IMG/VR virus record: IMGVR_UViG_3300046455_000467
Location: 1-28,270 of that record
Length of the DNA: 28,270 bases
From: a virus
Reading direction: 5' to 3' (one strand)
Positions 1 through 28,270 of this stretch are shown here, piece after piece. Under the pieces are notes generated by a model that saw only the letters and a program-made list of their open reading frames with translations, was not told the DNA's origin and did no database searches. Every line of letters begins with the position of its first letter. Within the stretch, counting starts at the first letter, position 1. The translations under genes and the position numbers were made by a program.

Positions 1-504
1 TTCGTCGGCGGTAACGTACTGCGGGTGAGGGTCTAGATCGGCCTCGTGGGCGAAGATCATGGACTGCATGGCCGCGTCGCCCAGCTCCACCTGCACCGTT
101 ACCGAGTCAGCGGGAAGGGCCGACACGTCGAGCGTGTACGCGATAGGCACGTCATATTCCGCCGACTTGTAGAACAGGTACTTATCGCTGCGGCTCCAGA
201 TCGCAACGAGCGTCGCCCCGGCGTAGAAGCCGATTTCGCCTATCCACTGGTCATTGAGGGGGCGTCCGTCCGGGTCTTGATCCTTGAGGGTGATGCCGAC
301 GCGGATCGAGGTCGGGGACGCCTTGCCCCCAGCGACAACCGGGAAGCGCGCCAGCTCGTTCGCAAGCGCCGTTTCGTCGCCGGTCGGATCGTACTTTCCC
401 GAGCCGATGGCGATGTCCGTCAGCGTGAGCTGAAAACCCGGCGTCGGAGACTGCGGGAACAGCGCTAGGCCAGCATGGGTGAACGTTGGGTTAATGGGGA
501 CCAT
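1..504 (-). CDS. Tail-collar fibre protein, N-terminal part (runs off left edge)
   Basis: The reading frame is open from an ATG at 504 to the window edge, giving 168 residues with no stop; the C-terminal part lies outside. The start has the pattern of the phage tail-collar fibre N-terminal domain (DUF3751 type): an AGLALF motif near residue 11, then LTDIAIGSG and a segment describing two ordered values. DPHPQY (residues 158-163) is a sequence commonly found just after this domain in fibre proteins. It would attach a receptor-binding fibre to the baseplate. It is the last tail gene seen, downstream of J-like and I-like genes, as expected for gpH-like fibres. The start is preceded by AGGG eight bases upstream. 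Confidence 0.85.
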   Translation of the reverse strand, partial: MVPINPTFTHAGLALFPQSPTPGFQLTLTDIAIGSGKYDPTGDETALANELARFPVVAGGKASPTSIRVGITLKDQDPDGRPLNDQWIGEIGFYAGATLVAIWSRSDKYLFYKSAEYDVPIAYTLDVSALPADSVTVQVELGDAAMQSMIFAHEADLDPHPQYVTADE

Positions 505-514
505 GTTTTGCCCT

Positions 515-535
515 GAATGACTTGGTAGGTCATTC
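515..535. repeat. Perfect 7-bp inverted repeat before the fibre gene
   Basis: GAATGAC (515-521) and GTCATTC (529-535) form a perfect stem with a 7-base loop in the 67-bp gap between the 153-aa gene and the fibre start. There is no T-run on either side, so it is not a classical terminator. It sits directly upstream of the ribosome binding site and could affect translation or mRNA stability of the fibre gene. Confidence 0.45.
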
Positions 536-571
536 TGCGGCACCGCCCCCGCCGCGCCCGCGCTGGTTTTC

Positions 572-1033
572 CTAGATGGTCAGGAAGAACTCGGCCAGCT
601 CGTCCGAAAAGTCAGTTGCCGCCTGCGCCTTATACGCGCGGTCGGCAGCGTCCACCAGCGCCAGCACCGCCATGTTGCCGTTCGAGACATCGGGCGACAG
701 GCGATACTTCGAGCCGTTCTCGTCCAGGCCATTCGCCTCGATCTTGTGTGACGGGTCGAACTTGGTCACGCTGGGCAGCATTTCGATCATGGCGGTCGCC
801 TTCGCGCGGAAGAACAGCCGGATCGCGCCCTGCAACTTGTCCTCATCGAACAGGCTGTCGCGCTGCTCCGAGCGCGGGTCGTTGGACACGGCAATCGCGC
901 CCTCGACACGCTCGCCGTAGGCCAGCTCCTTCGCCACGATGAACAGGCCGCTGCCCATATCGAGCGCGCCGAGCACATTTGCGGAGCTGCCGCCGTAGCC
1001 GGTTATCTCAGCCTGAATGCGCACGGTAATCAT
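572..1033 (-). CDS. Phage tail-module protein of unknown function (153 aa)
   Basis: I do not recognise this protein. The start at 1033 is chosen because its ATG overlaps the TGA of the upstream gene (ATGA), which indicates translational coupling; a longer form from 1045 is possible. The sequence is soluble and mixed alpha/beta, with no membrane segment or signal peptide. It begins MITVRIQAE and ends in an acidic helix (DELAEFF). It lies between a 250-aa unknown protein and the tail fibre, inside a cotranscribed leftward tail operon, so a structural or assembly role in the baseplate/tail is likely but not shown. Confidence 0.7.
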   Translation of the reverse strand: MITVRIQAEITGYGGSSANVLGALDMGSGLFIVAKELAYGERVEGAIAVSNDPRSEQRDSLFDEDKLQGAIRLFFRAKATAMIEMLPSVTKFDPSHKIEANGLDENGSKYRLSPDVSNGNMAVLALVDAADRAYKAQAATDFSDELAEFFLTI

Positions 1034-1782
1034 GTGACGGTCCACTCCGCTCCATCGGCATTCAAGCCGTCCACCTGCACCACCACCGGATAGCCTGCTG
1101 GCGCTGGGTTGCCGTCGTTCGCCTCGTCCGCCTTGGGCGACATAAACATGGGGATGGATGCCCGGATGCTCATGTCCACCAGCAGGATCGTGAGGTTCTT
1201 CTGATCGGCCTTGCCGTCCACCGCGCCCAGGTCGATTTCCTCCAGCACGGCCGGGAAGTCGTGGCGCTGCCCGGCATACTCATGCCAGTGCTTGAATCGG
1301 CGGCCGCCCGGCCCGTTCGCCCACAGGTGGAACTGCATCGCGAGGCTGTGCGCCGTGTGCGCCTCGGGCGCGATGATGACCACCTGCGCGCGGTATTCAT
1401 TAACGGACAGACGCACCTTGAACGTGCGGCCGTAGGGGTCGTCCGGGCTCGCCACGTCGATGGGCGTACCGATGGCCGCGCCGAAGTCGATCATGGCCGG
1501 GCTGAAGTCCTTCGCCATCCCCACCAGCATCACCGGCAGGAACGAGGACAGGCCCGCCCCGCCGCCTGGGGTGCCGTTCGCCTTCTCGTTGTCATTCTTG
1601 CGCCACTCGTCCAGCATCGCCTGCACGTCGTCCACCATGCGACCGGGAACCCACACGATTGACTTGGCGAGTCCGCGCTTGACGAATTCCTCCATCGCGG
1701 GCGTGTCGGCCGCCAACTGGGCGTAGAACTCGCCCAGGTAGGTGCCGAGGGCGATTTCCAGCGGCGTGCGCATGCTGCTCAT
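1030..1782 (-). CDS. Phage tail-module protein of unknown function (250 aa)
   Basis: No family is recognised with certainty. The ATG at 1782 overlaps the stop of the upstream gene (ATGA), which favours it over the in-frame GTG at 1797. The protein is soluble, with an N-terminal helical part (EIALGTYLGEFYAQL), a glycine-rich stretch around residues 70-77 (TPGGGAG), and a beta-rich C-terminal half. It is translationally coupled on both sides, so it belongs to the same operon as the J-like baseplate gene and the fibre gene. A virion or assembly role is an inference from context only. Confidence 0.7.
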   Translation of the reverse strand: MSSMRTPLEIALGTYLGEFYAQLAADTPAMEEFVKRGLAKSIVWVPGRMVDDVQAMLDEWRKNDNEKANGTPGGGAGLSSFLPVMLVGMAKDFSPAMIDFGAAIGTPIDVASPDDPYGRTFKVRLSVNEYRAQVVIIAPEAHTAHSLAMQFHLWANGPGGRRFKHWHEYAGQRHDFPAVLEEIDLGAVDGKADQKNLTILLVDMSIRASIPMFMSPKADEANDGNPAPAGYPVVVQVDGLNADGAEWTVT

Positions 1783-2624
1783 CGCGGAATTCCCCACTGC
1801 TGCATGGCGCGATCCAGCATCGTGTCGCTGCTGCCCTCATCCGGCAGTGCGCCGAAGCGCGCCAGCGATGCGCCCCTGAACCCGGACGCCGTGGCTGCAA
1901 ATGCCTGCGTCGCCTGCTTCGACAGCAGGGCAGGGCGCTGGCCGCCGACGCCATCGAGCACGGTATTGCCGCCGCGCGCGAGCGCCGACATCAGTTCCTC
2001 GTTTTCCTCCATGAGCTTTTGCATGGTCGCCAGCGCCAGCGCGTGATCCGCTTGCAGGCTGTCGTACAGGGTCAGCATCGCCTCATTCCCCTGGGTGAAG
2101 TCGTGCATCACGAAATCGAAGATCGCGCCGTCCTCGCCGCTCTCGCCCGCCACACTGTCGAAGGTATAGCCGCGATTCGTCGTGAAATTCGGCTCCAGCA
2201 CGTAATCGAAGCCTGCGAACACGGTAGGGACATCGAGCCCGCCGCGCGGTGCCGCATGAATGGCGCTGGAGAACCCGCCCGCCTTGCTGCGGTGCAGACG
2301 CGCGGCAACCTTGCCCGCCGCAGTGTCGAGGAATTCGGTCTGGTGCTCGATGGTGCCGTCCGGCTCGGCATGCAGGTAGGTCGTGACAATCGCGGGCTCG
2401 ATCTTGACCACCTTGCCGCCCACGATGGCCGTTTCGGGCGGGATCAGGCCGAACTTCATGCGCAGCCAGTGCCCGTAGTAGCCGAGCATATCGCGGTTCT
2501 TCACGCGCTCCTGAGTCTCGGGCGAGTTCACGAGTGCCGCCAGGGCGCGCGTGTCGAAATTGCGATCCTTGCCGCGATGCGTGCGCCCGCGCTGGCCGAC
2601 GTTAAAACGAATAGTTTCCGGCAT
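1779..2624 (-). CDS. Phage protein, possible prohead protease/scaffold-like
   Basis: The start is the ATG at 2624, preceded by AGGAAAG; the frame stays open further upstream but overlaps the previous gene. Product: 281 aa. Visible parts are a conserved-looking N-terminal half with GYYGHWLR (48-55, His52), IPPE (61-64) and GGFSSAI (116-122, Ser119/Ser120), then a helical, coiled-coil-like stretch (about 184-216, LMEENEELM), then an Ala/Gly-rich tail. A His about 65-70 residues before a Ser, followed by a coiled coil, is the layout of prohead proteases fused to scaffolds. Its place inside a tail operon is unusual for that, so the functional call is weak. The gene itself is well supported. Confidence 0.75.
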   Translation of the reverse strand: MPETIRFNVGQRGRTHRGKDRNFDTRALAALVNSPETQERVKNRDMLGYYGHWLRMKFGLIPPETAIVGGKVVKIEPAIVTTYLHAEPDGTIEHQTEFLDTAAGKVAARLHRSKAGGFSSAIHAAPRGGLDVPTVFAGFDYVLEPNFTTNRGYTFDSVAGESGEDGAIFDFVMHDFTQGNEAMLTLYDSLQADHALALATMQKLMEENEELMSALARGGNTVLDGVGGQRPALLSKQATQAFAATASGFRGASLARFGALPDEGSSDTMLDRAMQQWGIPR

Positions 2625-2659
2625 ATCTTTCCTAGTTCGGTTATTGGTCAAAAACCTTG

Positions 2660-3301
2660 TTATGCGCCTGCTGGCATGCGCATTGTTCCCCTCAAATACA
2701 TCGGCATGACTGCACCGGCACCGCCCGCCAAGCGCAGACCGTTCGCCATTTCCACGTACAGCACCATTTCCAGCACGAGCCTCGCAGCGAGCGCCGAGCG
2801 CAGCGCCTTTTGCATCGCTACCAGCCCGGTCCCGTCGTCCACTGCGACCGTGACACCAGCCCGGATTCGGCTTGTCAGGAAGTGCGTCGCAGGGTCGCCG
2901 TCGGCCGTCTTGTCGTTCGGGTAGTTGAGCATTGTGGCAATCGGGTGCCAGAGCTGGTCTACGCGCCATTCATTCGGCCATACGGTCTGTAGATACTTCC
3001 GCAGGAACAGCATGCCCCGCTCCGGGTTCCGCGCGCGCCACGCCTTCAGCAGAAAGCGCATTTGCACCGCGTCGCGCCGGATCAGGGCGAGGCCATCGTT
3101 CAACAGGCTTCGCTGGACCAGCTCATCGCCGCCCAGGTGCGCCATGCCGTACAGATTCAGCGCGCGCTCGCGCTCGCGCACGAGATTGCCGAACACGTTG
3201 ATGAAAACCTGCTTCAACTCGCTTTCAAGCTGGTTTTCCTCGAAGCTCGCGACCAATGGCGCGAGGCTTGGAGGATCGACCGGGATCAGGTTGTTCGACA
3301 T
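2660..3301 (-). CDS. Baseplate/tail protein, gpI-like by position
   Basis: Product: 213 aa; ATG at 3301 with GGAG upstream, only 3 bases after the J-like stop. The N-terminal half is helical and charged. The middle contains AWRARNPERG and LQTVWPNEW followed by QLWHP, a pattern that recalls the tail proteins encoded directly after baseplate J (P2 gpI role: connecting the baseplate wedge to fibres). The C-terminus has Ala/Leu/Gly-rich amphipathic helices. The assignment rests mainly on gene order gp25-J-I, with partial motif support. It could be an unrelated baseplate component. Confidence 0.6.
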   Translation of the reverse strand: MSNNLIPVDPPSLAPLVASFEENQLESELKQVFINVFGNLVRERERALNLYGMAHLGGDELVQRSLLNDGLALIRRDAVQMRFLLKAWRARNPERGMLFLRKYLQTVWPNEWRVDQLWHPIATMLNYPNDKTADGDPATHFLTSRIRAGVTVAVDDGTGLVAMQKALRSALAARLVLEMVLYVEMANGLRLAGGAGAVMPMYLRGTMRMPAGA

Positions 3302-3304
3302 CGC

Positions 3305-4735
3305 TTAGTGACTCCACAGGCCGTCGTTGTAGGTCGCTTGCGTGACGTTCACGGTGATGGAAGCGGCCGAGACATAGCGGTATTCTTCCGGCATCGGGGC
3401 CGCCTGCGCACCAAGAACCACTTCCAAGTCACTGCCGTCATCCTGAAGCGCAGGCACCAGCCGCTTGATTTCCTCGTAGATGCGCTTGCGGTTCAGCGAC
3501 AGCATGCCGCGCGCTGCTGCCACCGAATCCGCGCCGTACAGGCCCAGCAGCGCCCCGGTGATCTTGTTCTTCGTGTCGGCGATGTCATGCACCACCGACA
3601 CCTGCGCATTGATGGTGACGGGCAGCTCGACCGGGACCGGCGCGACGAACTCGATTCTGTAGGAGTCGTCGGCCGCCGCGATGTACTTGGTAATCTCGGA
3701 CTGAAGCCAGTCCGTCGTCACGTTGTCCATCAGCGCCGCGACGAACAGCTTGTTGTTGTGGGTGATGGACGGGCCGCGCACCTTTTCCTCGATCTGCTCA
3801 TTCCAGACCGAGAGGAAGCGCAGCGAGCCCAGGTTACTGCGCACGAGGAAATCGAAGTTCCCCAGGTAGACGGCGGACCTGTCATAGATGCTCGGGTAGC
3901 GGGTCAGCTCGCGCAGCATCGCCACGTCCACCGGGTTCGCGCCGGGGAACGAGACAGCGGCAAGGATGATCTTGGCGGACTGGTCTGCCGTGCTCGTGTT
4001 TGTCTCGAACACGAAAGGGGCGTTTGCGGACAGCTCCGCGAGGCCGCCCGTTTCCTCGATCACGAAATCAATCACGGTGCCGTTCGAGGGCTGCACGCCG
4101 AAGGTGCCCGCCCAGCCGAATTTCGCATACAGGGCGCGGTATTCGTCAGTCTCCAGCGCGAAGCCCGGCTCATCCGGCCCGAGGTTGGAGAATTCCGGGG
4201 TGTATGGGAATGCCACGCCCGCGACCGATACGGACACGCCGCTGATGTACAGGTCCGGGTCGCTCGACGGCGGCACCTGCACCGAGTAGAACGGCGTCGA
4301 GTTCGCGACCGTGTGCGAGTAGGCGCGCGTCGTGAGCTGCTTGGCGCTGATCGTACTGGTTCCCCCAGGCGCGACGACGGCGGCAGTATCCGCGACGTAG
4401 ACGCGGCTCTGCGGGCCGATCAGGCGGCGGCCAATGTTGATGGACAGTGGCGTATCGGCCCCATTCGTGACGGTCATGGTGACACGCGCCGGGCGCGCAA
4501 ACGGCAGAATCCCCTTCAGGGTTGCGTCGGCAAGCACGGTCGTGTCTCGCGCCTTGGTGAAGGGCTCCATGCTCTCCACGTCGATCTGCGACGAAATCAT
4601 TGCGAGCATCGTCGCCATCGCATTCATGTGCGCGATCACGCGCGGATCACCGGCTTGATACAACTGCGCCACGAGCGGCTGATTGGAGACTTCAGCGGTT
4701 ATCGCCGCCAGAAAGTCGTCGCGCGTAAAGGCCAT
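3305..4735 (-). CDS. Baseplate J-like protein
   Basis: Product: 476 aa, within the usual size range of baseplate J/gp47-like wedge proteins. The N-terminus (MAFTRDDFLAAITAEV) leads into a helical segment and a central beta-rich region with Thr/Val/Gly-rich stretches (about 80-200), then FEIETDEYRAL-type sequence around 220-226 and a C-terminal region with short repeats ending SITVNVTQAT. Members of this family form the wedge that triggers sheath contraction. It starts 2 bases after the TAA of the gp25-like gene and is followed closely by a gpI-like gene, the order seen in myovirus baseplate operons. That implies a contractile tail. Confidence 0.8.
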   Translation of the reverse strand: MAFTRDDFLAAITAEVSNQPLVAQLYQAGDPRVIAHMNAMATMLAMISSQIDVESMEPFTKARDTTVLADATLKGILPFARPARVTMTVTNGADTPLSINIGRRLIGPQSRVYVADTAAVVAPGGTSTISAKQLTTRAYSHTVANSTPFYSVQVPPSSDPDLYISGVSVSVAGVAFPYTPEFSNLGPDEPGFALETDEYRALYAKFGWAGTFGVQPSNGTVIDFVIEETGGLAELSANAPFVFETNTSTADQSAKIILAAVSFPGANPVDVAMLRELTRYPSIYDRSAVYLGNFDFLVRSNLGSLRFLSVWNEQIEEKVRGPSITHNNKLFVAALMDNVTTDWLQSEITKYIAAADDSYRIEFVAPVPVELPVTINAQVSVVHDIADTKNKITGALLGLYGADSVAAARGMLSLNRKRIYEEIKRLVPALQDDGSDLEVVLGAQAAPMPEEYRYVSAASITVNVTQATYNDGLWSH

Positions 4736-4737
4736 TA

Positions 4738-5028
4738 TTAGGAACTCCCGAGCGGGATCATTTCACCCGCCACGTCAATGTAAATCGTGCGTTTGTCCGG
4801 GCCATCGTCCACCGCGTAAATGTTCAGCGAGGACGAGGGGAGGGCGGCCACCAGGGGAATGTCTACGCGCATTTTCGCCAGCAGCGAATCGGCGATCCCA
4901 GTGGTCATAGGGCTCTGCAAGAGCGCCTTGAGGTCGGCACCGTAGCCGCTGCCGAGGTAGCCGTTAGGCGGCGTCGCCAGCCAGTGCTGGATCATGCCTA
5001 CAAGGTCGTTTTTGCTGATCGTATCCAT
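4738..5028 (-). CDS. gp25/gpW-like baseplate wedge protein
   Basis: Product: 96 aa, a typical gp25-like length. The segment WLATPPNGYLGSGYGADL followed by LKALLQSPMTT and MRVDIPLV resembles the core of gp25 family proteins (a small wedge protein that primes sheath polymerisation, also related to T6SS TssE). It is the first gene of the leftward tail operon, directly upstream of the J-like gene, which is the usual place for gp25/gpW. The start at 5028 has GAGG close upstream. The family call combines weak similarity and strong context. Confidence 0.6.
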   Translation of the reverse strand: MDTISKNDLVGMIQHWLATPPNGYLGSGYGADLKALLQSPMTTGIADSLLAKMRVDIPLVAALPSSSLNIYAVDDGPDKRTIYIDVAGEMIPLGSS

Positions 5029-5083
5029 GCCTCATGGTAAGGGTTGGCGAAAAACTGACTTCCGGGCCTTTTCCTACCGTTGA

Positions 5084-5154
5084 ATATAGGCATAACTATT
5101 GCCACCCCCACCCGATTGCATTAGCATACCTATTTTTCTAACAAGAAATATAGG
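5084..5154. promoter_or_regulatory. AT-rich divergent control region with ATAGG repeats
   Basis: The 135-bp gap 5029-5163 separates the leftward tail operon from the rightward accessory operon and is much richer in A+T than its surroundings. ATATAGG occurs twice on the plus strand (5084-5090 and 5148-5154), and an inverted relative lies between them: ATAGGCAT on plus (5086-5093) faces ATACCTAT (5126-5133). This looks like an operator for a dimeric regulator acting in both directions. TTGCAT (5116-5121) could be a weak -35, but I see no good -10 partner, so promoter positions are uncertain. Confidence 0.45.
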
Positions 5155-5163
5155 GATCGCAAT

Positions 5164-5358
5164 ATGGACTATCTGGCCGAGCACTACACCATCAAGGCGC
5201 GGACGGCCCCGCTGCCTGACGTTGAGCCCGAACCGCCTCACGACGAACCCGCAGCACCGGCCGCCCCGGTGCTGACGCTGTACGACTACCAGCTTGCGGC
5301 GAACGCGCGCGTCGCTGAAGTCGCCCGCGAACTGACCTTGATGGGATGGGCGGTATGA
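5164..5358 (+). CDS. Hypothetical protein, first gene of rightward operon (64 aa)
   Basis: Not recognised. It begins at the ATG at 5164, close after the AT-rich divergent region, with a weak GGGAT ribosome binding site. The middle is a Pro/Ala/Glu-rich disordered stretch (about 17-38), followed by an alpha-helical end (LYDYQLAANARVAEVARE). Its TGA overlaps the ATG of the next gene, which supports real translation. Being first in the accessory series, it may be expressed early after infection, but no function can be inferred. Confidence 0.6.
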   Translation: MDYLAEHYTIKARTAPLPDVEPEPPHDEPAAPAAPVLTLYDYQLAANARVAEVARELTLMGWAV

Positions 5359-5861
5359 CTTGGGTAGTGGGTATGAGCCGCCCCGATCCGGTCGCGGACA
5401 CGATAGATGCGGCGCAGCTCACCGCGCTCGATGACCAGCACCAGGGCCGCGCCACGACCGCGCCCGCGCCGAACGTCCGCGACATGGCGCTGCTGATCGC
5501 GCGCCTGTCCTACGCCCTCAAGTGCGCCGCGCCGAATCACGAACTCCCGGCCAAGGCGACCGCGTTCCTGAAGAAGCATGACCTGATCGGAAGCCCGCTG
5601 CGCGCGACGGTAGAGGAACAGGCCACGGTGGCGCAGCAACAGCGTTGGATGGCGCTGGGCGAGGCCGTCGAGCGCGGCGCACGCGATCTGCCGAAGGGGC
5701 ACGAGTTGCACGTCGAAGTCGAGCGCGACGCGGGCACGGTGGCGCTGTATGACGGCGACTGCGACCGGCTCACGGAATTCGAGGGCGACACGCTCGCGGA
5801 CCAGATCAACAAGGCCATCGACTACGCCGTGGCGCTCACCGGCCAGGACGCAGCAGCATGA
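5355..5861 (+). CDS. Hypothetical accessory protein (168 aa)
   Basis: The ATG at 5355 is chosen because it overlaps the preceding stop (ATGA); an in-frame ATG at 5346 is less likely. The N-terminal part is Ala/Pro-rich. Residues about 38-110 are helical (MALLIARLSYALKCA), and the end has an acidic beta-type segment (TVALYDGDCDRLTEFEGD) followed by a helix. This type of C-terminus is common in phage accessory proteins, but I cannot name a family. It is coupled to both neighbours, so it is part of one polycistronic unit. Confidence 0.65.
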   Translation: MTWVVGMSRPDPVADTIDAAQLTALDDQHQGRATTAPAPNVRDMALLIARLSYALKCAAPNHELPAKATAFLKKHDLIGSPLRATVEEQATVAQQQRWMALGEAVERGARDLPKGHELHVEVERDAGTVALYDGDCDRLTEFEGDTLADQINKAIDYAVALTGQDAAA

Positions 5862-6241
5862 ACGCGCACCAGCGACGCATCCACCGCCGTGCGCTGCCGC
5901 CTGTAACCGGCTGCGGCCGACAGGGCCACAGTGGCACCACCATCTACCCCGACCTGATGTGTACCGATGGCTACATGAGCGATATGGACGCCGACGGCGA
6001 CGACCCGAGCGCCGCGCGCCCGCCGTGCCAGCACTGCAACCCGGTCGAGCACGCCGAATGGGCGCGCGAGCAGCAGGATGAGGATGACGAACTTCCCTAT
6101 GGCCTGCGGCCTGACTCCAAAGGTCGTCTCATGTACGAATGCCGCCACTGCGGCGGCGACCGGGAATGGTGCGGCGAACCGCACGAATTTTGCAACGACA
6201 CTCACATGAACTGCGGCGGCTCGCCGTACTGCTTACCGTAA
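5858..6241 (+). CDS. Cys/His-rich small protein, probable metal binder (127 aa)
   Basis: Starts at an ATG overlapping the previous stop. It is rich in Cys: CQHC near residue 58, then CRHC with a further Cys in EWC, and at least three Cys in the last 20 residues. The first pairs have the spacing of a zinc ribbon/knuckle; an acidic linker (QQDEDDEL) separates them from the N-terminal basic part. Small phage proteins of this kind often bind nucleic acid or host proteins. No named family is recognised. Confidence 0.65.
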   Translation: MNAHQRRIHRRALPPVTGCGRQGHSGTTIYPDLMCTDGYMSDMDADGDDPSAARPPCQHCNPVEHAEWAREQQDEDDELPYGLRPDSKGRLMYECRHCGGDREWCGEPHEFCNDTHMNCGGSPYCLP

Positions 6242-6252
6242 AGGACGCATCA

Positions 6253-7560
6253 ATGAAACGCCATGAATTGAAAACCGACCCGGACGCCTTTAACGCGGTC
6301 CTGCTGGGGACAAAGACCCATGAAATCCGCAAGAATGATCGCGGCTTTGCCGTAGGCGACGAGCTGCTGCTGCACGAAACCGAGTTGGCCGAAGCTGACC
6401 GCCCGACGGACCACGCGCACACTTACACCGGCCGCGAACTGCTGCGCCGCGTGACGCATATTCAGGAGGGCTACGGGCTCGCGCCGGGCTGGGCCATCCT
6501 GTCCATCGAGCGAGTGCCGCAAGAGGGCGACTGGATCGTGCGCGAGCGCCGCGACCCGGATGGGGCTCTGATGAGCTGCTTTGTTCAAGCGCCGCGCGAG
6601 GGCGACATGGCCTATGGCCTCGAAGTCCTCGGCGACGACTACGAGGGCTACGGCGACGTGGAACGCAAGCTAGAGCACTGCAAGATGATCGTGGCGCTGG
6701 TGAATGCCGCGCGCGGGCAGGTATCGCCTGCGGACTACGAGGAAGTGCTGGCCGACCATCGCCGCTTGGCGCGCGAGCTGGACGTGCTGCTGAACGGCGA
6801 GGAAGGCGCAGCCAAGCAAGCGAGCCTCGCCGACATCGTGGCCCAGGTGCGCCGCGAGCGCCAGCAGCCGCGCGATGAAACCTACCTGTTCGAGCACTGG
6901 GCGAAAGACCCGATCCGCGCCGCGAAAATCCCGCTGGCGAAGCACCCGAACGGCGCGTATACGGACACCCGCAGCTACCTCATCAACTACGGTTGGAAGT
7001 CGCGCGCAAAGCAGTTCGACGGCCTGTTCGCGAAGCCCGAGAACATCGACCCGTTCACCGACACTGGCGAGGGCCACAAGGACGCATCCTACGAACGCCT
7101 GCGCCTCGCCTGCGCCATCCAGCAGCCCGCTCCGATCCCCGATCAGATGGCGCTGGTATGGCGCGCGGACATTATGCGCATGCGCCATGACCTGACCCAC
7201 AAGCAGGCATTTTTCGACTACTACCGCCCGCTGTCACAGGCCATGCGCGACGTGATCGCCGAGCGCAAGGATCAGGTGACGCGCGAGGGCTACACCACCG
7301 AGGACGACGATGCGCATGTGCAGGGCGAGCTGGGCGCGTATGCCGCCTACTACGCCATGCCGCCCGGTGCACGCGAATGGCCCGCGACGGAAACCGGCTA
7401 CGGCGCTACCTGGGGCGAGGCAATCATTCCGGCCGACTGGACGCCGCCGAAGCCGGGCGACCGCCGCCGCGAGCTGGTGAAAGCTGGCGCACTGATACTG
7501 GCCGACATCGAGCGTATCGACCGCGCTGACGCCCCCGCCACCACTGGAGAACAAGTATGA
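6253..7560 (+). CDS. DUF3850 domain protein with long phage-type C-terminal extension (435 aa)
   Basis: The ATG at 6253 is used because the DUF3850 motif starts there: KRHELKTDPDAF, then GTKTHEIRKNDRGFAVGD within the first 36 residues. DUF3850 is an ASCH/PUA-like fold thought to bind RNA or modified nucleotides, normally about 80-100 residues on its own. Here more than 300 residues follow. The far C-terminus has the pattern seen in separate phage proteins of unknown role: VIAERKDQVTREGYT, then DDAHVQGELGAYAAYYAMP and RRELVKAGALILADIERI. The protein therefore looks modular or fused. The stop overlaps the start of the next mini-gene. Confidence 0.8.
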   Translation: MKRHELKTDPDAFNAVLLGTKTHEIRKNDRGFAVGDELLLHETELAEADRPTDHAHTYTGRELLRRVTHIQEGYGLAPGWAILSIERVPQEGDWIVRERRDPDGALMSCFVQAPREGDMAYGLEVLGDDYEGYGDVERKLEHCKMIVALVNAARGQVSPADYEEVLADHRRLARELDVLLNGEEGAAKQASLADIVAQVRRERQQPRDETYLFEHWAKDPIRAAKIPLAKHPNGAYTDTRSYLINYGWKSRAKQFDGLFAKPENIDPFTDTGEGHKDASYERLRLACAIQQPAPIPDQMALVWRADIMRMRHDLTHKQAFFDYYRPLSQAMRDVIAERKDQVTREGYTTEDDDAHVQGELGAYAAYYAMPPGAREWPATETGYGATWGEAIIPADWTPPKPGDRRRELVKAGALILADIERIDRADAPATTGEQV

Positions 7561-7640
7561 CGGGCGCTGAAATCATCGAGCTGGCGAAGGTCATCGCCCC
7601 GTTCGTGGTCCTCATCGTGATCTTCTGGCGCGAGCGGTAA
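7557..7640 (+). CDS. 27-aa membrane mini-protein
   Basis: A 27-residue frame begins in an ATGA overlap with the DUF3850 gene and ends one base before the next start codon (TAA then ATG), so it fits exactly into the operon. After a short polar start (MTGAEIIELAKV) comes one hydrophobic helix (IAPFVVLIVIFW) and a positively charged end (RER), which predicts a single-pass inner-membrane peptide with the C-terminus inside. It could modulate a membrane protein or superinfection. It is too short for homology-based naming; the tight gene fit is the main support. Confidence 0.6.
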   Translation: MTGAEIIELAKVIAPFVVLIVIFWRER

Positions 7641-8051
7641 ATGTCGCAGTTCTACCCGTCGATGACGACCGGCGAGCGCATCCTTAAGCTGGTGCCTGCC
7701 ACGTCGGCCGAGCTTCTGGCGCAGCTCGACATCACCTCGACCGCGACGCTGCACAAATGGATCACGCGGCTGCGCAAGGACGGGAAAATCCATACCGGCC
7801 GGTGGCGGCGCGGCGAGAACAATTTCGTCGCCGTGCATGTGCTGGGCAAGGGAAAGGATGCGAAGCGCCCGAAGCCCTGGACCCCAGCCCAGCTACAGGC
7901 CCGGTATCGGAAGTCCCTGAAGGAATCCGGGCGTTACGTGGACTTCCTGATCGCCGCACGCAAGCGCGGCTATCGCTACCGCCAGCGGCGAGGACAGAAG
8001 CTCAAGATCAAGCCGGACCCGCTGCTGCAAATGTTTTACCGGCAGATATAA
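7641..8051 (+). CDS. Winged-helix-type DNA-binding protein (136 aa)
   Basis: The N-terminal 60 residues read like a winged helix-turn-helix: ERILKLVPATSAELLAQL, then a second helix and a recognition-type helix (TATLHKWITRLRKDGKI), followed by a wing (HTGRWRRGENNFV). The C-terminal half is very basic (many Arg/Lys) and Tyr-rich, consistent with nucleic-acid contact. Likely a phage transcription regulator; the target is unknown. It begins directly after the 27-aa gene and ends the first rightward cassette before a 108-bp gap, so it could regulate the palindromic promoters that follow. That link is inference. Confidence 0.7.
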   Translation: MSQFYPSMTTGERILKLVPATSAELLAQLDITSTATLHKWITRLRKDGKIHTGRWRRGENNFVAVHVLGKGKDAKRPKPWTPAQLQARYRKSLKESGRYVDFLIAARKRGYRYRQRRGQKLKIKPDPLLQMFYRQI

Positions 8052-8159
8052 GAAAACTGTATCAACCGCAACACTGGCCGGAATCGAACGATTGTGGACA
8101 GGTAGAAACAACGGGAAGCCGCGCCCCGATCCGCGCGGCATTCACATAAGGGCAACACC

Positions 8160-8747
8160 ATGATTTTTCTCATCCTCCTGCTGAACCTCGCGATTAGCTG
8201 GGCGAACTGCTGGGCCGTCGGGCGCATCTGGAACGATACGCGCGCGCTGGGCGGCTGGCCGCGACTGCTGGCATGGTCCGGCGCGATCCAGGCGGCCATC
8301 GGCTTTTCCAGCGTGATCGGCTTCGCCGTCGGCTACATCGCCTATGCGACCGGCCACCTGCCGCCGCACGCCGCCAAGGCCGCACTGTCGCTCTGGTATC
8401 TGCTCATCATCGTGCCCGCGCTCGGGACCGGGCTGATTATCACGATCCAATCGTGGATCGCCGCGCTCCGCGAGCGCAGCCTGTTGAACATGGGCGTTGC
8501 CGCCTACAACACGTATGCCCAGGCGAGCAACATGATCGGGGCCATCGGCGGCATTGGCGATGCATGGAAGGCCGTCGGCGACCTGTTCGACTCCAGGGAC
8601 AACGAGGGCGCGGCCCCGGCTATGATCCTAACCGTGCTGGCGCTCGTCGCCCTGGCGCTGCTGGGCGGTATCGTGCTCACCTATGCGCTGATCCGCAAGT
8701 ACGCGGCCACGTCGGCACTGCCCGAGCCTGATTTCGCCAAGGCGTAA
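8160..8747 (+). CDS. Polytopic membrane protein (195 aa)
   Basis: At least four hydrophobic segments are visible: the N-terminus (IFLILLLNLAISWANCWAVG), about 40-65 (AIQAAIGFSSVIGFAVGYIA), about 75-100 (LWYLLIIVPALGTGLIITI) and about 155-178 (MILTVLALVALALLGGIVL). A soluble, Ala/Gly-rich loop lies between the third and fourth. This is an inner-membrane protein of unknown function, not a typical holin by size or charge. It follows a 108-bp non-coding gap and is the last gene before the first palindromic promoter, which begins 8 bases after its stop. Confidence 0.7.
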   Translation: MIFLILLLNLAISWANCWAVGRIWNDTRALGGWPRLLAWSGAIQAAIGFSSVIGFAVGYIAYATGHLPPHAAKAALSLWYLLIIVPALGTGLIITIQSWIAALRERSLLNMGVAAYNTYAQASNMIGAIGGIGDAWKAVGDLFDSRDNEGAAPAMILTVLALVALALLGGIVLTYALIRKYAATSALPEPDFAKA

Positions 8748-8754
8748 CTTCCTG

Positions 8755-8795
8755 TTGACGGATCGAATTGTGAGCGCGTACAATTCGATCCGTCA
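8755..8795 (+). promoter_or_regulatory. Palindromic lac-operator-like promoter, copy A
   Basis: TTGACG (8755-8760), 18-bp spacer and TACAAT (8779-8784) form a sigma70-type promoter. The whole element is a perfect inverted repeat: TGACGGATCGAATTGT (8756-8771) and its complement (8780-8795) around an 8-base centre. The core AATTGTGAGCGCGTACAATT matches the symmetric lac operator at 18 of 20 positions. An operator spanning the spacer and -10 would block RNA polymerase when bound. It precedes the cassette 8833-11830. Confidence 0.88.
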
Positions 8796-8832
8796 GCAGC
8801 GCATAGGGCGCGGCGGCCACAAGGAGAATGTG

Positions 8833-9000
8833 ATGCAAGAAATGATTATCAAGCCCGAGGGCTCCACGCCCGTTGCCGTGTACTACCGCATCGTGCGCAA
8901 GGATGAAATCGGCGAATACGTCCTCCTGAATGGCCGCCGCGCCTACATCGTCCGCAAGGACGGCCGCGCCTACGTCGATTACTACATGGACAAGAAATAA
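8833..9000 (+). CDS. Hypothetical protein, first gene after promoter A (55 aa)
   Basis: The ATG at 8833 has AAGGAG 6 bases upstream; the longer frame that starts inside the promoter is discarded. The product is small and beta-rich with alternating charged and aromatic residues (VAVYYRIVRKDEIGEYV, then RAYIVRKDGRAYVDYYM). It contains two similar units, YRIVRKDE and YIVRKDGR, which suggest an internal duplication or a small beta barrel. No family is recognised. As the first gene after a strong promoter it should be highly expressed once the operator is free. Confidence 0.7.
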   Translation: MQEMIIKPEGSTPVAVYYRIVRKDEIGEYVLLNGRRAYIVRKDGRAYVDYYMDKK

Positions 9001-9002
9001 AC

Positions 9003-9341
9003 ATGGCAACCCACAAAATCACAAGCGAAATCGAAATCAAGCCCGGCCAATGGGTTTGCAGACTCCCGTTCTCCATGTTCTCCAGCCATCTGTGCGATCG
9101 ACCGCAACTGGTCATGGGAGCATCCGGGCAGCGTATCTATCTGGCCGAGACTAGCGGTGCGAACCAGGGCAACTACATTTCGCGCAGCACCGCCGCATAC
9201 CTGTGCGACACCGAAGCGGAAGCGCTCGCCGTGTACGCGGTCAGCGAATCGCAGGCGCGCGCGCTCCAAGCGAGCCGGGATGCGATCAAGGCTGAACACG
9301 AGGCCAAGATCGCTGCCCTGATCGCCGGGAGCGCAGCATGA
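9003..9341 (+). CDS. Hypothetical protein (112 aa)
   Basis: Begins 2 bases after the preceding stop. The N-terminal two thirds look beta-rich (THKITSEIEIKPGQWVC, then QRIYLAETSGANQGNYI). The C-terminal third is a long Ala-rich helix (EAEALAVYAVSESQARALQA). Not recognised. Its last codons overlap the next gene (ATGA), so it is part of the promoter A polycistron. Confidence 0.6.
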   Translation: MATHKITSEIEIKPGQWVCRLPFSMFSSHLCDRPQLVMGASGQRIYLAETSGANQGNYISRSTAAYLCDTEAEALAVYAVSESQARALQASRDAIKAEHEAKIAALIAGSAA

Positions 9342-9898
9342 GCCAGCGCCCATTCGAGGTAGCGGCCCACAAGGCACCATCCCGCGAAGCGCTGCAAGCC
9401 CAGTGCGACGCCTTCAATTTCGAGTGCGCCGTCGGCGGCCCGGTCGCGGTTAAGCTCGACGGCCGCGACAAGCCCCTCATCACCACCACGCGCAGCGAGG
9501 CGCAAGTCCTGTCCGGGCACTCGGCCGTCGTGTGGCTGGACGGCGTGAGCGGGTGCTACCTGCTGGAGCGTGTCGCGCCGATCCCGCGCCCCGCGCCGCA
9601 GCATCTTGCCCCGGTTATCACTGAGGCCGGTGCCCGGATGCTTCGCCAGCACCTCGAAAGTGCCCTTGCGAACTCCCCCGGCTACCACATGGCACTGGTT
9701 CCGGGCGACGATGTACTTGCGCTGCTGGACAACATGCGCGCCGTGCCCCGCCTGCCCACGCCGAAGCAGCTCCGCGCAGCACTGCGCCACACCAGCGATG
9801 CCGAGCTGGCGAAGTCGATCTATCTGGCGATGACCAGCGCCGAGGCGATCACACCCGAGGGACCGACCACCCGCATCCAGAAAGGACCGGCCCAATGA
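9338..9898 (+). CDS. Hypothetical protein (186 aa)
   Basis: Start in an ATGA overlap. Residues about 1-75 have a mixed fold (QAQCDAFNFECAVGGPVAV). The middle repeats short helical units, and residues about 100-170 resemble a helical domain with TPKQLRAALRHTSDAELA. No catalytic motif, Cys cluster or membrane segment is evident. Coupled at both ends to neighbouring accessory genes. Function unknown. Confidence 0.6.
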   Translation: MSQRPFEVAAHKAPSREALQAQCDAFNFECAVGGPVAVKLDGRDKPLITTTRSEAQVLSGHSAVVWLDGVSGCYLLERVAPIPRPAPQHLAPVITEAGARMLRQHLESALANSPGYHMALVPGDDVLALLDNMRAVPRLPTPKQLRAALRHTSDAELAKSIYLAMTSAEAITPEGPTTRIQKGPAQ

Positions 9899-10158
9899 GC
9901 ATCCACACCGCCACGCGCCCGGTGCGCGTCTACCACCGCCCGTCGCGCCCGAAAGAGGGCGGCGGCATCCATTACCCGCTCGAAGTGCAGCACGCGCGCG
10001 GCCTGTTCCACCAGTTCAGCATCCAGAGCGAGGAACTGGACACTGGCGCGGCGCATTGCCCCGTCGCCGTGGTCGAGCTGGCCGACGGCTCTGTTATCAC
10101 CCCGGCCGCGCACATGATCCAGTTCCTCGACATCGCGCAGGAGCCTAGCCATGCGTAA
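9895..10158 (+). CDS. Hypothetical protein (87 aa)
   Basis: Start in an ATGA overlap with the preceding gene. The sequence is beta-rich: VRVYHRPSRPKEGGGIHYPL, then a segment with SEELDTGAAHCPVAVVE and DGSVITPAAHMIQFLD. The strand-turn-strand end 'VVELADGSVITPAAHMIQF' type is common in small phage accessory proteins, but I know no function for it. It overlaps the DUF6283 gene by 8 bases. Confidence 0.6.
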   Translation: MSIHTATRPVRVYHRPSRPKEGGGIHYPLEVQHARGLFHQFSIQSEELDTGAAHCPVAVVELADGSVITPAAHMIQFLDIAQEPSHA

Positions 10159-10570
10159 GCCGACCACCATCACCGCCGTGCGCCCGGTGGACGAGGATCA
10201 CCAAGTCGTCACCGTCGAAGGCGGGGGAGGGCAGTACCGCCGCGAGCCGTGCGGCGGCTGTCCGTGGCGCGTAGACCAGACCGGCCAGTTTCCGGCCGGG
10301 GCGTTCCTTGTGTCGGCGAGCACGGCCTACGACATGGCGCGGAACAAATTTTCATGCCACGAATCGGGCTCGAAGAAACCCGCGACGTGCGCCGGGTTCC
10401 TGATGCGCGGCGCGGATCATAACCTTGCCGTGCGCCGCGCCTACAGCAGCGGCATGTACGATTTCAACGCGATCAGCGACGGCGGCCACGAGCTGCACGC
10501 CAGCTACCGCGCGATGGCCGAGGCGAACGGCTGCGACCCGGACGCCCCTGAACTCGCCCCATGCCGATAA
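10151..10570 (+). CDS. DUF6283 family protein (139 aa)
   Basis: The family pattern is clear: EPCGGCPWRVD (Cys34, Cys37), GQFPAGAF, SASTAYDMA, then KFSCHESG (Cys69-His70), KPATCAGF (Cys80) and ADHNLAVR. The end has HASYRAMAEANGCDPDAPEL, also typical. Four conserved Cys plus His suggest a bound metal ion or iron-sulfur cluster. The family is common in phages and actinobacteria; its biochemical role is not known to me. Full length for the family, translationally linked to neighbours on both sides. Confidence 0.85.
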   Translation: MRKPTTITAVRPVDEDHQVVTVEGGGGQYRREPCGGCPWRVDQTGQFPAGAFLVSASTAYDMARNKFSCHESGSKKPATCAGFLMRGADHNLAVRRAYSSGMYDFNAISDGGHELHASYRAMAEANGCDPDAPELAPCR

Positions 10571-10578
10571 GGACCACC

Positions 10579-10776
10579 ATGACCACACTCTACGCGATAC
10601 GCAGCGCCCTGCCGCGCCGCCTGTGCGACGCTGCGAGCCCGATGCCGATGGCCGACAAGGACCGCTTTCAATGGAGCCACCCGGACGCAGAATTCATCGA
10701 GCCGTTCTTCAACCTCGGCCTGTACAAGTGCCCGCACTGCAAGCTGACCTTTCACGCACCGAGGCGGACGCAATGA
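10579..10776 (+). CDS. Small CPHC-motif protein (65 aa)
   Basis: The ATG at 10579 has AAGGA upstream and is preferred to an in-frame ATG at 10561 that overlaps the previous gene. The last third contains FFNLGLYKCPHCKLTFHAP, a half zinc-ribbon knuckle that could form a metal site with His residues or by dimerisation. The stop overlaps the next start (ATGA). Not assigned to a family. Confidence 0.6.
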   Translation: MTTLYAIRSALPRRLCDAASPMPMADKDRFQWSHPDAEFIEPFFNLGLYKCPHCKLTFHAPRRTQ

Positions 10777-11210
10777 AGCTGCTGCTGATCGCCTGTTCCG
10801 AGCGCAAGCTGGGCGGCACGCACCGCGCGCTGGACCTGTACCGAGGAACCATGTACAACGTGCTGCGCAAATGGATGCCAGCAGCACCGCCCGACATTTG
10901 CATCCTGTCGGCGAAGCATGGCCTGCTGCACGCGGACACCATGACCGAGAACTACGAACAGCCGATGACGCCCGCGCGCTCGCGCGAGCTGCTGGCGCAA
11001 CCGCTGGCGCTGGCCGGGTTCGAGGGCAAGCGCTACAGCGCGGTATTCATCGCCGCGCCGTCCGCCTATCGCGAGCTGGGCCGCGCCTACGTTGACCAGC
11101 TCCGCGCGACCGGGATCATCGCCCAGGACGCGCCGGTAAGCGGGACCGAGGGAGGTATCGGCACGCAGCGCGGCCAGCTCGGCGCATACCTGCGGGGACT
11201 CGGCCAATGA
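10773..11210 (+). CDS. DUF6884 / YaaA-like protein (145 aa)
   Basis: The start at 10773 overlaps the previous stop. Motifs of the DUF6884 group are visible: LLIACSERK (Cys8, Ser9, Lys12), ALDLYRGTMY (19-28), CILSAKHGLL (43-52) and ENYEQPM (59-65). This group is related to the YaaA/DpdA-type folds that act on nucleic acid or nucleotides; the precise activity here is unknown. It is followed immediately by a ligase-domain-Ia protein, so the two may act in one nucleotide-related step, which is inference. Confidence 0.8.
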   Translation: MKLLLIACSERKLGGTHRALDLYRGTMYNVLRKWMPAAPPDICILSAKHGLLHADTMTENYEQPMTPARSRELLAQPLALAGFEGKRYSAVFIAAPSAYRELGRAYVDQLRATGIIAQDAPVSGTEGGIGTQRGQLGAYLRGLGQ

Positions 11211-11587
11211 TGCCAAGCTTCACCCCGGCCGAAATCATCCGGCAGCGCCGCCAGCAAATGCTGATCCACTCGCACCTGTACTACCGCATGGACGCGCCGA
11301 TCATCAGCGACGACCAGTGGCAGCGCTGGGCCGACGAGCTGGCGCAGCTCCAGCGCCAGCACCCTGAGCCGATCAATTTCTACGACCGCGAATTCGCAGA
11401 CTGGGACGGCTCGACCGGCATGCACTTGCCGAATGATGGCTGGGTCATCGAGAAGGCCGATCTGGTGCGCCGCCTGCACGCGGGCGACCACCAGCGCCCG
11501 GATGCCGAGAAAACGCCGCCAGCGCCCGCTATGCAAGCGCCAGCAACGCCGCCGCCCATGCCGCCCGCGCAGTTCTCGCTGCTCTAG
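11207..11587 (+). CDS. DNA ligase LigA-related protein (domain Ia only, 126 aa)
   Basis: Residues about 8-60 match the N-terminal domain Ia of NAD+-dependent DNA ligases: a helical start (EIIRQRRQQMLIHSHLYY), with Tyr25/Tyr26 and Asp35 in the PIISDDQWQRWADEL segment, then LQRQHPEP. In LigA this domain binds the NMN half of NAD+. The nucleotidyltransferase, OB, zinc-finger, HhH and BRCT parts are absent, so it cannot be a ligase. The end is a Pro/Ala-rich tail finishing in QFSLL, which resembles a sliding-clamp-binding peptide; that is only a suggestion. Stand-alone members are known in phages. Confidence 0.78.
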   Translation: MMPSFTPAEIIRQRRQQMLIHSHLYYRMDAPIISDDQWQRWADELAQLQRQHPEPINFYDREFADWDGSTGMHLPNDGWVIEKADLVRRLHAGDHQRPDAEKTPPAPAMQAPATPPPMPPAQFSLL

Positions 11588-11612
11588 CGCAATGAGCGCG
11601 CATACATTGCGC
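11587..11612. repeat. 8-bp stem hairpin downstream of the LigA-like gene
   Basis: GCGCAATG (11587-11594) and CATTGCGC (11605-11612) pair around a 10-base loop containing AGCGCG. No T-run follows, so it is not a terminator by itself. The core TGAGCGCG followed by TACA two bases later recalls the centre of the palindromic promoters, perhaps a degenerate relative; no -35 is present. Confidence 0.4.
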
Positions 11613-11677
11613 GCCTGCATAGCGGGCTCGGCCGTGGAGGGCACACTGTAGGAACCGCCACCACCGGAGAGCCGCCG

Positions 11678-11830
11678 ATGTACCTCGACCTTCAGCGCCC
11701 ACCGGGCCAGCCGTGCCCGGCCTGCTACGTCCCGCGCAACAAGCCCTGCAAGCCCAATTGCTCAAGCATCTACCGACCGCCGCGCATCAGCTTCCTTGAT
11801 CGCCTGCTGTCCCGCCTGCCGATCCCGTAA
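11678..11830 (+). CDS. Cys/Pro-rich mini-protein (50 aa)
   Basis: An ATG at 11678 with GGAGA 7 bases upstream opens a 50-residue frame ending just before a strong terminator. It contains four Cys in CPACYVPRNKPCKPNC, a plausible zinc-binding or disulfide knot, then an Arg/Pro/Leu-rich end (DRLLSRLPIP). It is the last gene of the promoter A cassette. There is no homology I can name; the ribosome binding site and exact fit before the terminator support it. Confidence 0.5.
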   Translation: MYLDLQRPPGQPCPACYVPRNKPCKPNCSSIYRPPRISFLDRLLSRLPIP

Positions 11831-11833
11831 CGA

Positions 11834-11867
11834 AAAAGCCCCGGACGTGTGCCGGGGCTTTTCTTTT
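11834..11867. terminator. Strong bidirectional intrinsic terminator
   Basis: AAAAGCCCCGG (11834-11844) and CCGGGGCTTTT (11852-11862) form an 11-bp stem with a 7-base loop, flanked by T-runs on both strands. It ends the rightward promoter A cassette and also serves the convergent minus-strand gene ending at 11901. Confidence 0.9.
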
Positions 11868-11900
11868 GGCGAGCACCGCAGTGCCCAGGCCGGGAAGGGA

Positions 11901-12332
11901 TCAGGCGCGCAGCAGCACGGCGCTATGGCCCTCGGCCTCCTGTTCCGCATGGGTGCCGATCAGGGAATGGGTCGAGGTCTTGGCGGTGCTGATGGGCGAG
12001 CAACACAATCGCTCATGCGCGCTGGCGCTGGGCGTGTGCAGCGCCGCCACCACGGCCACGCCTGCCGATACCGCGAGCGGCCCCACCAGCGCCATTTCCA
12101 GGCCGGGGCGATCTTGCGCGCGGGCGTCCAGGCTGGCCGGGCTCGCGACGAGCTGGGCGCGCTCGACGGCGACAGCCGGGGCGGCGATGGCGACGACATC
12201 CTTGGTGGCGCGGGTTTGCTCGACGCGCTGCACGCCGGGGTCCGGCTGATGCGGCATGGCCTGCGCACTCACGCTGAAGGCCAGCGCGCACACCGCCATC
12301 ATCGCAAGGGTTCGCATTCGGGATTTGGACAT
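11901..12332 (-). CDS. Exported protein with signal peptide (143 aa)
   Basis: The ATG at 12332 is preceded by AAGGAG at good spacing. The start is a clear Sec signal peptide: basic N-region (SKSRMR), hydrophobic core (TLAMMAVCALAFSVS) and a likely cleavage site after AQA (residue 25). A second hydrophobic stretch lies at about 80-96 (MALVGPLAVSAGVAVVAAL). The remainder is Ala/Val-rich without a known motif. It is one of only two minus-strand genes inside a 16-kb rightward region and ends at a bidirectional terminator, which suggests a separately acquired cargo gene (moron). Function unknown. Confidence 0.6.
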   Translation of the reverse strand: MSKSRMRTLAMMAVCALAFSVSAQAMPHQPDPGVQRVEQTRATKDVVAIAAPAVAVERAQLVASPASLDARAQDRPGLEMALVGPLAVSAGVAVVAALHTPSASAHERLCCSPISTAKTSTHSLIGTHAEQEAEGHSAVLLRA

Positions 12333-12390
12333 AAAGCTCCTTCTATGGTTGAGGTTGAACTACGGGGAAATGCTTATTCTTCGCGGCCAG

Positions 12391-12540
12391 TCACGGCCAC
12401 AGCAGGCAGGCGCAGATCACCCGCGCCAGCTCGGCGGCACATGCCCCGAGCGCCATGAACGCCACCGCGAAGCAACACGCGCCGAGCGGGCTTACGTCCG
12501 GTTCTCCCTGGCGGTGAATCCTTTTCTTTGCGGCTGGCAT
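12391..12540 (-). CDS. 49-aa possible membrane mini-protein
   Basis: An ATG at 12540 opens a 49-codon frame. It has a basic start (PAAKKRIHRQG) followed by a Cys/Ala-rich hydrophobic region with two short segments (CCFAVAFMALGACAAEL and VICACLLW). It sits upstream of the signal-peptide gene on the same strand, 58 bases away, with an AT-rich promoter-like stretch above it (TAAAAT at about 12563-12568 on the minus strand). The ribosome binding site is weak. It could be a small membrane partner of the exported protein or a chance frame. Confidence 0.35.
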   Translation of the reverse strand: MPAAKKRIHRQGEPDVSPLGACCFAVAFMALGACAAELARVICACLLWP

Positions 12541-12841
12541 GACTGTTAAATCCCGATGATTACGATTTTACATAATGCTAATTATGCGCGGTAAGCCTTT
12601 GATTATTAAGGCTTTTTACTCGGCATTACTTATTCTATTGTCGAGTTCGGTTGTAGCGCGAATCCGGCCCGGAAACGTCCCGACAAACGGCCCCGGCGTA
12701 CCGGGCGATGAGCTGCCCGGCTTCGCGCCCGGTGGCAACGGAGTACCGCCCCCGTTGAGGACCAATGTACGGCGCGGCCGGTGGCGGCCTGGGCGTAGTT
12801 TTCCTAACCGTGCGAAATGTATGCTTACGAACACATTTCCT
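12541..12841. other. AT-rich 300-bp gap with hairpins, no confident gene
   Basis: This stretch starts with an AT-rich part (12541-12660) unlike the surrounding DNA and then becomes GC-rich. It holds CATAAT/ATTATG (12571-12576 and 12581-12586), a terminator-like hairpin at 12593-12617, and GAAATGT/ACATTTC (12814-12820 and 12833-12839) just upstream of promoter B. A plus-strand frame from 12575 begins like a signal peptide (IIKAFYSALLILLSSSVVA), but it lacks a ribosome binding site and runs through promoter B out of frame with the next gene. It may be a decayed exported-protein gene. Confidence 0.5.
12593..12617 (+). terminator. Terminator-like hairpin AAGCCTT/AAGGCTT
   Basis: AAGCCTT (12593-12599) and AAGGCTT (12608-12614) form a 7-bp stem with an 8-base loop followed by T's on the plus strand. 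It is of moderate strength because the stem is short and A+T-rich. It would stop rightward read-through before promoter B. Confidence 0.5.
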
Positions 12842-12842
12842 A

Positions 12843-12875
12843 TTGACGCATCGAATTGTGAGCGCGTACAATTCG
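12843..12875 (+). promoter_or_regulatory. Palindromic lac-operator-like promoter, copy B
   Basis: TTGACG (12843-12848), 18-bp spacer, TACAAT (12867-12872). The inner palindrome CGAATTGT (12852-12859) / ACAATTCG (12868-12875) is intact around the GAGCGCGT centre, while the outer arms differ from copy A. It drives the cassette 12906-15038. The stem-loop GAAATGT/ACATTTC lies directly upstream. Confidence 0.85.
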
Positions 12876-12905
12876 TTTCATCGACAACGAACCGAGTACC
12901 CCGCC

Positions 12906-13715
12906 ATGAACAAAGCCGCCTGCATCGCCTACGCTTCCCGCTGCCGCCTCGCTTTCGCCGAGTCCAGCGAGCGCGCCGCAAAGTACGCCGTCGCATTCGG
13001 CTCCGAGTCCGACGCATTCATCGCCGAGACACGCGAAATGGCGCGCGCCAACGACGCCGCCCAAGAGTGGGACAAGCTGGCCGCCATGCACCCGCAGACC
13101 CGCTCCAAGCTGTTCCGTGACCAGTCGCTGCCGTCGGAAATCTTCGGCTTCGGCGCGGCACCAGTCGCCAAGGAGCAGGAGCTGGCCGCCGCCACGAGCG
13201 CAGCCTGGGCCGCCGAGGCGAAGGCGCAACGTGCGTTCGAGCGCGCCGACAACACCTACGCGGTGGACGATCCCCGCCTTGCCAAAGCCCGCGCGAAGCT
13301 GGACGCCGCACGCGCCGCTTCGCGCGCAGCAATCAAGGCCGAGTCCGACCATCTGCGCCAGCGCGAGGCGCGCGCCATCCTGGCCGACGAAGGCCCGCGA
13401 CTGGTTTCGCGCCTGATGGAATGCCTGATGGGCGAGGACGCCCCGGCCGAGGGCACCGACATTTACGCCGACGACTTCCCGCTCGAAACGAATGACCCCT
13501 GGCTGCTGCGCGCCATCGCGATCCTCAAGAGCAAAGTCCCGCTTGACCCGGCCGAGGTGCCGAAGCTGTGCGAATTCCTGATCGGCATGTGCAACGGCGC
13601 GACGCCCGAGCCGCGCGACGCCGACATTTACGCCCGGACCACGCTCGACGGCGACGCCTACGTGCTGCGCGCCGCCCAGGTGCTCACCGAGGCCGCCGCC
13701 GCCCTGACCAAATGA
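12906..13715 (+). CDS. Ala-rich helical protein of unknown function (269 aa)
   Basis: The ATG at 12906 is the first after promoter B; longer frames would begin upstream of the promoter. The product is almost entirely helical. Residues about 95-165 are Ala/Lys/Glu/Arg-rich and coiled-coil-like (AAWAAEAKAQRAFERAD, KARAKLDAARAASRAAIKAE). The last 100 residues look globular, with two similar segments, TDIYADDFPLETNDPWLLRA and ADIYARTTLDGDAYVLRA, which suggest an internal repeat. No family is recognised. The ribosome binding site is poor (GAG 9 bases upstream). Confidence 0.65.
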   Translation: MNKAACIAYASRCRLAFAESSERAAKYAVAFGSESDAFIAETREMARANDAAQEWDKLAAMHPQTRSKLFRDQSLPSEIFGFGAAPVAKEQELAAATSAAWAAEAKAQRAFERADNTYAVDDPRLAKARAKLDAARAASRAAIKAESDHLRQREARAILADEGPRLVSRLMECLMGEDAPAEGTDIYADDFPLETNDPWLLRAIAILKSKVPLDPAEVPKLCEFLIGMCNGATPEPRDADIYARTTLDGDAYVLRAAQVLTEAAAALTK

Positions 13716-13763
13716 CCACCCACCCGGTACGCCGGGCACCATTGGAGAATCACCCCATGAGCA
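13711..13763 (+). repeat. Intergenic unit repeat 1 (hairpin + ribosome binding site)
   Basis: This stretch and 14084-14138 are near copies: both carry a stop codon in AATGAC, a CCCGG-NNNN-CCGGG hairpin (here 13723-13736), TTGGAGAA and a CCCATGAGCA start. The copies differ at scattered positions and by a 2-base indel. They place equal translation signals before two unrelated small genes. Confidence 0.75.
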
Positions 13764-13894
13764 TGACCGCCCTGATCCTGTCCCTGAGCATGGAGCGCCA
13801 CACTGAGCTGACGGCCAAGTACGGCCGCCGCGCCGCCGACCGCGCCCTGTTCGCCACCGCCGCTCGCCTGATCGCGGGCGAGTACCGGAACTGA
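13757..13894 (+). CDS. Small hypothetical protein (45 aa)
   Basis: The ATG at 13757 lies 9 bases after GGAG in the repeated intergenic unit; a longer in-frame start at 13568 would lie inside the previous gene. The product is helical: MTALILSLSMERHTELTAKY, then GRRAADRALFATAARLIAGEY. It is not membrane-like despite the hydrophobic start. No family is recognised; the good translation signal supports it. Confidence 0.55.
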   Translation: MSMTALILSLSMERHTELTAKYGRRAADRALFATAARLIAGEYRN

Positions 13895-13899
13895 TCCCA

Positions 13900-14088
13900 A
13901 TGCCGGGAGCAGAACTGAACGGCACCGAGGCCGCAAACCGAGCCGTTATCGAGTCGAACGCGAAGGGCGCAGGCATCATCTTCCTGACCCGGAGCGAGTA
14001 TCAGGACTTGTGCTACCGCGCAAACCTGTCCTAGCTGTCCCGCTACAAGGGCAAGACCATCTTCATCGTAAGCGACCCTATCGAATGA
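13900..14088 (+). pseudogene. Small gene interrupted by an in-frame amber codon
   Basis: An ATG at 13900 opens a frame of 44 codons (with GAGIIFLTRSEYQDLCYRAN) that meets TAG at 14032-14034. The same frame then continues for 17 more codons of normal-looking sequence (LSRYKGKTIFIVSDPIE) to TGA at 14086-14088. That TGA lies exactly at the start of the repeated intergenic unit, where the stop of an intact gene would be expected. So a 62-aa protein appears to be broken by a single amber codon. Possible causes are a recent mutation, suppression by the host, or a sequencing error. Either the truncated 44-aa protein or nothing functional is made. Confidence 0.6.
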
Positions 14089-14138
14089 CAACCCGCCCGG
14101 TGCGCCGGGCATCAACTTGGAGAACTGTCCCATGAGCA
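14084..14138 (+). repeat. Intergenic unit repeat 2 (hairpin + ribosome binding site)
   Basis: Second copy of the unit at 13711-13763. Here the hairpin is GCCCGG (14095-14100) and CCGGGC (14105-14110) with a TGCG loop. TTGGAGAA and CCCATGAGCA follow as in the first copy. The duplication probably arose with insertion or exchange of small gene cassettes. Confidence 0.75.
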
Positions 14139-14446
14139 CCACCATCACCCTGAAGATCAGCAAGAAAATGGCCGCGCTGCTGACCGGCATCATCCCCGAG
14201 GGCGGCACTGTCGCCGCAATCGCCGCCGAGGTCGCAGCCGGGCGCGTTGCCGCCGACGGGTCCGTGACGGTCGAAACCGAGCGCGAGAACGGCATGGCGC
14301 TACTCGGCATCGCCAAGGGCCGCATGAGCATGCTGGACGCGGCGCTGCTGTCGGCCGAAGGCCCGGACAAGCACAAGCTGCTGGGCGAGCACAGCGCATG
14401 GCGCGCGCTGGCCAAGCAGCTCCCCGAGTTCACGCCTGCCGCGTAA
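14132..14446 (+). CDS. Hypothetical protein (104 aa)
   Basis: The ATG at 14132 follows GGAG 9 bases upstream, within the second repeated intergenic unit. The sequence has a short beta start (TTITLKISKKMAALL), a central Ala/Val-rich part with VAADGSVTVETEREN, and a helical end (AWRALAKQLPEF). It is not recognised; nothing indicates membrane location or an enzyme site. The next gene starts after a single base. Confidence 0.6.
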   Translation: MSTTITLKISKKMAALLTGIIPEGGTVAAIAAEVAAGRVAADGSVTVETERENGMALLGIAKGRMSMLDAALLSAEGPDKHKLLGEHSAWRALAKQLPEFTPAA

Positions 14447-14447
14447 C

Positions 14448-14636
14448 ATGGCCGCCACCAGCTCCCCGCCCCGCCCCGACATCCACCCGTACAAGGTCGA
14501 GCAGCAGCCGGGCGGGCAATGGGCGGTCGTCAGCCCGAACCTCGGCCCGCTCCCCGAATACACCCGCGCGACCGAGGGCGAGGCCATCACCGCAGCGCTG
14601 TACTGCCGCCGCGTAGACAACCACGAAATCGACTAG
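14448..14636 (+). CDS. Small hypothetical protein (62 aa)
   Basis: Begins one base after the preceding TAA. It has the form of a small beta-beta-alpha unit: YKVEQQPGGQWAVVSPNLGP, then PEYTRATEGEAITAALYC. This resembles the short single-domain proteins frequent in phage accessory regions that resemble HicB-like or DUF-type folds, but no assignment is justified. It is probably translated by coupling, as no separate strong ribosome binding site is visible. Confidence 0.55.
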   Translation: MAATSSPPRPDIHPYKVEQQPGGQWAVVSPNLGPLPEYTRATEGEAITAALYCRRVDNHEID

Positions 14637-14666
14637 CCTGCATCCGGCCAACACGAGGAACCACCC

Positions 14667-15038
14667 ATGAACAAACCCGACGACTTCATGACCCGCCTGA
14701 CCGAATGGATGGGCCGCGATCTGACCGAGGCCGAACAGCAGCGCGCGCAGGCTATGCGCGACGACGGGCGGCCGCTCACCATCATCGGCCGCGCGCTGAA
14801 GGCCGCCGCTGTCGCTGCCGCTGCGATCACCACGCCCGAGCACATCATGCGCAAGCTGCGCCAGCGTCACGAGCTGGACGCGGACGACACCTCGCGCGAC
14901 GCCGAGCTGAACGCCCTTCTGCCGCTGCAAAAGCTGCGCCACATCGCCGCCTGGGAGATTGGCAGCCCGGACTGGGCCGACCACTTCATAACCTGGGCGA
15001 AGCAATGCGGCATCACCATCGTGGACCCGCGCGACTGA
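14667..15038 (+). CDS. Helical hypothetical protein (123 aa)
   Basis: ATG at 14667 with GAGGAA 6-7 bases upstream. It is entirely helical: an acidic/basic N-terminal part (LTEWMGRDLTEAEQQRAQAM), a short hydrophobic helix (LKAAAVAAAAIT) and a C-terminal part ending AKQCGITIVDPRD. Not recognised. It is the last gene of the promoter B cassette, 22 bases before a strong terminator. Confidence 0.6.
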   Translation: MNKPDDFMTRLTEWMGRDLTEAEQQRAQAMRDDGRPLTIIGRALKAAAVAAAAITTPEHIMRKLRQRHELDADDTSRDAELNALLPLQKLRHIAAWEIGSPDWADHFITWAKQCGITIVDPRD

Positions 15039-15060
15039 CCCGCACCACCCCAGCCACAAG

Positions 15061-15085
15061 GCCCGCCGCGAGCGGGCTTTTTTTT
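15061..15085 (+). terminator. Intrinsic terminator ending the promoter B cassette
   Basis: GCCCGC (15061-15066), 5-base loop, GCGGGC (15072-15077), then eight T's. Promoter C begins 5 bases downstream, so the cassettes are insulated back to back. Confidence 0.92.
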
Positions 15086-15089
15086 CCTC

Positions 15090-15130
15090 TTGACGAATCA
15101 AATTGTGAGCGCGTACAATCCGATTCATCA
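15090..15130 (+). promoter_or_regulatory. Palindromic lac-operator-like promoter, copy C
   Basis: TTGACG (15090-15095), 18-bp spacer, TACAAT (15114-15119). The arms TGACGAATCAAATTGT (15091-15106) and its partner (15115-15130) match at 13 of 16 positions around the same GAGCGCGT centre. The leader that follows contains GCGGCGCAC, as in copy D. It drives the cassette 15170-18462. Confidence 0.88.
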
Positions 15131-15169
15131 GCGGCGCACGGTGCGCAGCGCATAACCCGGAGAATGACT

Positions 15170-15445
15170 ATGAAGCTCGAAACCTACCTCGCCAAACAGG
15201 GCTACATCACCTACGTCAGCGAAGGCGACGACGTGTTCGAGGGCGAGGACGGCCAGCGCAACATCGAAATCTACGAGAGCCGCGATGACATCGAGCCTAT
15301 CGGCTGGTTCGTGTCGCTGCCGGGGCGCGCTGAGCTGGAGTGGCGCAACATTTTCGGCAAGGTCACCACCGGCACCATGTTCACCGAGGCCGAGGCCAAA
15401 GCCGCCGCCAAGGCCCACAAGTTCTACCCGATCACCTCGAAGTAA
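15170..15445 (+). CDS. Hypothetical protein, first gene after promoter C (91 aa)
   Basis: The second of two close ATGs (15170) is chosen because GGAG ends 7 bases upstream; the ATG at 15164 would be too close. The product is small and soluble with an acidic middle (YVSEGDDVFEGEDGQRNIEI), a beta segment around GWFVSLPG, and a helical end (TEAEAKAAAKAHKF). Not recognised. Its place right behind a strong controlled promoter predicts high early expression. Confidence 0.65.
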   Translation: MKLETYLAKQGYITYVSEGDDVFEGEDGQRNIEIYESRDDIEPIGWFVSLPGRAELEWRNIFGKVTTGTMFTEAEAKAAAKAHKFYPITSK

Positions 15446-15447
15446 CC

Positions 15448-15660
15448 ATGCGCGCCACTCCGCACCGCTTCACGCCTGGGGCGTACAGCGCCACCGACCC
15501 GGCGAACGGCCGCATGTACACCGTACAGGGCGACAGGATTGAGCGGCACCACTACCGGCACGGCCGCGTCACGCTGGTGCTGGTTGACCCGGCCGCAAGC
15601 CCGGAGCTGGCCGCCCGTATCATGGCGGCCATCGAAACCACCACCACGAAAGAAGCATGA
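15448..15660 (+). CDS. Hypothetical protein (70 aa)
   Basis: The ATG at 15448 is 2 bases after the previous stop. Basic and beta-rich: FTPGAYSATDPANGRMYTV, then RIERHHYRHGRVTLVLVD, with a helical end (ELAARIMAAIETT). No family is recognised. The stop overlaps the next ATG, so translation is coupled on that side. Confidence 0.6.
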   Translation: MRATPHRFTPGAYSATDPANGRMYTVQGDRIERHHYRHGRVTLVLVDPAASPELAARIMAAIETTTTKEA

Positions 15661-15857
15661 TCATGAGCAGAGGCATCAATCGCAAGTATTCCGCAGGCGT
15701 GAAATGCAACGCTTCGGGCTCTGACTTCTATAGCTACGCAGCGGGCTCGCCTGATGCCGACGGCCGAGCGGCCTGCCCGATGTGCGGCAAGCGCGTGAAG
15801 CTGCGCGAGGTGCGGACATACATCAAGAGCTGGCTCATACCGGCGCATAACACCTAA
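15657..15857 (+). CDS. Small basic protein with CPMC zinc-type motif (66 aa)
   Basis: Starts in an ATGA overlap (a second ATG lies at 15663). The pattern GINRKYSAGVKCNASGSDFY, then AACPMCGKRVKLREV and IPAHNT, is one I recognise as recurring in small phage proteins, though without an assigned function. Cys16-type and CPMC cysteines may form a zinc site; the basic charge suggests nucleic-acid or host-protein binding. A 104-bp gap with a possible promoter follows. Confidence 0.65.
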   Translation: MIMSRGINRKYSAGVKCNASGSDFYSYAAGSPDADGRAACPMCGKRVKLREVRTYIKSWLIPAHNT

Positions 15858-15908
15858 AACGACCGCTTTTGTACACGGCTTGCAACACCGAACAGAACCT
15901 AGCCTATT

Positions 15909-15931
15909 TCTTTCTGGACACCCGCTATAAT
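15909..15931 (+). promoter_or_regulatory. Possible secondary promoter (consensus -10, weak -35)
   Basis: The 104-bp gap 15858-15961 contains a perfect TATAAT (15926-15931), but no hexamer like TTGACA stands 16-18 bases upstream. It could be a promoter dependent on an activator, allowing separate control of the gene set 15962-18462. Confidence 0.4.
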
Positions 15932-15961
15932 TCGCACACCCATTTAGGACACAAGGACCAA

Positions 15962-16354
15962 ATGAACACCGCCACCCACCAACAAGAGGCCACCGAAACG
16001 CGCCTCGACAATGCCCTCTGGCTGCTGATGCAGTTCCCAATCCATCGCTACCTGATGAGCTGCGCGCACGGCCGCTGGGATGGCGCGGAAAAGGCTACCC
16101 GCCACATCGAGCTGTGCAGCATCGTGGTAGCGGTCGAGCACGGCTGCATCAACCTTGACGAAGCCCGCCTCGAACACTTGGACGACTACCGCGCCGTGCA
16201 TGAGAGCACCCAAAGGCTGACCGACAACATGGACGAGGTAATCGGGTTCCCGCTCGAATCGGACCCGGATTACGACGTGCTCGCCCCGATGTTCTTCGAC
16301 TGGTTCATGCGCTATGCGCGCGAGGCCATCGCCGCTACTGGGAGCGCAGCATGA
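15962..16354 (+). CDS. Hypothetical helical protein (130 aa)
   Basis: The ATG at 15962 is preceded by AAGGA. The protein is helical with aromatic and acidic patches: DNALWLLMQFPIHRYLMS, then HIELCSIVVAVEHGC, and an acidic end (DPDYDVLAPMFFDWFMRYA). It does not look transmembrane. No family is recognised. Its stop overlaps the DUF2786 gene (ATGA), so they are translated together. Confidence 0.6.
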   Translation: MNTATHQQEATETRLDNALWLLMQFPIHRYLMSCAHGRWDGAEKATRHIELCSIVVAVEHGCINLDEARLEHLDDYRAVHESTQRLTDNMDEVIGFPLESDPDYDVLAPMFFDWFMRYAREAIAATGSAA

Positions 16355-16899
16355 GCGCCGTCAGCGAAGCGCTGATGCGCCGCATTGGCAAGATCAAGGA
16401 GCTGGCCGAGCGCGGCGTCGATGGCGAGAAGGCCGCCGCCCAGTCGATGCTGGAAAAAATTCTGGTGAAGCACGGCCTGACGCTGGCCGATATTGAGGGC
16501 AAGCCCAAGCGCGAGTGGGTCGAGCTGACATTCTCTGGCGAGTATGAAAAGCTGCTGCTGACCCAAATTGTCCGCAAGGCGGCAGGGGTGAGCGGCGATC
16601 TGGTGTACCGCTGGAAGAAGGGCACCCGGACGCGCATCAAGTTCGAGCTGTCCCCGGTCGAGCACGTCGAGGTCGAATTTATGTTCGAGCTGATGAAAAA
16701 GGCGCTGGCCGATGAATTCAGCAAGGTGCTGTCCGCCTTCATCCACACGAATAGGCTGTTTGGCCCGAGCGTCGAGGATGACGAGGACGACAAGGACGAG
16801 CCCGAGAAAACCCCTGAGGAGCGCGCCCGCCTGCGCCAGATTGCGGCGATGATGAGCGTGATGAGCCCGGTCAAGGTGCATAAGGCCATCGAGCAATGA
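16351..16899 (+). CDS. DUF2786 domain protein (182 aa)
   Basis: Residues about 7-48 match the DUF2786 pattern: LMRRIGKIKELAERG, then EKAAAQSMLEKILVKHGL and LADIE. DUF2786 is a short helical domain found at the start of phage, plasmid and bacterial proteins of unknown role. The rest has a mixed fold with KLLLTQIVRKAAGVSGD and a beta part (RIKFELSPVEHVEVEFMFEL), then an acidic, probably flexible stretch (VEDDEDDKDEPEK) and a helical end. Possible binding to nucleic acid or DNA-associated proteins is inference. Coupled to both neighbours by ATGA overlaps. Confidence 0.75.
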   Translation: MSAVSEALMRRIGKIKELAERGVDGEKAAAQSMLEKILVKHGLTLADIEGKPKREWVELTFSGEYEKLLLTQIVRKAAGVSGDLVYRWKKGTRTRIKFELSPVEHVEVEFMFELMKKALADEFSKVLSAFIHTNRLFGPSVEDDEDDKDEPEKTPEERARLRQIAAMMSVMSPVKVHKAIEQ

Positions 16900-17111
16900 G
16901 ACTTTGCGCGATCCTGCACGGCGAAGGCATGGGCAGCCCGCCTGACGAAAACGGCTGCCATCTGCCAGCCAACCACGGCGGCCAGCCGCATGAGTACGTC
17001 GCCACCGATGGCCGCACCTATCAATGGGAAACCGACCTCGCCTGCGACTGCGACCACTGTATGCGTTGCGAGGGCGACTACTGCACTACCTACTGGGAAA
17101 AGGAACTATGA
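16896..17111 (+). CDS. Cys-rich small protein (71 aa)
   Basis: Start in an ATGA overlap. The C-terminal third contains a dense Cys cluster, CDCDHCMRC, followed by another Cys near YC; with His residues in the N-terminal part (HLPANHGGQPHEY) this suggests a metal-binding mini-protein. It is acidic overall, so direct DNA binding is less likely than for the basic zinc-ribbon genes nearby. No family assigned. Confidence 0.6.
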   Translation: MRLCAILHGEGMGSPPDENGCHLPANHGGQPHEYVATDGRTYQWETDLACDCDHCMRCEGDYCTTYWEKEL

Positions 17112-17851
17112 GCGACAACACAAATTGCAAGGGCGCTTTCCGCGCATTCTATGATGGCGAAATCGAAATCCCTACGCGCCCCGCCCGCGTATGCGTCAGC
17201 CCCTTGGCTACCCGCCCGGTCCTGTACACGGACACCGTGGGCGGCGTGCAAACCTGCCGCGATGACCTGTGGGCCATCACCACCGACGAGCTGAACGCGC
17301 TGGCCGCCCCGGACGCGCTGGCCGCCGTCGAGCACCACACCTACGGCAGCATCGCCGAGCGCATGACTGGCAAGCACCGCGATGACAGCGGCACCGTGTA
17401 CGTCACCCTGGCCGATGCCGAGGCGGCCGTGCGCGCCGTGGCGAGCACCAGCACGGCATGGCGGCAGACCGCCGAAACCAAGGACCGGCAGGCCGCCGAG
17501 GTGCGCGCGCACCTCCAGCAGACCCGCATGGCGCTGCGCTGGGCGCTGGAATGGATTGACGCCGTGCCGGGCGATACCCCGCTGCCGACCATGCCCGGCT
17601 TCGACCGCGACTACGTGAACGTCCTGCTTGATACCCCGACCACCTCCGCACGCCCGGCCATCGGCACCGAAGAACAGGCCGATGCAATGCTGGCGGACCT
17701 GACCCGCGAGTACCACCAGCGCGCTGCCCCGATCCTCAAGATTCTGACGACCTTTGCAGCGTTGCGTCCGCCCCCACCCATGCTCATATCGCGCGAGCAT
17801 GCCGAGCGCTTGGGCTTCACGCCGTCCAACCTGCCGGGAGAGCCAGAGTGA
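17108..17851 (+). CDS. Hypothetical protein with central coiled-coil-like helix (247 aa)
   Basis: The ATG at 17108 overlaps the previous stop; the longer upstream frame is discarded. The N-terminal part is mixed alpha/beta, followed by Ala/Arg/Glu-rich helices ([13 protein letters not shown], then [20 protein letters not shown]). The end has a helical segment and a Pro-rich tail ([10 protein letters not shown]). No known motif. It directly precedes and overlaps the serine recombinase gene, so it may be an accessory factor for it, but this is context only. Confidence 0.6.
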
Positions 17852-18462
17852 GCCGCGTATTCGCCTACTGCCGGGTATCGACCGGCGACCAGACCACCGA
17901 GAACCAGATTGCCGAGATTGCGGGGGCAGGGTTCGCCATCGACGCCAAGCGCGCCATTGCCGAGACTATCAGCGGCTCCGTGGCCGCGACCGAGCGCCCC
18001 GGCTTCACGAAACTGCTGGACCGCCTGGAGCCCGGCGACGTGCTCGTGGTAACGAAGCTGGACCGCCTGGGCCGCAACGCGATGGACTTGCGCGCCACCG
18101 TGTCCAACCTTGAGCGCGCGGGAATTCGCGTGCATTGCCTCGCGCTGGGCGGCATGGACCTCACCAGCCCGGCCGGGAAGATGACGATGGGCGTTATCGC
18201 GGCCGTTGCCGAGTTCGAGCGGGACTTGCTCATCGAGCGCACGAACGCGGGCCTTGCGCGGGCCAAGAAAGACGGCAAGCGCTTCGGCCGCCCGCCTGCA
18301 CTGGACGAGGATGCACGCGGCATGGCGCGGGCTATGCTGGCCGCTGGCGTGCCTGTCTCCGAAGTCGCCCGCGACCTGAACACCTCCCGCGCCACCATCA
18401 TCCGGGCGCGCGATTCCGTACCGCTGCCGCCCGCTCCCGAGCCCGGCCAGCTCGCCGCCTGA
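17848..18462 (+). CDS. Small serine recombinase (resolvase/invertase family, 204 aa)
   Basis: Family signature at the N-terminus: [10 protein letters not shown] with the catalytic Ser11, then KLDRLGRN (70-77) with the conserved Arg73 and Arg76. A long helix around [11 protein letters not shown] is the dimer/E-helix region, followed by [10 protein letters not shown] and a C-terminal helix-turn-helix ([19 protein letters not shown] with SRATIIRAR). The size is that of Tn3-type resolvases and Hin/Gin-type invertases, not of large serine integrases. It cuts DNA at paired sites through a 5'-phosphoserine link. Its sites were not identified. It ends the promoter C cassette; the start overlaps the previous stop. 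Confidence 0.93.
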
Positions 18463-18467
18463 CCACC

Positions 18468-18491
18468 GCCCGGCACGTCCGGGCTTTTTTT
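18468..18491 (+). terminator. Intrinsic terminator after the serine recombinase
   Basis: GCCCGG (18468-18473), CACGT loop, CCGGGC (18479-18484), seven T's. Promoter D begins 27 bases downstream, repeating the terminator-promoter boundary seen at 15061-15130. Confidence 0.9.
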
Positions 18492-18517
18492 CGTGTCGCG
18501 TCACGATTAAATCACGC

Positions 18518-18558
18518 TTGACGAATCGAATTGTGAGCGCGTACACTGCGAAGCATCA
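18518..18558 (+). promoter_or_regulatory. Lac-operator-like promoter, copy D (right arm degenerate)
   Basis: TTGACG (18518-18523), 18-bp spacer, TACACT (18542-18547). The left half matches copies A-C exactly over AATTGTGAGCGCGTACA, but the right arm pairs at only 11 of 16 positions and the -10 deviates from TACAAT. It may be weaker or less tightly controlled. It drives the cassette 18596-20009. Confidence 0.82.
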
Positions 18559-18595
18559 GCGGCGCACTGGGCGCGGCGACACCGGACGAAAGATC

Positions 18596-18736
18596 ATGAG
18601 CGCATCGAGCATCAAGGAAATGATGGACAACTGGGCCAAGACCGAGGCGGACGCCCGCGCTGCCAACCCTGACGCCAGCGACGAACAGATTTACCAGATG
18701 ACCGCCGACGCGATGAGCAAATCGCTGGGCCTGTAA
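18596..18736 (+). CDS. Small acidic hypothetical protein (46 aa)
   Basis: The ATG at 18596 follows promoter D and a GGAC/GAAAG region; the frame extending into the promoter is discarded. It is helical: SSIKEMMDNWAKTEADARAA, then DASDEQIYQMTADAMSKSLG. First gene of the promoter D cassette. No family is recognised. Confidence 0.6.
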   Translation: MSASSIKEMMDNWAKTEADARAANPDASDEQIYQMTADAMSKSLGL

Positions 18737-18758
18737 CGACAACAACGGAGAAATGACC

Positions 18759-19457
18759 ATGCTGAAAAATGAAATCCTGAACGTAGATGGCACGAACTGG
18801 CTGATCCGCGAGGCCACCAATTACGACGAGGTTCACAACGCTATCGCAGCGGCGCGAGTCACCGGCAGCATCGGCGGCAGGCATGCCGAGCGACTCGGCG
18901 ACGGCCCGGTAACGGTGCTTGCCGACGTGGTGCGCCTGAACGACGATGGCACCGAATGCCTGCCCTACGGCGAGAAGGGCGGCACCGACCATAGCGCCCT
19001 CGTCGCCCTCGCCAAGCTCCGCGCCGACTACGACCAGCTCGGCCGCGCCCTGAATCAAGCGAACCTGCGCAACCGCGTGTATGCCGGTGCGCTCGCGCAG
19101 ATCGACGCATGGGTTACGGCCGCCGATCCGTGCTACCACGAAGCCGAATTCCTGCGCACCATCATCACCAAGGAAATCACCGAGGCGCACGCCACCATCG
19201 CCGAGGCGCGAGCCGCCGCGAAGCAAGGGCAGCAGCTCGCGCCTACCGATCTGCTGGTGCTCGCCCCCGAGGCGCGCGGCCTGGACCTGAACGATTCCGC
19301 CGACCGCGAGCACTTCCGCGTCCGTGTCGCCCTCCGACTGCAAGGCTATGCCATCGAAGTGATCCGCCGCTGGGTGAGTAACCCGGCGCGCGACCGCGAC
19401 ACCATCGTGCGCGCCATCGCTGACGCCTATATCGCGCACGCCTGCGCCGCCAAATAA
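18759..19457 (+). CDS. Hypothetical accessory protein (232 aa)
   Basis: The second of two close ATGs (18759) is preferred, as GGAG ends 8 bases upstream; the ATG at 18753 is only 2 bases from it. The N-terminal part is mixed (NVDGTNWLIREATNYDEV), with GGRHAERLGDGPVTVLADVV. The centre is helical and carries RADYDQLGRALNQANL, and the end is helical and Ala-rich. The arrangement of a short beta domain plus long helix is common in phage accessory proteins, but no function is known to me. Confidence 0.65.
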   Translation: MLKNEILNVDGTNWLIREATNYDEVHNAIAAARVTGSIGGRHAERLGDGPVTVLADVVRLNDDGTECLPYGEKGGTDHSALVALAKLRADYDQLGRALNQANLRNRVYAGALAQIDAWVTAADPCYHEAEFLRTIITKEITEAHATIAEARAAAKQGQQLAPTDLLVLAPEARGLDLNDSADREHFRVRVALRLQGYAIEVIRRWVSNPARDRDTIVRAIADAYIAHACAAK

Positions 19458-19484
19458 CCGCCATACCCACTACGGAGAACTACC

Positions 19485-19784
19485 ATGAGCCAATCTTGCC
19501 CCCGCTGCTACAAGATCGTAGCCCGCGCCTGCCAGTCCGAAACCGAATCGGCCGAGTGCCGCGAGCTACGCAATCAGCGCCCCCTGGAAAAGTCCAATGA
19601 GTACAGCGTCACCATCGGCGAACGCCTGTTCACTGCGAAACGCAGCGGCCCGGACGCCGCATGGCAGGTGGACTATCCCGAGGGCGGTTTCCAGCGCCAC
19701 GGCACCAAGAGCGAAGTCGCCAACCTGATCCGCGCCAAAGCGCGCGAGCTGGCCGCCGCTGACGCCGAGGCCGACGCCTCCTGA
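19485..19784 (+). CDS. Hypothetical protein with CPRC motif (99 aa)
   Basis: ATG at 19485 with GGAG 7-8 bases upstream. The start SQSCPRCYKIVARACQ has three Cys, a possible metal knuckle; another Cys follows in AECREL. After that comes a beta-rich unit (EYSVTIGERLFTAKRSG, then AWQVDYPEGGFQRHGT) and a helix (EVANLIRAKARELAAA). Not assigned to a family. Confidence 0.6.
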   Translation: MSQSCPRCYKIVARACQSETESAECRELRNQRPLEKSNEYSVTIGERLFTAKRSGPDAAWQVDYPEGGFQRHGTKSEVANLIRAKARELAAADAEADAS

Positions 19785-19796
19785 CCAGGGGAACTC

Positions 19797-20009
19797 ATGA
19801 AAACAGAAGATACCTACATCGTCCACCAGTCGCCTAAACAGAGCTGCCGCGCGGCGCTGGCCCACATCATCGTGATTGTTGACGCCAGCTCAAAGAAGGA
19901 GGCCATCGAAAAGGCCAGCACCCCGGAAGGAGGTATCAACGCCTCCGACAAGGACTACAAGAAACCCATAGCTGACAAGGTGCATAAGGGCGGCGTCTAC
20001 CACCTGTAG
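19797..20009 (+). CDS. Hypothetical protein (70 aa)
   Basis: ATG at 19797 with GGGGA upstream. The sequence alternates beta and helical parts: TYIVHQSPKQSCRAALAHII, then DASSKKEAIEKAS and KVHKGGVYHL. Lys-rich and slightly less GC-rich than its neighbours. Last gene of the promoter D cassette, followed by a terminator. No known family. Confidence 0.6.
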   Translation: MKTEDTYIVHQSPKQSCRAALAHIIVIVDASSKKEAIEKASTPEGGINASDKDYKKPIADKVHKGGVYHL

Positions 20010-20033
20010 ACCAGCCCGCCCCGCGTCACCCAT

Positions 20034-20054
20034 GCCCGCCCCGAGCGGGCTTTT
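20034..20054 (+). terminator. Intrinsic terminator ending the promoter D cassette
   Basis: GCCCGC (20034-20039), CCCGA loop, GCGGGC (20045-20050), four T's. It is weaker than the other cassette terminators because the U-tract is short, so read-through into the last accessory genes is plausible. Confidence 0.8.
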
Positions 20055-20064
20055 CCCGTAGAAG

Positions 20065-20090
20065 GCGGCGCACTTAGGCGCGGCCACCAC
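20065..20090 (+). other. Promoterless copy of the cassette leader sequence
   Basis: GCGGCGCAC followed by a GGCGCGGC stretch and CAC here matches the leaders after promoters A, C and D (for example 18559-18580). No TTGACG/TACAAT pair lies upstream; the terminator occupies that place. It looks like the remains of a fifth cassette boundary that lost its promoter. Confidence 0.6.
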
Positions 20091-20105
20091 TCAAGGAAAT
20101 GACCG

Positions 20106-20897
20106 ATGGCTGAATTCATCAATCAACACGTCGAGCCGCCGCTGGATGGCTTCAACGCAATGGGGAAGCCGATCCCGGCCGATCAGCGCCAGCACGGCTA
20201 TGACACTTGCAAGGAAATGGGCCTCGACTCGGCGCGCGCCTGGGAGTGCGTCAATGCGACTGCCGAACAGCTCGAACGCGACAAGCCGCACGAGGCCCAG
20301 GGCGCGGCCATGAAGTTCCTCGACCTGACCGGCGCGTATCGCCTCATGGCGGTGCTGCTGACCAAGGCAGGTGAACAGATCAAGCCTGTCGGCCGCAATG
20401 CCGATCTGCGCGACGGTACGACCATTCGCGACGGCGAGGGCAAGCAGTACCGCGTGCATTACATGCGCAACAGCCTGATCGTCGCGCATCCTATTGTGGA
20501 CGGCAAGGCGCAGGTAAGCCGCGATACCACGGTTCGGTTCTGGACCGACCCCGATATGCCGACAGCGGGAGAGAACGACCGCACCGATCCAGTGTACGTC
20601 GTCAGCCCGCCCACTGCCCCGGCGACGAAGCCCCGCCGCGAGGCTACCGCGCGCATGCTCCGCGACTACCCGAAGGTGCAAACTGTCTGGCTGGTCGAAG
20701 TTCCGCACACGAACGGCCGCACCAAGCAATACAAGGCCACCACCTACCCGGATAGCGAGCTGATCTTCCTCGAATCGTCGCCGCGCGGCCGGGCCATCGC
20801 CGCAGGCAACACGAAGAACCTGCTGCCCGCCGTCCGCGAGGCCATCGCCAAGGCGCGCACCGCCACCACCCAGGAACCCACCGGAGAACCGCAATGA
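20106..20897 (+). CDS. Hypothetical protein, two-domain look (263 aa)
   Basis: ATG at 20106 with AAGGA upstream. The N-terminal half is helical: GYDTCKEMGLDSARAWECVN, then a segment with DKPHEAQGAAMKF. It is followed by a beta part (KQYRVHYMRNSLIVAHPIVD). The C-terminal half has VQTVWLVEVPHTNGRTKQY and LIFLESSPRGRAIAAGNTK, then a helix. No catalytic motif is evident. It has no visible promoter of its own and probably depends on read-through of the preceding weak terminator. Overlaps the next gene by ATGA. Confidence 0.65.
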   Translation: MAEFINQHVEPPLDGFNAMGKPIPADQRQHGYDTCKEMGLDSARAWECVNATAEQLERDKPHEAQGAAMKFLDLTGAYRLMAVLLTKAGEQIKPVGRNADLRDGTTIRDGEGKQYRVHYMRNSLIVAHPIVDGKAQVSRDTTVRFWTDPDMPTAGENDRTDPVYVVSPPTAPATKPRREATARMLRDYPKVQTVWLVEVPHTNGRTKQYKATTYPDSELIFLESSPRGRAIAAGNTKNLLPAVREAIAKARTATTQEPTGEPQ

Positions 20898-21502
20898 CCA
20901 CCGACCGAGAGCGCGACGACCAGCACACCGCCCTTGTGCTGGCTGCTGAGACAGCCCTGACCAGCGCCGAGCGCGCAACATTCCTTTCCCGCTTCGACCG
21001 CTCGCAAGCAGGCGCGAGCGTCGCCGATGTTCTCGACACGCTGCACAGCAATGATTCCAACATCGAACTGGTGGAGCAGCTTGCCGAGCGCCACGGCAAC
21101 CAAGTGCCCGAGCCGGGCCTACTCGCCGTCGCTATCCAGATCGCGAACCAACTGGACTATCAAGGCTTGTTCATGCGGCCGTGGGAAACCCTAGAACCGC
21201 TCATCGAGCGCATCCGGCCGCTGCTGGGCCTGCCCTCCTGGGAGCTGCGCATTGAAAGGGAAAAGCGCGACAAGCTGGAGCTGCTGGCCCCGCTGGGCTT
21301 CGAGGACTATGACGACGGCGAGCAACCCGGTGCGATCTGGCACCCGCTGATCGGCAACATCAACTACGGCAGCGTCCGACTGGACAACGTGATCGACCTC
21401 GCGTTCAAGGCCGGGCAGCAGCAGGGCATGAGCGAGCTGCGCGCCAAGTTCCGCGCCCTGCTCGATGTCGCCCCGGCACCGCGCCCCGAGGACGGCCAAT
21501 GA
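20894..21502 (+). CDS. Hypothetical protein (202 aa)
   Basis: Start in an ATGA overlap. Helical N-terminal half (TALTSAERATFLSRFDRSQA, then VEQLAERHGNQVPEPG), a middle with ETLEPLIERIRPLLGLPSWE and a Glu/Asp-rich, Tyr-containing stretch (FEDYDDGEQPGAIWHPL), and a helical end. No Cys cluster or membrane segment. Function and family unknown; coupled on both sides. Confidence 0.6.
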   Translation: MTTDRERDDQHTALVLAAETALTSAERATFLSRFDRSQAGASVADVLDTLHSNDSNIELVEQLAERHGNQVPEPGLLAVAIQIANQLDYQGLFMRPWETLEPLIERIRPLLGLPSWELRIEREKRDKLELLAPLGFEDYDDGEQPGAIWHPLIGNINYGSVRLDNVIDLAFKAGQQQGMSELRAKFRALLDVAPAPRPEDGQ

Positions 21503-21747
21503 GGATCGACGCGCGATTCAACAAGCGGACGGCCGATCAGGTCGAAGTCGCCACGCCAGCGGTGCAGGCCGGGCCGCAGTACGAGCTGGGCATGCGCGTG
21601 ATGTTCTTCGCGACGAACGGCAGCGACAAGGGCCAGCTCGCCGCGAACATGAGCCCGATGGAGGCGCTGGCGTTCGCCGCCGAGCTGGTGACGACTGCCA
21701 CCCGGCAACTGAAATACGAACAGGAGCGGGCCGCAAAAGCGAAATAG
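21499..21747 (+). CDS. Small hypothetical protein, last gene of accessory region (82 aa)
   Basis: Start in an ATGA overlap. A beta part (RIDARFNKRTADQVEVAT, then YELGMRVMFFATNGSDKG) is followed by a helix (SPMEALAFAAELVTTATRQL) and a Lys-rich end. It closes the rightward series; a strong terminator follows 17 bases later and the convergent T6SS-type genes begin about 100 bases beyond. Not recognised. Confidence 0.6.
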   Translation: MRIDARFNKRTADQVEVATPAVQAGPQYELGMRVMFFATNGSDKGQLAANMSPMEALAFAAELVTTATRQLKYEQERAAKAK

Positions 21748-21764
21748 CCCCGCAGACCCCGCCA

Positions 21765-21788
21765 GCCCGCGCCCAGCGGGCTTTTTTT
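21765..21788 (+). terminator. Strong intrinsic terminator ending the rightward region
   Basis: GCCCGC (21765-21770), GCCCA loop, GCGGGC (21776-21781), seven T's. It isolates the accessory genes from the convergent leftward unit whose last gene ends at 21854. Confidence 0.92.
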
Positions 21789-21853
21789 CGTCCGTCCGAT
21801 ACTTTCCTCGTCCAGACCGGCGCGCGGCTTATAGAGCCTCTAATCGCGCCGCC

Positions 21854-22342
21854 CTACTCCAGCGGCCAGAACCACGCCTCTTTGCTGGTCCAGTAGCAGT
21901 CATTCCCGCAGGCCAGCTCCCCAGCCCCGCCGAGCTGCGGCGAAATTATGTCGATGTGGCCGCCCTCATAGAGCCCCGGAATCAGGTGGAAGAACGACAC
22001 GATGCCGCTGCGCCGCCCTATCAGCTCCGCAATTGCCGGGCCACTCCCGGCCTTCTCAGGATTGCCGAGCATTAAGGGGCGCGCAAGGATATGGGACAGC
22101 TTGATCTGCCCAGGCTCGATCATCTTGCCCTTGTGCGTCCCGGCCCTCACCTGTAGCCGTCCGTCAGGAATGTGGACGCCGGAACGCAGCAGTGCGAGGC
22201 TGGCTCGGATCGCGCAGGTATCGTGATAGGCCGGGTTTGGAATCAGGTCATCCCATCCGAGCTGGTGGAACAGCACCTCTCGGCTAATGTCGCGCCTGCG
22301 CGGGTACGCCTGCATCAGAACGGGGAACGGAATGGATCGCAT
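21854..22342 (-). CDS. tae4: Tae4-like T6SS peptidoglycan amidase effector (162 aa)
   Basis: ATG at 22342 with a near-perfect GGAGG ribosome binding site, 2 bases after the immunity gene. The pattern of the Tae4 (NlpC/P60-type Cys-His) amidases is visible: PAYHDTCAIRASLAL with the putative nucleophile Cys43, RSGIVSFF (111-118), GGHIDI with His129 and Asp131, and a C-terminus with CGNDCYW and WFWPL. Tae4 enzymes cleave the D-Glu-mDAP bond in peptidoglycan stems. No signal peptide, as expected for a T6SS cargo or for an endolysin needing a holin. Context with hcp and an immunity protein favours the T6SS effector role; a lysis enzyme is the alternative. No other muralytic enzyme was seen in this window. 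Confidence 0.82.
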   Translation of the reverse strand: MRSIPFPVLMQAYPRRRDISREVLFHQLGWDDLIPNPAYHDTCAIRASLALLRSGVHIPDGRLQVRAGTHKGKMIEPGQIKLSHILARPLMLGNPEKAGSGPAIAELIGRRSGIVSFFHLIPGLYEGGHIDIISPQLGGAGELACGNDCYWTSKEAWFWPLE

Positions 22343-22344
22343 CG

Positions 22345-22752
22345 CTACCTCCGCGCAGGACAGGGGAATCGGGCGATATAGAGGCGCACCAGCTCGGCGG
22401 CGGCGCTTCTCGGCATGGTGCCCGCCCGCTGACGCAGCTCGTCCCAAATCCGGTCATCTACCTCGCCGGGCTTCATTCCAGGCGGCGCGCACCAGAGCCG
22501 CCCTTGCGTCGCATCGACCACGCCCGCCTGATAGCCTTCGGCGTAGCGCTGCGCATAGGCTGCGTCCGGGCGCTGATGCCACTTGTCCACGCCCGGCTGA
22601 CCAGATACCTGCGCCACGAAATCATTACCGGAGAGGTGCCAGGGGAATACAACCAGCGGGCTCGCGGCAGCGTAGGCGGCAGCCACAACGATGCTCAGCA
22701 CCACGACACCCCGCACGGACCTCCTGCGGCGCAATGTGCCGGGCCGCATCAT
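22345..22752 (-). CDS. Rap1a/Tai-family immunity protein (135 aa)
   Basis: The ATG at 22752 overlaps the hcp stop (ATGA). An Arg-rich start and hydrophobic segment (VRGVVVLSIVVAAAYAAAS, about 13-31) are a signal peptide or membrane anchor, placing the rest in the periplasm. The C-terminal domain has the Rap1a/Tai pattern: RYAEGYQAGVVDA (69-81), Cys88, a helix and LVRLYIARFPC with Cys131, the two Cys likely forming the conserved disulfide. Rap1a proteins neutralise Tae4-family amidases in Serratia; Tai4 is the equivalent in other species. It lies directly upstream of the Tae4-like gene, so it should protect the producer from that enzyme. Confidence 0.82.
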   Translation of the reverse strand: MMRPGTLRRRRSVRGVVVLSIVVAAAYAAASPLVVFPWHLSGNDFVAQVSGQPGVDKWHQRPDAAYAQRYAEGYQAGVVDATQGRLWCAPPGMKPGEVDDRIWDELRQRAGTMPRSAAAELVRLYIARFPCPARR

Positions 22753-23240
22753 GCCACCCTGTTCGCTGACAAGTCCCAGCCGCCCGCCGTATTGCCGCCC
22801 GCGCCGCCCGTAATCTTCTGCATGCAATACTTCCACTTGACCTTGCCGAACTTGAGGCCGATATGCTCCTGCATCACGTCGCCACCGTTGACGCCCTGCG
22901 CCACCGATGCGATCAGCACGTTCTCCAGCTCGACCTCGTAGTATTTGACCCGCGTTCCGCTGCCGTCCGCGCGCATGAATTCGAGCTTGGCCTTCGGGAT
23001 CGTCTTGCCCATCGCGCAATGCTGGGCCAGTATCGGCGATGCGAGGTCCGCCGCCTTGTTGATGCTTACCTCTGTGAATTCGACTCGCTCGGCCGTGTGG
23101 CCGCCCGCCGTCGAGCTGGTCGCGCTCTTGGGCTGGGATAGCGCCCAGTTCACCGAACTACACTCGATCCAGCCCTTATGCGCATCGTCGCTCGACTCGC
23201 CCTTGATGCCCTCGACCTGCAAATACACGTCTATCGCCAT
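22749..23240 (-). CDS. hcp: Hcp-family type VI secretion protein (163 aa)
   Basis: ATG at 23240 with a perfect AGGAGG 6 bases upstream, preferred to the in-frame ATG at 23258. Near-canonical Hcp signatures: MAIDVYLQVEGIKGES at the start, HKGWIEC, TAGGHTAERVEF (44-55), KTIPKAKLEFMRADGSG (79-95), EVELENVLI (102-110) and GGAGGNTAGGWDL (145-157). Length is normal for Hcp. Hcp hexamers stack into the T6SS inner tube and chaperone effectors in their lumen; it is homologous to phage tail tube proteins but this sequence is of the T6SS type. No other T6SS core gene is in the window, so it would serve a host T6SS or be a recruited phage protein. First gene of the three-gene unit. Confidence 0.92.
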   Translation of the reverse strand: MAIDVYLQVEGIKGESSDDAHKGWIECSSVNWALSQPKSATSSTAGGHTAERVEFTEVSINKAADLASPILAQHCAMGKTIPKAKLEFMRADGSGTRVKYYEVELENVLIASVAQGVNGGDVMQEHIGLKFGKVKWKYCMQKITGGAGGNTAGGWDLSANRVA

Positions 23241-23326
23241 GATTTTCCTCCTAGCCATGCAAGGAAGTCATCATGAGTTATGTGCGCACAGCCCGCATTG
23301 CGCCCCAGCATGGATTCCGGGCTACC

Positions 23327-23363
23327 AAAAGCAAAGGCCCGACTGTCTCTCAACAATCGGGCC
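23327..23363 (-). terminator. Strong terminator in the hcp leader
   Basis: On the minus strand GGCCCGA (23363-23357) and TCGGGCC (23342-23336) pair, and the stem extends inward (TTGT with ACAG, one G-U pair) to 11 bp with a 6-base loop, followed by TTTGCTTTT. It lies between the hcp promoter and the hcp start. A competing hairpin (CGGGC 23371-23367 with GCCCG 23362-23358, CGAG loop) uses part of the 5' arm, so the two structures exclude each other. Confidence 0.85.
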
Positions 23364-23404
23364 TCGGCCCGGCCGCCACCCGACGACCTCATGGGCTATG
23401 CCCG
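23327..23404 (-). ncRNA. Candidate leader/small RNA upstream of hcp
   Basis: A promoter with predicted start near 23404 and a strong terminator at 23327 would define an RNA of about 78 nt. It may be a stand-alone small RNA or the attenuated leader of hcp. Predicted from the order of signals only; there is no coding frame with a ribosome binding site in it. Confidence 0.4.
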
Positions 23405-23410
23405 AGGCGG

Positions 23411-23439
23411 ATCATACCGCCTTATCGCCGGGCAGGCAA
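23411..23439 (-). promoter_or_regulatory. Probable hcp-unit promoter
   Basis: On the minus strand TTGCCT (23439-23434), a 17-bp spacer and TATGAT (23416-23411) fit a sigma70 promoter (4 of 6 and 5 of 6 matches). The palindrome GGCGG/CCGCC flanks the -10. It lies about 170 bases above the hcp start and downstream of the 80-aa phage gene, giving the T6SS unit its own transcription. Confidence 0.6.
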
Positions 23440-23553
23440 AGCGACTTTTTCGCCATCGCCCGCCCGGAATCCATGTCCGTATGTCCCGCCCTGTCCACAA
23501 TTCGTTTGCCTAGCTTTTGGGCAGTCTTAAACCGGGTGCCCGGAAGCGCTCGA

Positions 23554-23796
23554 TTACGGCGCGGGCGCGGCCTCGTGGGTCACCGGCACGACTTCGGACT
23601 GAGTCTCGATCCAGACCCTCGCGCCGCAGGAAAGCGGCTTTTCCGGGCTATGCACTACCTTGCTCGGGCCGTTGATGATGGCCTCATGGGCATACGTGTT
23701 GCTCTTGTGCGTCTTGATGGTCAGCGCCGGATCGTTCGCCCCGTTCTTGAGGTTCGCCCGGATTACGTGTTGGTTCACATGGATGATGGTTTTCAT
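23554..23796 (-). CDS. Conserved small phage protein (80 aa)
   Basis: The ATG at 23796 starts a compact beta-rich protein: KTIIHVNQHVIRANLKNG, then PALTIKTHKSNTYAHEAII and EKPLSCGARVWIETQSEV. I recognise this pattern as recurring in phages of Pseudomonas and Burkholderia, without an assigned function. The ribosome binding site is weak (AGCAG). It is the last gene of the packaging/regulatory operon before the T6SS unit. Confidence 0.7.
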   Translation of the reverse strand: MKTIIHVNQHVIRANLKNGANDPALTIKTHKSNTYAHEAIINGPSKVVHSPEKPLSCGARVWIETQSEVVPVTHEAAPAP

Positions 23797-23824
23797 GCTG
23801 CTTTCGGTTGAGTGTTGCGGGATG

Positions 23825-24109
23825 TCACTTGTTTCGTTTCGTCCGCTGCTCGCGGTGGCGCTTGCCGGTGCGGGGTGGCGGCAGGATCGGCCCGGCCCAG
23901 CGCTTCGGGGCGGCCTTGACCGGGTAAGGCTGCGGCGGCAGCTCGGGCAGCAGGTGCGCATCGCGCAGCAGGGCCGCGCCCAGGTCGGACGCCTCGACCG
24001 CCTGGGGAACGTGACGCGACGCCACCAGCACCGCGCCAGAACCGCGTAGGGCCGCTTCCAGCGCCGCGCCGAGGGATGGGCCTGCCCCGATCACCAGAAC
24101 CGTGCTCAA
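23825..24109 (-). CDS. Small phage protein with TTG start (94 aa)
   Basis: The TTG at 24109 overlaps the TGA of the preceding gene and has GGAGG 4 bases upstream, which supports this rare start over a longer upstream frame. The product begins STVLVIGAGPSLGAALE, a glycine-rich Rossmann-like nucleotide-binding motif, but is far too short for a normal dehydrogenase or methyltransferase. The C-terminal half is Pro/Arg/Lys-rich (PPQPYPVKAAPKRW, ending KRHREQRTKRNK) and probably disordered or nucleic-acid binding. Function unknown. Confidence 0.6.
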   Translation of the reverse strand: MSTVLVIGAGPSLGAALEAALRGSGAVLVASRHVPQAVEASDLGAALLRDAHLLPELPPQPYPVKAAPKRWAGPILPPPRTGKRHREQRTKRNK

Positions 24110-24495
24110 GCGGCCTCCAGCGGTAGCGGGAGCTGGTCGCCGGGCTGCTGCCGGGCTTCGATGGCCGCCAGGAAGTGCGCGGAGTCGGCCCGCCTGTATT
24201 CCCACAAGCGCGCGTGCTGCGGGTAGCGCACGGCGAACGCGCGCGCCAGATCGGGAGCCATGTGGTCATTGATCTTGAAGCTGCACGCCCCGGCCTCGCG
24301 CAACCGGGTGTAGTGCCTGATTTCCTCCACGATGGTGCGGGCTGAGAAATGCGTCCACCCGGCCGCGATGAGGTCGAGCGTTTGGCGCTCGAACTGCTGC
24401 CAGATCGGGTCATTGATGCCCAGCCAGTCCAGAAATTCGGGACGGAAGTAGGCCGCGAACGGCAGCAGATCATCATTGCGGTTCGGGTCCGTCAT
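24106..24495 (-). CDS. Conserved phage protein downstream of terminase (129 aa)
   Basis: The ATG at 24495 overlaps the terminase stop and has GGAGG upstream; the longer frame is discarded. The pattern FAAYFRPEFLDWLGIND, then IWQQFERQTLDLIAAGWTHF and SARTIVEEIRHYTRL, KINDHMAPDLARAFA, belongs to a widespread group of phage proteins of unknown function. It ends in a small Leu/Pro-rich tail. Position in the packaging operon hints at a DNA-related role but does not prove it. Confidence 0.75.
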   Translation of the reverse strand: MTDPNRNDDLLPFAAYFRPEFLDWLGINDPIWQQFERQTLDLIAAGWTHFSARTIVEEIRHYTRLREAGACSFKINDHMAPDLARAFAVRYPQHARLWEYRRADSAHFLAAIEARQQPGDQLPLPLEAA

Positions 24496-26051
24496 GCGGC
24501 CTCCTGATCGAGCGGGGTGCCGTCCGGCTTCATCCCCATAGATGCCATGAGCTTTGCGCGGGCCTCGTCCTTGGCGCTGCCGTCGTTGGCCGCTTCCTCG
24601 CCCGCGAGGTTGTAGTAGGCGTCCTCCAGATAGGCGAACGACAGCGAATCCCATATGTCCGGCGACGGGATGCCCTCTTTGCGCATATCCTCTTTCTTGG
24701 CGATGTAGCGGCGGGCCTTCTCGTCGTAGTGGTACGGGATGCGCGAGCCTTCGCGCACGATCTGCTTGACGATGGCCGGGTCAATCCCCTCATCAATGCC
24801 GAATCGGCCCTCCTGCACGGCGCGGGACAGGCCGCAGATCGCTTGCGCGCGCTGGTTCGCATAGCGGTCCTTGTATTCCTTCTTGAAGTTCGGGATGCCC
24901 CAGTTCACTTTCTTGAAGTTGTGGAAGTCGGCCTTTTCGAGCTGCTTGCAAACGCCCAGGCCGATACCGCCCGCGTCCACCAGCGCCATGCTGTTGTTGA
25001 GCTGGCCCGCCTCGGTGATGATCCGGCCTGGGAGGTCGGACACATCCTGATCGTTCGAGCACACCGGCACCTTGACGAGCTGGACGCGGCGCGCGTTGTC
25101 GCCATACTCGCCGTCACCCGTCACCTTCAGCGCCAGCACCACGCTCTTGTCGCGGTAGCCGCCACCGCCCACGTCCACCGGCAGCAGCCACCCGAACGGC
25201 TCATCCGGGCGCACGGCGATGAGGCCGACGCATGCCTGAATGGCCTTTGGACCCAGCAGGTACTTGCTCGACTGCTCACTGAAGCGGCCCAGCACCTTGA
25301 TGTCGAATTCCTCGGGGGTGTACTGCTTCTTTTTCTCGGCAACAAATTCCTCGGACACGATAGGCGAGTCCGCCGAGCTGAATACCAGGGAGTTCCACGA
25401 TCCGCCCTCGGCCTTCGACAGCGTATGGTGCGTGTCGTAGAAGAACCCGGACGAGCGGGTAGGCTGCGACGCGATACACATGCGGTTGCGCTTGTCCGTC
25501 AACGCCCCGGTGATAACCCCGAAATTGGCGTCAGGCACGCCCGAGGCTTCGTCAACGAGGAACAGCAGCCAGTCGCGGTGAGCGCCCGCAAGGTTCTCAG
25601 GCGAGCCGCGCGGCGCGGTCTTGGCGACGATCCACCATGACAGCTTGAAGCCCTTCACGAATACGCGCTCGGCCTGCACCTCGAAATACTCGGCAATCCA
25701 TGCGTGCGGGCCGCTCTTGATCTTGCCCATCAGGTCGGCGAACTCTTTCCATACGCCGTCAGAAACAGTCGTCAGCTTCGGGGCGGATAGGATCGTGTTG
25801 CTGTTGTGATAGCAAAGCAGGTGCCACAGGCCGATGATGCCGTAGCCTGCGGTCTTGCCGGTGCCGTGGCCGGACGAAATCGAGGTGCGGGAACCCGGCT
25901 CCTGCACGCTCTCGAACATTTCCCATTGCTGATGGGTCGGGATGGTGCGGCACACCTCAATGGCGAACCTGGGGAGGTCGTAGGCGTAGCGCTTGGCGAA
26001 TTCCGTGTAGCGCGGGTCTTGCAGCAGAGTGAGCTTCGATGTTGCGGCCAC
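24492..26051 (-). CDS. terL: Terminase large subunit (519 aa)
   Basis: Start taken at GTG 26051 with GAGG upstream. The ATPase domain has Walker A SGHGTGKT (60-67) and Walker B LLFLVDEAS (162-170, Asp167/Glu168), then SQPTRSSG near 195-202. The C-terminal RNase H-like nuclease has its acidic residues in PVDVGGGGYRDKS (Asp293), MALVDAGGIGLG (Asp359) and SPDIWDSLSFAY (Asp465/Asp468). Complete for the family. It cuts and translocates phage DNA into proheads. It follows the small subunit after 4 bases and overlaps the next gene. Confidence 0.95.
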   Translation of the reverse strand: MAATSKLTLLQDPRYTEFAKRYAYDLPRFAIEVCRTIPTHQQWEMFESVQEPGSRTSISSGHGTGKTAGYGIIGLWHLLCYHNSNTILSAPKLTTVSDGVWKEFADLMGKIKSGPHAWIAEYFEVQAERVFVKGFKLSWWIVAKTAPRGSPENLAGAHRDWLLFLVDEASGVPDANFGVITGALTDKRNRMCIASQPTRSSGFFYDTHHTLSKAEGGSWNSLVFSSADSPIVSEEFVAEKKKQYTPEEFDIKVLGRFSEQSSKYLLGPKAIQACVGLIAVRPDEPFGWLLPVDVGGGGYRDKSVVLALKVTGDGEYGDNARRVQLVKVPVCSNDQDVSDLPGRIITEAGQLNNSMALVDAGGIGLGVCKQLEKADFHNFKKVNWGIPNFKKEYKDRYANQRAQAICGLSRAVQEGRFGIDEGIDPAIVKQIVREGSRIPYHYDEKARRYIAKKEDMRKEGIPSPDIWDSLSFAYLEDAYYNLAGEEAANDGSAKDEARAKLMASMGMKPDGTPLDQEAA

Positions 26052-26055
26052 AGCC

Positions 26056-26943
26056 TCACTCCCTCACATCCACGTCCACGGCATCGGCAGCACGGCGCTG
26101 GCGCTCCAGCACCTTCCTGCGGTTCTCCTGCATCTGCGCGTAACCGGCCGCGTAGAAGTCGTCCAGCTCGGCGGTCGATGCCATCGTGTGCGTAATCTCG
26201 CCGGTCGTTTCAACCTGATCCTTCCAGCCCGCGAGGTTCTTGGTAGCAAACACGGCAAAGCGCGGCTCATATACACCAGACATCCCGCCCTCAACCAGCA
26301 GACTTTCCTGGGCGTCCCTCGCGCGCGCGTATGCGTAAGAAAATTCCGGGCGCTTGAGGGCTCCAGCTTGGTCTTTTTCGGTTGCCCAGTCGTGAAGCGT
26401 CTGCCGGGTAACGCCGATCTTGGCGGCGAAGCGCGTCAGGGTCGGGAACGTGTTGACGACGAGCTTCTGTTCGGTTCGGGTCTTGCCGTCCTTGTCCACC
26501 ACGTCCACGTCTACAACCCGCTGCACCTCTATGTCGAAGTAGGAAATCAGCTCGGCGACGAACTCGGGGCGGTACTCACTTGGGCGGCCGACAGGGCGAC
26601 GGCCGAGGGCCAGCGCCAAGTCCCGTTGGGACAGGCCAGAGGCTCCTGCAGGGGGTTCTTCCGCAGGGTGCGGAGGTGCCTTTTCTTCCCCCTTGGCCGA
26701 AACTTTCGGGGTCTTGGTAGTCGAAACTTTCGGGCGCGGCGAAACTTTCGGGGCTTCGTCTTGTTTCGGTGCCTGGGAGGCGCTTTCCCCTCCCCTCGTC
26801 CAGCCCTCACGCTCGGCAGTCTTGCTCACCGCGACGCGGCTGCACCCGAACTTGTCGGCGACCGTCTGGAACGATACGCTGGCGTCGCCGCCCTCCCACA
26901 TTGCGCGGGCTTCCGCCCACTGCTCTTTGCTCAACCGTGCCAT
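26056..26943 (-). CDS. terS: Terminase small subunit / DNA-packaging protein (295 aa)
   Basis: ATG at 26943. The N-terminal helix-turn-helix (about 6-46: FQTVADKFGCSRVAVSKTAE) is followed by a low-complexity linker with PKVS repeats (about 63-84) and a second domain with GRPSEYRPEFVAELISYF, then TLTRFAAKIGVTRQTLHDWA (second helix-turn-helix) and YARARDAQESLL, ending in a charged helix. This fits terminase small subunits that recognise the packaging site. Directly upstream of terL. The linker DNA carries three copies of an 11-bp palindrome. Confidence 0.85.
   Translation of the reverse strand: MARLSKEQWAEARAMWEGGDASVSFQTVADKFGCSRVAVSKTAEREGWTRGGESASQAPKQDEAPKVSPRPKVSTTKTPKVSAKGEEKAPPHPAEEPPAGASGLSQRDLALALGRRPVGRPSEYRPEFVAELISYFDIEVQRVVDVDVVDKDGKTRTEQKLVVNTFPTLTRFAAKIGVTRQTLHDWATEKDQAGALKRPEFSYAYARARDAQESLLVEGGMSGVYEPRFAVFATKNLAGWKDQVETTGEITHTMASTAELDDFYAAGYAQMQENRRKVLERQRRAADAVDVDVRE
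26698..26750. repeat. Three CGAAACTTTCG palindromes inside terS
   Basis: Exact copies at 26698-26708, 26722-26732 and 26740-26750 (start-to-start 24 and 18 bp); a fourth lies at 27529-27539 in the XRE gene. They encode the PKVS repeats of the TerS linker but share more sequence than the amino acids require. Such repeats within terS could be the packaging recognition (pac) site. Confidence 0.65.
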
Positions 26944-26969
26944 GCACTGCCCCTATGCTGCTCTATGGC

Positions 26970-27173
26970 TCATGATGCCGGGCACAGCGAGACAGCAGAG
27001 GCCGAGTTTTCCCGCGTGCCTTCATCGGCCATGTGCGTTGCGACCATCAGGACCAGGATCAGGACAGCGGCACGGATCATGCGCTTGGTCGGGCGACCCG
27101 GCTCAACCATGTGCAGCAGCCCATAGGCAGCGAGCCACGAGAGGATTTTTCCGACAATGAACAGCGCGCCCAT
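26970..27173 (-). CDS. Small two-helix membrane protein (67 aa)
   Basis: The start at 27173 overlaps the last base of the XRE stop (TGATG). Two hydrophobic helices: ALFIVGKILSWLAAYGLLHM (about 3-22) and IRAAVLILVLMVATHMA (about 33-49), joined by a basic loop (EPGRPTKRM). Holin-like in size and topology, but located between a regulator and terminase, so a lysis role is only possible. The polar tail ends SLCPAS. Confidence 0.65.
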   Translation of the reverse strand: MGALFIVGKILSWLAAYGLLHMVEPGRPTKRMIRAAVLILVLMVATHMADEGTRENSASAVSLCPAS

Positions 27174-27871
27174 CAGAACAGGTCCAGTTGCGGGATGAAC
27201 GAGGCGAGCGGGCCTTCCTTCCCCTTGGCGATGGCAAGGCAGTGTTCCTCGATCAGCGCGCGGCGGTTGCTTGACTCCTTCAGCGGGATCATGGCCGCCT
27301 CCAGGCGCTCCACGGCGGCGGTCAGCTTGGTCCCGGCGCGCAGCTCTTCCCAGGCGGCCGGATTCAGCTCTTGCACGCGGCCCAGCGCATCGTTCACGGC
27401 CTCGGCAGCGACGGTGACGGCCTGAAGGTCCACGCGGGCGACGGCGCGTTCGCTCCCGTAGCGGACAAACGCCTCGGTCATCGCCGTAACCTGCGACTGG
27501 ACGAGCTGCTCGAAGCCCCGGAACATGGCGAAACTTTCGGCCGCGACCGGATCGCGCTCCGGGTGCGGGGAAATACCCATCAGGTAGTCCACCGACACGG
27601 AGTACGCCTTGCTCATGTTCAGCAGGAACTTCCAGTCATCGGGCACCTTGCGCTCGCCGCTCTCGATCTGGCTGAGCTGGGTCGAGTTCTTGTAGCCGAG
27701 GCGCTGGGCCGCCTCTACAGCGGTCAGGCCATTCATCACGCGCGCCGAAACCATCCGTTCGCGCATCAGCTCCCTCTCGCGCGGCACGTCCTTGTTGCGC
27801 ACGAAGCGCTTGGACGGGGCGCTTGGCACGCCTTCCAGCGCAATGGTGACGACTTCCTCGGTGTTGCTCAT
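27173..27871 (-). CDS. XRE-family (Cro/CI-type HTH) regulator (232 aa)
   Basis: The ATG at 27871 overlaps the DUF1367 stop (ATGA). A Cro/CI helix-turn-helix domain spans about residues 36-100: RERMVSARVMNGLTAVEAA, QRLGYKNSTQLSQIESGERK and SKAYSVSVDYLMGI. The rest is a long alpha-helical region with coiled-coil tendency, no LexA/CI-type Ala-Gly cleavage site or Ser-Lys dyad visible, so it is not a classical self-cleaving repressor. It lies in the packaging operon rather than next to the divergent control region. Targets unknown; the palindromic promoters and CGAAACTTTCG sites are candidates. Confidence 0.85.
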   Translation of the reverse strand: MSNTEEVVTIALEGVPSAPSKRFVRNKDVPRERELMRERMVSARVMNGLTAVEAAQRLGYKNSTQLSQIESGERKVPDDWKFLLNMSKAYSVSVDYLMGISPHPERDPVAAESFAMFRGFEQLVQSQVTAMTEAFVRYGSERAVARVDLQAVTVAAEAVNDALGRVQELNPAAWEELRAGTKLTAAVERLEAAMIPLKESSNRRALIEEHCLAIAKGKEGPLASFIPQLDLF

Positions 27872-28270
27872 ACCATCCCCAGTATTTGATTAACGTAGTT
27901 GTCCAAATTCGCCCGATTTTGGTAATGGGCCAGTATCTTTTGCAGCAGAACGTCGGCGACAGCGCTATACAGGCGCTCGAAGTCCTCGGGCTTCATGCGG
28001 CCAAAGCTGATCGACTTGGCCTTGACGCGCATATCGCCGTTGATGCGGTAGGTAACGGTGAAGAACCCGGCCGCGATGGTCACGTCCTCGCGGAACTGTT
28101 CAAAGTCCTTCTGCACCGGGAAGCCCTTGTATTCGCCCTGGGGCGGGTTGAACGCATCGAATCCGACGCGCAGCAGGGCGAAGAACTTCCGGTGGAACAT
28201 CGGGTTGCGCACCTGCTTGACCTCGGCGCGCACCAGCACGCCCTGTTTGATCTTGGCGATCTTCTCGGCC
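27868..28270 (-). CDS. DUF1367 phage protein, C-terminal part (runs off right edge)
   Basis: The frame is open to the right edge, so the N-terminus is missing. Readable pattern: EKIAKIKQGVLVRAEV, VRNPMFHRKFFALLRVGFDA, VTIAAGFFTVTYRINGDM and AKSISFGRMKPEDFERLYSA, which is typical of DUF1367. These proteins are usual in the nin-like/replication regions of temperate-type phages; function unknown. The stop overlaps the start of the XRE gene, so it is part of the same leftward operon. Confidence 0.85.
   Translation of the reverse strand, partial: AEKIAKIKQGVLVRAEVKQVRNPMFHRKFFALLRVGFDAFNPPQGEYKGFPVQKDFEQFREDVTIAAGFFTVTYRINGDMRVKAKSISFGRMKPEDFERLYSAVADVLLQKILAHYQNRANLDNYVNQILGMV

Follow-up and report, generated by a model that had tools for sequence, protein, structure and literature searches.

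Four near-identical promoters are dispersed over the 28,270-nt stretch of viral DNA analysed here (hereafter, the window), and a lac-operator-like palindrome had been described as their common feature. This raises the question of which protein, if any, reads the shared element, and whether one regulator might act on all copies. Our leading, still tentative answer, which we rate just short of evenly balanced, is that a small, phage-encoded ribbon-helix-helix (RHH)-like factor reads the core of a dispersed sigma-70-type promoter family, probably as a repressor.

Promoter copies in the window

The preliminary description placed promoters of the form TTGACG-N18-TACAAT at 8755, 12843, 15090 and 18518, and these are borne out. 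Exact copies of the 17-mer AATTGTGAGCGCGTACA are found at 8766, 12854, 15101 and 18529, each time on the + strand, and a scan of the window with up to three mismatches returned the same four matches only (0.03 expected; no shuffle reached four). The hexamers are as described at 8755, 12843 and 15090, with the TACACT version at 18518, and all four copies match the sigma-70 consensus at 9 or 10 of 12 positions. Copy A is indeed a perfect inverted repeat, with 16 of 16 arm positions pairing around an 8-base centre, and copies B–D are imperfect palindromes (Table 1).

Table 1. Features of the window, in window coordinates unless stated otherwise.
Feature	Position	Strand	Details
Promoter A	8755..8796	+	TTGACG 8755-8760; core TGAGCGCG 8771-8778; TACAAT 8779-8784; perfect 16-bp dyad arms
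Leader hairpin of A	8795..8815	+	AGCAGCGC-atagg-GCGCGGCG
First gene behind promoter A	8833..9000 (85-kb record 69016-69183)	+	55 aa, no assigned function
Promoter B	12843..12884	+	core at 12859; next gene 12906-13715; lacks a leader hairpin
Intrinsic-terminator-like site	15058..15080	+	immediately 5' of promoter C
Promoter C	15090..15131	+	core at 15106; next gene 15170-15445
Leader hairpin of C	15130..15150	+	AGCGGCGC-acggt-GCGCAGCG
Intrinsic-terminator-like site	18468..18484	+	5' of promoter D
Promoter D	18518..18559	+	TACACT -10; core at 18534; next gene 18596-18736
Leader hairpin of D	18558..18578	+	AGCGGCGC-actgg-GCGCGGCG
PacB-like large terminase	24492..26051	-	puts the phage among P1-like phages
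XRE-family protein	27173..27871	-	considered as a rival regulator; found in core-bearing and coreless P1-like relatives

Among the neighbouring genes, a serine recombinase of the DNA-invertase family (17848-18462) ends the promoter C operon and precedes the terminator-like site and promoter D, and a membrane-like protein (phrog_37671; 8160-8747) shares about 55% identity with proteins of BcepSauron and BcepSaruman, two large Burkholderia phages.

A promoter family in a P1-like phage lineage

The window matches a section of an 85,481-bp IMG/VR contig almost perfectly (99.99–100% over L006 and L008), and coordinate matching places its positions 1-25298 at 60184-85481 of this 85-kb record, the start of which recurs from window position 25172, so that the genome looks circular. 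The large terminase is 33% identical to that of P1, 41% to that of Xanthomonas phage Rb1, 66% to that of the Burkholderia vietnamiensis plasmid pBVIE05 and 65% to that of a 93-kb contig of Paraburkholderia sp. C35; PacB of P1, P7, D6 and RCS47 was matched at 33–34%, and related contigs measure 85–93 kb. Because the terminase is PacB-like, we regard the window phage as a P1-like temperate phage and, with less certainty, as a probable phage-plasmid of Burkholderiales. Several PacB-like terminase genes contain inserted sequence (L061, L052 and L054; NZ_CP070504 and NZ_CP016898), annotated in two plasmid records as a Hint-domain homing endonuclease, and these inserts are possible inteins.

The count of four holds for the window and not for the phage, as the 85-kb record carries at least seven copies. 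Three further cores lie outside the window at 35892 (-), 51335 (+) and 52355 (+); the outer arms are broken in copy F (51335), and the inner arm as well in copy G (52355). Exact TGAGCGC(A/G)TACANT cores number seven in this record versus none in 100 third-order Markov genomes. We compared seven relatives of 87–95 kb (G003, G004, G005, G006, G008, G009 and G332), the partial records G007 (25 kb) and G018, and pBVIE05 (CP000621); together with the window phage, these 11 related phages and phage-plasmids hold 62 such promoters. In the nine genomes with gene calls, made with a purpose-written simple caller, all 53 sites are intergenic and 5' of a gene on the same strand, and the core starts 39–66 nt before the called start codon at 45 of them, the other eight lying further off. 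Nearly all sites have TTGAC or TTGC as the -35 element, the spacer is 17–18 nt, and TCA often occurs 7–9 nt past the -10, where transcription would be expected to start. At the sequence level, the sites have what is expected of sigma-70 promoters: a TTGACA-like -35, a TATAAT-like -10, a spacer within 16–18 nt and a nearby gene start. The pattern was absent from 300 Burkholderiaceae genomes, searched as potential hosts, and the literature searched contained neither an earlier description of this promoter family nor a published one of pBVIE05. IMG/VR pattern matches outside the phage family (L193; L189/L195/L196/L200/L207) were set aside as probably due to chance, and exact 17-mer matches in L005 and L009–L011 were rejected as instances of this promoter, since they have no TTGAC upstream and resemble coding sequence.

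What the relatives keep is the -35, the asymmetric core TGAGCGC(A/G)TACANT and the position of the promoter; the outer arms are mostly not kept. The conserved unit consists of TTGAC/TTGC and an 8-bp core in the spacer, TGAGCGC(A/G), that runs straight into the -10. At 51 sites in genomes of the TGAGCGC type, mean conservation over the eight bases preceding the -10 is 1.81 bits per base versus 1.50 for the hexamer, and at the 11 sites with the alternative core TGACAACA, the values are 1.80 and 1.40 bits, respectively. Sigma-70 by itself does not need a conserved spacer core, which makes it likely that an additional factor reads this element. In the window phage, 67% of long-arm positions pair, versus only 25–50% elsewhere on the same axis. 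Within-site dyad pairing modestly exceeded that of cross-site shuffles across all genomes (p = 0.004, arms 8–20) and did not reach significance in the window phage alone; some of the dyad symmetry may be functional.

These comparisons bear directly on the proposal that a host protein of the LacI/GalR family binds the palindrome. The 20-bp core of copy A has two differences from the symmetric lac operator, a match at 18 of 20 positions that includes the left half TTGTGAGCG, and the central CpG is retained in TGAGCGC genomes. However, the CpG is missing in G008 and G009, and the arms and the right half-site are not conserved. Of the pair AATTGTGAGC / GCTCACAATT, the left half is present in the window phage and the right half occurs at no site, all TGAGCGC sites having a GC(A/G)TACANT-like sequence instead. 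No LacI-type HTH (PF00356) was found in the eight phages searched, the genes and their setting differ from those of the Escherichia coli system, and the promoter pattern is missing from the 300 Burkholderiaceae genomes. We consider binding by a host LacI/GalR protein extremely unlikely. The resemblance to lac is particular to the window phage, where the palindrome would be a local elaboration of the site. Loss of the arms with retention of the hexamers, named beforehand as the outcome that would count against the proposal, is largely what is seen for the palindrome and not for the common core element. What stands of the earlier reading is a shared sigma-70-type family with an extra common element over the spacer and the -10 that one regulator could use; a lac palindrome read by a LacI/GalR protein as its defining feature is not supported.

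Concerted core change and candidate regulators

Every core in two near-complete relatives, G008 (five sites) and G009 (six sites), is TGACAACA and none is TGAGCGC; the change includes the promoters upstream of an orthologous DUF6011 gene, and G331, a third contig of this branch, has two TGACAACA cores. The other genomes have TGAGCGC, except for TGATCGC at four sites (G006 and G007) and TACGCGC at one (G006). Because the core has changed at orthologous positions, the pattern argues for, and points to, a trans-acting factor, with gene conversion as a possible source of the concerted change.

An alternative is a cassette without a dedicated regulator, in which strong promoters for host RNA polymerase have spread by duplication and gene conversion, homogenising the core within each genome. 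The near-consensus -35 and -10, the 17–18 nt spacer and the frequent TCA at the expected start are consistent with this, promoter and leader hairpin often move together, and duplication would give within-genome similarity. Yet conservation of the spacer core exceeds that of the -10, although the flanks vary freely between sites, the core change reaches promoters at orthologous positions, and the combination is missing from the 300 Burkholderiaceae genomes; we therefore hold a regulator-free cassette to be somewhat unlikely.

The data instead suggest that one virus-made DNA-binding protein, rather than a lac repressor of the E. coli type, controls all copies. The four copies are members of a genome-wide sigma-70-type family in a Burkholderiales-associated P1-like temperate phage-plasmid lineage, and each promoter would start a separate short operon, the genes of which are small and for the most part uncharacterised. 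The sites, where they lie, how they are conserved and the concerted core change are observed, whereas promoter activity, binder and direction of regulation are predictions from sequence: the TGAGCGC(A/G) core (TGACAACA in one sub-lineage), lying in the spacer next to the -10, most likely serves as the binding site of a single phage-encoded trans-acting factor, and this factor would probably act as a repressor by blocking RNA polymerase.

The best candidate for such a factor is the small RHH-like protein whose gene lies beyond the window, at 54961-55479 of the 85-kb record. Proteins of core-bearing genomes share a strand-helix-helix-like pattern, RGE-x-R-[ILV]-[STN]-x-W-[LI], and the gene lies a few genes 3' of the core promoter that fronts the DUF6011 gene in every genome where both were seen; none was found in G007, a 25-kb record only. 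As the gene is in an operon that starts with a core promoter, its product would be autoregulated. Further conserved genes without an assigned function share this operon. Eight of 60 DUF6011 loci in IMG/VR have an RHH-like protein (L226–L233), and seven of these eight have a core of the exact pattern, L227 having a TAAAAT variant of the -10. The gene is missing from seven of eight coreless P1-like relatives, a set in which the Ideonella plasmid was scanned for the core over 41 kb only; the coreless phage Rb1 gave a weak RHH-like match (E = 5e-5). At the position that aligns with CopG Arg4, putatively the first of the strand to contact DNA, nine of nine TGAGCGC genomes have Arg, and G008, G009 and G331 have Leu, His and Leu, respectively. 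This covariation probably reflects a single evolutionary event, and because the genomes are related, we regard the tracking of core type by the strand residue as suggestive and not as proof.

Assignment to the RHH fold is provisional: it draws on the sequence pattern and the predicted order of elements. By-eye alignment puts the sequence in register with CopG and NikR, and low-confidence models show two helices at moderate confidence and no strand in the monomer. The protein has no Pfam or NCBIfam RHH match and no PDB match; Foldseek with the model returned nothing in PDB and nothing meaningful in BFVD, and profile comparison with known RHH proteins stayed at the level of shuffled controls. 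Like RHH autorepressors of the CopG, NikR and ParD type, the candidate is small and encoded in an operon behind its presumed site, and it shows the strand-helix-helix-like pattern with an Arg that aligns with CopG Arg4; unlike them, it lacks a significant family or structure match, and its binding is only predicted. A dimeric regulator would normally favour a clean palindrome, and we count it against a dimeric RHH-like reader that the core is not one.

The XRE-family protein of the window, or a small HTH protein beside CI, could be the regulator instead. The former has a DNA-binding domain and is conserved across the eight core-bearing genomes of the initial comparison as well as pBVIE05 and G332. 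It is, however, also present in eight of eight coreless P1-like relatives, and in the window phage it has its own operon, without a core. A covariation of its recognition helix with the core failed once pBVIE05 was added, as this TGAGCGC plasmid has the same Leu as G008 and G009. Control by either protein appears improbable.

Probable CI operators and a possible second network

A CI-type repressor (XRE plus S24-like) is encoded in each near-complete genome examined, with a fragment in G018. That it binds the core sites has a precedent in P1, in which C1 binds 22 dispersed, 17-bp asymmetric operators with the consensus ATTGCTCTAATAAATTT (PMC8546580). But the cI region has a dispersed palindrome of its own and no TGAGCGC core: ATAGACATGTCTAT recurs there in G008, G009 and pBVIE05, with more copies elsewhere in these genomes, and the window group has a ATAGGCATGCCTAT-like palindrome in this region, a related one, ATTAGCATACCTAT, lying at 5120-5133 of the window. 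From its position, the ATAGACATGTCTAT-type palindrome is probably the CI operator. G008 and G009 each have just a single core promoter whose -35 is overlapped by such a site, suggesting that these two promoters would be silenced by CI in the prophage. As the reader of the core sites in general, CI is very improbable.

The core sites resemble the P1 C1 operators in belonging to a P1-like phage, in being scattered over the genome at promoters of separate operons, and in their asymmetric consensus (PMC8546580). They differ in core sequence and in abutting the -10 within the spacer, the likely binder is not C1/CI, and a dispersed operator of the CI type seems to exist separately in these phages. 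Mycobacteriophage stoperators are likewise numerous asymmetric sites across a genome for one regulator (PMC9283540), as we infer here; unlike these, the core sites all come with a -35 and -10 before genes, and none lies within a called gene.

The arrangement is ordinary in kind, namely the dispersed regulated promoters of a P1-like phage, with signs of a second control layer that has a lineage-specific core. A more specific reading, which we consider possible though doubtful, has two dispersed operator networks. In one, CI would act on ATAGACATGTCTAT-type palindromes; in the other, an RHH-like autorepressor would act on the core abutting the -10 at several promoters in each genome (seven in the window phage), and this second network would have switched genome-wide from TGAGCGCA to TGACAACA along with one strand residue of the autorepressor. 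If true, this would be a natural record of a repressor and all its sites changing together. Besides correcting the lac-operator reading, the analysis indicates that the lineage appears to carry a dispersed operator network beside the CI operators, the core of which differs at every site in one branch. Repressor-operator co-evolution could be tested in this lineage, which also provides a candidate family of phage regulators and a set of compact promoters for Burkholderiales.

A GC-rich leader hairpin (GC.GCGC-loop-GCGC.GC) follows soon after the expected start in 21 of the 38 core promoters that G001 and G003–G007 carry, with little covariation because its arms are nearly invariant. At G008:22618 and G009:53538, a hairpin lies directly after the core promoter, within about 30 nt and with a T-run in G008, as might be the case for an attenuator or a short RNA.

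Follow-up and report, generated by a model that had tools for sequence, protein, structure and literature searches.

The window analysed here, the whole of the IMG/VR soil-virus record IMGVR_UViG_3300046455_000467 (28,270 nucleotides), harbors a compact cassette of three minus-strand genes in the order hcp, rap1a/tai4, and tae4 (Table 1). The hcp stop codon overlaps the rap1a start in an ATGA motif, and only 2 bases separate rap1a from tae4, which bears out the tight coupling described in an earlier sequence-only reading of this DNA. On one side of the cassette, positions 5346-21747 are filled by a long series of small early ORFs that includes a serine resolvase gene; on the other lie the terminase genes. 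The latter had been described as directly upstream; they are indeed upstream, but 1.25 kb away, with three small ORFs in between. A hairpin ahead of hcp may act as an insulator between the terminase operon and the cassette, although the promoter and terminator pattern scan of the window stays at chance level, with hits no commoner than in shuffled sequences. Searches of the window for RNA families and tRNAs gave none. The GC content is even (0.61-0.69), so base composition shows no sign of recent import.

Table 1. Features of the 28,270-nucleotide window, in window coordinates.
Feature	Position	Strand	Basis and remarks
Tail fibre protein, incomplete at window end	1-543	-	phrog_3737, 1.7e-34
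Baseplate protein, contractile tail	3305-4735	-	phrog_1369, 8e-112
Serine resolvase/invertase family protein	17848-18462	+	NCBIfam matches below cut-offs; syntenic resolvase in pBVIE05
Terminator-like hairpin with T-run	21764-21782	+	Closes the early genes that converge on the cassette, directly past the tae4 end; suggestive only
tae4, predicted peptidoglycan amidase effector	21854-22342	-	162 aa; PF14113; by sequence and model; without signal peptide
tai4/rap1a, predicted immunity protein	22345-22752	-	135 aa; PF18602; N-terminal signal peptide or anchor
hcp (tssD), T6SS tube ring, proposed effector carrier and chaperone	22749-23240	-	163 aa; PF05638, TIGR03344, and PDB Hcp matches
Terminator-like hairpin, 14 pairs	23334-23365	-	Upstream of hcp; pattern scan at shuffle level, suggestive only
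Three small ORFs	24495-23554		Between TerL and hcp
Terminase large subunit TerL, PacB-like (P1 group)	24492-26051	-	phrog_2
Terminase small subunit TerS	26056-26943	-	phrog_3064, 3e-20
DUF1367/NinB-like recombination protein	27868-28270	-	PF07105, phrog_319; continues beyond window end

All three proteins score above their Pfam cut-offs, in agreement with the Hcp, Rap1a/Tai-type, and Tae4-like identities first assigned to them. Hcp matches PF05638 over its full length (1.5e-39, 135.7 bits; cut-off 23.5), TIGR03344 (9.2e-23, 81 bits; cut-off 58.9), and the Hcp structures 7FCF (6e-38) and 4W64 (2e-35). Its closest relative (83%), from Massilia norwichensis, is likewise encoded beside a Tae4 gene.

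Tae4 is a predicted peptidoglycan amidase/endopeptidase that matches PF14113 (5.4e-10, 39.9 bits; cut-off 27) as well as Agrobacterium Tae4 (6IJF, 2e-30) and Serratia Ssp1 (4BI3, 8e-26). Cys43 aligns with the catalytic Cys50 of Ssp1; this residue and His129 are conserved, and the Cys and His columns are invariant in 10 relatives. A single-chain AlphaFold model (pLDDT 87) fits the known Tae4 structures, with a TM score of 0.85 to 6IJF. Named phages yielded no Tae4, and a search of the viral structure library with the model returned no match.

Tai4, the predicted cognate inhibitor, shares the operon with tae4, has a hydrophobic N-terminus, and matches PF18602 (1.9e-15, 57.5 bits; cut-off 27.7), Tai4 (6IJE/6IJF, 4e-6), and Rap1a (4BI8, 1e-3). 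Toxin and antidote thus each match one chain of a single solved Tae4–Tai4 complex, 6IJF. Families, fold, and catalytic Cys are common to the window pair and the known Tae4–Tai4 and Ssp1–Rap1a pairs (6IJF, 4BI3, 4BI8, 4HFK); the known pairs, however, come from bacterial genomes, while this one is carried by a phage together with its own hcp.

Sequence comparison matches the window, at 99.99-100% identity, to parts of a longer record of 85,481 bases in which 127 bases recur at both ends. Since the window bridges these ends, the genome closes into a circle of about 85.35 kb. With terminase on one side of the cassette and positions 1-4735 occupied by genes for tail fibre and baseplate, the closed genome confirms the proposed location within a phage; the flanks are phage DNA and not a chromosomal T6SS island. 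It further encodes P1-type head genes, a portal, ParA, replication proteins, and antirestriction proteins. A very large protein of the same phage (at least 1,667 aa; L101:2-5236), with methyltransferase, helicase, and DarB-like matches, is likely an antirestriction factor.

TerL is 33-34% identical to P1/D6 PacB, 41% to its counterpart in Xanthomonas phage Rb1, and 66% to that of plasmid pBVIE05; a search for the window phage among named phages found only distant PacB-like terminases. It has the hallmarks of a P1-like phage: (i) a PacB-like terminase, (ii) P1-type head genes, (iii) a contractile tail, (iv) partition genes, and (v) a circular genome. It is probably a P1-like phage-plasmid, plasmid maintenance being suggested by ParA and by pBVIE05 (Burkholderia vietnamiensis G4, 88 kb), in which the terminase and early region are syntenic with those of the window phage. 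The annotation of the 17.5 kb of pBVIE05 examined lists neither hcp nor tae4, and the plasmid as a whole gives no Tae4 match. The cassette is a probable phage moron, set between phage modules.

The cassette has the composition of an auxiliary T6SS cluster: a carrier hcp, an effector, and an immunity gene are present, while the core machine is absent from the window and the related viral records. TssC/VipB was sought in the window, the closed genome, and 31 other related viral records and found in none (0/33), consistent with the early impression that no further T6SS gene is present. Because the phage carries the kit but no secretion machine, the machine that fires its toxin is probably that of its host.

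Tail tube, endolysin, and holin genes, sought in the rest of the genome, are all present. The tail genes include two tube matches (phrog_1120, 6e-46; phrog_1842, 6e-18), a sheath, and a baseplate, and lysis is served by a holin, an endolysin, and a spanin, which makes a role for the cassette in either process unlikely. Hcp is homologous to tail tube proteins and the phage tail is contractile, two points in favor of the earlier suggestion that Hcp replaces or joins the tail tube. This suggestion is now disfavored and very improbable given the phage's own tube and sheath, the occurrence of the cassette in phages with another tail (contig G009, tape measure of the phrog_2854 type) and on chromosomes without phage genes, and the tendency of Hcp to track cargo on its tree. 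The companion suggestion is that the phage lyses its host with Tae4 and that Tai4, as a brake in the periplasm, sets the time of lysis. In its favor are the peptidoglycan-cleaving activity of the Tae4 family, its presence in a phage, and the proximity of the cassette to lysis genes in other phages. It is highly unlikely in view of the separate holin–endolysin–spanin set and of the endolysins in the other phages checked. Moreover, Hcp has no lysis role, the hcp slot elsewhere is filled by unrelated enzymes, every one paired with a partner of its own, and a brake that inhibits the phage's own lysin in the periplasm would have no release step.

The unit is not confined to one phage. Scans of viral contigs, followed by tabulation, place hcp in 31 of them, some of which are close kin, so that the 31 do not all count as independent events. 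PHROGs confirm terminases, sheath, integrase, and endolysins in these relatives. Tae4 is the cargo in 20 of the 31, one of which has a second hcp with a BPSL0067-type enzyme. The others encode an M74 murein endopeptidase (3), a BPSL0067-type enzyme alone (4), a small membrane protein (1), or a YkuD-like protein (1), and in 2 the contig ends before the cargo can be read. BPSL0067-type enzymes are accompanied, where tested, by a STY0301-family partner. At about 140-180 aa, the effectors are small; they are devoid of export signals, and those partners that were read from sequence begin with signal peptides. A small signal-less effector with an exported partner is the usual pattern of T6SS effectors that act in the target periplasm.

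Two of the rarer cargoes are read from short features. At L205:6001-6907, the gene after a frameshifted hcp encodes a 140-aa protein that bears the motif SHGCVRL, a YkuD-like L,D-transpeptidase by motif only. At L015:2022-2623, hcp precedes the genes for a 142-aa protein, parts of which are hydrophobic, and for a small membrane protein, a possible pair of membrane-acting effector and immunity protein. Exactly one Hcp is encoded in each of 16 related viral records tested. A record found later, IMGVR_UViG_3300037423_000480 (L191/L202, 78.5 kb), has two hcp cassettes, whose respective cargoes are Tae4 and a BPSL0067-type enzyme.

Four further contigs encode Tae4 without a visible hcp, although in 2 of them the contig starts nearby. 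Immunity–Tae4 pairs with no hcp immediately ahead occur at L213:5639-6459, L219:397-1256, and L223:5619-6501; hcp is thus not strictly needed, and these phages may rely on the Hcp of their host. The occasional absence of hcp, and the precedent of AID clusters, in which immunity genes can be protective by themselves (reviewed in PMC8632748), would suit a purely defensive cassette in which Tai4 shields lysogens from the T6SSs of neighbors while hcp and tae4 hitch-hike. Such a cassette is unlikely, as hcp and effector are intact and under purifying selection in the pairs tested, the catalytic residues are invariant, and the immunity gene is accompanied by an effector in the contigs examined. Across the tested pairs of hcp, effector, and immunity genes, pN/pS lies between 0.04 and 0.45.

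Two integration contexts recur among the related phages. In prophage G008, identical 42-bp repeats of a tRNA-Met 3′ end (attL 200, attR 38868) enclose hcp at 37009-37497, and in contig G004 partial tRNA-Met att copies separate integrase from hcp, the layout expected after excision; att ends were sought and not found in G012. The second phage group follows the order tRNA-Leu(CAA), integrase, hcp, cargo, with Tae4 in G009, M74 in G014 and G016, and BPSL0067 in L200. As different cargoes stand behind the same tRNA-Leu integrase while the adjoining Dam gene is kept (91-95% alike where compared), this is one slot with exchangeable cassettes. Similar cassettes on Massilia chromosomes raise the prospect that chromosomal DNA was misjoined to phage contigs. 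The 31 viral contigs that carry hcp represent several phage types, att repeats flank the G008 cassette, and two assemblies agree across the closed phage genome, which leaves such misjoining with next to no likelihood. Chromosomal contamination is accordingly rejected, given the circular closure and the att repeats.

The hosts appear, from sequence kinship, to be Massilia-like Oxalobacteraceae that own T6SSs. The nearest cellular Hcps belong to Massilia, Janthinobacterium, Duganella, and Herbaspirillum. About forty of the 80 nearest cellular loci are core T6SS clusters in the order TssB-TssC-Hcp-TssE-ClpV, and the rest are orphan hcp loci, as assigned by gene families and judged by eye from order and sequence. 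Many orphan loci hold the same cargo families as the phages, and TssC is present in 15 of 16 related genomes with an orphan hcp. The chromosomal gene flanking the tRNA-Leu prophage of L200 has a 95% identical counterpart in one Massilia genus-group genome; for the window phage, we infer the host from the kinship of its Hcp and Tae4. Tae4 matches occur in 56 and terminase matches in 9 of 295 genomes of the “family”, a grouping that is probably GTDB-based and would then be wider than Oxalobacteraceae.

One chromosome may record how such cassettes settle. In Massilia yuzhufengensis (L088:9040-11345), a tRNA-Leu and the remains of an integrase lie beside an intact hcp-tai4-tae4. The integrase is broken by stops and covers residues 12-169 of the phage type at 62% identity. 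The cassette has kept its Tai4 and Tae4, whose Tai4 and Tae4 sequences are 77% and 62% identical, respectively, to those of the window. The right-hand repeat of the tRNA-Leu end was sought at this locus and not found. The arrangement has the look of a prophage that decayed around its surviving cassette.

A tree of 90 Hcps, labeled by cargo (Tae4, M74, BPSL0067, the F21 family, or core), requires 6 cargo changes, against a mean of 45 (minimum 39) for shuffled labels. Phage/chromosome labels change 11 times among the orphan Hcps, against a shuffled mean of 23. Hcp clades in this tree thus track cargo rather than phage or chromosome; many inner branches are weak, so the result concerns clustering and not exact branching. 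The columns that separate Tae4-Hcps from M74-Hcps cluster at positions 27-35, 53-57, and 112-125. Position 31 aligns, by eye, with Ser31 of Pseudomonas aeruginosa Hcp1, a lumen residue required for cargo binding (PMC7043769). These alignments are suggestive of rings matched to their cargo, although the cargo-following columns may instead reflect shared ancestry.

Taken together, the comparative evidence best supports the first of the roles originally proposed, an accessory phage-borne T6SS ammunition cassette that arms the T6SS of the host during lysogeny (probability roughly 0.85). Gene identities, operon layout, phage placement, phages without TssC, TssC in host relatives, cargo swapping, and Hcp–cargo clades are read directly from the sequences; expression in the lysogen, Hcp loading, secretion, killing, and phage benefit are what we infer. 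The three genes would be expressed together in the lysogen, probably with the phage maintained as a P1-like phage-plasmid. The small Tae4 would bind within rings of phage-encoded Hcp, which would be assembled into the T6SS tube that the host itself makes, and a shot would deliver Tae4 to the periplasm of neighbors and cut peptidoglycan cross-links there. Tai4, exported to the lysogen periplasm, would protect lysogens from one another, leaving neighbors without Tai4 open to attack. The phage is proposed to gain from the competitive edge of its carriers over non-carriers, among them sister cells from which the phage has been lost. A more tentative extension makes the cassette a contact-dependent addiction device, in which lysogens kill phage-free sisters through the host T6SS and so enforce carriage of the phage-plasmid, with warheads traded at a fixed slot. 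The cassette may instead be a rarely expressed passenger.

Phage carriage of VgrG-linked T6SS toxin clusters is already known. In phiRSY1-like Ralstonia phages, vgrG-linked auxiliary clusters were confirmed in phiRSY1 virions by sequencing (PMC11481896). Those phages resemble the present one in that a temperate phage bears a toxin–immunity cluster without a machine, by which the host is converted there and would be converted here. They differ in their VgrG link and lipase cargo, as opposed to an Hcp carrier and a small peptidoglycan enzyme, and in their Ralstonia hosts, as opposed to phages that are P1-like or integrate at tRNA genes and have Massilia-like hosts. Aux3 of Vibrio cholerae (PMC7721734) is likewise a T6SS cluster in a prophage-like element, and its reduced chromosomal remnant recalls the M. 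yuzhufengensis locus. It is of the VgrG3/TseH type, tailed phage particles were not detected in that study, and, unlike the Hcp cassettes, it is not described as swapping cargo at one site.

A search of the open-access literature found no report of hcp or tae4 cassettes in phages. New features are the Hcp-based design, the P1-like carrier, the swapping of cargo at slots that stay fixed in the phages, and the tracking of cargo by Hcp clades. If the proposed role is correct, phages would be suppliers of interchangeable T6SS ammunition, each ring of the tube being passed on together with a warhead of its own, and the natural Hcp–cargo pairs provide material for asking how an Hcp ring recognizes its effector. 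Chromosomes appear to inherit cassettes from decayed prophages, a possible source of the orphan hcp–effector modules of Oxalobacteraceae. These modules share Hcp clades and cargo families with the phage cassettes but are chromosomal, and at least one (L088) adjoins a broken phage integrase. Many Massilia chromosomes (L022, L026, L029, L030, L035, L046, L052, L058, and others) carry an orphan hcp of a separate Hcp clade beside a gene of the F21 family, whose members are about 150 aa long.
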